This document shows, in pieces, positions 1 through 64,000 of a stretch of DNA of 64,000 bases (positions are counted from its first letter, which is position 1; every line of letters starts with the position of its first letter). Below the pieces are notes generated by a model that made no database searches, was not told the origin of the DNA, and saw only the letters and a list, made by a program, of their open reading frames with translations. This DNA is from Micromonospora profundi. GTDB taxonomy: Bacteria; Actinomycetota; Actinomycetes; Mycobacteriales; Micromonosporaceae. Both the position numbers and the translations under genes were made by a program. Location: contig NZ_JAATJK010000001.1 of assembly GCF_011927785.1 (NCBI RefSeq), positions 3,348,001 through 3,412,000 of the forward strand, written 5' to 3'.

Positions 1-1075
1 TGGCCTCGTCGCAGGCGGTCCGCAGCTGGTTAAGCCACGTGGCGAGCGTGTCGGGCGTCGCGAACAGCCGGAGTTCCAGGTCCGCGCGCCTGGCGGTGGG
101 CCAGTGACCAAGGCGCCACATGGCGATGAAGCCGGCCAGTTCCTCCAAGTTTGATTGTCGCCCACGACCGCTGCCGGGCAGAACAACGGCATCGAGGTGC
201 TCGTCCAGCCCGATGTCGCTCGGTTCGTTGACGCCGTGCAGATGCTCCGGCGTGGCCGTGGCAACGAGAACACGCTGCCCGGGACGCCCCGCGGGTTCGG
301 CGGTCGCGACCTGTTGTGGCCACTCGTGAAGCTGCGGGTCGACGTCGGTCAGGCGGAAGACGGGTGCGCGGTCGAGGTTCGCCAGGTGAGCGCGGACCAG
401 CCGCTCACCGGCCGCGACGAGCGCCTTGCCGGCATTCTCCGCCGCCCCGATGACGGCCAGTGGCCCGGACCAAGCAGGTTCGTGTTCCGCACGCGCCTGC
501 AACGCAGGCCGGAGCCACGCCAGGTGCAGCAGCGCGTCGGGCAGCCGGAAACCGTCCGCGGAATCAACCGGCCAGGTTCCGTAGAGGCCGCCGCCGTCCC
601 ACAGGACAAACGACCGGACTGCATCCTCGTCGATCGTGCCGGTCTCTACGGCGCGAACCGTCCGCTCCAACGACCGGATCCGTTCGATGAAGGCCTCACT
701 AATGGTCACCCCGGCTACGTCCAAGCCGTCGCGCGAAATCCTGAACGTTCGCGGTCCCCCGGTCGTGACGGCGTGCTTCGCCAGCCGCGCGTAGATGTCG
801 CGGACCATGGCCGTGTACCGGCCACCGCATCGCAGAAGCTCGCTAACGAGGGCGGACAGCGACGGTGCCGACTCGGCGAGCTGCCTGGCGGCGTCGCGGC
901 GGATCAGCCGCTTCTCGTCGGCCTTTCCCCGTAACGGCCGCGCGATCGCGTCGAGGTCGATGCCGAAGGCGCCAAAGATCTCACCAATTGCTCCCGAATC
1001 CTGCTTCCCGGTGCCGATCTCGAGTCCGTCAACGATCAGCGTCGCAAGATCGCGGCGTGGAACGACGTCCGCCAT
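1..1075 (-). CDS. Unknown protein, truncated by window edge
   Basis: Reading the minus strand from the ATG at 1075, the frame stays open for 358 codons to the left edge, so only the N-terminal part is present. An AAGGA ribosome binding site lies 8 bases before the ATG. The visible protein starts MADVVPRRDL and is a soluble mix of helical segments (LSALVSELLRCGG, ISEAFIERIRSLE) followed by a stretch containing VVLPGSGRGRQSN. No signal peptide, membrane segment or catalytic motif is recognisable, and I cannot assign a family. The start lies just beyond the end of a decayed IS110 transposase, so its original promoter may have been replaced by IS debris. The long competing plus-strand frame at 155-934 is Arg/Pro-rich and looks like the antisense shadow of this gene. 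Confidence 0.6.
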   Translation of the reverse strand, partial: MADVVPRRDLATLIVDGLEIGTGKQDSGAIGEIFGAFGIDLDAIARPLRGKADEKRLIRRDAARQLAESAPSLSALVSELLRCGGRYTAMVRDIYARLAKHAVTTGGPRTFRISRDGLDVAGVTISEAFIERIRSLERTVRAVETGTIDEDAVRSFVLWDGGGLYGTWPVDSADGFRLPDALLHLAWLRPALQARAEHEPAWSGPLAVIGAAENAGKALVAAGERLVRAHLANLDRAPVFRLTDVDPQLHEWPQQVATAEPAGRPGQRVLVATATPEHLHGVNEPSDIGLDEHLDAVVLPGSGRGRQSNLEELAGFIAMWRLGHWPTARRADLELRLFATPDTLATWLNQLRTACDEA

Positions 1076-1124
1076 GACGAACATCCTTCACGACCGGCGG
1101 TCGTCCGGCTACGCCGTTTCACCG

Positions 1125-1579
1125 CCCGAAAGTCGCCGGCGAAGTCGATCACTGCTCCACCGAGTTGTTTGTCGACGGCCCAGCGGAAGCCGACGATTCT
1201 CACCTTCCCGGACTGCCTGGTCGAGGGCGCGGCCCCGGCCAGGCAGGTAAGTGCCTCCGGCGTCGGGAAGCGGCCGCAGGCGGCGCCGATCTCAGCCAGA
1301 AGGCGGGCCACGCGGACGATCCCCGCCCGGGCAGGGACGTGAACACTGCCGCGTCGGGATGCTGCAGCAACTGGATCTCAATCTGCTCCTCCAGCACGCT
1401 GATCTGCTCCCGCAGGGCGGTGAGCCCGGCCACCAACGCAGCGGTGACGTGTGCCCAGGCGGTGGCTTGAGGACCGATGTCCAATGATGCCCCTGGGCGT
1501 CGACCTCCGACATCATCCGCAAGACCGAGTACCGACTGCCGCGGTGCTCAATTGCCGATGCCCGAAGTTCCGGCGTCAC
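1125..1579 (-). pseudogene. Decayed IS110-family transposase fragment
   Basis: Three minus-strand frames together spell the C-terminal half of an IS116/IS110/IS902 transposase. First comes RGSRYSVLRMMSEVDAQG, then (after a frameshift near 1490) VAGLTALREQISVLEEQIE and LLQHPDAAVFTSLPG. After a second frameshift near 1330 come RLLAEIGAACGRFPTPEAL, APSTRQSGKVRIVGFRWAV and DKQLGGAVIDFAGD. Homology fades near 1125, before the normal C-terminus. The N-terminal DEDD catalytic half is absent. The remnant is therefore inactive: truncated at both ends with at least two frameshifts. It marks an old insertion at the left margin of the defence island. Confidence 0.8.
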
Positions 1580-2058
1580 CGATCGTCATAGGGCGGCCGG
1601 CGCTCGGATGAGGCGTGACCGGCCCGCATCATCTGTCGCAGGACGGCTACGAACTCCTCGCTCTGGCCGAGCGCCATCCGCCGGAACATCGCGGCACCGC
1701 GTACACGCCGCAGCCGCGAAAGCCGGTGGGTACGATCCCAACGCGAGTGGGTGCGGAACCGTTCCCAGGCGGACTGGCGACTCACCCCGAGGGCATCGGC
1801 AACCTGTTCCCAGGTCATGCCATGGTGGCGGGCCAACTCGACCTCCAACTCAAGTAGCCGCTCGGCCGCAGCCGAAATTTCGGCTGCGGCCGCAATCCAG
1901 TCGGCGAAATCGCTGTCTCCCGGTGTGCCCTGCGACGGCTGCCGCTCCATCGCACTCGCAGCGACTCGGTGCTCGTGAGCAAGATCGGTCAACGCTCCGC
2001 CGAGGCAGGACAGCGCATACGCGTGCGCCTTCAAGGTATTTCTGTACGTCCGCGCCAT
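1576..2058 (-). CDS. Small HTH DNA-binding protein
   Basis: A 160-aa protein. The N-terminal half is helical and alanine-rich (about 1-75); a helix-turn-helix of the sigma-70-region-4 / MerR-like type lies at about residues 82-105 (TWEQVADALGVSRQSAWERF). The tail is Arg-rich. It is probably a transcriptional regulator or DNA-binding accessory. The stop overlaps the start of the decayed IS110 remnant, and nothing else shares its operon. No ligand or metal-binding motif is visible. Start ATG at 2058; no strong upstream Shine-Dalgarno is obvious. The gene could regulate the neighbouring small membrane protein, with which it is divergent (98-bp gap), but that is inference. Confidence 0.7.
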   Translation of the reverse strand: MARTYRNTLKAHAYALSCLGGALTDLAHEHRVAASAMERQPSQGTPGDSDFADWIAAAAEISAAAERLLELEVELARHHGMTWEQVADALGVSRQSAWERFRTHSRWDRTHRLSRLRRVRGAAMFRRMALGQSEEFVAVLRQMMRAGHASSERRPPYDDR

Positions 2059-2156
2059 GCTCTGATGTTGTCAGGTTTTTCCTGACTGGGAAATCTTGAG
2101 TTCTCGCTGGTCAGCCGCTCGGACGCGATACGGGGGCTGAAACGCGTCTACCAACG

Positions 2157-2471
2157 TTGCCCCATCGCTTGAGCTCGGTAAACGTTGGCCATGTGTCGAG
2201 TAAAACAACCTCGCCCCGGCCGACTCAGGCAGTTCCAGTCACCTCTACGCCGTCCACACAGCGGTCCGGGCCTCCCAACCCGTCGCGCGCCATCTGGACC
2301 GCCATCATCCTGCTCGCCGCGATACCCGTCGGCTCCGCCACCGGCTTGTTGTCAGTCGCCGGCGGGATGCCGGTGCCCCTAGCGATCATCGCTGGCGGCG
2401 GCGGCTTCGGCGGCACTGTCGCGCTATTGCTGGCCCTAGCGCAATTCCTCGGCGGAGATCAAACTCGATGA
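2157..2471 (+). CDS. Small two-helix membrane protein
   Basis: A protein of about 104 aa with a polar Ser/Pro/Thr-rich N-terminus (1-42). Two hydrophobic helices follow at about 45-68 (AIWTAIILLAAIPVGSATGL) and 72-98 (VPLAIIAGGGGFGGTVALLL), with a short charged tail. Small proteins of this layout are common and uncharacterised in Micromonosporaceae and Streptomyces. The true start is uncertain; TTG and GTG codons further in (near 2168 and 2192) are alternatives that would shorten the disordered N-terminus. No functional assignment is possible. Confidence 0.5.
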   Translation: MPHRLSSVNVGHVSSKTTSPRPTQAVPVTSTPSTQRSGPPNPSRAIWTAIILLAAIPVGSATGLLSVAGGMPVPLAIIAGGGGFGGTVALLLALAQFLGGDQTR

Positions 2472-2767
2472 CCTTCCTGGATCCCACATCAGGCAGAGCT
2501 TGGCCTGACAGTGAGCCGCTGACACGAGCGGAGCACACGTCGCCGATCGTCCACCCTCCGACCCACCTCGCTGTCAGCCGGAACCACGTGGTCGATTCTC
2601 AGCGGAGCCGGCAGGAGAAGCTCTTCACCGTCCGGAAGCCTTAAGGCACCTCGGGCCTACGCCGTCCGGGCAGTGGTCAACGGGGCCGCAAGATCGCGGA
2701 ACGGGTCGGCCGAAGGAGAAGGGGTAAAGTTGCCCGACCCTTGCGCTACCTGGAGGACACCGCCGGC
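2472..2767. other. Intergenic stretch before the RNase III-kinase fusion gene
   Basis: About 296 bases without a supportable gene. A Shine-Dalgarno-like GGAGG at 2752-2756 serves the ATG at 2768. An AAGGAGAAGGGG run at 2713-2724 could instead serve a TTG at 2741. I saw no clear palindrome or -10/-35 pair. Confidence 0.4.
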
Positions 2768-5700
2768 ATGTCCCGACCCGCCCTCGTCTCTCTTCCCGAC
2801 CCGGCCCTGGGGGCGGATGATGTGCCGCTCAGTGACTCGTTAGTCGCCGAACTCGGCAAGCAGGGTTGGCGGGTCGGCGACGACCCGCTGCGGTTGCGCT
2901 GGTTGCGGCTCGCGGCGTGTCACTCAACGTTCTTGTACGAAGTTGGCCGGGTGCCGATCTCACCCGCCGCGCTGGCGGTACTGGGCAAGGTGGGCTCCAC
3001 CCATCTGGCGCTCGCGGTGGCCGACCTGGTCGTGGAGCGCACCCGTCCAGACAAGGTCAGCAAACAGAATCAGCTCATAGCGCACATGCCCGGACGCGTC
3101 GCCCGGCGTGTCGCCGACAACCTGACCGTCGTCGATTCAATGAACCTGGGCAAGGGTGAGGAGCCGAACCGGCGGAGTACGTCGCGCCTGGCTGAGGACG
3201 TCAACCACCAGGTCCTTGGTGTGGTGGTGCTCCTCGGCGGTTACGCCACCGTCAAGCGGCTGGTGGCAGAGGTCTACGAGCAGGCACTTCAGCAGGTGCT
3301 CATGGACGGCGTCAATTGGTGGGCTGAACTGACTCGCTCCGTCCCGGTTCAGCAGCTCAGTGTCCAGGACCATCCAACGGGCCCGGATCATCAGCGGACC
3401 TTCATCTGGGAGATCGTTGACGACCGGGGACGGCGGGGTCGCGGTGAGTCCGCGAAGCGAGCCGGCGCGAAGGATCTGGCAGTCCAGGACTACCTACGCA
3501 ACGCTGGCCTCTACCGTGAGGTCGTTACGCGCCTCGGCGGACGCTCGGTCTCGCGGCTCACGGAGGCGCCCCTTCACTACCCACCGGGGCAGGGCCCACC
3601 AAACCGCACAGTCGCCGAACTCGCTACCACGCTCCAGATCACTCAGGATCGCCGGGCTTATTTGCAGCAAGCTCTCACCCACAAGTCATGGGCTTACGAG
3701 AACCAGTCGTTGGTCCGCCAGGCCAGACAGAACGACTACGAACTACTGGCCAACCACGGGTCGTACGCCATCAGGGCGGTGTCGGCGGCGGAGTTCACCC
3801 GCGACCTGCTCTCCCGCACGCTCAAACCCGAAGCCGAGGAGGCGGCGATCCATTCGCTGCCAGAGCGCTGTTACGTCGACATGTTCGACAGGCTCGTGCC
3901 GGAATCGGCCGTGCTCCGCGGTCAGGGTGAGGCCGACTGCAAGCCCCGCATGAAGGCTGATGTCTTCCAAGCGATCGTCTCGGTCGCGTGGCAGTTCGGC
4001 GAAGCCGGCCTGCCGGCGACGCTGCGAGGCTGGATACTTCGGGAGACCCTTGCGCAGGGGCTCGACGAGTTGAGCCGGCTGGAGCGCCTTTGTGCGACCT
4101 TCGGTGGCGAGGCATCCTCTACCTCTACCTCCGCCGGGCCTGCGCACGATTCCCGTTCCACGGCCACCCTTACCGTCCGTATCGGCGAGCTTGAACTCGT
4201 GCGGACCGGCCCTCCAACGCGGGGGAAGAAGGAGAGCACCCGACTGGCCGCAGAGCGGTTGTACCAACTCTTCACCCTGGGACCGGAATTCCGGGCCGCC
4301 GTCGGGACAACCGCAGAGCGGGAAGAGAGCATGCTGCTCCTGCAGTGCCTGGCTCGGCGTCTGCCGGTACTGCGCGGCCGCGATCTCCGGCGTTGTATCG
4401 AGGACGGGGTTCTAGGGCTGGGTCTGCTGGCCACCTCGGGTGACGAGCCCGACGACTTCCTCGCGTGGGCGGAGGAGGTTGACTCGCTGACCGGCCCGCT
4501 GGACGACGACCTCTTCGACCATCTGGTGACCGCCTACGGCAACGCTGTGAAGGCACGGCCGCGGCCGAAGCTGGAGCAGGCGTTGAGGGATCTGGCGACC
4601 TGGGTGCGGGCTATCGACCCGGAAGGCAGCGTCGTAGTTCGGAAGGCACCCCACTGGCACCTCCTTTTGGCGGTAGCCGGCGCATTACGGGCCGGCGCCG
4701 CCAGAGAACAGAAGGCGGTAGACGAGCTCGCCAACTCCTGGCCGGTCTCAGGCCCCGATTCGACGTCACTCCTCTTCGCCGTCGACGCCGCCGCCATCGG
4801 TGAATTGCTCCGGGAAATGCCTGCCCAGTCCGCCAAAACGGTCCGCTTCCGACGGCTTCCCGGCGGGGTCCGGGTTGAATGCACCAGCACGGCCACGGGC
4901 ACGGCCGACCGCGTCCGCACCCTGATCGACCTGCTCGCGGAGATGGCGCCGGAGCTTGGAGTCTCCGCCGGAGCGGGCACGCAGACACTGAGCGCCCCCT
5001 ACTCCCCCGACCCTGCCGACCGATCCTTCACGGCGGCCGGCCGGCTCGCATTTCACGGCCCCCAGGACCAGAACGGCTTCGAGATCTTGGCGAACGTGCT
5101 GCACCGGCTCAAGAACGAGTTGATCGGCATGGAAGACGTCGCGCAGAAGGCGGCGCTGGCCCGCGACCGGGTGACGCGCTTACACCGGCTCGCCGATGCC
5201 GCCCGGCACCACGAGGCCGCAGTCCGCCTGGCCGACCATCTGGACCACACCAACCGCGCGCTGGCGGATGCCGACGAAGAGGCGGTCCAGTTCGGCCGCT
5301 GGATCGATGAGTACTGCGCCGCCAAGGTCCTGGAAATCAAAGAGATGGAGAACATACGCCTGATCGCGCCCGCCGAGTCCGGCCATTGTGAGGTCACCCT
5401 CTCGCCGTCGCTGCTGCGGGGAGTTCTGGACAACCTCATCAAGAACGCTGTCGAGGCGATGCCGAACGGCGGCCGGATCATCGTCGACTGGTACACCGAG
5501 CCAGGCCATCTGTTCCTCGTCGTGCACGACGACGGCCCTGGGCTGTCCGACGAGATTCGCGAGAGGTTCTGGCGGGACGAGACTGTGACGAGCACCAAGG
5601 TGCATGGCTCGGGCATGGGGTTGTGGCTGGTACGCATGGACCTACGCCGGCTGGGCGCAACGATCTCCGATGACCCCGGGGCGGACGGCCAGCGCTGGAT

Positions 5701-6982
5701 CATCGACCTGCCATGCGAGGACGTGACAGATTCCGACGCGCCCGACCGCAAGCCCACCCCGACCCCAGTGCCACTGGTGGGGGCGGGTCCCCGACGCAAA
5801 GTCCGGGTGTTGCTCGTGGACGACCAAGAGAACGTCGCCCGTACGATGGCCGGACACCTCGAGCCGATTGCCGCCCAGATCGAGATCGCTCACGACGGCG
5901 AGAGCGCACTGACCAGGCTTGGTACCGGACATTACGACGTCGTGATTTCCGACCTACAGATGCCGCCCGATACCTGGGGTGGGTTATGGCTGCTAAGGCG
6001 CATCCGGGAGGAGGGTCACCGGGTGCCGGTGGTAGTGCTTTCCGGCGAGGGAGGCTTTGACCAGGCGAGAGTGGCTATCAACGCGGGCGCCGTCAAGTAC
6101 GTGACCAAGGCGGACGCCGCCGAGGAACTGGTCGTCATTGTCGAGGAGGTTCTGGCTGATCTAAGCCGGAAAAGCCGCCGTGATCTGCAGGATTTACCAC
6201 TGCCGGTGGCGCTCGGTTTGCAGCGCTACGAGTCGGAGACGGTGGCCAACCTGCGACTACGCGCCGGCCATGCGGCCGTGGAAGACACCCTCCGGTTCAT
6301 CGGCGCGGTCGGGCTCGGCGAGCTTCTAAACGACGACCCAGAGGCGCGGGTGCCTCGGCCGGTGCTGGCGCCACACATGATGCTGGGTAAGTGGGTTGAT
6401 CTGCTGAAGGCGCTCGGCACGCGGCTAACGCAGGACTCGTATGCGGGACAGGTCATCCGCAGTCTCGACCTGGACGCGCTCGCCGTCGTGAAGACCGGCC
6501 GCAACGTGGTCAGCCACCGCTCTGAGCGCCCCAACAAAGAGGTGACCCGCATGCTCGACGAGGTCGACCCGCTGTTGGAGCAATTCGCCGCAGCCCTGCG
6601 TCACATCCCGGGCCGCACCGTGATGATCGCCGATGCCCTGCGACTCAATTCAAAACGATATGTGGTTTCCACGTTCCGGATGACCGGCACTGGTCCGGTT
6701 CTGCCAAGTGCCAAGTTGACCAGCAGCACTTCCCCCGAGGAGAACTCGGTCGGCCTATACCGGGCTGGCGTGGACTCCTGGATCCCGATCGGCCCGTGGA
6801 TGACGGCCCGACCCGGCAAGGGCCGGGGCGAGTGGCAGGTCTCGGTCATCGACGGTGTCACCCCGGGGTCCCGGGGCCGGCCTACGAAGCTGGCCTACCA
6901 ACCCTTCGGTGACGGCGAGAAATGGGAGACGGAAGCTGACGAGGACACCGACCAACTGATCCGTCGGTCGACGGCCCGATAG
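2768..6982 (+). CDS. Tandem degenerate RNase III / dsRBD / histidine kinase / receiver / HEPN-like fusion protein
   Basis: Residues are counted from a possible TTG start at 2741; the ATG at 2768 is residue 10 and has GGAGG 11 bases upstream. Domain 1 (about 50-190) aligns by pattern with RNase III (LGKGE at 136-140, then a late helix ADVNHQVLG-type). A dsRNA-binding-domain-like segment follows (about 192-252: GPDHQRTFIWEIV, then GRGESAKRAGAKDLAV). Domain 2 (about 295-440) has the RNase III opening ALTHKSWAYENQ and KPRMKADVFQAIVSVAW. A second dsRBD-like tail ends in GKKESTRLAAERL (495-507). Both RNase III copies lack the EFLGD catalytic box. Then come a helical region, a histidine kinase core (H788 in LHRLKNEL; N-box DNLIKNAVEAM; DDGPGL; GSGMGL) and a receiver (D1071 in VISDLQMPP, K1119). 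Last is a helical domain with RNVVSH (1254-1259), the Rx4H pattern of HEPN RNases, followed by a beta-rich tail. Inferred role: an RNA-sensing phosphorelay that controls a toxic RNase, probably in phage defence. Confidence 0.75.
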   Translation: MSRPALVSLPDPALGADDVPLSDSLVAELGKQGWRVGDDPLRLRWLRLAACHSTFLYEVGRVPISPAALAVLGKVGSTHLALAVADLVVERTRPDKVSKQNQLIAHMPGRVARRVADNLTVVDSMNLGKGEEPNRRSTSRLAEDVNHQVLGVVVLLGGYATVKRLVAEVYEQALQQVLMDGVNWWAELTRSVPVQQLSVQDHPTGPDHQRTFIWEIVDDRGRRGRGESAKRAGAKDLAVQDYLRNAGLYREVVTRLGGRSVSRLTEAPLHYPPGQGPPNRTVAELATTLQITQDRRAYLQQALTHKSWAYENQSLVRQARQNDYELLANHGSYAIRAVSAAEFTRDLLSRTLKPEAEEAAIHSLPERCYVDMFDRLVPESAVLRGQGEADCKPRMKADVFQAIVSVAWQFGEAGLPATLRGWILRETLAQGLDELSRLERLCATFGGEASSTSTSAGPAHDSRSTATLTVRIGELELVRTGPPTRGKKESTRLAAERLYQLFTLGPEFRAAVGTTAEREESMLLLQCLARRLPVLRGRDLRRCIEDGVLGLGLLATSGDEPDDFLAWAEEVDSLTGPLDDDLFDHLVTAYGNAVKARPRPKLEQALRDLATWVRAIDPEGSVVVRKAPHWHLLLAVAGALRAGAAREQKAVDELANSWPVSGPDSTSLLFAVDAAAIGELLREMPAQSAKTVRFRRLPGGVRVECTSTATGTADRVRTLIDLLAEMAPELGVSAGAGTQTLSAPYSPDPADRSFTAAGRLAFHGPQDQNGFEILANVLHRLKNELIGMEDVAQKAALARDRVTRLHRLADAARHHEAAVRLADHLDHTNRALADADEEAVQFGRWIDEYCAAKVLEIKEMENIRLIAPAESGHCEVTLSPSLLRGVLDNLIKNAVEAMPNGGRIIVDWYTEPGHLFLVVHDDGPGLSDEIRERFWRDETVTSTKVHGSGMGLWLVRMDLRRLGATISDDPGADGQRWIIDLPCEDVTDSDAPDRKPTPTPVPLVGAGPRRKVRVLLVDDQENVARTMAGHLEPIAAQIEIAHDGESALTRLGTGHYDVVISDLQMPPDTWGGLWLLRRIREEGHRVPVVVLSGEGGFDQARVAINAGAVKYVTKADAAEELVVIVEEVLADLSRKSRRDLQDLPLPVALGLQRYESETVANLRLRAGHAAVEDTLRFIGAVGLGELLNDDPEARVPRPVLAPHMMLGKWVDLLKALGTRLTQDSYAGQVIRSLDLDALAVVKTGRNVVSHRSERPNKEVTRMLDEVDPLLEQFAAALRHIPGRTVMIADALRLNSKRYVVSTFRMTGTGPVLPSAKLTSSTSPEENSVGLYRAGVDSWIPIGPWMTARPGKGRGEWQVSVIDGVTPGSRGRPTKLAYQPFGDGEKWETEADEDTDQLIRRSTAR

Positions 6983-7242
6983 GGTACCCCGAATCGAAAC
7001 CGAGCCCCCGACGGGAGCGCCGCGATCAGGACTGGCAGTCACGACCACACCAGACACCGCCCAAAGGAAGGGGTCAACCAGGCGGTCCGCCAACCATACG
7101 GCTGACAGCTGCCCGACGCCGGCTCGAACTCGACCGCCTCTCCAAACGCACCTGTCGACTACCGAAGTCATCATGCTCCGCAGGACTCACGGCCCATGCC
7201 GGTGACCAGGAATGGGTATGCGAAACCGAGGCCAGCTCGACG
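6983..7242. other. Convergent intergenic stretch
   Basis: About 260 bases between two convergent genes. Short frames here have no recognisable content. No strong hairpin that would mark a terminator was found. Confidence 0.4.
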
Positions 7243-10200
7243 TCACCAGACAGCAACGCCGAGCAACATGAGATCGTCTGCACCATTATCCAACGGCGCT
7301 CCGGCTATCGGCTGCAGGCCCGCCCCGACCACACCGTCGGCATCGCGTCGGAGCCAGAGCCGCCCCACCGCGGCGTCGCCATCACGGCGGGCGAGGACGA
7401 CACGGCCTTCGTACAGGTCGAGTTGCCCGGAGGTGACCGGCTCGAAGACCTCGCCGGGCGCCTCCGTCACCAGGAATCGGCGAGTCGCGCCAAGCGCGGG
7501 CCCGACGTCCGAGAGCGATACCCGCAGCGCTCCGACGGGCGCCTGGTCGTGCTTGCCGAGGAGACGGCTGAGCACGTCCGCGGCCACGCCGCGACGTAGC
7601 TGCTCGTGGTAGCGCTCGTTGCGGAACACCCGCAGGCAGCGGTAGCAGCTGGTCTCCGGGCCGCATTCACAGTCGCGGACCCGCTGCAGGGCCTGGTCGA
7701 GTACGTCCCGCAGTCGCTCAGCGATGCGCCGGACGTGGCCGGCTCCTCCGGGCACGGTGTCGTAGAGCATGATCACGCTGCGGCCAGCTTCGGTTCGGTA
7801 GACCGTCGCGTCGATGTCGTCGCGGGAGATCTCGAGCGCGCGCACTGCACCCTCGACTAGCGCGTACGCGACCGATCGCCAGGCGTTGTCCTCGACTCCG
7901 ATCACGACCGCACCGTCGAAGCTCAGGTCGAGGACGTCCGTCTGATATTTGTGGGCCAGCGACAGGTTCTCCATGCGGCCACGGCACTCGCGGCCGCTGA
8001 GTGGACTCTGGTGGTCAACCCGACCGTCGATAGCCCGGTTGGCGAAGCCACAGGTCGCGCAGACGAGGAAGCCGCGTCCCATCGCGCCGTCGCTGATTGC
8101 CACCAGCTCGCCCCGGGCACCGGCCCGGATGGTGATCGCGCCTCCGGCGAGGTCCAACTTGTCCGCGTAGAGCTCGGCGCCGGGCGAAACGACGTGGGTT
8201 GCGCCGTGCCAGGCCCGTCGCGGCGCACTGGTGGGTCGCCGGCCGGTACCGCGTGCCGCGACGAACCCGAAGACGGGAATGGCGTACTGACGGGGTACGC
8301 CGACGAGGGCCGAGCCGCAGGCCGGGCACTCCTGGTCGAGGCGGTCGATCGAGTCGCGGTAGTGGCCGCATCCGTCGCACACCGCGTAGTAGCGTCGCTC
8401 AAGGTCGCGCCCGGGCAGCCGGTACAGGCCGGCCGACTGCCAGACCAATCCCCCGGCGACGACCTCCGCACCGGGTGCGTACTCGTAGATGGCCGACGAG
8501 AGGTCTCGGGAAAGCTCTAGTTGCTTGGCGATGGGGGCGTCCGCGAAGGCCAGCCGCAGCTCGACGGTGTCGACGGGAAATCCGTACTTTGGCAGGACGT
8601 TTCGGTTGGCGAGCAACCCGAGCAGTTCGCGGCGAGTGATCGTGTTCATCACGCGGCCGTACCGCGCGGCCTTGTCGTCCTGCCGGGCAGCGAAGGCCTC
8701 CTGCCGCTTCTGCTCGTACGTGTCGACATCCTGCTGCAGCTCGGCCCGGACCGACTCCAGCAGGTCAACCAGGTGCTCGACCCATTCTTCGGAGTCGACG
8801 CCGATGATGTCGCGCACCTCGGCCGGCAGCACTTGCCGCAGCGAGTCGGTGACCTGCGGCGGCACCGGTGTAAGGAAGTCGCGGACCAACGTGACCGGGG
8901 CGATCCCGTTGTCACCTGGCAGGAAGAACTCCCCTGCCGTACGCCAGATGGTGCCGTGAAACCGAAATTGCTGCCGGAAGAACGCAGCGAGCGCGACGGA
9001 GTGGGCATGCCGCCGATCGATGCGCACGTTGGTCAGGGGCACGTACGGCGCCCGGACCTCCCCGGCGATCATCCGGTCGGGCTCGGCGAAACGGGAGAGG
9101 TCATGCGAGCGGCGCTGGGCATAGGTGAGCACGAGCGCGGCTGAATCGGTTCGGCGGCCGGCCCGACCGGCTCGCTGGACGTAGTTCGCGGTGGTCGGAG
9201 GCATGTTGCGCAGCATGACGGCTTGCAGCTCACCGACGTCGACGCCGAGTTCGAACGTGGTGGAGCAGGAGAGAGCGTTGACTTCGCCGCGGACGAACTG
9301 CTGCTGGATTTCGGCGGCTCGTTCGCTGGTCCACTGGGCGGTGTGTTCGAGTACGCGTAGCGGCACCGGGTTCATGTCGCGGTAGACATTGCGGTAGTGG
9401 TCCGGGTCGATGTCCGCCGCAGGGGACGTCCAGGATTCGAGGTCACCGGTGCAGGCGATGGTGGGGCAGGTGGCGCGCACGTTGAACGGGGTGAGCTTGC
9501 GGCACCTGCTGCACTGCCACATGCTCAGGCCGCCGGCCGTAGGCGTGCAGGTGATCAGGGCGGAGTCGAGCTGGTGGACCTGTCCGATGCCGGGCTCGGT
9601 GCCGGCGATCAGCCACTCGGCCTGTGGCCCCTTGGTCAGCAGGCGCCACACACCCTCCAGCACCTGGATCGGGTCCGCCTGCCGGTCGAGCCGAGCCAGC
9701 ACGCGGGTCACGAAGTCGGCCCGCCGGTTGGTCCCCCTGGTCGGCAGCCAGCTGAGCACCTTGCGGCGTGCGTCGGAGCCGGTGCCGCGTACGTAGATCG
9801 GGCCGAGCCGCGGCTGGAACGCCTCGTCGCGGGGGTCCACGCCGTCGAGGGCACCGACGGCGCCCTGGAGCCGAATCGATCGGATCAACTCGGCGAGCAA
9901 CGCCCAGACCTCCTCGTCGCTGAGGCCGAGGGCGAGCAGCGGCTGGGGCGGTAGCCAGGCGGGGTCGCGGGACATGTCCCAGGCGATGAGTCCTCTGCCT
10001 TCCAGGGAGTTGCGTTCGTCGACGCCGACGGCCTCGATCTGTGCCCAGAGGGCGACTTGCCTCTCCCGGGCCTGTCGGCTCTGCTTCCGTTCGAAGATGC
10101 CGTACCGGTCGGCTACTCGGGAGGTGTGGTAAACGACGTCGGTGAGGCGGACCTCGTCGTCGGCGGCGGCAGCGGCGACGGCACCCTCGTGGAGCAGTCG

Positions 10201-12171
10201 CCGGCGCTGCACCCGTTCGTAGGAGTCTTCGAGGTACGGCGCGAAGTACGCCGCAGACTGCCGGCTGTCGCTGAACAGCAGCAGCTTGCGTCCGCCGCCT
10301 CGTAGGCCTCGCTGGATGGGGTCGGAGGCCACGGGCAGCTTCTGATAGAGGGCGGTCGCCAGGACCGAGGCGGAGGCTTCGTTGCCGCTGGCGAAGAGCC
10401 GGATCAGGCCGGCTCCGCGCCCGCCGCACGAGAGGCATGCCGTGAGCTCGTCGCTGCGCTGCCGTAGGAAACGTACGGCCCGCATGGCGCCGTCTGGGCA
10501 GCGCGGGCAGTTGGTCGCCTTACCGATCTGGAACACCCCGCACCGGGTGCACAGCGCGCCCAGTTCGCCGGCCGCTTGGGCAGCGCCGCTGAACATCTCC
10601 TCGTCCTCGTCGGTTGCCACTTCGTCGACCAGCGCCATCCACACCTGCTGCTCGTCGCGGGAGCGGCGGGACCGGAACACGGTGAAGGTGCCGACCCGCT
10701 CCAGCGTGCCCATGAGGTAGACGGTGCCGCAGCGGCGGCAGGTGCCGAATTCGAAGGCGGCGTCGCCGCACCGTCCGCAGCGCTCGTGCCGGGTCAGACT
10801 GACGTGCGGGCCGTTGGCTCCGAGGCAGGCGAAAGCTCCTTCCGTCGCGCGGGCGAAGAGGTGGTAGCGGGCGGAGAGCACCGGGGTGCCGTCCTTGTCG
10901 TGCACGCTGTTGGCCAGGGCGACCATCGACGCGGTCTCGGACGCGCCGCTACCGGGGAACAGTGCCTGGGCGACCTCGTGCAGCGGTATCGGCCCGTGGG
11001 CGAGTAGCGCCTTGAGCCGGCGAACGCGCTGCTCGTACGCCAGCGCCTCGGCGGGGTCGTCCCCGGTGTACCCGTGCTCGCGGGCGAGGGCCACGACGGC
11101 GCCAGCGGGTTCCGGCGCGTTGAGCAGCTTCTCGTACGCCGTGGCGGGCAGGGGTCCCCACTCGGGCCCGGGTGGCAGCTGGACCCTGTCGGCGGTGATG
11201 ACGTCCTGCCTCGCGTCATCGGCGGGGTCGTACTCGAAGGGGACGGGGAAGAGGGAGGCAGCGAAGTCGACCACGGCGGACATGTCGCTACCGACGGTTG
11301 CGCTCGTCGCGATGCACTGCACCGGCCGGCCCGAATCCACCCGGTCGGCGAGTCGGCGCAGCAGCATCGCCAGTTCGGCCCCGCGAGCCCCGTCGTAGAC
11401 GTGCGCCTCGTCGACGACAATGAACTGCCAGTGCCCGGCGTGCTCACCCTCGAAGAGGTCCATGTCCAAGGGCCGCAGCAGCAGGTATTCGAGCATGGCG
11501 TAGTTGGTCAGCAGGAGGTGCGGCGGTCGCTGCTGCATCTCCTCCCGGCTGAGCAGTTCGTTGGGCAGCGGCTGCTCGCCAGGGTTCTGCTGCTCGAAGA
11601 CCTCCGCGGCCTCCCGGCGACTGCGGCGGGTCTCGCCCGTGTACCGGCCGAAGGTGATGTCCGGTGCCTCGGCCAGCAGGCCCCGCAGCCGCTTCATCTG
11701 ATCGTTGGCCAGCGCGTTCATCGGGTACAGCAGCAGCGCCCGCACGCCGGGTCCGAGGGTGCCCGCCGCCCGTTCGGCCATCAGTCGGCTCAGGATGGGG
11801 ATGAGGAAGCTCTCGGTCTTGCCGGATCCGGTGCCGGTGGCGACGACGATGTTGCGCCCTGCGGTTGCCTTCCGGATCGCCCGCTCCTGGTGTTGGTAGA
11901 GCGGACGGTCCATGGCCAGCCCGGCGCCCAGGCTGGCGATGCCGGGGTCGAGCACGCCCGCGTCGATGAGCTGACGGGGTGTGGCGCTGGTGACGTAGGG
12001 CGGGGTCGCCTCGAGCAGTGGTCCCTTGGTGATTTCCTGGTTGATCGCGTCGCCGATCGCAGTTTCGAGCGCGGTCGCGAGCCGGGGATCCTTCGGCTCC
12101 ACGAGGGAACGTAGATAGCGCCGGTAGGTGGAGACGATCGCGTCGCTGGTGGCGAGGGGGTCGAGGATCAT
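7243..12171 (-). CDS. DUF1998-type DEAD/DEAH helicase (DruE-like)
   Basis: A 1642-aa superfamily 2 helicase from the ATG at 12171, which overlaps the stop of the upstream gene by ATGA; a longer open frame upstream is antisense noise. Walker A ATGTGSGKT at about 111-119, DEAH at 254-257, SAT at 290-292. A motif VI region with RAGRAGRRTDSAA lies past the middle. Four cysteine pairs form zinc-ribbon-like knuckles (CGRCGD with CRRCGT; CTRCGV with CPRC; CDGCGH with CPACGS; CATCGF). The C-terminus carries the DUF1998 signature (YDTVPGGAGHVRRI, then CECGPETSCYRCLRVFRNE). Helicases of this size and layout include Druantia DruE and related defence helicases. It is the last gene of a four-gene minus-strand cassette and probably translocates on DNA or RNA for an anti-phage complex. 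Confidence 0.88.
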   Translation of the reverse strand: MILDPLATSDAIVSTYRRYLRSLVEPKDPRLATALETAIGDAINQEITKGPLLEATPPYVTSATPRQLIDAGVLDPGIASLGAGLAMDRPLYQHQERAIRKATAGRNIVVATGTGSGKTESFLIPILSRLMAERAAGTLGPGVRALLLYPMNALANDQMKRLRGLLAEAPDITFGRYTGETRRSRREAAEVFEQQNPGEQPLPNELLSREEMQQRPPHLLLTNYAMLEYLLLRPLDMDLFEGEHAGHWQFIVVDEAHVYDGARGAELAMLLRRLADRVDSGRPVQCIATSATVGSDMSAVVDFAASLFPVPFEYDPADDARQDVITADRVQLPPGPEWGPLPATAYEKLLNAPEPAGAVVALAREHGYTGDDPAEALAYEQRVRRLKALLAHGPIPLHEVAQALFPGSGASETASMVALANSVHDKDGTPVLSARYHLFARATEGAFACLGANGPHVSLTRHERCGRCGDAAFEFGTCRRCGTVYLMGTLERVGTFTVFRSRRSRDEQQVWMALVDEVATDEDEEMFSGAAQAAGELGALCTRCGVFQIGKATNCPRCPDGAMRAVRFLRQRSDELTACLSCGGRGAGLIRLFASGNEASASVLATALYQKLPVASDPIQRGLRGGGRKLLLFSDSRQSAAYFAPYLEDSYERVQRRRLLHEGAVAAAAADDEVRLTDVVYHTSRVADRYGIFERKQSRQARERQVALWAQIEAVGVDERNSLEGRGLIAWDMSRDPAWLPPQPLLALGLSDEEVWALLAELIRSIRLQGAVGALDGVDPRDEAFQPRLGPIYVRGTGSDARRKVLSWLPTRGTNRRADFVTRVLARLDRQADPIQVLEGVWRLLTKGPQAEWLIAGTEPGIGQVHQLDSALITCTPTAGGLSMWQCSRCRKLTPFNVRATCPTIACTGDLESWTSPAADIDPDHYRNVYRDMNPVPLRVLEHTAQWTSERAAEIQQQFVRGEVNALSCSTTFELGVDVGELQAVMLRNMPPTTANYVQRAGRAGRRTDSAALVLTYAQRRSHDLSRFAEPDRMIAGEVRAPYVPLTNVRIDRRHAHSVALAAFFRQQFRFHGTIWRTAGEFFLPGDNGIAPVTLVRDFLTPVPPQVTDSLRQVLPAEVRDIIGVDSEEWVEHLVDLLESVRAELQQDVDTYEQKRQEAFAARQDDKAARYGRVMNTITRRELLGLLANRNVLPKYGFPVDTVELRLAFADAPIAKQLELSRDLSSAIYEYAPGAEVVAGGLVWQSAGLYRLPGRDLERRYYAVCDGCGHYRDSIDRLDQECPACGSALVGVPRQYAIPVFGFVAARGTGRRPTSAPRRAWHGATHVVSPGAELYADKLDLAGGAITIRAGARGELVAISDGAMGRGFLVCATCGFANRAIDGRVDHQSPLSGRECRGRMENLSLAHKYQTDVLDLSFDGAVVIGVEDNAWRSVAYALVEGAVRALEISRDDIDATVYRTEAGRSVIMLYDTVPGGAGHVRRIAERLRDVLDQALQRVRDCECGPETSCYRCLRVFRNERYHEQLRRGVAADVLSRLLGKHDQAPVGALRVSLSDVGPALGATRRFLVTEAPGEVFEPVTSGQLDLYEGRVVLARRDGDAAVGRLWLRRDADGVVGAGLQPIAGAPLDNGADDLMLLGVAVW

Positions 12172-15100
12172 TCGGCTGCTCCGGCTCCGGTCAGGAGGAA
12201 CTCCGCGAGGAGAAGGTCGATGGCGACGAGGCGGGGTGCGCTGCGGGCGAGGGTCGCGTGTAGGGGAAGGATTCGTGGCAGCAGCCCGGCCGGGGCCGCG
12301 TGCCCTCGGGCGGCCAGCCGCGCCACGAAGGCGAACGCCAGCGACAGCGCGGGGAGAGCGAGCCACCCTCGAGTCGGGTTGCGGGCCTGCAGCGCGGCCG
12401 CCGCCTGCGGCCCACCGCAATCGACCAAGGGCTTTTGCAGGGCGCGCAGTAGCCCCTCCGCGTTGCTGGAGAGCCGTCCCAGGCCGGGCCGCACCCGTAC
12501 CTCGAACAGGTGGCGGGCCGCAACCATCCGTTCGTCGGCGTCGAGCAGGCCGCCGGGAACGACGCGCATCGCCCGCCACACCCGGTCGCGTTCCGCAGCC
12601 GGGAGCAACGCGAACACCTCGGCCGACTGGTCGAACCTGCCGACCGTCTCGTACGGATCGGGACCGCCGGCGAGCAGGTGCGTTGCCACCTCCCCGCACG
12701 CCGCGGCGATCTGTTCGCCCAGGTCGGCGTGCGATGCGATGTCAGGCAGCCGGTGGGCCGAGGCGAGCATTGCGGCCAGCGGGCTCGCCGTCCAGAGCCG
12801 CGCCTCGTCGGTCGCACTGACGTACCTGTCGGGAGGCAGGGCGATCAGACCGGAGTGCACCAGGGGCGCGACCACCTGGTCAGCCGAGGCGCGGTGTTTG
12901 GTGAGCGCGGCCAGCGCGGCGGCGGGATGCGGGCGCAGGAGCGCCGCGGCGCCCCGGATGTTGGCCGTGACACCTCGCGTACGGAGGTCGTCCGCGCGCG
13001 GGTAAATGTCGAACAGCAGCGGCGCGATGTCCGGTAGGTCGGGCAGGGCAGCTGCTCCGGCCAGGTACGCCGACACTGCCTCACCCGCCGGGTCCTGGCC
13101 GGTCGGCTGCCACTTCAGCTCGGCGAGGTCGAAGGCGTTGTCGCGGCCGGGCCACTCCGGCCAGTCCGACGGCAACCAGGGATCCTCGATGCGCAGCAGC
13201 GCCACGAGGGGCCCCGCCGTGGTGACCCGCGTGGGGAGCGGGTCGCTGACCAGGTCCTCGCTGAGGCGCGCGAGGTACGGCGGTTCCCACGGCGCGTACA
13301 CCTGGTACAGCGCGGCCGTCAGCCCCTCGGCCCGCACGCCGTCGACCAGCACCAGCCGGTCGTCCTCGAGGTGCACCGCGCTGGCGAGGCGTCGAGGCAC
13401 GCAGCGCGCTGCCGGGAAGTCCTGCCCGTCAAAGCGGACGTCGAGCTGGGCGAGCCCGTGGGCGCCGACCGTGTCGGCGATGGCCGCGAGCCCAAACCGG
13501 GCCATCGGCTGCCCGTAGGTGTCTCCGGACGGAACGGTTTGCAGCTCACGGCCCCCGGACCGGACGATCAGCCGTGCGTCCGCCGCCCGCGGCAGCCGCA
13601 CCAGCAGTTCACCCTCGCCGATGGTCTCGGTGTCCAGGCGCAGTGGCTGCAGCGACCATTCGCCACGGCTGCCGGCTCCCAGCCGTTGGAGCGCCATGTG
13701 GGCGGGCGTGACCCGTACGGTGGTCGCGCCGCCCGGGCTGTGGAGCTGCAGTTCGACAGCGGTGTCGGCGGGGCCTAGGTGGGTCATTGGGGGCGTTACC
13801 GACAGGTCGGGCAGGGTGGCCTGGGCTCCTACGGTGGCCGGTTCCAGCCCGTCCGCCGTGATCTCTCGCCAGGCGGGGTGGGAGATGACGGACAGCCCTT
13901 CGGCGAACTCCAGCGTGCGGGCGAGGCCGCGGCCGAGCGGACCTCGAACGGTGATCTCGTAGGCGCCGACCAATGGGCGGGCAAGGTCCCGCCACGGGTC
14001 GACCGTCGTGTCGTGGTTGGAAGAGAGGCTCTCGGTGTGCAGGAGCTGACCGGAGCCGGGTCGACGGATCCGGATCGACCAGTCGGTGCTCACGCCGGGC
14101 TCGGTCGGCAGGGTCAGCCGTGGGGCCGTCGCGATGACTGGTCCGCCGGCGAGGCTGCTCACTCCGGGCAATGGCTGAGCGAGTTGCAGTTGGGCGCGGC
14201 GGGCACCCTTGACCCGGCGCGGTACTCCGCCGCCAAGCCGCAGCTGCGACACCTGACGAAGGTCGGCGCGACGCAGCGTCCAGCCGAGCCAGCCATACGG
14301 GGCCGGCACGTCGTACGTGTCGACCAAGTCGCCATCCACCTGCAGCTCGAGCGGCCCACCGCCGTCGCTCTCTTGCGGGTACAGCAACCAGACCGGCTCG
14401 GGCGGAAGGCCGGTGGTTGCCGGCACCCGTCGGCCGTCCTCGGTGAAGACCAACAGGGGATCCCGCGGGTCAACAACGTCCAGCTCGTACTCCTGGTCGT
14501 AGCCGGCCAACTCGACAGTCACCTGACGTGCGGGGCGTGCGATGGCTACCACCGTTGCGGGTGCCGTCTCGCTGGTGCCAGGCCAGCGGGACTGGCTGAC
14601 GACCGATTCGACCTCGCCGTCGAAGCGCAACTGCCACATGACGCGACCGTCCGGTGCGTCATGGACCGGCGGCAGCCACACCATCAGGCCTCGGCCGAAC
14701 GGCTCCAACTCCAGGTGAGGTCGCTGCGGCGCCGCCTGCGCGGCCGACCCGCCGCGCTCCGAGCTGCCTGTCCAGTCGAGCTGCTCCGCCTCCGCGAGCG
14801 CCTGAGCTCTTTCGATCACGTGTGGGGAGAGTCCGAGTCCGTCGGCGGTGAACCCCGGCTGCCGCAGCCGTTCCAACAGGTCGAGGCAGCGGTCGACAAG
14901 GTCCGCGGCGTAGTCCTCGCCGCGTTGGATGAACCGCTGCACCGGCTTGTCGGTCCCGTTCAGGCGCGACTCCCGGCCGGGCGCGAGCGCCCAGGCGAGA
15001 AAGCTCTCGCCAGTGAGTCCGGGCTCGCGGGCCTGGCGGTGCAGGAGGAGATTCAAAAGGTCACCGAGGCAGTACGCGGGGACCCCGGCATGCATGAGGA

Positions 15101-15479
15101 TCTCACCGACGTAGACCTGCGGCAGACCAGGGAACCGGGCCAGCCGGAAGTGGTCGAGGTTCAGGCGGAAGGCCCTCCCCCAGAACGTTTGGTCGATCTG
15201 GCCCGGCGCCTCGTTGTGGACGGCGCTCCAGTAGTCGCCGTGCTCGTACCCGACGGCACCGAGCCCGGCCAGTCCGACGACCAAGCACGCGGGGTAATGA
15301 CGGGTGAGCAGCCGCTGTCGGTCGAGGGGGGCACTGAGCCAAAAGACTCGTCCCAGGGCGCGGATGGCCTCTTTGGCGTGGTCCTCCGGTGCATCAATCT
15401 CGGCGACCAGCGACACCGCGCGCAGGGCTGGCGCCCACTCGTCTTCCCGGAGCCGAAGTATCTCGGATGCGTGTGACAC
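12168..15479 (-). CDS. Large unknown partner of the DUF1998 helicase (DruH-like by context)
   Basis: 1103 aa from the GTG at 15479, which has GAGGGAG 3-8 bases upstream. The upstream part of the open frame runs antisense through a gap and the next gene and is rejected. The N-terminal third is helical (LREDEWAPALRAVSLVAEI; GFTADGLGLSPHVIERAQAL). The middle (about 300-720) is beta-rich with repeated Ig-like strands (VELQLHSPGGATTVRVTP; YEITVRGPLGRGLARTLEF). The C-terminal third is helical again. No nuclease or ATPase motif was found. Its stop overlaps the helicase start (ATGA), so the two are translationally coupled. A large uncharacterised protein next to a DUF1998 helicase is the arrangement of Druantia type III (druH-druE); homology to DruH was not established here. 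Confidence 0.7.
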   Translation of the reverse strand: MSHASEILRLREDEWAPALRAVSLVAEIDAPEDHAKEAIRALGRVFWLSAPLDRQRLLTRHYPACLVVGLAGLGAVGYEHGDYWSAVHNEAPGQIDQTFWGRAFRLNLDHFRLARFPGLPQVYVGEILMHAGVPAYCLGDLLNLLLHRQAREPGLTGESFLAWALAPGRESRLNGTDKPVQRFIQRGEDYAADLVDRCLDLLERLRQPGFTADGLGLSPHVIERAQALAEAEQLDWTGSSERGGSAAQAAPQRPHLELEPFGRGLMVWLPPVHDAPDGRVMWQLRFDGEVESVVSQSRWPGTSETAPATVVAIARPARQVTVELAGYDQEYELDVVDPRDPLLVFTEDGRRVPATTGLPPEPVWLLYPQESDGGGPLELQVDGDLVDTYDVPAPYGWLGWTLRRADLRQVSQLRLGGGVPRRVKGARRAQLQLAQPLPGVSSLAGGPVIATAPRLTLPTEPGVSTDWSIRIRRPGSGQLLHTESLSSNHDTTVDPWRDLARPLVGAYEITVRGPLGRGLARTLEFAEGLSVISHPAWREITADGLEPATVGAQATLPDLSVTPPMTHLGPADTAVELQLHSPGGATTVRVTPAHMALQRLGAGSRGEWSLQPLRLDTETIGEGELLVRLPRAADARLIVRSGGRELQTVPSGDTYGQPMARFGLAAIADTVGAHGLAQLDVRFDGQDFPAARCVPRRLASAVHLEDDRLVLVDGVRAEGLTAALYQVYAPWEPPYLARLSEDLVSDPLPTRVTTAGPLVALLRIEDPWLPSDWPEWPGRDNAFDLAELKWQPTGQDPAGEAVSAYLAGAAALPDLPDIAPLLFDIYPRADDLRTRGVTANIRGAAALLRPHPAAALAALTKHRASADQVVAPLVHSGLIALPPDRYVSATDEARLWTASPLAAMLASAHRLPDIASHADLGEQIAAACGEVATHLLAGGPDPYETVGRFDQSAEVFALLPAAERDRVWRAMRVVPGGLLDADERMVAARHLFEVRVRPGLGRLSSNAEGLLRALQKPLVDCGGPQAAAALQARNPTRGWLALPALSLAFAFVARLAARGHAAPAGLLPRILPLHATLARSAPRLVAIDLLLAEFLLTGAGAAE

Positions 15480-15735
15480 GGTCTCCCTCTTGTGGATTGG
15501 GGTGGTCAGCGCGGTAGGGCGACTATGCAAGCAAGCCAAGGCGTCTTCAAGACCAAACCAGCGCCTCAGCGTCCGCCCTGCCCGATCGGTCACTGAGGTG
15601 GAACCGGTCGGCGGCACCGGTGGACAGGTCAGATAGGACGCCGCCCCACTCAGGGGAGTGAGAAGTGGCGGCGTTGACTTCGCCCGACTGGCGGGCCGGT
15701 CACCTGGCGGGCAGGTGGCCGGCCCGGCACTCGGA
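15480..15735. other. Intergenic gap inside the helicase cassette
   Basis: 256 bases between two same-strand genes, with no supportable frame. It contains the GAGGGAG ribosome binding site of the 1103-aa gene at its left end. A separate promoter for the downstream pair is possible but no clear -35/-10 was identified. Confidence 0.35.
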
Positions 15736-16140
15736 TCACTGGATGGCAGGCGCGTCAGGCCGGGACGCCTTCGGGTCGGCGGGGCCCGCCAGCTCGAGTT
15801 GGGGTAGCAGTGCGGTGACGTCCTGGTGCCAGCCGCGGAGCTCTGCGACCGTGGGTGCGAGTTCATAGGTGTGGTGGTGCATCGCGCGCGACAGGCCGTG
15901 CCAGGCGGTGCGCGCCGTCGAGGCTGCCTCGGCACCGGCGAAGGTGGGCAGAACGAGCAGTTGGTTGCGCATGGGGCGGTCGACGACGGAGGGGGCGACC
16001 CGATCCCAGTAGTGCCGCAGCCCTTGTTCGAGGGCGAGGCGGGTCAGGCAGGCGGATCCCCGTTGCCAGCAGCGGCGCATGCTGGACGGCGGGTGCAACA
16101 GCAGCGCACTGGCAGCGCTCAGATACGTGTGTGGGCTCAC
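15736..16140 (-). CDS. Small helical protein of the helicase cassette
   Basis: 134 aa, GTG start at 16140 overlapping the stop of the ATPase gene by GTGA (16137-16140), so it is translationally coupled to it. The protein is mostly helical: SAASALLLHPPSSMRRCWQR, RTAWHGLSRAMHHHTYELAP and a C-terminal VTALLPQLELAG. It has no metal-binding or catalytic motif I can recognise. Its fixed position between the SMC-like ATPase and the 1103-aa protein suggests a structural or adaptor subunit. No family assigned. Confidence 0.65.
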   Translation of the reverse strand: MSPHTYLSAASALLLHPPSSMRRCWQRGSACLTRLALEQGLRHYWDRVAPSVVDRPMRNQLLVLPTFAGAEAASTARTAWHGLSRAMHHHTYELAPTVAELRGWHQDVTALLPQLELAGPADPKASRPDAPAIQ

Positions 16141-18602
16141 GGCTGACTCAGCCTCCCCACGACCGCACGTGCGTCGGACACGAGCCCGGCAAGGTCGCCG
16201 GAGCTCCCGCCGTGGGCACCACGGTTGGCGAAGGCGACCACCCGTCGGGCTGCGGGGTGCAGCCGCTCCAGCGGCTGGTTCAACTCTTTGCCGGCCCGCC
16301 GGTGATCCGACAGGAGCGTCAGCGCGAGGGTCGGTCGCAGGCCATGCGCCTCGCTGATCGCCGCCTCGGTCTCCGCGATCGGCAGCCCGGCCCGGAAGTC
16401 ACGGGTACGGATCCGCTCGTGACAGGTGAATTCGAGGGCGTCGCGGATCAGGTTGCAGACGACCGGGCGGCGGACCTCGTCGGCCATGTCGTCGTCGCGA
16501 ACGATGGCCGCCGCGTCGTCGAGGTAACGCCGGGCGGGGTCGCCGTGCGCGTCACCGGTGACGGTGACCTGGGACTGCGCCAGCCTGCTAACGATGCGGA
16601 TCCGGGCGTCGAGCTGCAGGTGTCGCACTGCGGCCGGAAGGCGGTCATCGTGGGTGAACACGATGACCTGCCGCTGCTTCGCCACCTGGTCCAGGACCTT
16701 GGCCAGCCCGTACACCTTGGCCGGGTCCATGGACTGCACCGGGTCGTCGATGACGAGGAACCGGAACGGGCTCTCCGGCATCGTGGCACGCGGTAGGAAG
16801 AGCGCCAGGGCGAGCGAGTGCAGTTCGCCCTGGCTCATCACCCCCAGCGCCGCCCCGGGTACTCCGTCGACGTTTACCTTCAGGTCCACCCGCCGGTTGG
16901 TGCCGGTGCCGGCGAGTTGGATCGCGCCGAGGTCGACGTTGCTCTCCTGCCGCAGCGTGTTCCAGATCTCGGTCGCTTCCGCGGCCACCGGTGCGAGCTT
17001 GTCGTTGCGGATGCTCCCGCCAACCTTTTGCAGCCAGGTGACCGAGGCCTTCAGCGCCGTGAACATCTGGACGGACTGACGGCTCGCCTGCTCGGCGTCG
17101 ATCCAGGCGCGGATCTGGTCGGCGAGCGGCTGCCAGGCGGCCTGCCGGCGTTCGAGCGCCTGCCGTGCTGCCGCCTTGACCGGCTGCAGGACGGTGGTGA
17201 GCGCGTCGAAGGCGGCGAGCGCCGCCTCGGCGACCTTGTGCGAGTCGACCGACCCAACCAGCTCGTCCCAGTGCTGCCATCCGACCCGGGCGTCGCCGGT
17301 GTCCACCCCCTCGGCGGTGAGGTCGACGGCGAGTACGGACGGCAACTGGGGCAGCCAGGTTCGCAACGTACGGCGCGAACCCCGCTCGATCTCGTGGGCT
17401 TCGTCGAGGCGCTCGGCCCGCTCGGTGAGTCGTCGCAGCTGCGCTTGAGCCTGCTCGGCCCACGCCTCGTCCAGGGTGCGACCCCCGCACACTGGACAGG
17501 GCTGGCCCGGGTGGCTGTGGTGATGGCGCAGGGCGTCGCTCAGCAGCTTGGCGAGCGCCCGAGCTTCCTCCACCGGCGTGCCGGCCAAGTCGTCAATCTG
17601 TTGCAACGCCCCCCGGAGTCGCTCCAGCTCGCGTACCAGGGCGTCTCGTTCGGGAAGGCCGAGTACGTCGAGCTGGCGCAGCGGCACGAGGGTCGTGTCA
17701 CTGGTCGGCTCGTCAGCGGCGGCCAATGCCGCAAGCACGTCGAGGGCGGCGGCCTTGCCGCTGAGCGCCTGCTCGGCGCGGCGGGCGCGCGGGTCGGGGT
17801 GGGCGGCGAGCGCGGTCCGCAGCTGCGGCAACTGGGTGCCGGCCAGCTTTCGCTGGTCGTCCATCTCCTTACGCGCGGTCTTGAGCATGGTCTCAATCTC
17901 GACAAGGCGACCGAGGCCGAGGATGCGGTGCAGCGAGTCGTGCATCTCGCTGGGGCGGCCGCTGAGCAGCCCACCGAGTTCGGCGTAGGAGAGGAACGGC
18001 CGGTACAGCTCCAACGGCTGCGCCCATCCGAGGTCGGCAACCGACTGCCGGGGCTTACCAGCGATCTGCAGGAACGTCTTGCCATCGTTGAGCCCTGCCT
18101 CGGGCTCCCAGTCGCATTCGACGGTGGCACCATTGCGGTGGCCTTCGACCCCGAGTCGTACGTGGATGCGAGGGCTTTCGGTGGCGTGCAAGTTGCGCCA
18201 GCCCTCCTGCCAGACCGAGCTGCGGCCGGCCCACCGCTTGTTCTCACCGGTCATGGCGAACTCGGCGGCCTCGGCGAAGCTGGACTTACCCGAGCCGTTG
18301 CGACCGGTCACGATGGTCAGTCCCGGTCCGGGTACGAGGTTGAGCGTGGCGGTGGGTCCGATGCCGCGGAACCCGGTCACCTCGATGCTGGCGAGGTAGG
18401 TCCCGATCGGTTCCGGGGTTTCGGTGTCGGGCGATGGGGGTGTCGGTCGGCGCGGTGTCGCGCCGCCGAGCACCGAGGCGAGCTCGTCGCCGCCGAGCAG
18501 GGCGGCGATGACGAGGTCCTTGGCGGTCTCGGTCAGGTCGGAGTGGTCGAGGTGGTCGAGGATGAGCTGGTCAACGGTGTCGGCTTGAGGGTCGGTGCTC
18601 AT
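16137..18602 (-). CDS. SMC/RecF-like AAA ATPase with zinc-hook motif
   Basis: 821 aa from the ATG at 18602, with GAGGAGG 7 bases upstream; the 50 extra codons further upstream in frame are rejected. Walker A GRNGSGKSS at about 100-108, preceded by a typical FRGIG strand. A coiled-coil middle is broken by CPVCGG (369-374), the Rad50/SbcC-type hook. An ABC signature SQGELHSLALAL and a Walker B FLVIDDPVQSMDP at about 610-630 follow, then the D/H-loop VIVFTHDDRL. These are the hallmarks of DNA-end or DNA-loop sensing ATPases found with nucleases and helicases in defence loci. It is the first gene of the minus-strand cassette and is divergent from the HTH-methylase gene. Confidence 0.88.
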   Translation of the reverse strand: MSTDPQADTVDQLILDHLDHSDLTETAKDLVIAALLGGDELASVLGGATPRRPTPPSPDTETPEPIGTYLASIEVTGFRGIGPTATLNLVPGPGLTIVTGRNGSGKSSFAEAAEFAMTGENKRWAGRSSVWQEGWRNLHATESPRIHVRLGVEGHRNGATVECDWEPEAGLNDGKTFLQIAGKPRQSVADLGWAQPLELYRPFLSYAELGGLLSGRPSEMHDSLHRILGLGRLVEIETMLKTARKEMDDQRKLAGTQLPQLRTALAAHPDPRARRAEQALSGKAAALDVLAALAAADEPTSDTTLVPLRQLDVLGLPERDALVRELERLRGALQQIDDLAGTPVEEARALAKLLSDALRHHHSHPGQPCPVCGGRTLDEAWAEQAQAQLRRLTERAERLDEAHEIERGSRRTLRTWLPQLPSVLAVDLTAEGVDTGDARVGWQHWDELVGSVDSHKVAEAALAAFDALTTVLQPVKAAARQALERRQAAWQPLADQIRAWIDAEQASRQSVQMFTALKASVTWLQKVGGSIRNDKLAPVAAEATEIWNTLRQESNVDLGAIQLAGTGTNRRVDLKVNVDGVPGAALGVMSQGELHSLALALFLPRATMPESPFRFLVIDDPVQSMDPAKVYGLAKVLDQVAKQRQVIVFTHDDRLPAAVRHLQLDARIRIVSRLAQSQVTVTGDAHGDPARRYLDDAAAIVRDDDMADEVRRPVVCNLIRDALEFTCHERIRTRDFRAGLPIAETEAAISEAHGLRPTLALTLLSDHRRAGKELNQPLERLHPAARRVVAFANRGAHGGSSGDLAGLVSDARAVVGRLSQP

Positions 18603-18832
18603 GTGGTGCCTCCTCTCATGGGAGGGGGGCGAGTGGCCGCGCCGGAAGGCGGGGCAACTCGCTGCGTCGGCATGAGGAATCTGACCGGCCGGAAGGGCTG
18701 GGCCGGACATGAGGGTGGTGCGCCCGGGCGTCGACACCCGGACAGGAAGCATCGGCGGCAGCCGAGGTAAACCTCGACCCGCTCACTGAAAACGACACTA
18801 GCACACTCGGCACTGAAAGCTGTGTCAAACCG

Positions 18833-18860
18833 TTTACACGCCCCAGGGGTCGTGTAGAGT
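18833..18860 (+). promoter_or_regulatory. Putative promoter with embedded near-palindrome for the methylase/type I R-M operon
   Basis: In the 298-base divergent gap, TTTACA (18833-18838) and TAGAGT (18855-18860) are spaced by 16 bases, 40 bases before the ATG at 18901. The same segment holds TACACG (18835-18840) and CGTGTA (18851-18856), a near-perfect inverted repeat around CCCCAGGGGT. This is a plausible operator overlapping the promoter. The N-terminal HTH of the downstream methylase is the obvious candidate to bind it (inference). Confidence 0.45.
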
Positions 18861-18900
18861 GATCCACGAGCAGGACGATGCATGAAATGACAGGACACCG

Positions 18901-21021
18901 ATGCCCAGACACGCCCAGGTGACCGCCGCCGAGATCTCCCGGCTGGCCGGGGTCACGCGCGCCACCGTCAGCAACTGGCGTCGCCGTCACTCAGACTTCC
19001 CGGCCCCAACAGGCGGCACGGACAGCAGCCCGGCCTACGACCTGGACGCGGTCCAGGGCTGGCTTGCCGCGCGAGGTCAGCTCCCGGCCACCTCACCCGC
19101 CGACGACCTGCGCACCGCCATCCGCGCCACTCAGGCCGGCAGCGGCACGCCGACCAGACTGCTACCGCTGGTCCTGGCCGCAGCCCGGATGGCGGGCAGC
19201 GACCTGAAGCAATTCGGCGACCTCCCCGACAGCCAACTGCCCGAACGGGCGCAGCAGGCGATCCGGCCACTCCTCGCCGAGATACCCGGTGCGGCCGGCA
19301 TGACATACGACGCGGACGAGGCACCGCTGCTGCGGGCGCTGCTGCACTGCGTCGCGGACGAGGGAGCATTGCGGGCCGCAGACGTGCTCGCGGAAGGCGA
19401 CCTCGACGCCACCAGCGCCGGCGGCATGTACGACACCCCCGCGCCGGTGGCCACGTTGATGGCCGACCTGCTCGCGGAACCGGGCGAGCCGTACCCGACG
19501 TCCGTCATTGACCCCGCCTGCGGTGCCGGTGGCCTTCTTCTCGCGGCCGCAGCCCGCGGGGCACGGGACCTGTACGGCCAAGACATCGTCCCCGCGCAGG
19601 CCGCGCAGGCCGCCGTGCGCCTCGCCCTTCAGCCCGCGGAGACCACCACTCAGGTGAGCGTGCGTGCCGGCGACAGCATCCGTGCCGACGCGTTCCCGGC
19701 CCTGACCGCCGAGGCCGTGCTCTGCGCCCCGCCCTACGGCGACCGCGAGTGGGGTCACGAAGAGTTGGCGTACGACTCACGGTGGGAGTTCGGCCTGCCG
19801 GCGAAGAGCGAGTCGGAGCTCGCCTGGCTCCAGCACTGCTTCGCGCACTTGGCAGAGGGTGGACGCGCTGTTCTCCTCATGCCGCCAGCCGCCGCCGAGC
19901 GCGGTTCGGGCCGCCGGCTCAGAGCCGAGATCCTTCGCGCTGGCGTGCTTCGGGCCGTCATCGCCCTACCGCCCGGGGTCGCACAACCTCTACACGTCGG
20001 CCTTCACCTGTGGGTAATCGAACGCCAGCACCCGCAGGCCACGTTGCCGTTGAACATCCTCATGGTGGACACCGCCACCCCCGACGCCGCCCGGCCTGAT
20101 CAGCCACCAATCAGACGCCAGACGGTGGACTGGCCCGCGCTGCGTGACGACGTGCTCAAGGCGTGGAACGACTACGACCGGCATCCAGACAACTTCGATC
20201 CCGTTCCGGGCGTGGCTCAAGCCGTTCCCATCATCGACCTGCTCGACGAGACGGTCGACCTCACGCCCGCCCGTCACGTCCGGACCACCCCGGTGCCGGC
20301 GATGCCAGACGAGCTCGCCGCGATCGGCCACGAACTGCGTGCCAGGCTACGGCGGGCAGCCACGGGGTTGATCACTTTGAGCGGCGGCGAGGCCTGGCCG
20401 CCCGTCGGCGCCGCTCCCCTGTCCTGGCGCACCGCCAGCATCGCCGACCTCCTACGCGGCGGCGCGCTGGAGCTCCTGCGGGTACCGGCGGCGATTCGCA
20501 GCTCAACACCCGTCGCAACAGACCCGTCCGCGCCGTCCACCCTGACCCCCCGAGACGTAATGTCACACAGCCCCGCTTCCGGACCCGCCGAGGACGGCAT
20601 CTCGGGCACCGAGATCGAAATCCGAGATGGTGACGTCATCCTTCCGGAACTGCTGCCGAACGGCGCTGGCATCGCCCGGGTCGCGGACGCCCGTGACGCC
20701 GGCCTCCACCTTGGTCGGCACCTTCATCTCCTGCGACCTGATCCCGCCCGTCTCGACCCGTGGTTCCTGGCCGGATTCCTGGCCGCCGAGGAGAATCTCA
20801 GCGCCGCGTCGTCCGGCAGCACCGTGATCCGCCTCGACCCGCGCCGCCTGCGGGTGCCGCTGCTGCCCCTCGCCGAGCAGCGGCGCTACGGCAAGGCATT
20901 CCGCCAACTGAACGCCCTGCGCACGGCGGCCGACATCGCCAGCCGCCTCGCCGACGAGACGGCCCGCACCCTTGCGGCGGGGCTCGCCGGCGGCGCGCTG
21001 CAACCACCCGGCGCCGAGTAG
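18901..21021 (+). CDS. HTH / N6-adenine methylase / HsdS-like fusion protein
   Basis: 706 aa. An N-terminal MerR/AlpA-like HTH (about 8-30, AAEISRLAGVTRATVSNWRR) recruits DNA. The methylase core shows motif I DPACGAGGLLLA at about 203-214. Motif IV reads APPYGD instead of the usual NPPY/F. The C-terminal quarter has a type I specificity-subunit look, with GDVILPELLPNG and a late LPLAEQRRYGKAFRQLNALR that resembles the PLPPLEEQ helix entry of HsdS. It is divergent from the SMC-like ATPase cassette and 65 bases upstream of hsdM in the same direction. It could be an additional DNA modifier of the helicase system, a regulator, or both. The altered motif IV makes catalytic activity uncertain. Confidence 0.8.
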   Translation: MPRHAQVTAAEISRLAGVTRATVSNWRRRHSDFPAPTGGTDSSPAYDLDAVQGWLAARGQLPATSPADDLRTAIRATQAGSGTPTRLLPLVLAAARMAGSDLKQFGDLPDSQLPERAQQAIRPLLAEIPGAAGMTYDADEAPLLRALLHCVADEGALRAADVLAEGDLDATSAGGMYDTPAPVATLMADLLAEPGEPYPTSVIDPACGAGGLLLAAAARGARDLYGQDIVPAQAAQAAVRLALQPAETTTQVSVRAGDSIRADAFPALTAEAVLCAPPYGDREWGHEELAYDSRWEFGLPAKSESELAWLQHCFAHLAEGGRAVLLMPPAAAERGSGRRLRAEILRAGVLRAVIALPPGVAQPLHVGLHLWVIERQHPQATLPLNILMVDTATPDAARPDQPPIRRQTVDWPALRDDVLKAWNDYDRHPDNFDPVPGVAQAVPIIDLLDETVDLTPARHVRTTPVPAMPDELAAIGHELRARLRRAATGLITLSGGEAWPPVGAAPLSWRTASIADLLRGGALELLRVPAAIRSSTPVATDPSAPSTLTPRDVMSHSPASGPAEDGISGTEIEIRDGDVILPELLPNGAGIARVADARDAGLHLGRHLHLLRPDPARLDPWFLAGFLAAEENLSAASSGSTVIRLDPRRLRVPLLPLAEQRRYGKAFRQLNALRTAADIASRLADETARTLAAGLAGGALQPPGAE

Positions 21022-21086
21022 ACGCCATCCTGAACCTGACCCGACTCCCCCAGCCACCCCAGCACCTGCCCTTCGAAAGGACCCCG

Positions 21087-23135
21087 TTGAACAGCAGCAA
21101 GCACACCGAGCTGGCGAATCACGCCTGGTCGGTCGCCGACCTCCTCCGCGGCGACTACAAGCCGTCCGACTATGGCAAGGTCATCCTGCCGTTCATCGTG
21201 CTGCGCCGCCTGGAGTGCGTCCTCGATTCCAACCGCGACAAGGTCCGGGCGGAGTACGACCGGCTCAAGGATCAGAACGTCGACGTCGGCCGGTTCCTGC
21301 GCCGAGCCTCGGGGCGCAGCTTCTACAACGTGAGCGGCTACACGTTGAAGTCGATCGCCAACGACTCCGCTCAGGCCGCGAAGCACCTGATCGCGTACGT
21401 CGGTGCTTTCTCCGAGAACGCGCAGGAGGTGATGGAGCGCTACGAGTTCCCCCAGCAAGTCCGGCGACTGGACAACGCTGGCCTGCTCTACCGAGTGGTC
21501 GGACGCTTCGCCGACCTCGACCTGCACCCCTACCAGCGCGACAAGAAGACCGGCGAGATCCTCACCGACGAGGACGGCCAGCCCTTGGTCAACGTTTCCA
21601 ACCATCAGATGGGGTACGTCTTCGAGGAGCTGATCCGGCGCTTCGCCGAGCAGTCCAACGGACCCGCCGGTGACCACTTCACCCCGCGCGAGGTCATCGA
21701 GCTGATGGTCAACCTACTCATCGCTCCCGACGACGATGCACTGAGCATCCCAGGCACCTCCCGTACGGTGATGGACCCGGCCTGCGGCACCGGCGGCATG
21801 CTCTCGGCAGCCGAGGAGCACATCACCAAGCACAACCCGTCCGCGACCGTCACCGTCTTCGGCCAGGAGCTCAACCCGGAGTCGTGGGCGATCTGCCGAT
21901 CCGACATGATGATCAAGGGCCAGGACCCAGAGAACATCAAGTTCGGCAACTCGTTCAGCGACGACGGCCACCGCGGCGCCCACTTCGACTACCTGCTGGT
22001 CAATCCACCCTTCGGGGTGGATTGGAAGAAGGTCAAGGACGAGGTCGAGACCGAGTACGAGACGCTCGGGGAAAGCGGCCGGTTCGGCGCCGGGCTACCC
22101 CGGATCAACGACGGCTCGCTGCTCTTCCTCCAGCACATGATTTCAAAAATGAAACCAGTCACCGCCGAGGGCAAGGGCGGCAGCCGCGTCGCCATCGTCT
22201 TCAACGGCTCCCCACTCTTCAGCGGGGCAGCCGAGTCCGGCGAGTCCCGGATTCGGCAGTGGATCCTGGAGAACGACTGGCTGGAGGGCATCGTCGCCCT
22301 GCCGGATCAGCTCTACTACAACACCGGCATCTCCACGTATTTCTGGATCCTGACCAACCGCAAGGCCAAGGGCCACCGCGGCAAGGTCGTCCTGCTCGAC
22401 GCCCGTGACCAGTTCGCCAAAATGCGCAAGTCCCTAGGCGACAAGCGCAAGCTCGTCACCCCCGACCAGATCAAGCAGATCACCCGGCTCTACGCGGAGG
22501 CGCTCGACGCCGCCAAGGACCCCGAGCACCCGCAGCACGGCAAGGTGAAGGTCTTCGCCAACGAGGACTTCGGCTACCGCAGGATCACCGTCGAGCGCCC
22601 GCTCAAGCTCCGCTTCGAGGTCACCGAGGAGACGCTGACCGCACTGGCCGTCTCGAAGCCGATCCAGAAGGTGTCAGACGCCGACGCACTGGCCACCGCG
22701 CTGAAGCCGCTGACCGGGCAGGTCTGGGCGACGAAACGGGCGGCGTGGGACGCACTGCGGAAGGCGATGGCCGAGGCCGGCGTGCTCTGGCCTTCTGGCA
22801 CCGCCTTCCAGAAGGCGATGCGGGACATCGTCGGGGTACGCGACCCCGAGGGCGAGGTGCAGCTCGTCAAGGGCAGCCCCGAGCCCGACTCCGAGCTGCG
22901 CGACTACGAGAACGTGCCGCTCGACGAGGACGTCGAGGAGTACCTGCGCCGCGAGGTGCTTCCGCACGCCCCGGACGCCTGGATCGACCACGAGAAAACC
23001 AAGATCGGGTACGAGATCCCCTTCACCCGCCACTTCTACGTCTACAAGCCACCTCGTTCGCTCGCTGAGATCGACGCCGAGCTAAAAGCGCTCGAGGCCG
23101 AGATCCAGGCCCTCCTCGGCGAGGTGACGGCGTGA
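21087..23135 (+). CDS. hsdM: Type I restriction-modification methylase subunit HsdM
   Basis: 682 aa from the TTG at 21087, chosen because GAAAGGA sits 5 bases upstream and the protein then begins NSSKHTELANHAWSVADLL, the usual HsdM N-terminus; the frame is open much further upstream but is antisense-like there. Motif I DPACGTGGMLSAAEEH and motif IV VNPPFGVDWKK are intact, preceded by FTPREVIELMVNLL. HsdM transfers methyl from AdoMet to adenine and, with HsdS, forms the modification core of the type I complex. The stop overlaps the hsdS start by GTGA. Confidence 0.95.
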   Translation: MNSSKHTELANHAWSVADLLRGDYKPSDYGKVILPFIVLRRLECVLDSNRDKVRAEYDRLKDQNVDVGRFLRRASGRSFYNVSGYTLKSIANDSAQAAKHLIAYVGAFSENAQEVMERYEFPQQVRRLDNAGLLYRVVGRFADLDLHPYQRDKKTGEILTDEDGQPLVNVSNHQMGYVFEELIRRFAEQSNGPAGDHFTPREVIELMVNLLIAPDDDALSIPGTSRTVMDPACGTGGMLSAAEEHITKHNPSATVTVFGQELNPESWAICRSDMMIKGQDPENIKFGNSFSDDGHRGAHFDYLLVNPPFGVDWKKVKDEVETEYETLGESGRFGAGLPRINDGSLLFLQHMISKMKPVTAEGKGGSRVAIVFNGSPLFSGAAESGESRIRQWILENDWLEGIVALPDQLYYNTGISTYFWILTNRKAKGHRGKVVLLDARDQFAKMRKSLGDKRKLVTPDQIKQITRLYAEALDAAKDPEHPQHGKVKVFANEDFGYRRITVERPLKLRFEVTEETLTALAVSKPIQKVSDADALATALKPLTGQVWATKRAAWDALRKAMAEAGVLWPSGTAFQKAMRDIVGVRDPEGEVQLVKGSPEPDSELRDYENVPLDEDVEEYLRREVLPHAPDAWIDHEKTKIGYEIPFTRHFYVYKPPRSLAEIDAELKALEAEIQALLGEVTA

Positions 23136-24325
23136 CGAAGTTGTTGCCGCTTAAACGTATTGCGCGGCTACAGTATGGCGAGTCTCTGGCGGCAGATCAG
23201 CGCGTCGACGGCGAGTACCCCGTCATGGGTTCCGGCGGCATCTCTGGCACACACCACCGCGCCAACTTCCGGGCCCCCGGAATTGTTGTCGGCCGCAAAG
23301 GTAGCTACGGGTCGATTCACTGGGCTTCAATCGACGGGTTCGCCATCGACACGGCCTACTACATTGACGGGAGTTGCACTTCGGCCCACCTGAGATGGCT
23401 ATACTACGCGCTCCAAGCTGTGGACCTGCGTGGAGTTTCTCAAGACGTCGGAGTGCCTGGCCTATCTCGCGAATCCGCTTACGCCGCCCTAATTCCGGCG
23501 GCACCCCCCCAGGAGCAGCGCCGAATCGCCGATTATCTCGACACCGAAACCGCTCTCATTGATGCGATGCAGTCAAGGACGAGGCGACAGATTGCAGCCC
23601 TGGTCGAACGCCTTAACGAGTCCGTTCGATTGGCGACATCGATTGGATCCGGCGCTCGCCGGAAAACCGGGATCGCGTGGATGCCTGAGATGAATGAACG
23701 GTGGCAACTCTTGAAAATCAGCCACGCCTTCAGAACAGGAAGCGGCACGACGCCCACCTCGGATCGATCCGAATACTTCGACGGCCCACACCCTTGGGTA
23801 AATAGCGCAGACCTTAATGACGGCGAAATAATAAGAACCGAAAAGTCGGTAACCACCGAAGCGCTGTCGGACTTTTCCAGCCTAAAGATCCATCCGGCGG
23901 GATCGCTTGTGGTGGCGTTGTACGGACAGGGCTCAACCAAAGGGAAGGTCGGAATTCTCCGAATCGATGCCTGCTTGAATCAGGCATGCTGCGCTTTGAT
24001 TCCCATCGGACCGATCTCCGAGGACTATGCTTCTTACTGGTTCCGCGGACACAAGCAGGGAATTGTTGGACTGGCGCTTGGGGCAGGGCAGCCGAACCTA
24101 AGCCAGGACCTCATCAGACAGCTCCGAATCCCTGCTCCCGACCGCCCAGAACAGGATCAGATCGTCGCAGAGCTGCACGAGCTCGAGGAGGAAACACGAA
24201 CCAAGTTGAAGCTTCTTCGCGCTAGAGAGCAGTTGCTCAGCGAACGGCGGGCAGCTCTGATCACCGCCGCTATTGCCGGCCAGATCGACATCTCCACCGC
24301 CAGCGGACGAGGAATCGAGGACTGA
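23132..24325 (+). CDS. hsdS: Type I restriction-modification specificity subunit HsdS
   Basis: 397 aa, GTG start overlapping the hsdM stop. The layout is classic: TRD1 (about 1-125, with VGRKGSYGSIHW), a long conserved helix (about 125-175, PPQEQRRIADYLDTETALI), TRD2 (about 185-335, with TGSGTTPTSDRSEYFDG and NQACCALIPIG) and a final helix (about 335-390, PEQDQIVAELHELEEET). The TRDs determine the two half-sites of the recognition sequence. Base composition drops visibly in the TRDs (for example 23700-24000), compared with the very GC-rich hsdM and hsdR. That is expected if the TRDs were exchanged horizontally. Confidence 0.94.
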   Translation: MTKLLPLKRIARLQYGESLAADQRVDGEYPVMGSGGISGTHHRANFRAPGIVVGRKGSYGSIHWASIDGFAIDTAYYIDGSCTSAHLRWLYYALQAVDLRGVSQDVGVPGLSRESAYAALIPAAPPQEQRRIADYLDTETALIDAMQSRTRRQIAALVERLNESVRLATSIGSGARRKTGIAWMPEMNERWQLLKISHAFRTGSGTTPTSDRSEYFDGPHPWVNSADLNDGEIIRTEKSVTTEALSDFSSLKIHPAGSLVVALYGQGSTKGKVGILRIDACLNQACCALIPIGPISEDYASYWFRGHKQGIVGLALGAGQPNLSQDLIRQLRIPAPDRPEQDQIVAELHELEEETRTKLKLLRAREQLLSERRAALITAAIAGQIDISTASGRGIED

Positions 24326-24331
24326 CGCGCC

Positions 24332-27300
24332 ATGAGCCCCATTCACCACGAGTCTGCTTTCGGTGACGCGATCGTCGCTTCCCTCCTCGCCGGTGGGTGG
24401 GAGCGCGGCGACACCGCCGACTACCGCCCCGATCTTGGTCTGGACACCCACCAGCTCTTCACCTTCATCGGGGCCACTCAGGCCGCCGAGTGGGAGGACC
24501 TGGTCACCTCATACGGCGGCGACCGGGACGCCACGCAGCGCGGGTTCGTCAAGCGCCTCGACCAGGCGATCGCCACCGACGGGCTGCTCGACGTGCTGCG
24601 CAAGGGCGTGAAAGACCACGGGGTACGCATCCGGGTCGCCTACTTCAAGCCGTCGTTCGTGGAGTCGGACGAGATCCTCGCCGACTACCGACGTAACCGG
24701 CTCACCGTCGTACGGGAGTTGGCGTACGCCACCAAGCAGGCCGACCGGGGCAACCGGCTGGACCTGGCTCTGTTCCTCAACGGCATCCCAGTGGCCACGG
24801 CGGAGCTCAAGAACCCTCTGACCGGCTCAGGGGTCGAGCACGCCAAGGAGCAGTACCGGACCGAACGCGACCCGACCGAGCTGATCTTCTCTCGCCGCGT
24901 GATCGCCAATTTCGCCGTTGACCCGGACCTGGTCTTCGTCTCCACCCAGCTGCGCGGCAAGCCGACCCGGTTCCTGCCGTTCAACACCGGTTCGGAGGGC
25001 CCGGGTCGGCCGGGCGGCGAGGGTAACCCGCCGGCCACGGAGTACGGGAAGTACGCCACCTCCTACCTGTGGGAGGAGATCTGGCAGCGGGACAACTGGC
25101 TCGACCTGCTGGAGCGCTTCGTTCACCTGCACAAGGAGAAGGGTGCGGATGGGCGCACTCGAAAGTCGTTGATCTTTCCTCGCTACCACCAGTGGCATGC
25201 CGTGAAGAGGCTGACAGCGCACGCGGCGCGGCACGGGGCCGGGCACAACTACTTGATCATGGCCTCGGCTGGGTCGGGGAAGTCGAACACCATTGCCTGG
25301 CTCAGCCACCGCCTGTCGTCCCTGCACGCAAACGGTGACGTGGCCGAGCTGGACCCGGACGCGGTACGAGCCGGCCTGCAGCCTGGCTCGCCCGTCTTCG
25401 ACAAGGTCATCATCATCACCGACCGCCGGAACCTCGACGCCCAGCTCCGCGCGACGGTCGGCAGCTTTGAGCAGACCGCTGGCCTGGTGGTGAAGATCGA
25501 CGAGAACCATGGGTCGAAGTCCGAGCAGCTCGCGAGGGCCCTCGGGCGCGAGACGGGGAAGATCGTCACCGTCACGCTGCACACGTTCCCGGCGCTTGAG
25601 GAGTACCTCAAGCAGAATCCGACCGAGATCCAGGGCCGGCGGTTCGCGATCGTCGTCGACGAGGCGCACTCGTCCCAGTCCGGCGATGCGGCCGCCTCGG
25701 TCCGGGCGGTGCTGCGCGACCTGGGCCTCGATGCCGACTCCGACGACCCGGGCGCGACCAGCGCGCCGGCCACACCGGATGTCGAGGCTCAGCTCAAGGC
25801 CAACGCGCGCAAGCGACAGCGGGCGGCGAACCTCTCTTACTTCGCGTTCACCGCCACCCCGAAGCACAAGACCCTCGAAGGTTTCGGCACGCTCGGCGAG
25901 GACGGGAAGTACCACCCGTTCCACACCTACTCGATGCGGCAGGCTATCGAGGAGAAGTTCATCCTCGATCCGCTGCGCAACTACGTCACCTACAACACCT
26001 ACTGGAAGCTCGTCAATGGCAACCGCGACGAGCGGAAGGTCGACGCGGCCAAGGCGAACCCGCTGCTGGCACGGTACGCGCTCACCCACGACTCGACCGT
26101 CGCCCAGCACGCGCAGGTGATCGTCGAGCACTTCCGCACGCACACTGCCGGAAGGCTTGGCGGACGGGCGAAGGCGATGGTGGTCACCGCAGGCAGGCCG
26201 CAGGCCGTACAGATGGCCCGGTCGATAAAGAAGTACATCGGCGACCTGGGCTACGCCGACCCGGGGGTCCTGGTGGCGTTCTCCGGCACCCTCACCTACG
26301 ACGGTGAGGAGATCACTGAGGCGAAGGAAAACGGCGGGCTGCCCGAAACCGCCCTGCCGAAGGCGTTCGCCTACACACGTGCCGACGACAAGGCCGCCCA
26401 GGCCGGCGGAGCCGGCCAGCCCGAGTACCGGATCCTGGTGGTCGCGGAGAAGTACCAGACCGGCTTCGACCAGCCGCTGCTCACCACGATGTACGTCAAC
26501 AAGACGCTGACCGGCATCGCCGCCGTGCAGACCCTGTCCCGGCTCAACCGCACCGCCGACCGCAAAAGCCAGTCCGACCTGGCGGTGCTGGACTTCGTCA
26601 ACGACGCCGAGGACATCAAGGAGTCCTTCCGCCCGTACTTCGAGGAAGCTGCCACCCTGCCCTCGGACCCCAACCTGCTCTACACCGCGCAGAGCAGGGT
26701 AATGTCCGCGCCGGTTCTCGTCGACGAGGAGATGCAGGCGTTCGCGGCGGCTTACCTGGCTGCCCAGCGGCAGGCCGCAGGTAACACGGCGAAGTGGGAG
26801 AAGCTCCACGCCGAGCTGTACCGACATCTCGATCCTGCGGTGACCCGCTTCGCCGACCTACTCAACGGCGACGAGGAAGACGACCAGGAGACGGCTGAGG
26901 CACTCCGGGCCGACCTGAACGACTACGTCCGCAAGTACAGCTTCCTCTCCGGCATCGTCACGTACATCGACGCTGAGCTTGAGCGCCTCTACCTCTATGG
27001 GCGGCACCTCCTCAATCGGCTGCCCCGTGGTGAGGACGGCGGCGTGGACGTCGGCGAGATCGACCTCAGCCATCTTCGAGTGGAGAAGACCGGTGAGCAC
27101 GATGTCAGCCTCGTCCCCGAGGGGCCGGCCGACATGAAGGGCTTCGGCGACGGATCCGGCGGTGCGAAGGAGTCGGAGAAGTCGCTGCTGTCGGAGCTCA
27201 TCGACCGGTTCAACCAGAAGTACGGGACCGAGTTCACCGAGCAGGATGTCATCAAGCCCTTCAACGAGGCGCTAGCCGACCCGAAGGTGCGGCTGGCCGC

Positions 27301-27511
27301 CGTCGCCAACGACGAGGAGAACTTCGGCCACGTCTTTGACCCGGTCTTCGAGGACAAGATGATGGATCACTTCGACAGCACCGCCGACCTGGGGCGTAAG
27401 TACTTCGACCCGCAGCAGAACTTCCGCAGCTCGCTCAACCGCAGCGCCCGCAGCGCCGCCTGGCGGCTGATCCGCCGGCAGGAGGGAGTCGTCGACGACG
27501 AGGTGGCCTGA
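24332..27511 (+). CDS. hsdR: Type I restriction endonuclease subunit HsdR
   Basis: 1059 aa, ATG start 6 bases after hsdS. The N-terminal RecB-like nuclease has D...ELK (LDLALFLNGIPVATAELKN, about 144-162). A helicase motor follows with Walker A ASAGSGKSN (about 309-317), DEAH (VVDEAHSSQSG, about 440-450), FTATPKHKT, and a motif VI region TLSRLNRTADRKSQ. The C-terminal part is helical (assembly with HsdM/HsdS). All catalytic motifs appear intact. It translocates DNA and cleaves when unmodified sites are met. It forms the last R-M gene before a terminator-like hairpin and a kinase gene. Confidence 0.95.
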   Translation: MSPIHHESAFGDAIVASLLAGGWERGDTADYRPDLGLDTHQLFTFIGATQAAEWEDLVTSYGGDRDATQRGFVKRLDQAIATDGLLDVLRKGVKDHGVRIRVAYFKPSFVESDEILADYRRNRLTVVRELAYATKQADRGNRLDLALFLNGIPVATAELKNPLTGSGVEHAKEQYRTERDPTELIFSRRVIANFAVDPDLVFVSTQLRGKPTRFLPFNTGSEGPGRPGGEGNPPATEYGKYATSYLWEEIWQRDNWLDLLERFVHLHKEKGADGRTRKSLIFPRYHQWHAVKRLTAHAARHGAGHNYLIMASAGSGKSNTIAWLSHRLSSLHANGDVAELDPDAVRAGLQPGSPVFDKVIIITDRRNLDAQLRATVGSFEQTAGLVVKIDENHGSKSEQLARALGRETGKIVTVTLHTFPALEEYLKQNPTEIQGRRFAIVVDEAHSSQSGDAAASVRAVLRDLGLDADSDDPGATSAPATPDVEAQLKANARKRQRAANLSYFAFTATPKHKTLEGFGTLGEDGKYHPFHTYSMRQAIEEKFILDPLRNYVTYNTYWKLVNGNRDERKVDAAKANPLLARYALTHDSTVAQHAQVIVEHFRTHTAGRLGGRAKAMVVTAGRPQAVQMARSIKKYIGDLGYADPGVLVAFSGTLTYDGEEITEAKENGGLPETALPKAFAYTRADDKAAQAGGAGQPEYRILVVAEKYQTGFDQPLLTTMYVNKTLTGIAAVQTLSRLNRTADRKSQSDLAVLDFVNDAEDIKESFRPYFEEAATLPSDPNLLYTAQSRVMSAPVLVDEEMQAFAAAYLAAQRQAAGNTAKWEKLHAELYRHLDPAVTRFADLLNGDEEDDQETAEALRADLNDYVRKYSFLSGIVTYIDAELERLYLYGRHLLNRLPRGEDGGVDVGEIDLSHLRVEKTGEHDVSLVPEGPADMKGFGDGSGGAKESEKSLLSELIDRFNQKYGTEFTEQDVIKPFNEALADPKVRLAAVANDEENFGHVFDPVFEDKMMDHFDSTADLGRKYFDPQQNFRSSLNRSARSAAWRLIRRQEGVVDDEVA

Positions 27512-27520
27512 CCCACTGAC

Positions 27521-27555
27521 GCCGTCGCGGCGCCAACGTGACACGCCGCGGCGGC
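27521..27555 (+). terminator. Hairpin after hsdR
   Basis: GCCGTCGCGGCG (27521-27532) pairs with CGCCGCGGCGGC (27544-27555) around an 11-base loop; 12 pairs with one G-U. It lies 10 bases past the hsdR stop and has no T-run, like many actinobacterial terminators. Confidence 0.45.
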
Positions 27556-27616
27556 AACCCTGGACGATGATCGGTTCGACCGCAACACTGACCATCTGAC
27601 TGGGACAGTCGCAGGG

Positions 27617-29203
27617 GTGGAGGCAACGGTGCGGGCAGAGCCGATCGCCGGTCGATACGAGCGGGTCGAGGAGATCGGCTCCGGCGGCATGGGGCACGTC
27701 TGGCGCGGCTACGACAGCGTCCTCGACCGCGAGGTCGCCATCAAACTCATCCGCGTCGAGGCCGTGCAAACCCCGCAGCAGGCGGAAGAGTTCGCCAAGC
27801 GATTCCGCCGCGAGGCCCGCGTCACCGCACGCATCCAACACCACGGCGTGCCCCAGGTGTACGACGCGGTCCTCGACCGCTCCTACGACCGGCTCTACCT
27901 GGTGATGGAGTTCGTCCGTGGCACCGCCCTGCGGGCCTTTATCGACCCACAGCATCCGCTGCCGGTTACCTGGGCCGCCGCTATCGCCGCGCAGATCTGC
28001 ACCGTCCTCTCCCACGCCCACGCCATCCCCGTCGTGCACCGCGACCTCAAACCCGACAACGTCCTGGTCACCGCGGATGGGGCGATCAAGCTCCTCGACT
28101 TCGGCATCGCCGCCATCCTGCGCACCGACGTCACCCGCCTCACCGCAACCGGCAGCGCCCTCGGCACTCACCACTACATGCCGCCCGAGCAGATCCAGAA
28201 CGCACAGATCACGCCGCAAAGCGACCTGTACGCCCTGGGCTGCGTGCTGCACGAACTCCTCGCCGGGCAGCGGGTCTTCGCCGGCGGCAGCGACTTCGAA
28301 CTGTGGCACCAGCACGTCACCGAGCCGCCACCACCTCTACGGACGCTCCGCCACGACGTGCCCGCAGCGATCGAGGAGCTGGTCCTCGATCTGCTGGCCA
28401 AGGCCCCAGAGGACCGGCCGGCGGACGCCTACGACGTCTACGAGCGGCTGCTGCCCTTCCTGCCCCTACCTGGATCGGCACCGCCCGCCTCCGAGCGCGC
28501 GAGCAGCACGATGCCCGACCCGACGCTGGTGTACCGCCGACCCAATGCGCCCCGCCGCCGACCCGCACCCGCTCCCGTGGTCCCGGCGCCGCGCAGTGGC
28601 ACGTCGAGCGCCGATCCGGCGGCGATCCTGCGGACCGAGGTTCGAGACGCGATCAAGGCTGCCGTTGCCCAATCCGACGAGCTGCTGGACGACGAGCGGT
28701 TCGCCCAGGCTGCCGAGGTGCTCGAGGGTGTGATCGGACCCGCCAGCGAGGCGCTCGGTGCTGAAAGTCCACGGGTGCTGGGTCTGCGATCACGGCGAGC
28801 GGCCATTCTCATCATCGGCGGGGACTTCCGGCGCGCGCTGCCGGAGTTCGACGCCCTCGCCGCCGCATACACCCGTACCGCTGGCCCCACCAGCGAGGAC
28901 GCGTTGGAATGCCTGCGGCAGGCAGCCCATTGCCGGGCGGAACTCGGCCAGGCCACCACAGCCCTGCGCCAGTTCCGGCAGGTGCTGACGCACGTACGCG
29001 CCGCCTCCGGCGACGTCTCCCCCACCGCTCTCGACCTACGTTTCAACATCGGCATACTGCTGGTCTCCGAAGACAAGGCCGCCGAGGCCGCAGACGAGCT
29101 CCAACCGCTGCACGACGACCTCTGCGTCGTCTACGGCCCAGACCATGAGCTGACCCGGGAAGTGGCCGACCTGCTTGCCCGGCTCAGACTCGCCGCCGAC
29201 TGA
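27617..29203 (+). CDS. Soluble Ser/Thr protein kinase with TPR-like C-terminus
   Basis: 528 aa, GTG start. The Hanks-type kinase domain is complete: glycine loop GSGGMG (21-26), VAIK lysine 43, HRDLKPDN at about 140-147, DFG at about 161, and GTHHYMPPEQ for the P+1 region. A Pro-rich linker (about 290-335) leads to helical repeats with a TPR look (about 345-520, with EALGAESPRVLGLRSRRAAI, then AHCRAELGQATTALRQFRQVL). No membrane span, unlike PknB-type kinases. It is encoded directly after the type I R-M genes. Kinases beside R-M loci can trigger abortive responses (as in Pgl/BREX and Stk2-like systems), and that role is inferred here. Confidence 0.88.
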   Translation: MEATVRAEPIAGRYERVEEIGSGGMGHVWRGYDSVLDREVAIKLIRVEAVQTPQQAEEFAKRFRREARVTARIQHHGVPQVYDAVLDRSYDRLYLVMEFVRGTALRAFIDPQHPLPVTWAAAIAAQICTVLSHAHAIPVVHRDLKPDNVLVTADGAIKLLDFGIAAILRTDVTRLTATGSALGTHHYMPPEQIQNAQITPQSDLYALGCVLHELLAGQRVFAGGSDFELWHQHVTEPPPPLRTLRHDVPAAIEELVLDLLAKAPEDRPADAYDVYERLLPFLPLPGSAPPASERASSTMPDPTLVYRRPNAPRRRPAPAPVVPAPRSGTSSADPAAILRTEVRDAIKAAVAQSDELLDDERFAQAAEVLEGVIGPASEALGAESPRVLGLRSRRAAILIIGGDFRRALPEFDALAAAYTRTAGPTSEDALECLRQAAHCRAELGQATTALRQFRQVLTHVRAASGDVSPTALDLRFNIGILLVSEDKAAEAADELQPLHDDLCVVYGPDHELTREVADLLARLRLAAD

Positions 29204-29431
29204 TAGTTCCGCCACCACCGTTGGCTCAGGTCTCCCCCCGCGGGATTGCTCCCGGCCTCGATGATCTCTATGCTTCCTGGGCGTCAAGAGTGGTCAGCGT
29301 CAAGCCTCCCGGCTTGCTGACCCGGCAACCGCGCCACCCGCGCACGGTGCCTCCGGGGGAAGACCAGGTCGACCGCAAGCTGCGGCACGGCAAGAGCGGG
29401 TGCCTCATGGCACCGGGAGAGCGAGTTCACC

Positions 29432-30034
29432 GTGCCGTTCAACGAGCTGGACCTGGCCGCCTTCGCGGTCTGCCTGACCTGCGGGCACCTTCGCGACGGT
29501 GCCCCGCGCGAGCAGCGGTGCCGGTGCCAGCCCCGTACGCCGGAGTGGGAGCAGCAGTGGCAGGGCCAGGACATCCCTGGTGACCTCGACCTGTGTGTGT
29601 TGTGCGTCCGGGACACGGTGATCACCCGAACCCGGTGGTCGTGGCTGGCCTGCGAAACCTGCCGACACGTCTCGCAGCTCGTCGGCGAATGGTACGGCCA
29701 CCGTGCTGCACTGCCGCTGGGCCGGCACTCGCTCATGAACGGCGACGTGGTTCAGCCGCCGACGGCCGCGAACACCGAGGTCGCTGCCTCGCTGGTGACT
29801 TCCGCGCGGCGTGGTAACGAGCTGCGCGAGTGGCAGCAGGTGGAGTTCGACCGGCTCGCCGAGCCACTACGCCCAGTCGGCCCAAGTGTGCCGCTGGTCG
29901 AGTGGCAGCGACGGTGGTCGCCGTCGCTCGGAGCAAGCGTCGACGCTTTCGACCGCTACGGCGTCATGCCCGTCCCCCACGACCTCAGCAGCCTCCGGCA
30001 GGCGCAGAACGAATTCTTGGCCACCGCTCGTTGA
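29432..30034 (+). CDS. Four-knuckle zinc-ribbon protein
   Basis: 200 aa, GTG at 29432 with GGGAGAG about 12 bases upstream. The first 85 residues contain four cysteine pairs: CLTCGHL, CRC, CVLCVRD and CETCRHV, enough for two treble-clef or ribbon zinc sites. The C-terminal half has a helix (REWQQVEFDRLAEPL) and no recognisable catalytic motif. It follows the kinase gene on the same strand (228-base gap) and precedes a strong terminator, so it probably belongs to the R-M/kinase transcription unit. It may be a kinase substrate or nucleic-acid-binding adaptor. Family unknown to me. Confidence 0.72.
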   Translation: MPFNELDLAAFAVCLTCGHLRDGAPREQRCRCQPRTPEWEQQWQGQDIPGDLDLCVLCVRDTVITRTRWSWLACETCRHVSQLVGEWYGHRAALPLGRHSLMNGDVVQPPTAANTEVAASLVTSARRGNELREWQQVEFDRLAEPLRPVGPSVPLVEWQRRWSPSLGASVDAFDRYGVMPVPHDLSSLRQAQNEFLATAR

Positions 30035-30042
30035 TCGCCAGT

Positions 30043-30093
30043 CCAGCCGGCTGCTGTTGGTGGTAACCGATCTCGCCAACAGCAGCCGGCTGG
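30043..30093 (+). terminator. Perfect 18-bp hairpin terminator
   Basis: CCAGCCGGCTGCTGTTGG (30043-30060) and its exact reverse complement (30076-30093) flank a 15-base loop, 8 bases past the zinc-ribbon stop. There is no T-tract. The position and stability suit an actinobacterial intrinsic terminator ending the R-M/kinase unit. Confidence 0.75.
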
Positions 30094-30208
30094 TCATCGC
30101 CCATCGACGGTCCGGTGATAACGGGCAGCTCGGATGCCGCGCCGTTCGATAGCATCCGGCCATGATGGACAGTGGCGGGCAGCGAAGTCGGTGCCCGGTG
30201 GTCGAAGC

Positions 30209-31186
30209 ATGACCATCATCAGTGGTTGGCCGGCGCTGACCGTGGCATTGAGCAACAGAGCCTCGCCAGCGAGGTTGTTCATTCAGGAGCGGTTCGGCCG
30301 CTGGCAGGACCTGCAGGCACGGTATCGGGAATCCGTGGGCTCCCTTGTCGTGCCTGGGAGTCAGGCAAACCCTGGCACCATCGGCTCGGCCTTCGACTGG
30401 ATGGTGCGCTTCATGCTGCATCCCAGACCGGATCTGCGCTTGGCACTGCTCGGCGCGCGCACTCCCCCACTCCGGCACGCGGTCGACGAACTGGCGCGCA
30501 CGCTGGATTACTCCCGAAGCGGCGACAGCGTGGGGACCTCCCGGTTCACCGGGCCGGCCGCAGGCAGCGAAGCCGACCATCAACTCGTTGCCCGGGCGTG
30601 CTGGGCGCTGGCGCTCCTCACCGACCTGTACCGGGTCGGTTCCACACCCGGATCCCCGTTGATGGCCCTGGCCCCAAGGTCCATCACCGCCGGGAAGCTA
30701 CTTGATCTCGCTCCACCCGCGGCCCTCGACGAGCTCCAGGCATTGCGCGCCTTCGCCGAGCGGAGCCTCCTGCCGTCCCTGTCGGCGCGGCATGGCGCGT
30801 GGGCCCTCGGGCCGACCTTCGCCGGGTCATCGTTGATGAACGCCGACGCCGATCTGATCGCCGCAGGTCTGCTGCTCGACCTCAAGACGGGCCTCGGCAG
30901 CAAGCGCCGCGCCGGGACGCGGCGGTCCTCATTGGAAGCGCCGACCATCATGCAGCTGCTCGGCTACGTACTGCTGGACTTCGCTGACGAGTTCGCCATC
31001 GAAGCCGTCGGCGTTTACAACGCCCGCTATGCACACCTGACGACGTGGCGCCTACCGGAACTCCTGGCTGAGTTGGCGGGCCGGCCCGTTGATCTAAGGG
31101 AGGAACGTGTGGCCTTCCATCAGCTGCTCGCCAGGGACGACCACGTTACTCCTCGCGTCGGAGACCATCTATGTAGCCCTGGATGA
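30209..31186 (+). CDS. PD-(D/E)XK-like putative nuclease
   Basis: 325 aa from the ATG at 30209 (protein MTIISGWPAL); an upstream GTG at 30134 is possible but lacks support. Around residues 210-227 it has ADADLIAAGLLLDLKTGLG, fitting the acidic residue plus (D/E)-x-K core of RecB-like nucleases. About 25 residues later comes QLLGYVLLDF, matching the QxxxY-type motif seen in that superfamily. The N-terminal 200 residues are helical. It sits just after the terminator of the R-M/kinase unit and overlaps the convergent T5orf172 gene by 41 bases. A nuclease role in the island is inferred from motif spacing only. Confidence 0.6.
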   Translation: MTIISGWPALTVALSNRASPARLFIQERFGRWQDLQARYRESVGSLVVPGSQANPGTIGSAFDWMVRFMLHPRPDLRLALLGARTPPLRHAVDELARTLDYSRSGDSVGTSRFTGPAAGSEADHQLVARACWALALLTDLYRVGSTPGSPLMALAPRSITAGKLLDLAPPAALDELQALRAFAERSLLPSLSARHGAWALGPTFAGSSLMNADADLIAAGLLLDLKTGLGSKRRAGTRRSSLEAPTIMQLLGYVLLDFADEFAIEAVGVYNARYAHLTTWRLPELLAELAGRPVDLREERVAFHQLLARDDHVTPRVGDHLCSPG

Positions 31187-31892
31187 GGGCGGACGCGTCG
31201 CGGTAATCGAGGTCGAAGAACTCGCGGTCCTTGCGCACCCGATAGGGCGCCAATCGATCGTGCAGCTCGGCCTCCACCGACGGAGCATCCGCGACCACCC
31301 ACAAAGCGCGCACGCCATACGGGATAACGACGCCGGTCGCCCGATTGATCTCCCTCACCCGCTCCTCAACGGTCCGCTCGGTGTAGCCAATCTTCAGCAT
31401 CCGAGGCTGCTCGCGAGTCGACAGCACGTAGATGTAGCCAGCTCCTCGCGGTTCACGCGGCTGTTCCCCGACGAGTCCGGCCAGATGGACCTGCACGTCC
31501 GCGTCAATCAGGAGCGTGAGCTGCTTCGCAACGGTTGCATCGTCGCCATCCCTGATCGCGCTCCGTAGGCGACCGAACGCATCACCAGCTTGTAGGCAGC
31601 GCTTACGTCCAGGGCGGCCCAGCTGTTGCCACACGGTGAACCAGTCCCACTGGTCCTGCTTGTGACAGCGCGAGTAGAGCCCCTTGACTTCCGACAGGGC
31701 CTCCAGCAGTGACGGGCTGGACTCAATCGGGCCGTTCTGCAGGTAGCTCAGCACGGCCGCTACCGACTGACGTCGTTTCTGCTGGACCTCGGGCTTGACG
31801 GGGGCCATCCCGAAGCCCCACTTCTGCACGACCTGCACGCGATGGTCTCGAACTGGAGATGCCACGACCGCCTCCTCCTCCCGTAGCTTCAT
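31146..31892 (-). CDS. T5orf172 (GIY-YIG-type) domain protein
   Basis: 248 aa. The C-terminal domain (about 151-236) has AGYIYVLSTREQPRMLKIGY, then TVEERVREINRATG, VEAELHDRLAPYRVRKDREF and a final FDLDYRDA. This is the T5orf172 family, related to GIY-YIG nucleases and found in phages and mobile regions. The N-terminal 150 residues are helical (VQQKRRQSVAAVLSYLQNG) and unassigned. The gene is convergent with the PD-(D/E)XK-like gene and their 3' ends overlap. It marks the right end of the defence-like block. Confidence 0.82.
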   Translation of the reverse strand: MKLREEEAVVASPVRDHRVQVVQKWGFGMAPVKPEVQQKRRQSVAAVLSYLQNGPIESSPSLLEALSEVKGLYSRCHKQDQWDWFTVWQQLGRPGRKRCLQAGDAFGRLRSAIRDGDDATVAKQLTLLIDADVQVHLAGLVGEQPREPRGAGYIYVLSTREQPRMLKIGYTERTVEERVREINRATGVVIPYGVRALWVVADAPSVEAELHDRLAPYRVRKDREFFDLDYRDASALIQGYIDGLRREE

Positions 31893-32147
31893 GCGCCGTC
31901 GGATGCGGCGATCCCGGCCACCTCAGCAGCGGCCGGAATGAGCGGGAAGAGTATCCAACACGACTCGCTGGCCGCCGAGCCGGAGCCCGTGCGGAAGGCC
32001 GCCCGCCTGCGAAGGAACACGCGACTACAGGCCGAGAGAGCGGAGCGGGCAAGATGACCCTCTGCGTGGTCTCCGGCCCTACCCGCGAGGAGACTCGGGC
32101 GGTCGCCCACGTGCTGGCCCGCGTCCGGCCCGCCGGGCCGGAAGTAG
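31893..32147. other. Intergenic stretch, divergent promoters
   Basis: 255 bases between two divergent genes. No supportable coding frame and no strong repeat was seen; it presumably carries both promoters. Confidence 0.35.
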
Positions 32148-34097
32148 GTGACAATGGCATCCTGTTTCACCGCCATGAATCATCACGACGGATCGCTGGC
32201 GGCGTCGCCCGAGGAGGAGTCCGTGGAGTTGGCACCAGAATCTGATGCCGTCTCTGCGGCCAGCGCCGTTCGCGCGTCAATCGGCTTCGACCAGCTACGC
32301 AAGGTCGGGGATGCGCTGTACTGGCTGGAGTCCCGTCCGAGCTCCGGGAGCGGCCCGACCCTTGTGCGGTGGTCGGCAGACGACGGCGTGGCCGACGTAA
32401 CTCCATCGCGTTTCGCCGTGACCAGCAGTGTGCACGCCTACGGCGGTGGTACGTACGCCCCGAGCAGCGACGAGGTGTGGTGCGCCGGCGCGAACGGCCT
32501 CTACCGGGTAACCGAAGGCCACGTCCGCCTGATGGTGGAGGACTCGTCGTCGTTCGGTGACCTGACGATCGGCAACGGCGAGCTGCTCGCTGTACGGGAG
32601 ACCGACGACGGTGACGCCCTGGTGGCGGTTTCGTTCGTCGGCGCCCCGGTGATGCGGGTGCTTGCGGAGACTTCGGGCTTCTTCGGGGCTCCGCGACCCC
32701 GGCCGGGAATGCTGGCCTGGTTGCGGTGGAGTGAGCGGGACATGCCGTGGGACGCGAGCGAGCTGTGGGTGGCACCCTACGGTGCCGACGGGTTGCTCGG
32801 CGATCCGGTGAAGCTCGCAGGCGGGCCGACGGAGTCCGTGGTGGAGCCGCGGTGGGGGCCGGACGCCGCCCTGTACTTCGCGTCGGATCGCAGCGGCTGG
32901 TGGAACCTCTATCGCTGGGATGGAGAATCGGTCGAGCCGGTGGCTCCGGTGGCGGCCGAGTGCGCGGCCGAGCCGTGGGAGCTGGGCTACGTCTCTTACG
33001 ACTTCCTGACTGATGGCCGAATTGTGATGGTGGTGCAGGAAGGGCCCCGCCACCACCTGGCCGTCGTTGATCGAGCGGGAGCGGTCACGCCGGTGAAGCT
33101 GCCCTACACGTCGATCAAGCCGTACCTCGCGGTCGGCGGCGCGTCGGTGGCCTTGGTGGGATCGTCACCGGAGGTGGCCCCGCAGGTGGCGCTGGTGCAC
33201 CTGGGCGACGAGCCGCGTGTCGAGGTGTTGGCTCGGGCCGAGCATCCGGGGCTTGACGAGCTAGCGGTGTCGACGCCGGTGGAGCTGCGCATCCCGGTTG
33301 AAGGCAGCCGGGAGGTGGTGGCGCTGGTATATCCGCCAACCGGGGCGGCCCCGGACTGGTGTGCGCCCGTCATCGTACGGGCGCACCCGGGTCCGACGGC
33401 TTCCAGCCTGGTACGGCTGGACTGGCAGGCGCAGTTCTTCACCAGCCGCGGGTTCGCCGTCGTCGACGTCGACTACACGGGAAGCACCGGGTACGGGCGG
33501 GCATTTCGGCAGGCCCTCTACGGCCGTTGGGGCATCGACGACGTGGTGGACTGCCGCGCCGTCGCCGAGCACCTGCTGACCGAGAGCCGGGCGGTCCCGG
33601 GGGCGGTGTTCATCCGTGGAGCCAGTGCCGGCGGATATACCGCGTTACATGGGATGACACAGGACGGTCCGTTCGCTGCGGCAACCGCCGTGTCAGCGAT
33701 CGTCGATCCCGAGCGTTGGGCGGAAACCGTGCCTCGATTCCAGCGCGCACACGCGGCCCGGCTGCGGGGTGGCGCCGGGCGAGTTCGTGCAGAGGACATC
33801 CGCCGACCGGTCCTGATGATCCATGGCACCGCCGACGACGTAGCGACCGCCGACGACGTGCGGGAACTCGCCGACGAATTGCAAGATCGGGGCGTGCCGC
33901 ACGAGCTGATGCTGCTCGACGGTGTTGGGCATTACGTCGCCACCTCGGCTCATGCTGCCCGGGCGTTGGAAGCAGAGCTTGCCCACTACCGCTCGGCGAT
34001 GCCGCAGTGGCGTCCGGCTGACGGCTATACCACCGCGGACGGTAGCCGGTGCCGCACGTACTCGCCGAGTTCCTGTACTTCCGGCTCGCCTCGGTAG
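32148..34097 (+). CDS. S9-family prolyl oligopeptidase-like serine peptidase
   Basis: 649 aa; the start may be GTG 32148 or ATG 32154. The N-terminal two thirds form a beta-propeller (repeated blades such as YFASDRSGWWNLYRWDGESV). The C-terminal alpha/beta hydrolase (about 390-640) carries the nucleophile elbow GASAGGY (Ser about 492), the Asp in HGTADDV (about 562) and His in DGVGHY (about 594). It cleaves small peptides, probably in the cytoplasm since no signal peptide is visible. The 3' end overlaps a convergent regulator gene by 73 bases. There is no sign that it takes part in the neighbouring operons. Confidence 0.9.
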   Translation: MTMASCFTAMNHHDGSLAASPEEESVELAPESDAVSAASAVRASIGFDQLRKVGDALYWLESRPSSGSGPTLVRWSADDGVADVTPSRFAVTSSVHAYGGGTYAPSSDEVWCAGANGLYRVTEGHVRLMVEDSSSFGDLTIGNGELLAVRETDDGDALVAVSFVGAPVMRVLAETSGFFGAPRPRPGMLAWLRWSERDMPWDASELWVAPYGADGLLGDPVKLAGGPTESVVEPRWGPDAALYFASDRSGWWNLYRWDGESVEPVAPVAAECAAEPWELGYVSYDFLTDGRIVMVVQEGPRHHLAVVDRAGAVTPVKLPYTSIKPYLAVGGASVALVGSSPEVAPQVALVHLGDEPRVEVLARAEHPGLDELAVSTPVELRIPVEGSREVVALVYPPTGAAPDWCAPVIVRAHPGPTASSLVRLDWQAQFFTSRGFAVVDVDYTGSTGYGRAFRQALYGRWGIDDVVDCRAVAEHLLTESRAVPGAVFIRGASAGGYTALHGMTQDGPFAAATAVSAIVDPERWAETVPRFQRAHAARLRGGAGRVRAEDIRRPVLMIHGTADDVATADDVRELADELQDRGVPHELMLLDGVGHYVATSAHAARALEAELAHYRSAMPQWRPADGYTTADGSRCRTYSPSSCTSGSPR

Positions 34098-35398
34098 GGA
34101 TCGAGGTCGACCTGGACGTCGACGATGCGTTGCACGCAGCGGTGGGACAGGGTCGCGGCGGCGTGGTCGACCGCAGTGCGCGCTGTGGCACAGGCTTCGT
34201 CGATCCGCCCGGCCGTTGCCAATGACGAAGCGAGGAGCGCGGTGTCGATCGCGAGCCGGCGCACGTGCGACGGACGAAGCCCGGCGAGGGCTGTGCCGAG
34301 GTGCCGTTGCGCCAGCCGGGGCTGGCCGAGATCGTGAAAGCAGTGGGCGAGTTCGTCGGCCAGGTAGGCGACAGTGAAGTAACGAATCCACGGCGGCTCC
34401 TCGCCCGCCCGGCTACGCGCAAGCTGCCGTTCCGCGACGCCGAGGTGGGCGGCGCACGCCGCCTCGCGCCCGAGGCGGGCCTGGGCGCGGGCGGCCACCG
34501 CGTGCAACGCGGCCCGCACGGCCGGGGTGGCGTGACTCTCGCTGCCCGTCAACGCCGCGAGCGCCATCCGCAGCGCAGGCTCGGGGTGGTTGCAATGCAG
34601 GGACAGATGAGCGATGTTGACCGCGAGCAGATATCCGCCGTACACGCGGTCACCGGCGGACTGGGCCAGCCGGAGGGCGCGTAGATAGCGGCGTTGAGCC
34701 AGACCGTAGGCGCCGGTGTCGACCGCCTGGTACCCGCACAGCTCAAAGAATCCCGCCGCGAGCCCTTGCAGGTGGACACGGACGGCCTCGCTCGCGGGCG
34801 AGGCCGCCAGCAGCTGGTTGAGTTCGCCCTCGATGTAGTGCTGCACCTGGGCGTGGACTCGGCCGGCCCCGAAGGTGTGGTCCAGCTCGCGAAACATCGC
34901 CAGCGAGGTCTCCGCAGCCTGGAGATCTTCTTCTGACACCCATCCCGAACGGGCCGGAGCGTCGGACCTCTGCGTCAGCGAGCCGACTTCAGCGGTCAAC
35001 CATTCCAATGCGGCGCGATCGAGGACGCCGGGCTGAAGAGGTACCCGCCTGACCAACTCGGCGTGTTCGCCAATCCTCGTGTGGTCCGAGGTGCCGGCCG
35101 CAGAAGCGCTCGCCGTTTCTGGAATCGTTCGGGTCCTGCGACGCTCTTCCTCGATCAGCGGCCACATCCGCCTGAGAGCGCCGCCAGCCGAGAGTGCCGC
35201 GTCGCACGCCTCAGCGAACTTGCGGGATGGGAACCGGTCCGCTGTTTCCACCCGGCGCACCAGGTCCGCGCTGAAGCAGATCATCGCCCCGAGCTTCGCC
35301 TGCGAGCACTGCGCCGCTTCGCGCAGGCGACGGAGCTCGGCGCCGAAGAAGTGGCGCTGCGACGCGAACGCCTCCAATGCCCGCGGCGTCTGCCCCAT
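34025..35398 (-). CDS. XRE-type HTH regulator with TPR-like C-terminus
   Basis: 457 aa. The N-terminal HTH (about 18-60) has FGAELRRLREAAQCSQAKLG and RRVETADRFPSRKFAEACD. The rest is a long stretch of helical repeats (ALRLAQSAGDRVYGGYLLAV; ALAALTGSESHATPAVRAAL) of the Streptomyces-type XRE-TPR regulators. It lies immediately downstream of the 13-gene preQ0/RT operon on the same strand (155-base gap) and could be co-transcribed or respond to the compound made there. A second protein of the same layout lies on the other side of the operon. Confidence 0.85.
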   Translation of the reverse strand: MGQTPRALEAFASQRHFFGAELRRLREAAQCSQAKLGAMICFSADLVRRVETADRFPSRKFAEACDAALSAGGALRRMWPLIEEERRRTRTIPETASASAAGTSDHTRIGEHAELVRRVPLQPGVLDRAALEWLTAEVGSLTQRSDAPARSGWVSEEDLQAAETSLAMFRELDHTFGAGRVHAQVQHYIEGELNQLLAASPASEAVRVHLQGLAAGFFELCGYQAVDTGAYGLAQRRYLRALRLAQSAGDRVYGGYLLAVNIAHLSLHCNHPEPALRMALAALTGSESHATPAVRAALHAVAARAQARLGREAACAAHLGVAERQLARSRAGEEPPWIRYFTVAYLADELAHCFHDLGQPRLAQRHLGTALAGLRPSHVRRLAIDTALLASSLATAGRIDEACATARTAVDHAAATLSHRCVQRIVDVQVDLDPYRGEPEVQELGEYVRHRLPSAVV

Positions 35399-35553
35399 GG
35401 CGCATCCCCTTCGAGTGCGTCGCAGCTACTGCATCCAGGTGCAGAGGCGGCAGAGGTCGACGAACGCTGATGCTACTACGATTTGTCACCGGCAAGGGGC
35501 GCGGCCATTGCCTAAAGAGGCTGGTCGTGGGCGTTGAGCGAAGAATCGCGCAG

Positions 35554-36171
35554 TCAAAGCCCGGTGGCCGCTGGTAAGCGGCCGAGTATTGGCACTGCGC
35601 GGAACGCCTCCGCGTACGCGGCGTTGATTCGCCTGCCGTGCAGCTTCCCGAGCGCCTCGGCCATCGGCCCGAAGTGATCGAGGATCGGCTGGGATGTGTG
35701 GGACCGAAGGGCGTCGAGCTTGGTGGGCCATTGGTCACCGACGTCGACGATGATCGGCAGGTCGATTGGGCGGCCGTGCTGGTCGAGGTTGTTGTAGCCG
35801 TCGCAGTGGTAGACCCGCGTTGGGTGCCCGGTAGTGATGACGACGTCGGGCAGGGCGCTGAGGACCGCCTCGGCGCATCGGCGGTGTTCGGGGTGGATGT
35901 CGTTCGTCGGGTGGGTGATCAGTACGTCGGGGCGGACTTCCCTCAGCACGTTGGCGACGGTCGAGACAGAGAGCTGGTCCATGAGGTAGAGATCAGCCCC
36001 GAGCAGGCGTGCGCCGACTGTGGCCTCGGCGTCGCGGACTGCATCGTGGTGGGGAACGGCGATGACGGCCGTGCCTCCGTGGCGGACCTGGCGGGCGATG
36101 GTTCCGCCCGCCCAGAGTTCGGCGTCGTCCGGATGCGCCATGAGGGTGAGCAGGATGGACTCGGGCGTCAC
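35554..36171 (-). CDS. PIG-L family deacetylase
   Basis: 205 aa from the GTG at 36171, which overlaps the preceding stop by GTGA (GTG 36174 is the alternative). Signature AHPDDAEL at the N-terminus and HPEHRRCAEAVL (zinc ligand His) around 90 match zinc-dependent N-acetylglucosaminyl deacetylases (LmbE/MshB-like). It probably removes an acetyl group from an amino-sugar-bearing intermediate. It is the last gene of the overlapping operon, which also has two glycosyltransferases. That supports a role in trimming a glycosylated small molecule (inference). Confidence 0.88.
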   Translation of the reverse strand: MTPESILLTLMAHPDDAELWAGGTIARQVRHGGTAVIAVPHHDAVRDAEATVGARLLGADLYLMDQLSVSTVANVLREVRPDVLITHPTNDIHPEHRRCAEAVLSALPDVVITTGHPTRVYHCDGYNNLDQHGRPIDLPIIVDVGDQWPTKLDALRSHTSQPILDHFGPMAEALGKLHGRRINAAYAEAFRAVPILGRLPAATGL

Positions 36172-37040
36172 CACAGGCCCAGTCCCTCAACGATCTCCGC
36201 CGGTGCGGGCAGGAGTTGACTCCGCTGGCCGGCGGGAATGACGGGAACGTCCAGCTCGTGGTTGAGGCGGATCATGTCCCGCCATTTGCCGGCCAGGCCG
36301 AGCTGTTCCCGGACGAGGCGGCCCCGTCCGGTGTCCAGGCGGCCGGAGGTTGCCAGGTCGTCGAGGATGAGGCCGTCGGCGAGGAGGGTGGCGGCAGTCT
36401 TGGCGCCGATGCCATGGATGCCGGGGATGTTGTCGGCGGGGTCGCCGGTGAGCGCGCGAAAGTCTGCCCATTGGGCGGGTGTGACCTGGTGGCGGGCGAA
36501 GACGTCGGCGGGGCCGATGTAACGCTTGCCGGGGTGCATCTTGGTGTTGAGGACACGGACGCGGTCGGTGACGAGCTGGTAGTAGTCGCGGTCGCGAGAC
36601 ATGATCACAATCTCGCGGGGCGGCGGGGTAATGCGGACGAGTGTGGCGATGACATCGTCGGCTTCGGCGTGGTCGAGTTCGGTCCAGACGATGCCGTGCT
36701 GGTCGAGGCCGCGCTTGACGTCCGGGAGGAACTGGATCGGGGCCAGTGCGGCCGCATCGGTGGGCCGTTGGGCCTTGTAGGTGGGGTCGACTTCTTTGCG
36801 GTCGCTGCCGCCGTACTGGCCGTCGAACACGACGATGACCTCGGGTTGATCGGTGAGGTCTTCGCGGATGGCGACGCGGAGCAGGGCGAAGAACGCGAAT
36901 ACGCCGGTGAGTAGACGTGTCTTGTCACGGGAGCGGATTTCGGCGGGGAAGCCGAACGTGGCGCCCCAGAGCAGGTTGTGTCCGTCGACGAGCAGGAGCG
37001 GACAGGGTTCGGGTGCGGATGGCAGGACAGAGCCGCCCAT
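36168..37040 (-). CDS. FEN-like 5'-3' exonuclease
   Basis: 290 aa. It resembles the N-terminal 5' nuclease domain of DNA polymerase I as a stand-alone protein: LLVDGHNLLWGATFGF, VVFDGQYGG, ELDHAEADDVIATLV, MSRDRDYYQLVTD and the H3TH loop GDPADNIPGIHGIGAKTAA. All the acidic clusters needed for two-metal catalysis appear present. The start overlaps the previous stop by TGATG, so it is translationally coupled inside the operon. A structure-specific flap nuclease in a small-molecule pathway is unexpected and hints at a nucleic-acid step, possibly paired with the RT upstream in the operon. Confidence 0.9.
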   Translation of the reverse strand: MGGSVLPSAPEPCPLLLVDGHNLLWGATFGFPAEIRSRDKTRLLTGVFAFFALLRVAIREDLTDQPEVIVVFDGQYGGSDRKEVDPTYKAQRPTDAAALAPIQFLPDVKRGLDQHGIVWTELDHAEADDVIATLVRITPPPREIVIMSRDRDYYQLVTDRVRVLNTKMHPGKRYIGPADVFARHQVTPAQWADFRALTGDPADNIPGIHGIGAKTAATLLADGLILDDLATSGRLDTGRGRLVREQLGLAGKWRDMIRLNHELDVPVIPAGQRSQLLPAPAEIVEGLGLW

Positions 37041-38137
37041 CAGCTCACCACCTTCAAGAGTTGGTTAGCGACAAGGGCGGGCCAATAGTCCCGCGAGCGG
37101 TAGTACGCGGCCCGTGATGCTGCGGCGTAGTTTATCGGGTCGGCCAGCAGGTGCTGGGCGGCGCGCCACAGGCTGTCGGGACGGGACCGGTGCGACACGA
37201 TGACGCCACCGTCGCCGATCAGGTGGGGCAGGTTCCCGACGTCGTAGGCAACGACCGGAGTGCTGACGGCCATGGCTTCCAACGCGACGAGGCCGAACGT
37301 TTCGGCCCGGGACGGGACGATGACGACGCTGGCGTCGGCGAGCCAGGACGGGACCTCGTGCCAGGCGAGGCCGGGCAGCAGGGTCACGCCGGGTGTCTCT
37401 GCGACCAGGGCGCGGCACCTGCGGCGTACCTGTTCCTGGCTGCCAACGGCCACCTCGAATGGTGCGTCGGCGAGCGCAACCTCGATGGGCCGGTCGAGGA
37501 CGTTGATCGGTTCGAGCAGTTCAGCGACACCTTTTTCCGGTCCGAGCCGGGCAAGGGCCCGAACGGGACCGCTGGCCCGGAGATGCTCGCGGTAACTGCC
37601 AGGTCGGGGTTCGGGCACGGTGAGCAAGGCGTTCGGCACCACGCTCCAACTGCTGCTGTCGTAGCCGCGGACTGCCGCCTCGGTCAGCACCGTGGCCGAG
37701 GGCGCGATGATGGCATCAGGGCGACGGGCCAGTGCTGCTTGGAGGTCCATGTCGTGGCCGATGACGTGTGCGGCGAGGATGGTGCGGATGCCGGGGTGGG
37801 TCGGCATGATCCGGCCGAGTCCCCACAGGGCGTCGACGTAGACGACGGCGCGTACCTGACGTCGCCGGAACAGCCGCTCGAGCTCCTCGCCGATGGCGGT
37901 GGCGGATGCGTCGATCGCCGCGCGCAGGGTGGCGTCATCGCAGGGGAACTGTACGTCGAGGCTGCGCAGCCGCTCGATGGGTACGTTGCGGTAGGTCGGT
38001 GGCGCCGCCGGGTCGGCGGTCACGATGACGGATTCAGCGTTGATCTGCTGGAGGCCGACGGCGTGCGCGATGACCGCACGTTCCATCCCGGCCGGGACGT
38101 CGGGCCGCCAGGAGGCGAGAACGAACGCGATGGTCAT
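37040..38137 (-). CDS. GT4-family glycosyltransferase
   Basis: 365 aa from the ATG at 38137, overlapping the PRT stop (ATGA); 47 codons upstream in frame are rejected. The two-domain GT-B fold shows VVYVDALWGLGRIMP in the N-half, and VVPNALLTVPEPRPG, ARLGPEKGVAELLEPINVLD and PSRAETFGLVALEAMAVSTP in the C-half. The last is the E-x7-E nucleotide-sugar site of GT4 enzymes. Soluble. It probably transfers a sugar from a nucleotide donor to an operon-specific acceptor. Coupled by overlaps to its neighbours on both sides. Confidence 0.88.
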   Translation of the reverse strand: MTIAFVLASWRPDVPAGMERAVIAHAVGLQQINAESVIVTADPAAPPTYRNVPIERLRSLDVQFPCDDATLRAAIDASATAIGEELERLFRRRQVRAVVYVDALWGLGRIMPTHPGIRTILAAHVIGHDMDLQAALARRPDAIIAPSATVLTEAAVRGYDSSSWSVVPNALLTVPEPRPGSYREHLRASGPVRALARLGPEKGVAELLEPINVLDRPIEVALADAPFEVAVGSQEQVRRRCRALVAETPGVTLLPGLAWHEVPSWLADASVVIVPSRAETFGLVALEAMAVSTPVVAYDVGNLPHLIGDGGVIVSHRSRPDSLWRAAQHLLADPINYAAASRAAYYRSRDYWPALVANQLLKVVS

Positions 38138-38721
38138 GCGGTCCGTACCCGGCTCGGGATAGGCAGGTCCGCGACCGTTGTTTCGGCGGCGAGTGTTGGT
38201 TCCCAGGGGAACCAGACCCAGTCGTCGACAGTCCAGATCCACAGATCCGGGTCGAAGACACTTCCAGCGTTGCGGCACAACGCCACGGTGCGCAGGGCTA
38301 CGTCAGGGCCGAGGTGCACGCCGAGTTCGGGCAGCAGCGTGGCGAAGGTGGCACCCGTGCCGCAGATGTCATCAACGACGAGAACAGTGCCCCCCAGGCT
38401 GCCCGCGGCCGGTCGGGTGGTGAGAGGGGCGAGGTCGTAGGTGACGGTGCCGGTCGCTTCGGTGTAGGTGGCGCCGGTTGGGTTGTGCTTGGCGTCGACG
38501 TGGAAGCTCGGGACATGCAGGAGTTCGCTGATGCCCCGTGCTGGGGCGAGGCCGCCGTTGGCGATGCCGATTGTGGCGGTGATGGACCAGTTCCGCTGCC
38601 GGACGGTGTCGGCCAGCACCTCGATCGCCCGGTCGTATGCGTCAAGCTGGATGCGGAGGATCCTTTGGTGGCGGAACGTGCGCGGGCGGGCAGGTGGTTG
38701 GTGCGCCGGCGAGATGTTCAT
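38134..38721 (-). CDS. Purine-type phosphoribosyltransferase
   Basis: 195 aa. The PRPP-binding loop is GTVLVVDDICGTGATF (about 110-125). The substrate hood has IGIANGGLAPARGISELLHV and the C-terminus has VDDWVWFPWE, an ending typical of xanthine/guanine-type PRTs. The enzyme family joins a nucleobase to PRPP. In an operon that makes preQ0, a deazaguanine-like base, preQ0 or a derivative is a natural substrate, as proposed for ToyH in toyocamycin biosynthesis (family knowledge; substrate inferred). Overlaps both neighbours by ATGA. Confidence 0.87.
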   Translation of the reverse strand: MNISPAHQPPARPRTFRHQRILRIQLDAYDRAIEVLADTVRQRNWSITATIGIANGGLAPARGISELLHVPSFHVDAKHNPTGATYTEATGTVTYDLAPLTTRPAAGSLGGTVLVVDDICGTGATFATLLPELGVHLGPDVALRTVALCRNAGSVFDPDLWIWTVDDWVWFPWEPTLAAETTVADLPIPSRVRTA

Positions 38722-39650
38722 GGGGTGCCTTCCCGAGCGCTGAGGGCGAGGTCGGTGGCGCTGCGAAGGGGGTGCAGGCCGCCGATGTTGAGGGCGGTGC
38801 TGTCGTTGCGCCAGACTCGGCCGTCGGCGCGGATGACGGTGAAGTTGCCGGCGACGTCGCGGTTACGCAGCCGCATGTTGAGCCGCTCGGGGACGTCCAG
38901 TGCGGTGAACAGGGTCAGGGCTTCGTCGTCGCTGAGCAGTTCGTCGGGCAGAGCGGTGCCGGCGCCGATGGGCAGCATCTGCAGGGCGCTGAACCCGCAG
39001 GCCCCGAGTCCGGCGGCGAGGTCCACCATCTCTTGCAGGTAGCCGGCGGTGCGGCGCATGAGCACGGTCTGGATCTGTACGGGGATGCGCAGCGCGACCG
39101 CGGTCTGGATGCCTTCGATGGCTCTGGCGAAGCTGAGCGGTCCTCGGATGGCGTCGTGGCGGTCCGAGTCGGGGCCGTCGAGGCTGACCCGGATGGCGTC
39201 GGTGTGCCCGGCCAGCTCGGCGGCGCGTCGCGCCAGGTGCCAGCCGTTGGTGGTGATGGAGACGGCGCTGCGGCGCCCGCCTCGAACGATGTCCAGCAGC
39301 CTGGGCAGGTCTCGCAGTAGCAGCGGTTCGCCGCCGGAGATATCGACTCCGAGGACGTCGGCATCGGCGAGGACGTGGGCAACCCGGTGCCGTTCGGTGG
39401 TGTCCGCCTCTTTCACTGAGGTGTCGTCGAGGCATTGCGGGCAGTGCAGGTTGCATCGAACGATCGGCGACCAGCAGATGCTGTCCGGGGTAGACCGCCC
39501 GAGGTCACCGGGCGCAACGGGTGGCCAGCCGGTCACCGTTGCCTGGGCGAGGGTGACTCGGCCGCTCCCGATAGGGGTGGGAGCGCGGTGTGTCATCCCT
39601 GATGCGGGATCGTGGATGAGGTCGCCGTGGGCGGCGAAGGTTCGCATCAT
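38718..39650 (-). CDS. Radical SAM enzyme
   Basis: 310 aa from the ATG at 39650, which overlaps the GT2 stop (ATGA). The iron-sulfur motif CNLHCPQC is at about 65-72, followed by SGGEPLLLRDLPRL, VSLDGPDSDRHDAIRG and LPIGAGTALPDELLS. It lacks a cysteine-rich SPASM or twitch tail. The layout is of the MoaA/PqqE-like group; it generates a 5'-deoxyadenosyl radical to modify an unknown substrate, possibly the deazapurine or sugar intermediate. It sits mid-operon between GT2 and PRT genes. Confidence 0.88.
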   Translation of the reverse strand: MMRTFAAHGDLIHDPASGMTHRAPTPIGSGRVTLAQATVTGWPPVAPGDLGRSTPDSICWSPIVRCNLHCPQCLDDTSVKEADTTERHRVAHVLADADVLGVDISGGEPLLLRDLPRLLDIVRGGRRSAVSITTNGWHLARRAAELAGHTDAIRVSLDGPDSDRHDAIRGPLSFARAIEGIQTAVALRIPVQIQTVLMRRTAGYLQEMVDLAAGLGACGFSALQMLPIGAGTALPDELLSDDEALTLFTALDVPERLNMRLRNRDVAGNFTVIRADGRVWRNDSTALNIGGLHPLRSATDLALSAREGTP

Positions 39651-40656
39651 CGCAGGGTCTCTGCCTTCCGCAGCAGATTGCCGGCGCGCTCGGCCAGGTC
39701 CGCAGCGCGGCCAGTGGGCTTCGGCTGCGCGCAAAGCTGCCGGTAGAGGGCGATTCGGGGTGCGACACCGGCGAGCTTGGCCTTCCAAGCAGCAGCGGGA
39801 TCGGGTGGATCGATGTGCCAACCTCGGGCTTGCCGCAGCGGGATGACGAAGCAGCCGTGGCCGATGAGGGCCGCACCGAAGTAGGTGTCTTCGGCGCCCC
39901 AGCCCTCGGCACCGAAAGCGGGGTGAAAGCCGCCGACGTCCAGCACCACCCGGCGAGGCACCGCGACGAGGGCGGTCACAGCCATGCGGGGCAGGTCCCA
40001 GTCGTAGTAGGTGCGACCGTTGCCGAGGTCGATGAAATCGCGGGTGCCCTGTAGTGGCCTGCCGACGAACGGCGTCGGGTAGACCTGGCCGGTGTAGAAC
40101 ATCGACACATTTGCCGGTGGGGTCCACCGCACTCGATGGTCCGCGTCGAGGTCAGGCTCACCGGGCGGCACGACCGGGTAGCCGTTGGCGTCGGCCAGGT
40201 AGGGGATGTTGTTCCGGAAGCCGACGAGGACGGTGTGATGCCGGGCGCGGGCGGCGACGTCGGCCAGAACGTGGTCTCGCAGGACCATGTCGGCGTCGAG
40301 GAACACGATCGTGTCGCCGGTGGCGAGGTGGACTCCGACGTTGCGGGCCGCTCCCGCGCCCGAGCGGGCGTGAAGGCGGACGGCCCGGTCGACGCGCGGG
40401 TGCGCGGCGAGCAGCTCGGTGGTGGCATCGGTGGACGCGTCGTCGACCGCGATCACCTCGACGGTCGCCGCAGTGTGCTGCTCAGCGAGCGCGTCGAGAA
40501 CCGGCGCCAGACTATGGGCGGTGTCGCAGGCCGGAATGACGACGCTGAGTCGGGTGCCGGCTCCGAGCTGCGGCGGAGTCGGGGCATGCCAGTCCAGGCC
40601 GGTGCGGCGGGTGAACGTCGCGGTGATGTGGCGGTAATCGTTGGCGGTGACGGCTA

Positions 40657-41852
40657 GTGCCTCGTCTTTGAACGTTGATCGTGTAATCCGTTGGTTCTGA
40701 GGATGTGTCGGGCAGGCTGTCTCCCATCGTTTCTGGTCTGGGAGGTGGTGGCGTGGGTAGGCGCCCGGAGGTGTTCGTCCGGCAGGTGTCGATGGTCGAG
40801 GGTCAACGGTTGCAGCGGATCACTCGGACGGCGAAGGACCCGGTGAAGCTGCGGCGGGCGATCGTGGTGCTGATGTCCGCCCAGGGACAGCCGGCCCCGG
40901 ACATCGCTCATCTGCTCAAGGCCAGCGAGGACTACGTCCGCGACGTGATCCACGCGTTCAACGATCGGGGGTTCGACGCCCTGGACCCAAAATGGAGCGG
41001 GGGCGCACCGAGACGGATCGATGAGCAGACCCGCGACTGGATCTGCGTCATCGCCCGGTGCGACCCCCGTTTCCTCGGCCGACCCTTCTCCTGCTGGTCC
41101 CTGACCAAGCTGCGCGACTACCTCATCGCCGCCGGCCACGTCACGACCATCAGCGTCGAGACCGTCCGCCGGATCCTGCACGAACGCGGCGTGACGTGGC
41201 AGGCCACCAAGACGTGGAAGGCCAGCACCGACCCCGACTTCACCACGAAGATGCGCCGGATCCTGGACCTCTACGACCACCCACCAGCAGATGGTCGGGT
41301 GTTGTCCGTCGACGAGTTCGGGCCGCTGAACCTGCAACCCCGACCCGGACGGGCCTGGCGGCCCGTCGCACACCCGGTGCGACTGCGGGCCACCTACACC
41401 CGCGACCAGGGCGTACGACACATGATCGCCGCCCTGGACCTGACCACCGGCAAGCTGCACTACCGCATCCGCGACCGGAAACGATGGCGGGAATTCCTCA
41501 GCTTCCTCAAGACACTGCGCGCCCGGTGGCCCGATGACCGGCTCTACCTGATCCTGGACAACTTCTCCCCACACAAGCACCCCGAGGTCCGCGCCTGGTG
41601 CACCGCCAACCAGATCGACCTGGTGTTCCTACCGACCTACGCCTCCTGGCTGAACTGGATCGAGGCCGAATTCGCCGCCGTACGCTACTTCGCCCTCAAC
41701 GGCACCGACCACCGCACCCACGCCGAGCAAGACACCGCCATCGGCGCCTACATCCGCTGGCGCAACCAACACGCCCAACCCAAAACCGGATACGCGATCA
41801 ACTCCAAGATCCGCCATCCCGATTACCCGTTCAAGGCCGCATGACGAGGCAC
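40657..41852 (+). mobile_element. IS630-family insertion sequence
   Basis: A 1196-bp element bounded by perfect 10-bp inverted ends GTGCCTCGTC (40657-40666) and GACGAGGCAC (41843-41852). It is flanked by TA on both sides (40655-40656, 41853-41854), the target duplication of IS630/Tc1-like elements. It carries one intact transposase gene. The perfect ends, intact transposase and clean split of a host gene suggest recent insertion. Confidence 0.93.
40753..41844 (+). CDS. IS630-family transposase
   Basis: 363 aa from the GTG at 40753, with GGGAGGTGG shortly upstream; an in-frame start at 40705 is possible. An N-terminal HTH (LLKASEDYVRDVIHAFNDRG) is followed by a DDE domain with D in LSVDEFGPLNL, D in LILDNFSPHKH and E in SWLNWIEAEFAAV. 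It cuts and pastes the element into TA targets. It is transcribed against the host operon. The reading frame is intact, so the copy is probably still functional. Confidence 0.93.
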   Translation: MGRRPEVFVRQVSMVEGQRLQRITRTAKDPVKLRRAIVVLMSAQGQPAPDIAHLLKASEDYVRDVIHAFNDRGFDALDPKWSGGAPRRIDEQTRDWICVIARCDPRFLGRPFSCWSLTKLRDYLIAAGHVTTISVETVRRILHERGVTWQATKTWKASTDPDFTTKMRRILDLYDHPPADGRVLSVDEFGPLNLQPRPGRAWRPVAHPVRLRATYTRDQGVRHMIAALDLTTGKLHYRIRDRKRWREFLSFLKTLRARWPDDRLYLILDNFSPHKHPEVRAWCTANQIDLVFLPTYASWLNWIEAEFAAVRYFALNGTDHRTHAEQDTAIGAYIRWRNQHAQPKTGYAINSKIRHPDYPFKAA

Positions 41853-41881
41853 TAGTACCTCGCTGAGGGTGGTAGGCACGG

Positions 41882-42367
41882 TCACCACCCCCACGCGTCG
41901 AGGACCTTGGCTGCCTCGGGCCAACCGGCGTCGTGGTCAGGGATCCAGTGGATACGCGGCCGGTGGGGATCGGCGAGGAGTTCGGCGAGGAGCACCAGGT
42001 AGAGCGGTTCGGCTATGACGAGGATGTCGTCGGGGGTGCGGTCGGTGAGCAGATCGGCTTGCAGCTGAGCCCTGACGCGCGGGCGCAGCGCGACGGCGCG
42101 GGCCGGGTCGAGGGGCCGGTCGTAGGTGTGCAGGTGGGTGTCGGCGGTGACGAGGCCGTGCTCGGCAGACAGGAATCGGACCCGGCTGCGCTGGTGCGGC
42201 CGGTGACCGAGCCGGGCACGCAGGTGCGGCACACAACCACCGTCGTAGAGGTCGAGGGCAGGCAGCGGCGTGGTCGTGGGCGTCTTCTCCGCCGAGCAGC
42301 CGACGATGACCAGCTCTGCCCGCTCGGCGTGGGCGGTATGGGCGAGTCGCAGGCGTGGGAGGTTCAT
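41882..42367 (-). CDS. DUF6884-like protein
   Basis: 161 aa, ATG overlapping the previous stop (ATGA). VIVGCSAEKTPTTTPLPA near the N-terminus, then DLYDGGCVPHLRARLG, RVRFLSAEHGLVTADTHL and HTYDRPLDP match the DUF6884 pattern (GCS-x-K, SA-x-HGL). The function of this family is not established to my knowledge. The conserved Cys, Lys and His suggest an enzyme. It sits between the FGE-like gene and the split GT2 gene. It may act on the nucleoside intermediate, but this is only context. Confidence 0.7.
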   Translation of the reverse strand: MNLPRLRLAHTAHAERAELVIVGCSAEKTPTTTPLPALDLYDGGCVPHLRARLGHRPHQRSRVRFLSAEHGLVTADTHLHTYDRPLDPARAVALRPRVRAQLQADLLTDRTPDDILVIAEPLYLVLLAELLADPHRPRIHWIPDHDAGWPEAAKVLDAWGW

Positions 42368-42951
42368 GGGGTGCGCACCGGCCTGACGGAGATGCCGGGG
42401 CTACGGCGTTCGACGGGAGCAGCGTTGAGGAAGGTGGTGTGGGCATACAGCGGCGGGGAGGCGTACGAGCCGCCTCGGATGATCTTTCCCAGGCCCATCG
42501 CGGTGCTGGCGGTCCATTCCCAGACGTTGCCTGCCAGATCCAGCACGCCCTGCGGCGTGGCGCCTGATGGGTACCGGCCGACCGGCTGGGCTGCACGTGG
42601 GGACTGTCCGGCCCCCGTGAGTAGGGCGCGGTCGGGGGTCCACGGTTCGTCGCCCCACGGGTAGAGGCGGCGACTCGGTCCGGCGGCGATCCATTCCCAC
42701 TCCACCGATGTGGGCAGCCGCCCGCCTGCTTCGGCGGCGAGGCCGACGGCGTCGCCGTGGCTGATGCCGGTGATCGGCAGGTCGGTGTCGCCGGCACCGC
42801 AATGGGCGGCGGTCAGTGGCGTCTCCGCGACGAGGAGGTCAGGCACGGGACGGGGTTTGCGGGCGTCGCCGTAGAGGCAGGTACCAGCAGGGACGGGTAT
42901 CCAGCGGACGCTACGGGGGCGTACGAGCGGTCCGGTGTGCGTGATGGTCAT
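42364..42951 (-). CDS. FGE-sulfatase-fold protein lacking catalytic cysteines
   Basis: 195 aa from the ATG at 42951, with AGGAG 8 bases upstream (GATAGGAGCCGACCG). The fold signature is clear: GRLPTSVEWEWIAAG, YPWGDEPWTPDR, GVLDLAGNVWEWTAS and RGGSYASPP. True formylglycine-generating enzymes need cysteines after the RGGS strand; none is present in the C-terminal 45 residues. The protein is also shorter than typical FGEs (about 280 aa). It may be a binding protein of C-type-lectin/FGE fold, as used by DGR target proteins, or a diverged EgtB/SUMF1-like enzyme. It follows the RT gene directly (10-base gap). Confidence 0.82.
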   Translation of the reverse strand: MTITHTGPLVRPRSVRWIPVPAGTCLYGDARKPRPVPDLLVAETPLTAAHCGAGDTDLPITGISHGDAVGLAAEAGGRLPTSVEWEWIAAGPSRRLYPWGDEPWTPDRALLTGAGQSPRAAQPVGRYPSGATPQGVLDLAGNVWEWTASTAMGLGKIIRGGSYASPPLYAHTTFLNAAPVERRSPGISVRPVRTP

Positions 42952-42961
42952 CGGTCGGCTC

Positions 42962-43939
42962 CTATCCGTCGATGAGGAAGAGGTCTTCGGCGTTGGCCTG
43001 GTGCGGTGGCCGGACGCGGCTCTTGCGCGGGTGCGGCTGCATCTGCCAGCTGGCGAGGGCGGCGGTGAGGGCGTCGAACGCGGCGACCGCACCGGCCTCG
43101 TCCGCCGCGAAGATCAGGTAGTTGTCCGCGAACCGCACGACAGGCCAGCCGGTGAGCATGGCGTCGACCTGTGACAGGCGCAGGTGAAACAGCACCGGCC
43201 ACAGGCCACTGCCCGGGACCAGTGGCGTCGGCAGCGCCTCGACGACGCGGCGGAACAGCCGCAGGAACGAGCCGTCGGCCACGTGGACGGCGAGCCAGTT
43301 CACGAACTGATCGGTGCTGCCGCCTGCCGAGGCCCCGGCCACGTCGACAACGGCGACCCACTGCCGGCCCGCCGCCAGGTGTTGCTCGGCCTGGCGCAGG
43401 GCGGTGATCCGGTTGCGGCGCGGCCGGTACGCCGATACCCAGTCCGCCAGGACCTGGTGCTCGATGATCGGCTCGACTGCGCGACGCATCGCCCGGTGCA
43501 CGATGCGGTCCTCCACCGTTGGGATCACCGCCGGGAAGACCTTGCCCGTGTAGGAGGTGATCTCCACGTGCCGTAACGGGCCCGGCTCCCACGTCCCTGT
43601 CCGCAGCCGGTCGGACAGCTCACCGAGACGCGGTCGTAGCCCGCTGCGGTAGCCGGCCCAGGTAAGGCCGTCAGCACCCGATGCGCCGGCACGGCGCATG
43701 CACAGCCGAGCCGCCGCCACCAGGTGCGGCAGGTCCACCAGGTACGGCATGAGGGAGTGCGCCGGGGACTGCACAGGTGGGGCCGGTTGGGCTATCGTGG
43801 GGTTCGCTTGGACGGCAGGAACGATCCCGCCGCCGACGATCGCAGGGCCGCTCCCCCACACGCGCGGCCCGTCACGGCGGGAACGACGGCCCCGTCCAAG
43901 CCCATCTGACCTGCGTGAGTCCGGTGATTCAGCGGCCAC
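42962..43939 (-). CDS. Divergent reverse transcriptase
   Basis: 325 aa from the GTG at 43939, or 262 aa from ATG 43750 (MPYLVDLPHL), which I prefer. The extra N-terminus is Arg/Ser/Pro-rich and overlies a structured RNA candidate. RT motifs appear in order: RLRTGTWEPGPLRHVEI, VFPAVIPTVEDRIVHRAM, motif A WVAVVDVAGAS (Asp), PLVPGSGLWPVLFHLRLSQV, motif C RFADNYLIFAA (YxDD changed to FADN) and PHPRKSRVRPP. The second Asp of YxDD is replaced, which could lower but not necessarily abolish activity. No maturase or X-domain tail is visible, so it is not a group II intron protein. It sits between queE and an FGE-fold gene, which is unusual. Confidence 0.85.
   Translation of the reverse strand: MAAESPDSRRSDGLGRGRRSRRDGPRVWGSGPAIVGGGIVPAVQANPTIAQPAPPVQSPAHSLMPYLVDLPHLVAAARLCMRRAGASGADGLTWAGYRSGLRPRLGELSDRLRTGTWEPGPLRHVEITSYTGKVFPAVIPTVEDRIVHRAMRRAVEPIIEHQVLADWVSAYRPRRNRITALRQAEQHLAAGRQWVAVVDVAGASAGGSTDQFVNWLAVHVADGSFLRLFRRVVEALPTPLVPGSGLWPVLFHLRLSQVDAMLTGWPVVRFADNYLIFAADEAGAVAAFDALTAALASWQMQPHPRKSRVRPPHQANAEDLFLIDG
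43806..43901 (-). ncRNA. Long imperfect hairpin upstream of the RT, candidate RT-associated RNA
   Basis: The 96-base segment folds as three nested stems. Outer: GCTTGGACGG (43806-43815) with CCGTCCAAGC (43892-43901). Middle: CCCGCCG (43826-43832) with CGGCGGG (43875-43881). Inner: GGGCCGC (43845-43851) with GCGGCCC (43864-43870). The outer and middle stems are separated by a symmetric 10x10 internal loop. The same DNA also holds direct repeats ACGGCRGGAACGA at 43812-43824 and 43874-43886. It lies between the queE stop and the first conserved RT residues, where retrons and some other RT systems keep their template RNA. That functional reading is inference. Confidence 0.5.
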
Positions 43940-44684
43940 GGGTGTCCTCCCACAGCAACACGTGCAGGCGGCTGCTCAGGTGCCAACCTCTGGCTAGGAC
44001 CGCGTCCGCGAGGTCCCGCATTCCGGCTAGGACCACATCACTGGTGGTGCCTTCGGGCATCACCCAGACCGGGTCCAGCCCGAACTGCTCCTGAATCCGG
44101 GCGATCTCGTCAAACTCCGCTGCGGAGGTGGCCACGAACTTGAACACGGCCCGGCCCGAGCCGGCCAGTGCCGACAGCGCGTCCGGGTTGATCCGCCGCC
44201 GACCGTCCCTCGGTCCGGCGAAGCCAGAAAGCTTCGGAGACACGTTGAACGCGCCTATCGATGCGACGAGTGCCGGCAGGGGAACGACCGTGCCGTTGGT
44301 TTCGATCTCTACCCGTCGCCCCGCAGCGGTGACCGCGTCCACCACGGGCAGCAGCCGGTCCTGCTGCAACAGCGGCTCGCCGCCGGTGATGACCAGCAGC
44401 CGTGTCTGCTGTGTCAACACCCACCGAATGATCTCCTCGGCCGGGCGGTCGGCCGTGTGCGCGCGGAGATCGAAGCGGGAGGTATCCCACGTGTATGGGG
44501 TGTCGCAGCGTGGGCAGGAGAGGTTGCACCGCGACAGCCGTAGGAACAACGCCTGCTGGCCGGTGCTCGGTCCTTCGCCCTGCAGGGTCGGGCCGAATGT
44601 CTCCGCGACCAGCAACGGCCGCGCCGGCACCGCAGGCGAGCCGGCTGGAAATGGCGGTACGGCGGGCATGGACGGGGCTGTCAT
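43929..44684 (-). CDS. queE: 7-carboxy-7-deazaguanine synthase
   Basis: 251 aa from the ATG at 44684, overlapping the queD stop (ATGA). FGPTLQGEGPSTGQQALFLR leads into the radical SAM motif CNLSCPRC and TPYTWDTSRFD, which are characteristic of QueE. VITGGEPLLQQDRLLPV and VEIETNGTVVPLPALVAS follow. It converts 6-carboxy-tetrahydropterin to 7-carboxy-7-deazaguanine. Complete. Confidence 0.94.
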   Translation of the reverse strand: MTAPSMPAVPPFPAGSPAVPARPLLVAETFGPTLQGEGPSTGQQALFLRLSRCNLSCPRCDTPYTWDTSRFDLRAHTADRPAEEIIRWVLTQQTRLLVITGGEPLLQQDRLLPVVDAVTAAGRRVEIETNGTVVPLPALVASIGAFNVSPKLSGFAGPRDGRRRINPDALSALAGSGRAVFKFVATSAAEFDEIARIQEQFGLDPVWVMPEGTTSDVVLAGMRDLADAVLARGWHLSSRLHVLLWEDTRGR

Positions 44685-45061
44685 GGCAGGTCTGGCCCGT
44701 ACTCGGCGAACGTGGACGCTGTTTCCGACACCCGGACCTTCTCCACCCGAACCGGTTCCGGTAGTCGCAGATGGTCGTGGCACCACTGGTAGAAGTAGGC
44801 GGCGAGGTGCTCGCTCGTCGGTGGTGCGTCCAGCACGGTGTTGAGGTCGCGGTGGTCGAAGTGGTCGCGGACATGCGCGCTGAACGGGCCGAGTTCGGCG
44901 AAGTCCACGACGAACCCGGGTCGGGTCAGCTCGCCGTCAGAGACGAGGTGCACCTCGACGCGGTAGCTGTGGCCATGGACGCGCGCGCACTGGTGGCCTT
45001 CGGGGAGGTCGGGCAGCGAGTGCGCGGCCTCGAACCGGAACTGCTTGCCGATGCGGAACAC
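44681..45061 (-). CDS. queD: 6-carboxy-tetrahydropterin synthase
   Basis: 126 aa, GTG start directly after the queC stop. The zinc and catalytic residues are in place: FEAAHSLPDLPEGHQCARVH, then HGHSYRVEVHL, DHFDHRDLN and PTSEHLAAYFY. It is a 6-pyruvoyl-tetrahydropterin-synthase-like protein making 6-carboxy-5,6,7,8-tetrahydropterin from dihydroneopterin triphosphate for preQ0 synthesis. Confidence 0.94.
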   Translation of the reverse strand: MFRIGKQFRFEAAHSLPDLPEGHQCARVHGHSYRVEVHLVSDGELTRPGFVVDFAELGPFSAHVRDHFDHRDLNTVLDAPPTSEHLAAYFYQWCHDHLRLPEPVRVEKVRVSETASTFAEYGPDLP

Positions 45062-45784
45062 CTAGATCACCCCTTTGGTGGTGGCGTACTCGGTCGGGTC
45101 CGTCACGCCCGCCATCGCGAACGCCTCGCGCCGCTCGACGCACGTACCGCAGGTCCCGCAATGCCGCTCGCCGCCCTTGTAGCAGGACCAGGTGTCGGCG
45201 AACCGCACGCCGATGGTGTCCCCGAGCCGGGCGATGTCGGCCTTCGAGCAGTCGATGAACGGCGCGACGACCCGAAAGCCAGCGGGCAGGAAGCCCTCAT
45301 TCGCCAGCCGGACAGTCGACTCGTACGCGGCAAGGAAGGCTGGTCGGCAGTCCGGGTAGATCGGGTGGTCACCGGCGTGGGCACCGAATGCCACCGCGTC
45401 CGCACCAGCGGAGACCGCGCGGGCCACGGCCACATCGAGCATGATCGCGTTACGGTTCGGTACGACCGTGGCGCGCATCGAAGCATCGGTGTAGTGCCCG
45501 TCCGGCACATCGACCTGGGCGTCGGTGAGAGCCGAGCCCGTCAGCACACCGACGATGCCGGTCAGGTCGACCACCACGTGAGGCACGTGCAAGGCCTCGG
45601 CGGTCCGTGCCGCATAGTCCAACTCACGGCGGTGCCGCTGCCCGTAGTCGCAGGACAACAGCGTCACCGTCGACCCGCCCTGCTGCAGGGCATACGCCAA
45701 CACGGTGCTGTCCATGCCACCGGAGACGATGACGACGACGTGCCCGGGCACCGGAGTGACCAGCGGCAACACGGCAGCGGTCAC
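45062..45784 (-). CDS. queC: 7-cyano-7-deazaguanine (preQ0) synthase
   Basis: 240 aa from the GTG at 45784, overlapping the folE stop by GTGA; the longer upstream frame is antisense to folE. The PP-loop is VVIVSGGMDSTVLAYAL. The C-terminal zinc cluster is CYKGGERHCGTCGTCVERRE. It uses ATP and ammonia to convert 7-carboxy-7-deazaguanine to preQ0. With folE, queD and queE it completes the GTP-to-preQ0 pathway in one operon. No TGT, QueF or DpdA-like partner was recognised nearby. Confidence 0.95.
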   Translation of the reverse strand: MTAAVLPLVTPVPGHVVVIVSGGMDSTVLAYALQQGGSTVTLLSCDYGQRHRRELDYAARTAEALHVPHVVVDLTGIVGVLTGSALTDAQVDVPDGHYTDASMRATVVPNRNAIMLDVAVARAVSAGADAVAFGAHAGDHPIYPDCRPAFLAAYESTVRLANEGFLPAGFRVVAPFIDCSKADIARLGDTIGVRFADTWSCYKGGERHCGTCGTCVERREAFAMAGVTDPTEYATTKGVI

Positions 45785-46389
45785 GGCCGCCACCCCCGCC
45801 CGGCCAGGCTGAGGAACTCCGACCGCACCGAGACATCGCGTTCCAGCGCGCCGCGCCACGCCGAGGTCACCGTCGAGGCGCCGCGTGCCTTCGCCCCCCG
45901 CAGCGTCATGCACAGGTGCTCCGCCTCGACGATCACCCCCATGCCGCCGTTATCCGGGACAACCTGTTGCAGTCCGTCGGCGATCTGTTGCGTGACGTTC
46001 TCCTGGACCTGCAACCCTCGCGTGGCGTGCTCAACCAGCCGCGTCAGCTTCGACAGCCCCAACAACCGCGCACCCGGGAGATATCCCACGGTCGCCGAGC
46101 CGACGAACGGCAGCAGATGATGGGCGCAGATCGCGGCGAACGCCACGTCCCGCACGATCACGAAGCCCTGATGCCTCGCGTCGTTGGCGAAGTCCGTTGC
46201 CTCGAACGGCGCCGGCGTCAGGACCTCGCCGTACGACAGCACCATCCGTTCCGCGGTGCGCCGGAGGTGCTCAACCTGTGTGTCGACGCCGAGCGCGGCC
46301 AGCATCTGCTCAGCGGCGGCTACCGCAGCGGCGACGTCTGCCCTCGCCATCTGAACGGGCGCAGAGGGTCGTGTTTCGATCACCGTCAT
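45781..46389 (-). CDS. folE: GTP cyclohydrolase I
   Basis: 202 aa, ATG at 46389 with AAAGGAG 6 bases upstream. Zinc ligands in ICAHHLLPFVG and EHLCMTLRGAK; LSYGEVLTPAPFEATDFAND and LPGARLLGLSKLTRLVEH are typical. It makes dihydroneopterin triphosphate from GTP, the first step to preQ0. It is the first gene of the 13-gene overlapping operon. Being dedicated to this operon, it may be a second copy besides a folate folE elsewhere (not visible here). Confidence 0.95.
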   Translation of the reverse strand: MTVIETRPSAPVQMARADVAAAVAAAEQMLAALGVDTQVEHLRRTAERMVLSYGEVLTPAPFEATDFANDARHQGFVIVRDVAFAAICAHHLLPFVGSATVGYLPGARLLGLSKLTRLVEHATRGLQVQENVTQQIADGLQQVVPDNGGMGVIVEAEHLCMTLRGAKARGASTVTSAWRGALERDVSVRSEFLSLAGRGWRP

Positions 46390-46515
46390 GCCAACTCCTT
46401 TGTGAAGGTCCGAGCGCCCCAGCGCTGCGGAGTCCAGACGGGTTCACATTCGAGGCGTGTTGCGCCGGCTCGAAGCTGACGCTCTTTGAATCGAGGCAGC
46501 GATCACGGCGTCCTA

Positions 46516-46539
46516 CTCGGAGTCGGCAGGCACTCCGAG
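46516..46539 (-). promoter_or_regulatory. 8-8-8 palindrome before folE
   Basis: CTCGGAGT (46516-46523) and ACTCCGAG (46532-46539) are exact inverted repeats with an 8-base spacer. The site lies 17 bases past the NUDIX stop and about 127 bases upstream of folE. It could be an operator for the operon or a terminator for the NUDIX gene. Confidence 0.4.
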
Positions 46540-46555
46540 CGCCGAGGTAGATCCG

Positions 46556-46990
46556 TCAGTCGAAGATCCGGCCCAGGAGGGCGCCCTGGCCGGATTGCAG
46601 GATGTGCCCCGCCGTCAACGGCACCCAGAAGCACTCGAACCGGGTCGGCAGCTGGGTGCCGTCGTGGTCTTCCTGGCTCGACCAACGCAGGGGTGTGGGC
46701 TCGAAGAGCTCCAGGAGGAAGATGTGTCGGTGCTGGATCTCGAACCGCAGCGGGCTGATGTCGTACTCGGACTCACCCAGCTTGCGGACGACCTTGAGGT
46801 CCGTGAGCCCGGTCTCCTCGCGGGCTTCGCGCAGCGCGGCATCCTCTAAGGCCTCACCGGGGCGGATGGTGCCGCCCGGCACCTGGATGCCCACCTCTTC
46901 GTAGCTGTAATTCGTGTGCCGGAAGACGAGCAGCTGCCTATTCCGCACGATGTAGCAGAGCGCCTTGTGTGTGACGACCTTTTCGGGCAT
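46556..46990 (-). CDS. NUDIX hydrolase
   Basis: 144 aa from the ATG at 46990, with GAAAGG 7 bases upstream; 23 extra in-frame codons exist. The NUDIX box is intact: GGTIRPGEALEDAALREARE followed by ETGL (G-x5-E-x7-REUxEExGU). It hydrolyses a nucleoside diphosphate linked to another group; substrate unknown. It lies just upstream of folE on the same strand with an operator-like palindrome 160 bases before its start. It may clean up nucleotide by-products or provide a substrate for the preQ0-linked operon (inference). Confidence 0.88.
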   Translation of the reverse strand: MPEKVVTHKALCYIVRNRQLLVFRHTNYSYEEVGIQVPGGTIRPGEALEDAALREAREETGLTDLKVVRKLGESEYDISPLRFEIQHRHIFLLELFEPTPLRWSSQEDHDGTQLPTRFECFWVPLTAGHILQSGQGALLGRIFD

Positions 46991-47150
46991 GACGACCTTT
47001 CGCTCGACGTCGAACCTCGATATCGGTCCGCGCCCCACAGCGCTGATGCGGGGCACCATCTGCCCGCTCGAACGACGATGGATCTGTCTGTCGTCAGCGC
47101 CTTCCGTCGACCATTAGACAGCCATCGACGTCACCATTGATGTGACCCGG

Positions 47151-47176
47151 ATGCGGACAACAGCACTTGTCCGCAT
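47151..47176. promoter_or_regulatory. Operator-like palindrome, copy 1
   Basis: ATGCGGACA (47151-47159), 8-base spacer ACAGCACT, TGTCCGCAT (47168-47176): exact 9-bp arms. It lies upstream of the NUDIX gene and downstream of the creatininase gene. The same arms and spacer length recur at 49303-49328 before the XRE-TPR regulator. One dimeric regulator probably binds both. Confidence 0.65.
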
Positions 47177-47264
47177 GACGGCCTCGATCGGAATGACGAT
47201 GCCAGCCGTCGCCCGATCACCGACCCGGAAACGCAGCGCCCGGACCGCCAGCGTCAATTCCTGA

Positions 47265-47981
47265 TCATGCCGTCGGCCCCGGCAGGAGGCCGTAGTGATC
47301 GGCGAAGGAGCGGACAAGGTCCTCGAGTACGGCTTTGCCCTTGGCGGCGGTGGCGTGAGACGGCAGACCGATGACGCCACTGGCGGTGTAGCCCCCCATG
47401 CCCCGCGTGAGGAGGTGACGTCGGTCGTCCGCGACGTGGTCGGCATGCTGGAAGCCATCACGCACGACCTCCGGCGCGACGTGCAGGAGGAGTGAAACCT
47501 CAATCTCGCCAGCGTGCATGTCCTGGTGGGCGGTGCTGTGCAGGCCGGCGGCCAGTCGAGCCTCGTCCCAGTCGGCCCGAGCGGGGAACAGAGTCATCCG
47601 CGGCCCGGCGACGTTGGCTTCCTGAACGACGTTGGCAAGCGCATAGTTCCCGCCGTGTCCGTTGATCACGGCGAGCTGATCGATGCCCGATTCACGCAGG
47701 GAGGTGGCGATGTCGACGACTACGGCGGCGAGGGTGGTGGCGCTGATACTGACCGTTCCACGCCACGCCGCGTGCTCGTGGGAGCAGGAGATCGTCACGG
47801 GCGGTAGCAGAAAGAGGTCGTAGCGCTCAGCAATCGCCTTCGCAATCGCGCATGCCACGATGGTGTCCGTCAGCAACGGCAGGTGGGCGCCGTGCTGTTC
47901 GAAACTCCCGACTGGGAGGACCGCGACGGACGCCGCCCGCTCGGACTCGTCGGTGCTCGTTGCCGTGGTGATCAGGTCCAC
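47265..47981 (-). CDS. Creatininase-family amidohydrolase
   Basis: 238 aa, 3 bases after the stop of the XRE-TPR regulator gene. VAVLPVGSFEQHGAHLPLLT carries the Glu/His metal ligands of the creatininase/MftE/ArfB fold; INGHGGNYAL and HAGEIEVSLLLHV supply the other ligands. It hydrolyses an amide, possibly a formamide or cyclic amide. ArfB-like members act in riboflavin/F420-type deazaflavin pathways, and MftE in mycofactocin maturation. Here its placement in the cluster around a preQ0 operon suggests use on a pterin- or deazapurine-related intermediate (inference). Confidence 0.85.
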   Translation of the reverse strand: MDLITTATSTDESERAASVAVLPVGSFEQHGAHLPLLTDTIVACAIAKAIAERYDLFLLPPVTISCSHEHAAWRGTVSISATTLAAVVVDIATSLRESGIDQLAVINGHGGNYALANVVQEANVAGPRMTLFPARADWDEARLAAGLHSTAHQDMHAGEIEVSLLLHVAPEVVRDGFQHADHVADDRRHLLTRGMGGYTASGVIGLPSHATAAKGKAVLEDLVRSFADHYGLLPGPTA

Positions 47982-47984
47982 GGG

Positions 47985-49217
47985 CTAATGGTTACACGCT
48001 TCGAGAGTCGCCTGCCGATAGGCGAGCACGAAGGCCACCGCCTCAGGAACGCCTGGCTGCTGTCGAAGGGCAACCGCCGTGGGGTTCAACCAGCGCAGGG
48101 CCCGCCCTGAGGAGGTACCAGCGGCCAAGGTCAGGGCGTTGGTGGCCTCGGTCGCGGCGCGTTCGACGTTGCCACTGTTGACGTAGGCGGTGGACAGGGC
48201 CGATCGCCAGAGGGCCTCGTCGACACGCCACTGACTTGGCCAGTCCTGAAGAAGCTGCTCGTAGAGATCGGCTGCCGCCGCCGGCTGGCCGAGCAGTAGA
48301 CGGCACTGCGCTTCATGGGCAGTCACGTACACCGGGTTGCAGTGGACGCCAACATCGATCGGCAGTTCCGAGTCCCAGTCGGCGCTGCCGGCGACTCTGT
48401 GCGCCTCGTCGATGCTGGCAACGCAGGAGTTTTGGTCGCCGCCCATCGCGAAGGCCTGAGCCTGACGAACCAGCAGCAGAGCGCGAATGCGGCCCGGTAA
48501 CCGGACCTCGTCCAGAGCCTGCTGCGCCAAGGCAGCGGCTTGACGCGGGTCGAATCTCTCGAGAGCGCGTTGGCTCTGCCTCATCAGGACGTAGCTTGCC
48601 AGCGCCGGCGCGTTGGCTTCGACGGCGTGCTGCTGGGCGCGTCGCAGCCATGCGTCCGCCTCGGCGGCGTCGCTCTGCTCGTCGATCCAACTTAGGAACT
48701 CGGCCCACATGGCCTGGGCGATGAGCACGTTTCGACGGTCGGCTGAGCTGCTCCGTCGCCCGATGGTGGCTGCGGCACTGATCTGCGCATGGGCGGTGGA
48801 CGCCATCCCCGCATATCCGGTGCGGTTTCCGGCTGTGGCGAGACTGGCGAGCTGCTCGTGCCACGAGCGGAGCAGGTCAGTCTCCTCGGAATGATTCATG
48901 ACGACCCCGAGCTGGCCGTCCGCACCGCCGGCGAGGCGGTAGCCGACGCCGGTCAGTCGACGCTCACGTTCAAGGTCCGACAGGAAAGCGACCAGCTCGC
49001 CACCCGTCTGCAGTGCGGCCTCGCACGACTCGACGAGGCGGGCGGACGGCCAACGTTCGGCCTTTTCCACCTTGCCGATGAGGTCCCCGCTGACGTGCAC
49101 CAGCCTGCCTAGAGCGCGCTGGGACAGCCCGCGGCACTCGCGCCACTGTCGCAGCGCGGCGCCATACCCGTGCAGCACTGATCGATGCGGGGTCAGTCGT
49201 CGCGGAACCTGCGCCAC
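47985..49217 (-). CDS. XRE-type HTH regulator with TPR-like C-terminus
   Basis: 410 aa. N-terminal HTH (about 18-60): GAALRQWRECRGLSQRALGR, LIGKVEKAERWPSARLVESC. The C-terminal part is TPR-like (EADAWLRRAQQHAVEANAPA, AALAQQALDEVRLPGRIRAL). The layout is like the regulator at 34025-35398. Its promoter region (49218-49484) holds the operator-like palindrome, so autoregulation is likely. It is co-directional and nearly contiguous with the creatininase gene, and divergent from a permease gene that would share the control region. Confidence 0.88.
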   Translation of the reverse strand: MAQVPRRLTPHRSVLHGYGAALRQWRECRGLSQRALGRLVHVSGDLIGKVEKAERWPSARLVESCEAALQTGGELVAFLSDLERERRLTGVGYRLAGGADGQLGVVMNHSEETDLLRSWHEQLASLATAGNRTGYAGMASTAHAQISAAATIGRRSSSADRRNVLIAQAMWAEFLSWIDEQSDAAEADAWLRRAQQHAVEANAPALASYVLMRQSQRALERFDPRQAAALAQQALDEVRLPGRIRALLLVRQAQAFAMGGDQNSCVASIDEAHRVAGSADWDSELPIDVGVHCNPVYVTAHEAQCRLLLGQPAAAADLYEQLLQDWPSQWRVDEALWRSALSTAYVNSGNVERAATEATNALTLAAGTSSGRALRWLNPTAVALRQQPGVPEAVAFVLAYRQATLEACNH

Positions 49218-49302
49218 CGGTACTCCTGGATGCCGTTTGCCCGCCGCTGCCGCAGTCGGACGGGCCTCACCGTACGTGCTCGAACGCTACGCGGACAGTC
49301 GC

Positions 49303-49328
49303 ATGCGGACAACACCGCCTGTCCGCAT
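49303..49328. promoter_or_regulatory. Operator-like palindrome, copy 2
   Basis: ATGCGGACA (49303-49311), 8-base spacer ACACCGCC, TGTCCGCAT (49320-49328), plus a lone GCGGACA half-site at 49291-49297. It lies 86 bases upstream of the XRE-TPR gene and 157 bases upstream of the divergent permease gene, with arms identical to the copy at 47151. Confidence 0.65.
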
Positions 49329-49484
49329 CATCGCTATCGACTCATCTGGCTCGGTACGCAATTCTCGTCGTTGAAATACCCCCGGCATGCCAGGCAAATC
49401 ATCAGCAGCGGTTTTCGGGCGACGAGTAGTTGTCATGGCTGACGGACCAGCCGCAAACCAAAACTCAAATACCTGAGGAGTCTA

Positions 49485-50891
49485 ATGAGTCTCCAGAATG
49501 ACCTGTCGCGTTACGGATATCGGCAGGAGTTGAGCCGCCAACTGAGGTTCCGAGACCTGTTGGCCTACGGGCTGGTGTACATGGTGCCGATCGCGCCGAT
49601 GGCGATCTTCGGCAGTGTGTACGCCGGCTCCGGTGGAATGGTCGCTCTGGCGTACGTGATCGGCGCGATGGCGTTGGTGTTCACGGCGTTCTCGTACGCG
49701 CAGATGGTGAAGGCGTTCCCGATGTCAGGCAGCGTCTACAACTACGCAGGGCGCGGCATTAGCCCGCCGGTTGGGTTCCTGGCCGGCTGGGTGATCCTCC
49801 TCGACTACGTCCTCGTGCCGGGGCTGCTGTATCTGGTGGCGTCGGTGGCGATGCACGCCACGGTCCCGGCGGTCCCGGTGTGGCTGTGGCTGCTCGGGTT
49901 CGTCGCAGTGAACACGATCGTCAACTCGGTGGGCATCCGCATGACGGCGGCCGTCACCCGGGTGATGCTCGTCGGCGAGCTGATCGTCTTGACGGTGTTC
50001 CTGACCGTCGCCGGCTGGGCACTCGCCTCGGGCAGGGGCCGGTTCAGCTGGGACGCCTTCTACAACTCCGACACGTTCACCTGGTCGGTGGTGGCGGGGG
50101 CGGTGTCGCTCGCGGTGCTGTCCTTCCTCGGCTTCGACGGCATCTCCATGCTGGCGGAGGAGACCAAGGGCGGCTCCCGTCAGATCGGCCGCGCGATGGC
50201 GGCCGTCCTGGTTCTGGCGGGGGTGCTGTTCATTGCGCAGACGTGGCTGGCTGCGATGCTCGTCCCCGACCCCGGCGTGCTTCTCGCCGAGGGTGATCCA
50301 ACCGGCACTGCCTTCTACGACGCCGCGGCCGTGGCCGGTGGGGGTTGGTTGGCGACGGTGTGCGCGGTGGCGACGGCGATTGCGTGGGGGTTGCCGAACT
50401 CGATGGTCGCGCAGGTCGCGACGTCTCGGCTGCTGTACGCGATGGCCCGGGACCGGCAGTTGCCGGCGTTCCTGGCGAAGGTGTCGATCCGGCGCAACGT
50501 GCCGATCAACGCGACGCTGCTCACCGGCGGGGTGTCCCTGGCGCTGGGCCTGTACATGGCGACCCGCTCCGACGGGATCACCCTGCTGTCGTCGCTGATC
50601 AACTTCGGGGCGATGGTCGCGTTCCTGGTCCTGCACGTCTCGGTCGTGGTGCATCACCTCATCCGGGAGCGCAGCGGGAACTGGTGGGCGCACCTGGTCA
50701 TGCCCGCTATCGGCTTCGCCATCTTGGTGTGGGTGGTCGTCAACGCCAACATCGCCGCCCAACGCCTCGGCCTGGCCTGGCTCGCCCTCGGGATGGTCGT
50801 TCTGGCTGGCCTGTACCTGTCCGGCGGCCGACCTGCCCTGTCGGGGTTGGCGCCCGCGCAGCCGCAGGCGCGTCACGTGGAGCGGGTGTGA
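49485..50891 (+). CDS. APC-family amino acid permease
   Basis: 468 aa, ATG with GAGGAG 7 bases upstream. About 12 hydrophobic helices. The APC signature loop is near the N-terminus (AYGLVYMVPIAPMAIFGSVY) and the FLGFDGISMLAEETKGGSRQ motif is characteristic. It imports an amino acid, amine or amide in exchange for or with protons. Its stop overlaps the acetamidase-like gene, so the pair probably takes up and hydrolyses an amide substrate. Confidence 0.9.
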   Translation: MSLQNDLSRYGYRQELSRQLRFRDLLAYGLVYMVPIAPMAIFGSVYAGSGGMVALAYVIGAMALVFTAFSYAQMVKAFPMSGSVYNYAGRGISPPVGFLAGWVILLDYVLVPGLLYLVASVAMHATVPAVPVWLWLLGFVAVNTIVNSVGIRMTAAVTRVMLVGELIVLTVFLTVAGWALASGRGRFSWDAFYNSDTFTWSVVAGAVSLAVLSFLGFDGISMLAEETKGGSRQIGRAMAAVLVLAGVLFIAQTWLAAMLVPDPGVLLAEGDPTGTAFYDAAAVAGGGWLATVCAVATAIAWGLPNSMVAQVATSRLLYAMARDRQLPAFLAKVSIRRNVPINATLLTGGVSLALGLYMATRSDGITLLSSLINFGAMVAFLVLHVSVVVHHLIRERSGNWWAHLVMPAIGFAILVWVVVNANIAAQRLGLAWLALGMVVLAGLYLSGGRPALSGLAPAQPQARHVERV

Positions 50892-51901
50892 CCGGCATGG
50901 ACACGTTCACCTACCGGCCGGCTCGGGACGAGCTGGCCTACACCTTCGGCGGCCGGATGCCAGTGGCGCACGTACGCGGCGGCGACGTGTTCACCGTTGC
51001 GACGGAGGACTGCTTCGGTGGTCTCGTCCGGGGTCCGGCGGACCTGCCGTCGCACGTGTGCCGCATGCCGTACCTCAACCCGGTGTCCGGGCCGTTCTTC
51101 GTCGAGGACGCCGAGCCCGGCGACACCCTCGCCGTCCACCTCGCCTCTATCGTCCCCGCGCGGGACTGGGGTGTGTCGTCGACGTTCCCGCACTTTGGGG
51201 CGCTGACCTCCACCTCCCACACCGCCACGCTGCAGCCGCCGCTTCAGGAGCGGGTGTGGGTGTACGGCATCGACCGGCGGGCCGGGACCATCCGGTATCA
51301 GGCAACGCGCAGCGACCACAGCATGGACCTGCCACTGGACCCGATGATCGGAACGATCGGCGTCGCCCCCGGCGCGTTCGAAGCCCGCTCCACACTCGTC
51401 CCCGACACCCACGGCGGGAACCTCGACACCCCAAATCTGCGCGCCGGCACCACCCTCTACCTCGGCGTGAACGTCCACGGGGCAATGCTGGCCCTCGGCG
51501 ACGGACACGCCCGCCAAGGCGAGGGCGAGGCATGCGGCGTCGGCGTGGAAATCGCCACGACCACCACCCTCGCCATCGACGTCATCAAAGGCGTCACCAC
51601 ACGGTGGCCGCGGTTGGAGACCGACCGGGACATCCTGACCATCGGGTGCGCGAGGCCCCTGGAGGATGCCTACCGCATCGCCCAGCACGACCTCGTCGGC
51701 TGGGCCAGCGCCCTGACCGGCCTGGAAACCCTGGACGCCTACCAACTCGTGTCGCAGGCGGGACGGGCGCCGATCGGCAACGTGTGCGACCCCAACTACA
51801 CCGTCCTCGCCGCCATCGACAAAACCCTGCTCCCGGCCCCCGGACCCGCCTACGGCGGGACGCACGAGCGGCTGCGGCGGCTCACCGCCGGACTGCGGTA
51901 G
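50888..51901 (+). CDS. Acetamidase/formamidase family protein
   Basis: 337 aa from the GTG at 50888 (overlaps the permease stop); ATG 50897 is an alternative. The FmdA/AmdA fold is supported by MDTFTYRPARDELAYTFGG, PYLNPVSGPFFVEDAEPGDT, GVNVHGAMLALGDGHARQGE and GVGVEIATTTTLAIDVIK. It hydrolyses short amides such as formamide to ammonium and acid. It probably works with the upstream permease. The longer in-frame upstream sequence is antisense-like and rejected. Confidence 0.9.
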   Translation: MTGMDTFTYRPARDELAYTFGGRMPVAHVRGGDVFTVATEDCFGGLVRGPADLPSHVCRMPYLNPVSGPFFVEDAEPGDTLAVHLASIVPARDWGVSSTFPHFGALTSTSHTATLQPPLQERVWVYGIDRRAGTIRYQATRSDHSMDLPLDPMIGTIGVAPGAFEARSTLVPDTHGGNLDTPNLRAGTTLYLGVNVHGAMLALGDGHARQGEGEACGVGVEIATTTTLAIDVIKGVTTRWPRLETDRDILTIGCARPLEDAYRIAQHDLVGWASALTGLETLDAYQLVSQAGRAPIGNVCDPNYTVLAAIDKTLLPAPGPAYGGTHERLRRLTAGLR

Positions 51902-51911
51902 GAGCCCAGCG

Positions 51912-52589
51912 ATGACCGCGTCGATCCCGCGCCTGCCGCTGCGCGATGACCTGTTCCTCCTCGGCCACGACGATGACACCGGACACCCCCACGTGCACCG
52001 GCAGACCCTCGCCCTCGGGCTCGCGGGCGCGGTCCTGATCGACCTGTACCTGGCCGGGCGGGTGACCCTCGACCCGAACGACGACACCCGCCCGGCCAAC
52101 CACCCACGGATACACCCGCACATCGACCGGCCGGTCGGGGACCTGATCGCCGACGCCGCGACCGCCACCATCCGCCACACCCACCCGCTACTGCGGGGGT
52201 GGCTGCGCGGGTTCTCGGACGACCTGTACGACCGCACCCGCGCCGGCCTCGTCGCCGGCGGAATCCTGCGACACCACACCCGACGGCGCCTCGGCGGCCT
52301 CATGCGCACCGACACCTATCTCGCGACCGACACCAAATGGGCCATCATCGCCCGCTCCCGCCTGCGCTACCTCGCCGCCGGCCGCGAACAACCCGACAAC
52401 CACACCGCCGCCCTCGCCGGCCTCGTCGCCGACCTCGGCCTCACCAGCCACCTCTACCTCGACGACGACACCCCAGCCCTGGCCGCTCGTCTGAAGGCCA
52501 TCGCCGGGCAGCACTACCAGTCGGTCCGCGACATCACCGCCGCCGTGGACGCCGCCGTCGGTGACCTCGCCACCGCCGCCTACCGCTAG
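51912..52589 (+). CDS. GPP34 (GOLPH3-like) family protein
   Basis: 225 aa, ATG with AGGAG about 6 bases upstream. PRLPLRDDLFLLGHDDDTGH begins the GPP34 fold; LGLAGAVLIDLYLAGRVTL, DDLYDRTRAGLVAGGILR and ALAALVADLGL-type helices follow. Actinobacteria carry many such proteins, often as regulators or lipid-binding factors of unknown role. It follows the acetamidase gene closely and overlaps the start region of the next gene. Confidence 0.88.
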   Translation: MTASIPRLPLRDDLFLLGHDDDTGHPHVHRQTLALGLAGAVLIDLYLAGRVTLDPNDDTRPANHPRIHPHIDRPVGDLIADAATATIRHTHPLLRGWLRGFSDDLYDRTRAGLVAGGILRHHTRRRLGGLMRTDTYLATDTKWAIIARSRLRYLAAGREQPDNHTAALAGLVADLGLTSHLYLDDDTPALAARLKAIAGQHYQSVRDITAAVDAAVGDLATAAYR

Positions 52590-53589
52590 CCCCAATTCAC
52601 CTCACCTCAAGAAAGCTCACCGTGAACAACCTGCCCCCCTGCGACCTCCGACCGACAAGCCCCACCCGGTGGGCCGGCGAGCCGTAAAGGTCACTGCCGC
52701 CGTCTGCGCGCTCGGCCTGCTCGCTACCGCCACGGCCATTCCGATCTGGACGGGCACCGCTGGGCCGGCCCAATCCGCACCCTCGCCTTCCAGCGCCACC
52801 GTGTCTCTCCCAGCCGTGGCACCGTGTCCGTCGCCCGCCGCCCTGACTGCGGCGCAGCTCAAGGCACGCGCACAGCAGAAACTCGACCCATCGCCGACGC
52901 ATCTGCCGGAGTCGACTCCGGCGCAGCAGGCTCTGAAAGCGGTGACGGTTGGGCCGTCCGGCTGCGACGCCAGCCCGGGCCGGTTCGCCTACATCCACCT
53001 ACTCCAGTGGGCCACGGACACCACGATCGCCGGCAACAGAGCCACCACGAGGATCGTGCTGTTCGAAGAGCAACGCTGGCGCGCCGACGACGCCTCCGGA
53101 CGCGTCATCCGCAGCCGCTACCCCGGCGCCAACCAGCCCACCGACGACAGCACCTACCACCCCGGCGAGTTGGACGGGCCCATCGGACCGATCGCCACCG
53201 ACCCGGCGGCGCTCAACGCGCACATCGATGCCACCCAGCCCCGATTCCTCGGACCCACCGCCGTCATTCGCGGCCTCGTCAGCCTGCTCGGCTGGCGTAC
53301 TCCCAACCAAGCCGCCCGCACCACGGTTATGACCGTCCTGCGCGACACCCCGGGCGTTGCGTACCACGGCTCGGTGACCGACAGGGCGGGCCGAACCGGC
53401 GTAGGCGTCAGCGCCACTTCTGACGGCATCCGCTTCCTGCTGATCCTCAACCCCACCACCGGCGAACTACTCGCCTACGAACGAGCCGCACTCACGCCAC
53501 CACCCGCGAGCGACCGAACCCGCCCCTTGGTCGACGACTACCACCTATTCCTCGTCCACACCCATGCATCCAGCAGCGACAACTCCTGA
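52561..53589 (+). CDS. CU044_5270-like membrane-anchored protein
   Basis: 342 aa as an open frame from the GTG at 52561, which overlaps the GPP34 gene by 29 bases; a GTG at 52669 (just before the membrane helix) is also plausible. One transmembrane helix at about 43-65 (VTAAVCALGLLATATAIPIW), an extracellular Pro/Ser-rich segment, then YIHLLQWATDTTIAGNRATT and a C-terminal RDTPGVAYHGSVTDRAGRTG and LLILNPTTGELLAYE, which match the CU044_5270 family. A GTG with AAGAAAG upstream at 52622 lies in another frame that ends quickly, so a start-region frameshift or misannotated start is possible. Function unknown. Confidence 0.75.
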   Translation: MTSPPPPTASPNSPHLKKAHREQPAPLRPPTDKPHPVGRRAVKVTAAVCALGLLATATAIPIWTGTAGPAQSAPSPSSATVSLPAVAPCPSPAALTAAQLKARAQQKLDPSPTHLPESTPAQQALKAVTVGPSGCDASPGRFAYIHLLQWATDTTIAGNRATTRIVLFEEQRWRADDASGRVIRSRYPGANQPTDDSTYHPGELDGPIGPIATDPAALNAHIDATQPRFLGPTAVIRGLVSLLGWRTPNQAARTTVMTVLRDTPGVAYHGSVTDRAGRTGVGVSATSDGIRFLLILNPTTGELLAYERAALTPPPASDRTRPLVDDYHLFLVHTHASSSDNS

Positions 53590-53625
53590 CCCCACTGACG
53601 ACCAACTCACGGGAAAGCCCGCCAT

Positions 53626-54228
53626 ATGGACACCGTCCCGCGCATCCGCGCCGCCCGCTGGGCAGACAAAGACCACGTCGCCGCACTCATCGCCGACGCC
53701 CTCCAACTCAGCCCTCTCGCAACATGGCTAATTCCCGATCCAGGGCCACGGCGCCGCATCCTCACCGACGTCCTCGACATCTGGATCGAACACGCCATGT
53801 TTTACGGCGACATCTACCTCACCGACGACGCCACCGCCGCGACCGTCGGCTTCCACCGATACCGGCCGATCCCGCCCCCAGCGAACTACCCCACCCGCCT
53901 GGACGACGCCGCAGGCGCCCACGCCGACCGATTCGACCTACTCGACCGCCTGCTCGCCAAGCAGCGACCCACCGAACCCCATTACCACCTCGCTTTTCTC
54001 GCCGCACAACCCATAGCCAGAGGCTCCGGACACGCCACGGCTTTGCTCAACCACCACTGCAGCCGGCTCGACCACGTGAACCTGCTGTCCTGGACCAGCA
54101 CCACTGCCGACGCCCAGAGCATGCACATCCGTCATGGCTACACGCCACAACCGACCATCAACCTGCCCGAAGGCCCGGCCATCTGCCCCATGCGCCGCAA
54201 CCCCGCCACGCGACGCCCGGCCACCTAA
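53626..54228 (+). CDS. GNAT-family N-acetyltransferase
   Basis: 200 aa. The GNAT fold is seen in RIRAARWADKDHVAALIADA, HLAFLAAQPIARGSGHATAL (the acetyl-CoA R/Q-x-x-G-x-G/A-like loop) and a late YTPQPTINLPEGP. It acetylates an amine of an unknown small molecule or protein. A Shine-Dalgarno-like GGGAAAG lies about 7 bases upstream. It ends a run of co-directional genes starting at the permease. Confidence 0.82.
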   Translation: MDTVPRIRAARWADKDHVAALIADALQLSPLATWLIPDPGPRRRILTDVLDIWIEHAMFYGDIYLTDDATAATVGFHRYRPIPPPANYPTRLDDAAGAHADRFDLLDRLLAKQRPTEPHYHLAFLAAQPIARGSGHATALLNHHCSRLDHVNLLSWTSTTADAQSMHIRHGYTPQPTINLPEGPAICPMRRNPATRRPAT

Positions 54229-54933
54229 ACCCAGCTCCGGCCGATAGCGGTCGTCCATCCACTCTCTGAGCCCCATGTAACCCTTCGACCAGTGGACGAG
54301 GCAGCGAGAGGTAGGACGATAGATCAGCGCCCCATTGACCGCTCTGGCTGGCCAAGCGGGAGTAGTGAGGGTTGACCTCTTCGATCACCTCTGGGAGGTC
54401 ACGCCGCACCGCTCGTCCGCATCGCCGCAGGTCAGGGCCCTCAGTTCTGTGCAATGTCGATGAGCACTTCCGGCGCAGGGACCTCTTCGCCAACGTGCGC
54501 CCAATCCGCTCCACTTGCAAGGTCAGGCCTCCCAGCAGCTCCTTACCGCCGCGACCTGCGCACCCCTCGGTCAGGGAACATAGAATGCTGTCGACTGACG
54601 TGTAGAACCGCGGAGCACCCCGCAGTGAGACAGGACGCTGCACCAACTCTGACCTGCAGGAACGAGCAGGCGCAGCTAGGGGTGGGTGCAGCTATGTGCC
54701 GATCGGTGCAGTTGGAAGCCGTTCAGTGCACCCCTCCTGCTCCCTACCTGCTCCCCGATTCCGGGCTCGTGTCTCGGCTGCTGCCGCCAGGTTGAGATGA
54801 ACGTGCTGAACATCGTTCGGCAACGGATTACGACTACAAGCCCCGGCGGCCTCGGCTAACGCCGACGCCCAGCCCAGCGACCGATAGCCCTTGGCTCTTT
54901 CGACCTGCTCCCCACTGCCGCAGCCACAACCGG
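54229..54933. other. Gene-poor stretch
   Basis: About 700 bases without a convincing gene. A minus-strand frame at 54158-54646 (with LPEVIEEVNPHYSRLASQSG) may be a decayed remnant but has no recognisable homology and overlaps the acetyltransferase 3' end. Several TGCAG-containing short repeats lie near 54660-54735. Confidence 0.4.
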
Positions 54934-54969
54934 ATGCCGCGCCTTATCAGGCGTGACAGGCTGTTCGGC

Positions 54970-55380
54970 ATGGGCGCTGCCGACGATCGTTCCCATCCGA
55001 CGCTGAGGATCAACAACGGCCTGCTCCTCGCACGGGATGGTGTCGGCACTTGGCTAATCCAGGGCGCTGCCGACGGGTTGGTCTACCCGGCCGGGGACCG
55101 GCCGGCGTGGCTGTTGCCACTGCTGGAGCGCACCCCGAGCGACATCAGTGCGGTGATGTCTGACGTACCGGTTGCCGACACCCCCCTTCCCGCTCTCGTG
55201 CGGTTCGCGCTCACCGCTTGGGGGGAGCACTGGCCGGCGCTGGCACTCGATTGGTTGGACGCCGGCTGGCCGACCCGGGATCTGCTCGACGTACTGGCCG
55301 ACATGAAGGACTCGAACGAACTTTCCCAGCCGCTTCGCTACCGAGCACTTCGCCTCTGGCGCGCCTCGGCGCATGCCTGA
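54970..55380 (+). CDS. Small hypothetical protein
   Basis: 136 aa from the ATG at 54970 (12 further codons upstream are possible). LRINNGLLLARDGVGTWLIQ and a C-terminal helical part (LADMKDSNELSQPLRYRALR) are visible. No membrane segment, motif or family was recognised. It sits alone in a sparse region; the coding character looks acceptable, but no ribosome binding site is obvious. Confidence 0.5.
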   Translation: MGAADDRSHPTLRINNGLLLARDGVGTWLIQGAADGLVYPAGDRPAWLLPLLERTPSDISAVMSDVPVADTPLPALVRFALTAWGEHWPALALDWLDAGWPTRDLLDVLADMKDSNELSQPLRYRALRLWRASAHA

Positions 55381-55606
55381 CGGCCTGACAAGCCCGAATC
55401 TCGGAGCCGCCCCGACCAACGCCAACCCTACGCCGAACTGCACGCGGGGCACTCTCAGTGATGCCATAGCTACGGAGGCCGAAGCAACGGCGAGCTGGCT
55501 TCGAACCTGCGACGCTGTACTTTGTGAGCCGTCCGGTGAGTCTTCGATGGTGACGGTAGCTGCCGTGGACCTCCTGCTCGGGCCGGCGGAGGATCGAGCC
55601 GGATAG
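55373..55606 (+). CDS. Possible small protein
   Basis: A 77-aa frame overlapping the previous stop by 8 bases. Low-complexity Ala/Thr-rich, no recognisable motif. It may be spurious; recorded because the overlap would allow coupling. Confidence 0.2.
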   Translation: MPDGLTSPNLGAAPTNANPTPNCTRGTLSDAIATEAEATASWLRTCDAVLCEPSGESSMVTVAAVDLLLGPAEDRAG

Positions 55607-55629
55607 ATCAGACGGACGACGTGTCCGTA

Positions 55630-55953
55630 TCAGCTCCTCTCGACGTTGATGTGACCTTCTTCGAGGGCCTTCTCGATCATCACCAGCATCTCGGCCCTGT
55701 CGTGCGCCTCAGCTGTCAGCGTCCAGGTCAGGTACCCGCGTCCGTCGTCGATCTGGTCAACGAGGCCGGCTTGGCGCATCTGCTTGAGGGCCTTCGACAG
55801 GTGGCCGTCGCCGGGCCTCGCCCCCCAGCGCTCGACGAGGGCTGCAGCGAGTTCGGTGTATCGAAGCTGCCGATCAGCGAGCGTCAGCAAGATCGAAGCC
55901 CACCAGCTGTGCCCGAAAACCTGCTCCAAGATCCGAAAGTGGATCAATGCCAC
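55630..55953 (-). CDS. HxlR-like winged-helix regulator
   Basis: 107 aa. HFRILEQVFGHSWWASILLT, RYTELAAALVERWGARPGDG, LSKALKQMRQAGLVDQIDDG and YLTWTLTAEAHDRAEML follow the HxlR pattern (recognition helix then beta wing). It lacks the usual N-terminal cysteine. A lone small regulator; target unknown. Confidence 0.7.
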   Translation of the reverse strand: MALIHFRILEQVFGHSWWASILLTLADRQLRYTELAAALVERWGARPGDGHLSKALKQMRQAGLVDQIDDGRGYLTWTLTAEAHDRAEMLVMIEKALEEGHINVERS

Positions 55954-56347
55954 AGTTCATCGTCTCCCCCCGCACAGGTGCCCAACGCCTGGCCTGAGAC
56001 GTCAGCTGTCGTGCATCTGACACTGCGCGAAGGACTCACTTCACCGAGTAGTCGCAGCGGTGTCAAGGCCTCTCGTTTATCGACCTGACAAAGAGCCGCC
56101 GGTTAGAGCCGCTTTGGGTGAAAACGAAATCCATCCGTAACAAGCAGTGGTTGCCGAGGCCCCGCTCTGATCAGCGCCCCGCGCGGAGCTGAGCAGTCCG
56201 TCGCGGTGGCGCGATATGGCCCTACCAGCGGTGCGCACGATCTGGACGCACGATTGGCGCGCGCGGTTGTAGCGCACTCACGTGCCGTAGCGGCAGGCTC
56301 TGATCCTGGGATAGGACAGAACATGTTGACCGTGATGGAGGCAACTG
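55954..56347. other. Intergenic stretch before the pilus operon
   Basis: 394 bases with no supportable coding frame. The right end holds GGAGG (about 56337-56341) serving the GTG at 56348. It presumably contains the promoter of the lipoprotein-Tad operon; no clear -35/-10 pair was recognised. Confidence 0.4.
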
Positions 56348-56908
56348 GTGGCACACCGTAGGGGGAGGGTGGTGGCCGTGCTCGCGCTCATCGGCCTGAT
56401 GGGAATTGGGGCAGGTTGCACACGTGGTGACGGTGACAAGACTGGCTCACCAGCGCCGACGTCCGGCGACCACTCCACCTCTCCCGCCGAACCGGTTACG
56501 CCGGAGGATCTTGCGCTGGGTGCGTACCGCAGCATGTGGGCCGCCTACGACGACGCCGGGCTGACGTCCAACCCGGACCATCCGGAGCTGGCAAAATTCG
56601 CGGCCGGCGATGCGCTGAAGGTCTTGAGAAGCGGCCTGGAATCCGATCGTCGCGAAGGGCTGGTCGGACAGGGCGAAGTCGTTGTGAATCCGTCGATCCA
56701 GTCCCTCACGCCCGCGGCCGCGCCGACGCAGGCAAAAGTCCGAGACTGCGCGGATACCTCCGGCGCGACCAGGGTGAGAGCGACTCCGAATGGCACTCCG
56801 TTTACCGACTCACCCGGCGGGCGCCGACTGGTCAACGCCACCGTGAGCATGGTCGGCGAGAGCTGGAAGGTGACGTCCTTTGGGGTACAGGGGGTCGGCT
56901 CGTGCTGA
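56348..56908 (+). CDS. Secreted lipoprotein
   Basis: 186 aa, GTG start with GGAGG upstream. Signal peptide RRGRVVAVLALIGLMGIGAG followed by a lipobox cysteine (GAGC, residue 24). A Ser/Thr/Pro-rich linker leads to a globular part with EDLALGAYRSMWAAYDDAG and VVNPSIQSLTPAAAPTQAKV, which looks like a small solute-binding-like or NTF2-like fold. It precedes and overlaps the next gene, so it belongs to the Tad operon region. Function unknown. Confidence 0.75.
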   Translation: MAHRRGRVVAVLALIGLMGIGAGCTRGDGDKTGSPAPTSGDHSTSPAEPVTPEDLALGAYRSMWAAYDDAGLTSNPDHPELAKFAAGDALKVLRSGLESDRREGLVGQGEVVVNPSIQSLTPAAAPTQAKVRDCADTSGATRVRATPNGTPFTDSPGGRRLVNATVSMVGESWKVTSFGVQGVGSC

Positions 56909-57774
56909 GGCTCCGGCTCCGGCCCGCTGCCGGTGTCATACCCGCAGCCTTCTGCCTGGTTCTGCTGGTGGTTGCGTCTCCCGCCCAGGCTGACAAGTGG
57001 AAACCGGTGGACTGCGGCATAACCCCTGACGTGCCTGAGTGTTCGGTCGAGGTAGGTACACCGCCCTCGACCGGCGACGGGAACTCTGGGGACGAACACA
57101 ACGGCGGGCCGAACACCGGCGGCGGCTCCGGTGGTGGGCACGGGGGTGCGGACGGTTGCCGTTACATCTTGATTGGCCGGGACGGACCGCCGTCTGGCGC
57201 CGCTCAGCCCGGAGCGTGGTACTCACGCCACTGCGTCAACGATGGCGGGGCTTCGGCGAAGCTGCCCGTGTGGATCGCAGATGCACAGTCGCCGGATCCG
57301 GCGGTCTTGGCGCGGTCTGCGATTTCCCGGCTGAATCTGCCTGCGCCGACGATCCGGGCCAATCCCGCGCCGCCGGCGGCTCAGCTGCTGAACGTGCCGA
57401 CGTGGCTGTGGCTGGACGGCCCTTCTTATCGGGCACGGTCAGCGACGGCTTCGGTGCCCGGCCTGAGCGTGACGGCGACAGCCTCTCCGGCCCAGGTGCG
57501 GTGGTCGACTGGTGACGGTGCGTCCTTCACCTGCTCGGGCGCGGGAATTCCGTGGAGCGCGGGCATGGATCCGGCAGCAGCGTCGAGTTGCAGCCACACC
57601 TACAAGGCCCCGTCGAGTGGCCAACCGGGCGGCGTGTACGAGGTGCGGGCGACGGTGACCTGGGAGATCGGCTGGGTCGGCGGCGGCACGTCGGGGTCGG
57701 TCGAACCAGTAACGACAACCGCCACGGTGCCGCTTCGGGTGCAGCGCTCGTCCGCGCTCAACGGGGCGGGCTGA
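56902..57774 (+). CDS. Secreted protein with PKD/Ig-like part
   Basis: 290 aa from the GTG at 56902, overlapping the lipoprotein stop; the open frame upstream is rejected. A signal peptide (VIPAAFCLVLLVVASPAQA) is followed by a Gly/Asp-rich linker and by paired cysteines. The C-terminal half is beta-rich (GLSVTATASPAQVRWSTGDG, GGVYEVRATVTWEIGW), a PKD-like look. It precedes CpaB and probably forms an exported component or accessory of the pilus locus. Confidence 0.75.
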   Translation: MLRLRLRPAAGVIPAAFCLVLLVVASPAQADKWKPVDCGITPDVPECSVEVGTPPSTGDGNSGDEHNGGPNTGGGSGGGHGGADGCRYILIGRDGPPSGAAQPGAWYSRHCVNDGGASAKLPVWIADAQSPDPAVLARSAISRLNLPAPTIRANPAPPAAQLLNVPTWLWLDGPSYRARSATASVPGLSVTATASPAQVRWSTGDGASFTCSGAGIPWSAGMDPAAASSCSHTYKAPSSGQPGGVYEVRATVTWEIGWVGGGTSGSVEPVTTTATVPLRVQRSSALNGAG

Positions 57775-57777
57775 CCG

Positions 57778-58437
57778 ATGGCAGTGTCATTGACGAGAGC
57801 ACCGGCCACGGCGGCGAACGGGCGACCGTCGTCCACACCTCCGCCCGTTGGGGTGCGCCGACGTTCACCGCGCAACGTGGTGCTGGGGCTGGTTCTCGCA
57901 ATCGCGTGCTCACTGCTGTTCGCCGGCACCGCGTTGCGGACCGATCCGGCAACTCCGGTCCTTGCGCTGGCCCGCGACGTGAGGGCAGGCCAGACGATCC
58001 GGGACCCAGACCTGAAGGTCGTGCGGATCGTGCCCGGCGATGCCGTGCAGGTGGTCGGCGAATCGCAGCGCGAGACGGTCGTCGGTCGGACGGCGGCGGT
58101 GCCACTGGTGGCCGGGAGCCTCTTGTCGCCCGGCCAGATGGGTGGCTCGGCGTTTCCGCCGGTGGGCCAATCAGTCGTCGCCGTCGGCGTCAAGGCGGGC
58201 AAGGCACCGGCCGGGATGACCGTGGGTTCGCGGGTGACCGTTCTGGTCGTGCCTCCGACGGGCAACGGAACCGCAGCTGTGCAGCCGGTAAGGGCGTCCG
58301 CGTCGGTGTCAGCGATCGAGGTTCCGGACGCTGCCGGGCTGACGGCCGTGTCGCTCCTGCTGTCGTCAGACGCGGCACTGCAGGTCAGCGTCGCTTCGGG
58401 AGACGTATCGCTGATTCTGCAGGGCTCGGGCGGCTGA
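57778..58437 (+). CDS. SAF-domain protein, CpaB-like
   Basis: 219 aa, ATG 3 bases after the previous stop. One transmembrane helix at about 33-52 (VVLGLVLAIACSLLFAGTAL), then the SAF domain (VLALARDVRAGQTIRDPDLK, GSLLSPGQMGGSAFPPVGQS). CpaB/RcpC is the inner membrane and periplasmic factor of Flp pilus assembly. It starts the conserved Tad gene order. Confidence 0.85.
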   Translation: MAVSLTRAPATAANGRPSSTPPPVGVRRRSPRNVVLGLVLAIACSLLFAGTALRTDPATPVLALARDVRAGQTIRDPDLKVVRIVPGDAVQVVGESQRETVVGRTAAVPLVAGSLLSPGQMGGSAFPPVGQSVVAVGVKAGKAPAGMTVGSRVTVLVVPPTGNGTAAVQPVRASASVSAIEVPDAAGLTAVSLLLSSDAALQVSVASGDVSLILQGSGG

Positions 58438-58442
58438 GCACC

Positions 58443-59303
58443 GTGTTGATCGGGGTGACGAGCGCGAAGGGCTCGCCGGGCGCGACGACGCTCGCCCTGG
58501 GGCTGGCACTGCGTTGGCCCGAACCTGGCGCCGTAGTCGTGGAGGCGGACCCTGCGGGCGGCGACCTGATGGCGCGGTTCGGTCGCACCTACCACGATGG
58601 CGGGCGGGAGCCAGGGCTGGCGTCGATGGCCGCTGATGCCCGGGCCGGGGCCGACGTCCGAACGGATCCGTCTCGGTGGGTGCAACCGTTGCCGGCCGGG
58701 GTGGATGTGGTCCTGGCGGAGCCTGGCGCCGCGGCGGCGAGCCTGCGGGCGTTAGCTGTGCGGGGACCTCGGATGCTGCGAGTGCTGGCCGCTGGCCGGT
58801 CGGCGGTGGTGCTCGACGTGGGCCGGTGGGAGCCGGCTTCGCCGGCGTCCGCGCTGCTATCGGCAGTGGACGTCCTGCTGGTGGTGCTGAGGCCCGTACA
58901 AGATGAGGTTCGGGTTGCGGATGTGCGACTGAACGGCCCGACGGGCCGACCAATCCCATCAGCAAAGGGTAGAGACCTCAGCCAGGGACGCGAGCACGTC
59001 GAGCAGCTGACCGGATTGGTCCGGGACGTACAGCTGGTGACCGTAGGCGGCGACGGGTGGCCGGCAGTGGAGGTGGCCGGCAGCCTTGGGCTGCCGCTGG
59101 CCGCGACCGTCCCGAACGACCGTCGAGGCGCCGGGATTCTGGCCGGACGCATGGTGCCGCGGCGCGGTTGGCAGTCGACGGGCTGGACGCGGTTGCCACT
59201 GCTGCGGGCCTGTCGTGGCCTTGCACTGGACCTCGATCGGCACGCCAGTACCGAGACGTCCGTCGCGCAGGTGACGGAGCACGCCGGGGTGAGCGGCCGA
59301 TGA
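58443..59303 (+). CDS. MinD/ParA-like ATPase, CpaE-like
   Basis: 286 aa from the GTG at 58443; the frame is open upstream but antisense-like. The deviant Walker A is SAKGSPGATTLALGLALRWP near the N-terminus, then VVVEADPAGGDLMARFGRTY. It has the CpaE/TadZ position, where it localises Tad assembly at the membrane. Its stop overlaps the CpaF-like start by ATGA. Confidence 0.85.
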   Translation: MLIGVTSAKGSPGATTLALGLALRWPEPGAVVVEADPAGGDLMARFGRTYHDGGREPGLASMAADARAGADVRTDPSRWVQPLPAGVDVVLAEPGAAAASLRALAVRGPRMLRVLAAGRSAVVLDVGRWEPASPASALLSAVDVLLVVLRPVQDEVRVADVRLNGPTGRPIPSAKGRDLSQGREHVEQLTGLVRDVQLVTVGGDGWPAVEVAGSLGLPLAATVPNDRRGAGILAGRMVPRRGWQSTGWTRLPLLRACRGLALDLDRHASTETSVAQVTEHAGVSGR

Positions 59304-60631
59304 ACGCTCGGCATTCCGCTCCGGGGAACAGCAGCATGGGCGTGGGGGGCGCCCACGCGCTGACCAGTGCTGAGCGAGAGGTTCTCGATGCGTTACGAGC
59401 CACGGTCGCCGTCCGGCTACAGGTGTCGGCCGTCGGCGGAGCAGACAGCACGGGCGACGTTGACCTGTTGATATCCAACGCCCTGGACGAGTGCGCGCGC
59501 GAGGCGTTGCACCATGGGCAACCCCCGCTGAGCGAGGCCGCTGAACATCGGATTCGACAAGCGTTGCGCAATTCCTTCCTTGGCGCCGGCGGGCTGCAAC
59601 CGCTCCTCGACGACGAGGCGATCGAGACCGTCAACATCAACGGCTGCGACAACGTGCAGGTGCAATACCGCGACGGCCGCCGCGCCCAGGTGGCCGCAGT
59701 CGCAAACTCCGATGCCGAACTGATCGAGCAGTTGCGCGACATGGGCGCTCGGCTCGGAGCCCATGAGCGCCGATTCGACCCGGACGCCCCCGAACTCGCC
59801 ATGCAGCTGCCTGGCGGAGCGCGTCTGCACGCGATGCAGGTCATCAGCGACCGCGTCGCGGTGTCGATCCGCCGGCACCCGATGGTGAAGGTGAGCCTGG
59901 ACGACCTGGTGGGGATGGGCGAGCTGACACCGACGATGGCGGATCTGTTCACCGGCCTGGTGTTGGCCCGTCGGAACATCGTCATCAGCGGCGGCCCCGC
60001 CGCGGGAAAGACCACATTCCTGCGAGCCCTCGCCTCCGCGATTCCCGCGCAGGAACGCCTGATCGTGATCGAGGACTCCCGCGAGCTGTCGCTGGACCCG
60101 CAGGTCCACCCGGACATGGTTTCGATGCAAGCACGGCAGGCGAACATCGAGGGCGTGGGCGAGTTCAGCCTGGATCAGTGCGTCCGCGCCGCGCTGCGGT
60201 TGACGCCGGATCGGGTCATCCTCGGCGAGGTTCGCGGGGCTGAGGTCGTGCAGATGGCCAAGGCGATGTCGATCGGGGTGGACGGGTCGATGGCGACGGT
60301 GCATGCCTCGTCGAGTTCGCAGGCGCTGCTGCGGATGACCACCTATGCGATGGAACCGCCGGCGTCCTATCCGCGAAGTGCCGCGACGTCGCTGCTGGGT
60401 GAGGCAGTGCACGTGGTCGTGCACTTGGACCGCACTCCCAATGGCCTTCGAGTGGTCTCCTCCGTCCGCGAGATCGTCGGCACCGACGGGGACCAGATCA
60501 TGTCCAACGAGGTATACCGGCCCGGTCCTGGCCGCCAGGCGGTACCGGCGACGAGGCTGCGGGACGAAACCATGGACCGGCTCGTCGATGTTGGCCTGGA
60601 TCCTGCTGTCCTCGACCGTGACGGGTGGTGA
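59300..60631 (+). CDS. Tad secretion ATPase, CpaF/TadA
   Basis: 443 aa from the ATG at 59300. NTE-like N-terminal helical part; Walker A ISGGPAAGKTTFLRALASAI (about 232-251), Asp box IVIEDSRELSL, Walker B LTPDRVILGEVRGAEVVQMA and the HASSSSQALLRM His box. Hexameric motor for pilin polymerisation. Highly diagnostic. Confidence 0.95.
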   Translation: MNARHSAPGNSSMGVGGAHALTSAEREVLDALRATVAVRLQVSAVGGADSTGDVDLLISNALDECAREALHHGQPPLSEAAEHRIRQALRNSFLGAGGLQPLLDDEAIETVNINGCDNVQVQYRDGRRAQVAAVANSDAELIEQLRDMGARLGAHERRFDPDAPELAMQLPGGARLHAMQVISDRVAVSIRRHPMVKVSLDDLVGMGELTPTMADLFTGLVLARRNIVISGGPAAGKTTFLRALASAIPAQERLIVIEDSRELSLDPQVHPDMVSMQARQANIEGVGEFSLDQCVRAALRLTPDRVILGEVRGAEVVQMAKAMSIGVDGSMATVHASSSSQALLRMTTYAMEPPASYPRSAATSLLGEAVHVVVHLDRTPNGLRVVSSVREIVGTDGDQIMSNEVYRPGPGRQAVPATRLRDETMDRLVDVGLDPAVLDRDGW

Positions 60632-61506
60632 CACGGATGGCCATGCCGGTCGTGCTGCTTGTCGGACTACTCGGCGGCCTTGGCCTGTGGCTGATCGTTG
60701 ACGGAGCCCGGCGGTGCGACCGTGACAGCCCTGCACCGATGGAGGGTTTGCTACGACGAGCTGGTGCGGCCGTAACTCCCCTGCGGGCCGTAACGGTGAT
60801 CATCGCGGCGGTGTTCTCGGGGCTGGTAACCGGCTGGCTGGTCGGCGCGATCTTGGCTGGGCTGGCAGCGTGGAGCCTTCCCACCGTGCTGGTCGGGAAC
60901 CGGGTTCATCAGCGTGAGCAAGAACAGTTGGAGGCGATCGCGGGCTGGACGGAAAGCTTGCGCGACACGCTGGCCGCGGCGGCTGGGCTGGAAGAGGCGA
61001 TCGCCGCGACGGCCGGCACCGCGCCAGCGGCGATCCGACCGCAGGTCATCGCGCTGGCGGAGGCGATCGACGCTGGGGTCCGCCTGCCGGTCGCGCTGCG
61101 CGCGTTCGCCGCTGATCTCGATCATCCGACCGGCGACATGGTCGTGGCGTCGTTGCTGCTGGCGGCCACCAGGCAGGCTCGCAACCTCGCCGAGCAGCTC
61201 GGCGCGCTCGCGGCAACCGCACGGGAGCAGGCTGCAGCACGCATGCGCATCCAGACCGAGTGGGCGACCACCCGCACGTCGGTGCGGATCATCATCGCGA
61301 TCACCCTGGTCATGGCCGTCGGACAGGTATTGCTCAACCGCACGTTCCTCGCTCCCTACGACACTCTGGCCGGGCAGGTCGTACTCGCCATCGTGGGTGC
61401 GATGTTCGCCGTCGGGTTCATCTGGCTCAGCCGGATGTCCCGGATCGACCGTGACGAGCGGGTGCTGGCCGGCGCCAACCCCCACCCCCAGGTGGTGATG
61501 AGGTGA
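60628..61506 (+). CDS. Tad membrane platform protein, TadB
   Basis: 292 aa from the GTG at 60628, overlapping the CpaF stop (GTGA). Type II secretion F-domain: REQEQLEAIAGWTESLRDTL, then AIAATAGTAPAAIRPQVIAL, with helices at both ends (VVLLVGLLGGLGLWLIV; VVLAIVGAMFAVGFIW). Inner membrane platform of the Flp pilus. Confidence 0.88.
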   Translation: MTRMAMPVVLLVGLLGGLGLWLIVDGARRCDRDSPAPMEGLLRRAGAAVTPLRAVTVIIAAVFSGLVTGWLVGAILAGLAAWSLPTVLVGNRVHQREQEQLEAIAGWTESLRDTLAAAAGLEEAIAATAGTAPAAIRPQVIALAEAIDAGVRLPVALRAFAADLDHPTGDMVVASLLLAATRQARNLAEQLGALAATAREQAAARMRIQTEWATTRTSVRIIIAITLVMAVGQVLLNRTFLAPYDTLAGQVVLAIVGAMFAVGFIWLSRMSRIDRDERVLAGANPHPQVVMR

Positions 61507-62363
61507 TCCGCGACGCGCTGCTGCTGGGGGCCGGCACCGGAACCGGCCTTGCGCTGGTCCTGCTGGGATTGCGTCCCAACCGACCCGCCCTGGTCGACGT
61601 GCTCGACGGCCTACGTCGTCCGGCCCGGCCGCCGATGACCGCCCGGCAACGCCGCTATCAGGTGCTGGGGGCGCCCCTCGTACGCCTGGGCCTGCCCACC
61701 GCCCGCACCCGGACCGATCTGGCAGTGCTGCAGAAAGATGTCCCCACGTTCCTTGCCGAGCAGGCTGCGGCCATCGGGCTGGGGGTACTGGCGTTGCCCG
61801 TCCTGGCTGCGTTGTGGGGTGTCGGCGGGTTGGTGCCGCTGTGGCTCGCCGGCCTGGGCGGACTGATCGGCTACCGATGGGCGGTCACCCGGGCCCGCGC
61901 CCTGGCGGAGAGGCGGCGTGCCCAGCTGCGCCACACCTTGTCGGTGATGCTCGACCTGGTCACCATCAGCCTGGCCGGTGGCGCCGGCGTCGAACAGGCC
62001 CTCGACGATGCCGCAAGCGTCTGCACCGGCTGGGCCGCCGACCAGCTGCGCGCCGCGCTGCGCACGGCCCGGCTGACCCGGCAGCCCCCGTGGCGGCCCC
62101 TTGGCCAATTGGGCCTCGACACCGGAGTGAACGAGTTGGCCGAGTTGGCCGCAACGATGCAGTTGGCCGGGGCTGAAGGGGCCCGGGTCCGCGCTTCCCT
62201 CGCTGCTCGGGCCTCGGGGATGCGCGCTCGCACAACCGCCGCAATGGAATCCGCCGCTCGCTCGGCCGGGGTCCGGATGTCGCTACCCGTCATGCTCATC
62301 GCCGTCGGCTACGGCCTGTTCCTGCTGTACCCGGCCATCGCGGCCATCCGCACCGGCCTCTGA
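61503..62363 (+). CDS. Tad membrane platform protein, TadC
   Basis: 286 aa, GTG overlapping the TadB stop. F-domain with LRHTLSVMLDLVTISLAGGA and a membrane-rich frame (IGLGVLALPVLAALWGVGGL; MLIAVGYGLFLLYPAIAAI). Partner of TadB. Confidence 0.88.
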   Translation: MIRDALLLGAGTGTGLALVLLGLRPNRPALVDVLDGLRRPARPPMTARQRRYQVLGAPLVRLGLPTARTRTDLAVLQKDVPTFLAEQAAAIGLGVLALPVLAALWGVGGLVPLWLAGLGGLIGYRWAVTRARALAERRRAQLRHTLSVMLDLVTISLAGGAGVEQALDDAASVCTGWAADQLRAALRTARLTRQPPWRPLGQLGLDTGVNELAELAATMQLAGAEGARVRASLAARASGMRARTTAAMESAARSAGVRMSLPVMLIAVGYGLFLLYPAIAAIRTGL

Positions 62364-62400
62364 AACCGCATTCGTATGGAGCTCGAAGGAGTTGTTCACC

Positions 62401-62595
62401 ATGATCCGCCGTCTACGCGCCAACTTTGCCTACGGGCTCAGGGCCATCCGTGAGAATCCCGAGCACGGAGCCGAAACCGTCGACACGATCATGTGGATCG
62501 CCATCTTCATCGTTGTCGTCGGCGGAATCGGCATGCTCTTCCGGGACACCGTGACGCAGTACTGGAACTCCCTGGTCATCACCATCGGTTTCTGA
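62401..62595 (+). CDS. Flp-like pilin
   Basis: 64 aa from the ATG at 62401, with GAAGGAG 9 bases upstream (TTG 62392 is the alternative). Short polar N-terminus (RRLRANFAYGLRAIRENPEH), then one hydrophobic helix (TIMWIAIFIVVVGGIGML). Position right after tadC and the size fit the major pilin of the Flp/Tad pilus. Confidence 0.78.
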   Translation: MIRRLRANFAYGLRAIRENPEHGAETVDTIMWIAIFIVVVGGIGMLFRDTVTQYWNSLVITIGF

Positions 62596-62606
62596 CCGTC
62601 ACGATC

Positions 62607-63029
62607 ATGGGGAGTCCGAGCAGGATCAGGCAGCACCTCCGCAGCAGACCTCGCGGCGACCGCGGCTCAGTCACGACCGAGACCGTCGGCTACACCGTCA
62701 TCTTCCTGCTCGCTCTGACCGTGATCGTGCAAGCCGCCGTCTGGTCGTTGGCCGATCAGTCGGCTCGGCACGCCGCTAAGGAGGCACTTCAGGCGGCGCG
62801 GGTCTACGGGGCGACGGCCGAATCCGGCCGCAGCGAAGCCGCTGAAGTCCTGGCCGAGACCAACCCGGCCGGCATCGACGACATCCAGATCACCGTGGAG
62901 CGTGGGCCGGTCACCACAACCGTCACGATCACCGGCACGGCGAACCGTGTCGTTCCCGTGCCAGGGCTCACCGTGCCCATCGAGGTCCAAGTCCAGGCAC
63001 CCACCGAAGATGTTCCACCCGTGAGCTGA
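62607..63029 (+). CDS. TadE-like pseudopilin
   Basis: 140 aa from the ATG at 62607. The class-III-pseudopilin start (RGDRGSVTTETVGYTVIFLL) has Glu 5 of the helix, then a coil and a beta domain (TTVTITGTANRVVPVPGLTV). Minor pilin-like component. Confidence 0.85.
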   Translation: MGSPSRIRQHLRSRPRGDRGSVTTETVGYTVIFLLALTVIVQAAVWSLADQSARHAAKEALQAARVYGATAESGRSEAAEVLAETNPAGIDDIQITVERGPVTTTVTITGTANRVVPVPGLTVPIEVQVQAPTEDVPPVS

Positions 63030-63055
63030 GACCAGGCGGAAGGAGCGAGGCGTCG

Positions 63056-63508
63056 ATGACGAAGCACAGTCGAGCACGACCTCCTCGACGGAGTCTGACC
63101 GGGGACTGCGGCTCGGTGTCCGTCGAGGTCGTCGGGCTCGTCCTGCCGGTCATGGTGATCGTGGCAATGCTGATCGTCGGCGCATGGCGGTTGTCGGCCA
63201 CTCGCCTCGACGTACACGCCGCCGCCGCGTCCGCTGTCCGCGCCGCATCCCAGCAGCGCACCGCCACTGCTGCCCAGTCGGCAGCCGAGGAAGCCGCCCG
63301 CGCCGACCTCGCCGGCCGGGCCCGCGGATGCACCCCGTTGACCGTTGTCACGGGTCTCGACGACTTCGGCCGCGGCGGGTCGGTCACCGTCACCATCACG
63401 TGCCACGTCTCCACCGATGACCTGATCGGCGTCAGCGGCCCGGGCGGCGCCGACACGACCGCGACCGCCAGGGCCCCACTGGACACCTACTCGGAGGTCG
63501 TCCCGTGA
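63056..63508 (+). CDS. TadE-like pseudopilin
   Basis: 150 aa. GDCGSVSVEVVGLVLPVMVI is the TadE signature helix; the rest is Ala-rich with TVTITCHVSTDDLIGVSG. GTGA overlap with the following gene. Confidence 0.85.
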   Translation: MTKHSRARPPRRSLTGDCGSVSVEVVGLVLPVMVIVAMLIVGAWRLSATRLDVHAAAASAVRAASQQRTATAAQSAAEEAARADLAGRARGCTPLTVVTGLDDFGRGGSVTVTITCHVSTDDLIGVSGPGGADTTATARAPLDTYSEVVP

Positions 63509-63933
63509 GCCGCCCAAGGTTGGAGGCGGTTCGCCGCCAGCTGCGCGAAGACCGCGGCTCGGGCACCGGCTGGGCAGCCGGAATGTTCCTCGTCGGCATG
63601 CTCGCAGCCGCACTGATCATCGACGGCGGCGCCGCGATGACGATGCGCGTCGACGCTCGCCACGTCGCCCAACAGGCCGCGCGGGCCGGAGCAGACCGGA
63701 TCGATCTACTCCTGCTCCGCACGGCCGGCACCGTACAACTCGACCCGGTCCTGGCCGAAGCCGCGGCGACCGAGTACCTCGCCCAGGTCGGAGCGACCGG
63801 CACCGTCTCCGCCACCACGACGTTGGTCACGGTCACCGTCACCAAGACCGGGCCCACGCCGCTACTCGCCGCCGTCGGGATCACCACCGTCACCGTCTCG
63901 ACCACCGAACGCGCCGAACCCGTGACCAGCTAG
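63505..63933 (+). CDS. TadG-like pilus protein
   Basis: 142 aa. EDRGSGTGWAAGMFLVGMLA marks the N-terminal hydrophobic helix; the remainder is a soluble domain with VGATGTVSATTTLVTVTVTK. A third Tad minor protein in the conserved order. Confidence 0.8.
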   Translation: MSRPRLEAVRRQLREDRGSGTGWAAGMFLVGMLAAALIIDGGAAMTMRVDARHVAQQAARAGADRIDLLLLRTAGTVQLDPVLAEAAATEYLAQVGATGTVSATTTLVTVTVTKTGPTPLLAAVGITTVTVSTTERAEPVTS

Positions 63934-63953
63934 ACCACCGTGAAGGGGGTGCC

Positions 63954-64000
63954 ATGAACGTCACCGCGGCGCTCGGCCGGCTCCTCACCCGCCTCGCCAG
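63954..64000 (+). CDS. Partial gene at right edge
   Basis: ATG at 63954 with GAAGGGGG about 7 bases upstream; 15 codons are visible (MNVTAALGRLLTRLA). It continues beyond the window; in this operon type a membrane-bound LysM-type or related protein is common, but this cannot be told here. Confidence 0.5.
   Translation, partial: MNVTAALGRLLTRLA

Follow-up and report, generated by a model that had tools for sequence, protein, structure and literature searches.

A catalytically dead tandem RNase III region joined to a histidine kinase, receiver and predicted HEPN domain in Micromonospora profundi

The gene, its domains and its neighbourhood

The window, the whole stretch of 64,000 nucleotides of Micromonospora profundi DNA that was analysed, contains an open reading frame on the + strand which runs from position 2741 (TTG) or 2768 (ATG) to 6982 and encodes 1404 amino acids counted from the ATG. 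An RNase III-like domain, a dsRBD, a second RNase III-like domain, a second dsRBD, a linker, a kinase core, a receiver, a HEPN domain and a beta domain follow each other in this single frame. Earlier residue numbers start at the TTG, and subtracting nine gives those used here (H779, D1062, R1245, N1246 and H1250). The features are:

2768..6982, + strand: whole gene, coding for 1404 aa in the domain order given above
2825..3307, + strand: RNase III-like domain 1 (residues ~20-180; D45 position = S77, E117 position = H147)
3308..3508, + strand: dsRBD 1 (residues ~181-247; GPDH motif and basic helix; alpha-beta-beta-beta-alpha in the model)
3599..4063, + strand: RNase III-like domain 2 (residues ~278-432; E41, D45 and E117 positions = A328, S332 and Q401)
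4064..4279, + strand: dsRBD 2 (residues ~433-504; GPxH motif; alpha-beta-beta-beta-alpha in the model)
4280..5059, + strand: linker (residues 505-764; a helical part, then alpha-beta-beta-alpha-beta-beta in the predicted model)
5060..5782, + strand: histidine-kinase core (residues 765-1005; H-box LHRLKN; HATPase_c 881-968)
5102-5104, + strand: predicted phospho-acceptor H779, in the H-box of the kinase core
5798..6157, + strand: receiver domain (residues 1011-1130)
5951-5953, + strand: predicted phospho-acceptor D1062, in the receiver
6182..6613, + strand: HEPN domain (residues 1139-1282; E1172xxxR1176 within helix 2; R1245-N1246-x3-H1250 where helix 3 ends)
6614..6979, + strand: C-terminal beta-rich domain (by model and alignment, found in all 16 aligned receiver-HEPN sequences)

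A pseudogene or frameshift artefact is ruled out by seven relatives with a similar full architecture (P0002-P0006, P0008 and P0009; 42-97 % identity) and by dN/dS values across the nine domains (0.17-0.49, against the M. phytophila orthologue L022). Alignments and counts exclude two loci with the gene in two frames (L031, L038), one where the contig end cuts the gene (L039), one with an internal deletion (L025/L064), one that represents the L057 locus again (L040) and the partial plasmid matches L082 and L083; the plasmid matches H5 and H7 likewise lie outside the comparison. L041 (Woesebacteria; 24 % identity over 33-237) was left out as probably an ordinary RNase III.

No tRNA was found within the window and no Rfam RNA in positions 1-20000. 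A DUF1998 (DruE-like) helicase adjoins the gene in Micromonospora, and the original prediction had noted this position within a defence-type island. A link between the two is not supported, and membership of a Druantia operon is rejected: outside the window L022 and L025/L064, which all belong to Micromonospora, are the sole loci with DruE matches of more than 3000 bits, while L028 gave a helicase match of only 53 bits and no DruE match was found at the Catellatospora loci L023 and L024 or at the two-gene loci L036, L057-L060 and L062. Among the loci compared, the helicase accompanies the gene in no genus other than Micromonospora; it is an island neighbour and not a partner. Some copies of the gene have BREX, restriction or recombinase genes as neighbours; these defence neighbours vary between loci, with none in one of the five plasmid stretches read, and no other neighbour family recurs in more than three of 24 loci (simple gene calling, E ≤ 1e-10).

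The tandem RNase III/dsRBD region

The homology of the N-terminal region to RNase III is firm, as judged from sequence and predicted fold. A profile built from the N-termini of five relatives matched Mycobacterium tuberculosis RNase III at E 2.3e-20 over the RNase III domain and dsRBD of copy 1; over copy 2 it matched E. coli RNase III at 2.8e-6. Pfam comparison of the M. profundi protein itself gave Ribonucleas_3_3 in two stretches (1.4e-6, under the gathering cut-off) and no dsRBD family match, with dsrm (PF00035) above the cut-off in four of five relatives' sensor proteins (L027, L037, L061 and L062; not L063). Foldseek matched the sensor model to 32 chains (E ≤ 1e-3), all from RNase III, Dicer, Drosha or the mitoribosome; the mitoribosomal ones we take to be catalytically dead relatives of RNase III that serve housekeeping functions on RNA. 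The predicted AlphaFold model (pTM 0.63) superposes on fly Dicer-2 (7w0a) over 302 residues at 4.0 Å and on Drosha (6lxe) over 286 residues at 3.7 Å, and the two dead copies are thus predicted to pack as a Dicer/Drosha-like intramolecular pseudodimer. The tandem RNase III/dsRBD modules of the original prediction are upheld by these matches, and the fold prediction, which it had named as a possible refutation, gave RNase III/dsRBD. The tree of the RNase III copies is unrooted, and its rnc group has a support of only 78.

All four catalytic residues (E41, D45, D114 and E117) are present in 7/7 genuine rnc controls. Among the sensors, compared in 26 rows which include near relatives and so do not represent 26 independent cases, the E117 position is acidic in 0/26 rows of either copy, and that of D45 in 1/26 copy-1 rows (L072) and 0/26 copy-2 rows, which agrees with the earlier observation that both copies lack the catalytic box. 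Q occurs at the E117 position in copy 2 only, and copy 1 has A, H, K, L, M, R or S there. The E41 position is acidic in 14/26 copy-1 and 0/26 copy-2 rows (A in 25/26 of the latter), and the D114 position in 6/26 and 16/26 rows, respectively. An active tandem RNase III is excluded by the loss of catalytic positions in both copies. The RNA-contact motifs are kept: dsRBD 1 has GPDH in 25/26 rows and dsRBD 2 has GP-any-H in 23/26 and GxxH in 26/26, with most dsRBD lysines also retained. In E. coli RNase III, E41A and D114A reduce dsRNA binding, which suggests that some of the losses in the sensor do not favour the binding of RNA.

Fourteen of the 26 sensors on the tree occur without kinase, receiver or HEPN; sensing is therefore not always coupled to a kinase or HEPN domain. 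The linker (residues 505-764) is retained in the alignment by relatives that lack the kinase.

The kinase, receiver and HEPN-like domain

The protein has the H-box, HATPase and receiver with phospho-acceptor Asp of a hybrid histidine kinase, and phosphotransfer is predicted. Pfam matches comprise HATPase_c (5.2e-13, at 881-968) and Response_reg (5.9e-19, at 1014-1125). An H-box of the form [LI]HxLKN or LHxIKN, kinase His included, is found in all fourteen kinase-bearing rows (thirteen aligned and L079), and the receiver Asp is invariant in 16/16 receiver-HEPN sequences. At eight loci, with such a pair also in M. chaiyaphumensis, the sensor-kinase and the receiver-HEPN are encoded by two adjoining genes, an arrangement that supports a putative phosphorelay from sensor through kinase to receiver-HEPN. 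The H-box kinase core, the receiver with intact Asp and the circuit joining them had all been proposed beforehand; the two domains have held, and the proposed circuit gains support from the two-gene loci.

Residues 1139-1282 bear the hallmarks of the HEPN superfamily, as far as sequence and predicted model allow. These hallmarks are given as Rx4-6H where helix 3 ends, its R being followed by a polar residue, together with Ex3[KR] in helix 2 and an insert between helices 2 and 3 (PMC3710099). The five positions of the E, R, N and H residues are invariant in 16/16 sequences, down to approximately 20 % identity. In model numbering, R241, N242 and H246 end the helix 231-246, E168 and R172 lie in the helix 156-185, and the insert spans 193-228. 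When the HEPN regions were shuffled 20,000 times, the RN-x3-H motif arose in 182 cases; R(x4-6)H, a looser pattern, arose in 15,302 and is uninformative alone.

Database matches to this domain are weak. No HEPN family matched the M. profundi protein itself in Pfam, and among the sixteen members HEPN_RiboL-PSP, the top Pfam HEPN score, was matched by two (best 4.7e-4, under the cut-off), HEPN_MAE_28990 by four (best 0.086), and HEPN_Swt1 and DUF4145 by one each. Non-HEPN families such as DnaA_N (0.021) and GUN4_N were matched in single members with scores like those of most HEPN families. Comparison with HEPN profiles using hhalign gave P values of 0.0022 at a probability of 13 % and 0.0048 at 7 %, where controls gave 0.1 and 0.39, and the HEPN profile had no match among PDB sequences. 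The fold search with the receiver-HEPN model returned a list filled by receivers, and speaks for the receiver part only. PADLOC on the 16 receiver-HEPN proteins yielded no more than weak hits to two models, which fall within the receiver of the M. profundi protein. The HEPN-like domain with RNVVSH, as originally described, is upheld by its sequence and helix hallmarks.

Proposed function, alternatives and known systems

Somewhat more probably than otherwise, this single protein is a two-component defence system that is triggered by RNA and acts through a HEPN RNase. Structured or double-stranded RNA arising when a phage or another mobile element infects the cell, the presumed ligand, would be held uncut across the dead Dicer/Drosha-like RNase III pair and the dsRBDs, and its binding would order or dimerise the sensor. 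The kinase, presumably activated and not switched as a phosphatase, would autophosphorylate on H779, and the phosphate would move to D1062 of the attached receiver. The phosphorylated receiver may then pair two HEPN domains into an active RNase (R1245/H1250), which would degrade RNA and, through this putative toxicity, halt the infected cell; the anti-phage purpose is likewise presumed.

Identical anatomy could serve a host regulator of RNA turnover, with the cell's own structured RNA (precursors of rRNA or tRNA, antisense duplexes or unprocessed RNase III substrates) activating the relay and the HEPN domain trimming or degrading RNA as a stress response. The dN/dS values, below 0.5 in every domain, fit such a role, and dead RNase III relatives elsewhere, including that of maize, perform housekeeping RNA work. 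The maize protein RNC1 is such a dead relative (PMC8708148). The distribution, however, makes this role unlikely. The family is rare and patchy and, among the relatives found, restricted to Actinomycetes; within the genus only 4/160 genomes carry the gene, one of them as a remnant, the M. saelicesensis copy has an internal deletion, and defence or recombinase genes adjoin several loci. The relatives are accessory, some of them plasmid-borne, and not in the core-genome positions that the original prediction had named as refuting it. A phage-borne gene was set aside, as no viral or phage homologue was found.

The attachment of RNase III, a conserved host enzyme, to a signalling chain in copies that are dead in every row examined also resembles the integrated decoys of plants. 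The copies would then bind no particular RNA and mimic host RNase III, and a phage protein attacking or inhibiting the bait would fire the system; this is improbable, as a protein bait would not need the GPDH motif and most of the lysines that are kept. Least probable of all is that the HEPN-like domain is a dimerisation or binding module with protein-protein or transcriptional signalling as output, as the weak family matches, equalled by some unrelated families, and the extra beta domain downstream might suggest, since its invariant residues are placed as in active HEPN domains.

Counted against the RNA-triggered defence system are the housekeeping dead RNase III relatives, the lost residues that do not favour RNA binding, the weak HEPN matches, the kinase-less sensors, the lack of a phage homologue and the varying neighbours.

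On the best reading, and by analogy, the wiring of this system would resemble that of Detocs and its logic that of PKR and RNase L. Few kinds of signalling chain are commoner in bacteria than two-component systems. In Detocs, a defensive two-component system, the receiver is fused to the effector. Detocs is described as a family of three-gene systems, with a PNP that cleaves ATP as the best-described effector (PMC11249213). Its phosphorelay controls an effector in anti-phage defence, a wiring that the fitting domains predict here as well, but the present system consists of a single gene or a gene pair, senses through RNase III/dsRBD modules and has HEPN as its predicted output. PKR, OAS-RNase L and Ire1 turn on a HEPN-family RNase through the recognition of dsRNA or through pairing driven by a kinase, and these animal systems use a Ser/Thr kinase or a 2-5A signal, whereas a His-Asp phosphorelay is predicted here and homology is claimed for the dsRBD and HEPN only. 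KEN is counted among the HEPN families in PMC3710099, where cyanobacterial HEPN-RNase III-dsRBD fusions are also presented as active two-headed RNases. These fusions likewise join HEPN with RNase III and dsRBD, but in M. profundi the copies are tandem and dead, and a kinase and receiver intervene before the HEPN domain.

Like the sensor, Dicer and Drosha carry a pair of RNase III domains on a single chain, and by the model the sensor shares their intramolecular dimer. Their order is RIIID-RIIID-dsRBD, while here it is RIIID-dsRBD-RIIID-dsRBD, both active sites are dead, a kinase is attached and the closest sequence kin are bacterial RNase III. Structured phage RNA is described as the trigger of CBASS CdnE03 (PMC10686824), as structured RNA is proposed to be here, but CBASS uses a cyclase and a cyclic-nucleotide effector in place of a phosphorelay. 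No description of this architecture, or of a phosphorelay sensing RNA through dead RNase III, was found in the open literature searched.

Tentatively, and at somewhat less than even likelihood, the dead Dicer-shaped pseudodimer may be the first dsRNA receptor known to feed a His-Asp phosphorelay, with a HEPN RNase paired by receiver phosphorylation as output; the sensor would be an immune receptor reusable in Actinomycetes, its outputs being HEPN domains, whether fused or encoded apart, an N-terminal NRWVGIV domain and perhaps a CoiA-type domain. If true, bacteria have made a receptor out of the RNase III/Dicer scaffold, which otherwise cuts RNA, and thereby parallel PKR, RNase L and the animal antiviral dsRNA alarm, and which RNA pattern marks infection in bacteria would become testable with one purified protein.

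Architecture of the gene and its proposed sensor, a degenerate RNase III pair

The open frame at 2768-6982 in the window codes for 1404 residues, in which Pfam matched a receiver and a HATPase domain, as well as two RNase III-like stretches that fell under the cut-off. A search among 5.8 billion proteins returned nine relatives of residues 1-500. Seven share 76-94% identity over this region, five of them being from Micromonospora and one, P0007, stopping short at 1118 amino acids. A Catellatospora and a Streptomyces relative share 40% and 30% identity, respectively, the latter comprising the sensor part only.

A sensor profile built from five N-termini matched the RNase III proteins of M. tuberculosis (2.3e-20), T. 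maritima (1.4e-15) and C. jejuni (1.8e-12), in each case best over copy 1, and that of E. coli (2.8e-6) over copy 2. The catalytic positions, numbered after E. coli RNase III, were scored in 26 rows per copy, aligned to seven genuine RNase III (rnc) proteins. The D45 position is acidic in one of 26 copy-1 rows and 0/26 copy-2 rows, and is thus lost in the family, while no acidic residue occurs at the E117 position in the 52 cells of both copies together, with Q found there in 25/26 copy-2 rows. The E41 position is still acidic in 14/26 copy-1 rows and D114 in 6/26 copy-1 and 16/26 copy-2 rows, so that the loss of catalytic residues is uneven across positions. L40 and G44 are kept in all 52 cells. 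For E. coli RNase III, it is described that replacement of E117 with K, A or Q abolishes cleavage with dsRNA binding kept, that binding is likewise kept in D45A, and that it is reduced in E41A and D114A (PMC8708148). The first dsRBD carries a GPDH motif in 25/26 rows and the second GPxH in 23/26 rows.

Some relatives comprise the sensor without kinase, receiver or HEPN domains. One such kinase-less protein (L063:8277-11576) lacks most of the first dsRBD and bears, close to its N-terminus, a bare CoiA_N match (26.6 bits against a cut-off of 26.3, over 25 residues); the dead RNase III pair is perhaps joined to another output here. An N-terminal N[RH]WVG[IV] stretch is common to the kinase-less L026, L027, L028, L029, L032 and L033, and to the kinase-less L035, L037, L061, L080, L081 and P0010. 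No Pfam family matched this part in the three proteins scanned (L027, L037 and L061).

The domain following the receiver

A 400-residue receiver-HEPN model (pLDDT 86.4, pTM 0.84) places predicted helices after the receiver at 141-152, 156-185, 231-246 and 252-274, with an insert of three shorter predicted helices before 231-246. Active HEPN domains are characterised in a 2013 survey by an Rx4-6H motif where helix 3 ends, with a polar residue following the R, often by Ex3[KR] in helix 2, and frequently by inserts between helices 2 and 3 (PMC3710099). The model and alignment contain all of these hallmarks (R241, N242, H246, E168 and R172, the first three being R1245, N1246 and H1250 of the whole protein), and the five residues are invariant in 16/16 members, which are 27-84% identical to the window protein. 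In Pfam searches, HEPN_MAE_28990 was weakly matched by four of the sixteen members and HEPN_RiboL-PSP, also weakly, by two (best HEPN value 4.7e-4), with no HEPN family matched by the window protein itself; single members match unrelated families at similar values, for example DnaA_N at 0.021. When profiles were compared, a HEPN_RiboL-PSP set aligned over 34 columns surrounding the motif, at a probability of 13% (P 0.0022); a wider set gave P 0.0048, with controls at 0.1 and 0.39. The domain is very likely to be HEPN.

Distribution and genomic context

Strong matches occur in 4/160 genomes of the genus and 9/397 of the order (one match in each being a remnant), and in 4/394 of the class and 2/396 of the phylum, the window's own genome included in every count. 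For the order, E <= 1e-45 served as the threshold; the match that follows, at 5e-23, lies within the host RNase III range. Among 84,980 species, a scan with two peptide patterns, insensitive to distant relatives, found twenty loci, nineteen of them actinobacterial. Matches were present in seven of 72,556 plasmid records, two of which cover at least 80% of the sensor, and zero matches were found in the phages and viral contigs searched. In a quick, unrooted tree of 26 sensors, the four fused genes form one group and the eight two-gene types (adjoining sensor-kinase and receiver-HEPN genes) another, and the fourteen kinase-less sensors require two changes. Fused and two-gene types both occur in a single genus (window and G033).

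In M. saelicesensis, approximately window 3119-5159 is absent and replaced by 36 other bases (L064:10203-10238), with both flanks still 95-96% identical to the window and the adjoining helicase frame full length; this strain therefore manages without the missing part. A 207-base remnant in genome G010 (L065:9405-9611; 85%), corresponding to window 6825-7030, the 3' end of the gene and downstream DNA, is the trace of a lost copy; no further part of the window matched at this locus.

Genes of the island adjoining the sensor gene
Within 7243-18752, minus strand: DruE (Druantia helicase)-like DUF1998/MZB helicase, 1818-aa frame, 614 bits
Within 7243-18752, minus strand: 1255-aa protein, no Pfam, NCBIfam or PADLOC match
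Within 7243-18752, minus strand: SMC-type ATPase resembling LmuB, 871 aa, 85 bits
18901-27511, plus strand: type I restriction operon in which HsdS and HsdR follow two distinct genes for N6-methyltransferases (of 706 and 791 aa)

The first three genes, in a row, possibly represent an undescribed Druantia/Lamassu-like cassette, and the island also includes a protein kinase. Sensor and helicase DNA are 88% and 95% identical, respectively, between M. phytophila and the window. In M. phytophila an additional 616-aa gene (L022:14386-16236) separates the two, between window 7123 and 7153.

At L059:6276-16707, HsdM-HsdS-HsdR are directly followed on one strand by sensor-kinase and receiver-HEPN genes. 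The HsdR at this locus has a DUF4145 domain close to its own start. A plasmid copy (L079) is flanked by recombinases, with a CHAT protein upstream, a kinase-less plasmid copy (L080) adjoins BREX genes, L081 has a type ISP restriction enzyme nearby, and a short partial relative (L083) lies close to a methyltransferase, helicase and DUF262 group; L082, the fifth plasmid stretch read, contains no obvious defence gene. This context is suggestive, not uniform, since five of ten neighbour proteins scanned with Pfam and five of ten scanned with PADLOC had no match. Across 24 loci, no single family of neighbours is shared by more than three, and the gene or gene pair therefore looks self-sufficient. 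Two distant family loci have proteins nearby that are related to each other, one of 1033 aa (L023:17321-20422), without a match in Pfam or PADLOC, and one of 1072 aa (L057:5174-8392).

A putative RNA-triggered response

Receivers dimerise on phosphorylation, HEPN domains work as dimers, and PKR/RNase L offer a parallel to an RNA-triggered chain. The most likely reading is that structured RNA of an invader would bridge the dsRBDs and the two dead RNase III domains, upon which the kinase would fire, the receiver dimerise and a pair of HEPN domains make up an active RNase, with cell arrest as the outcome. The domains and residues of this chain are present in the protein; its RNA ligand, the direction in which it switches, its cleavage of RNA and its protective effect are putative. 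The chief rivals are a housekeeping regulator of RNA stress, and a decoy that would detect attacks on RNase III.

Detocs, a two-component defence, is described as a family of three-gene systems whose effector cleaves ATP (PMC11249213; PMC9966839), and a bacterial immune cyclase as sensing RNA (PMC10686824). Receiver domains are reported in CRISPR and CoCoNuT effectors, with the kinase absent or merely suggested (PMC11229360, PMC11090510). In cyanobacteria, HEPN joined to RNase III and a dsRBD is described as a double nuclease that is probably active (PMC3710099). In the open-licence papers searched, no account was found of a kinase whose sensor is a dead tandem RNase III, or of an effector that combines receiver and HEPN. 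The dead tandem RNase III sensor may merit a separate category.
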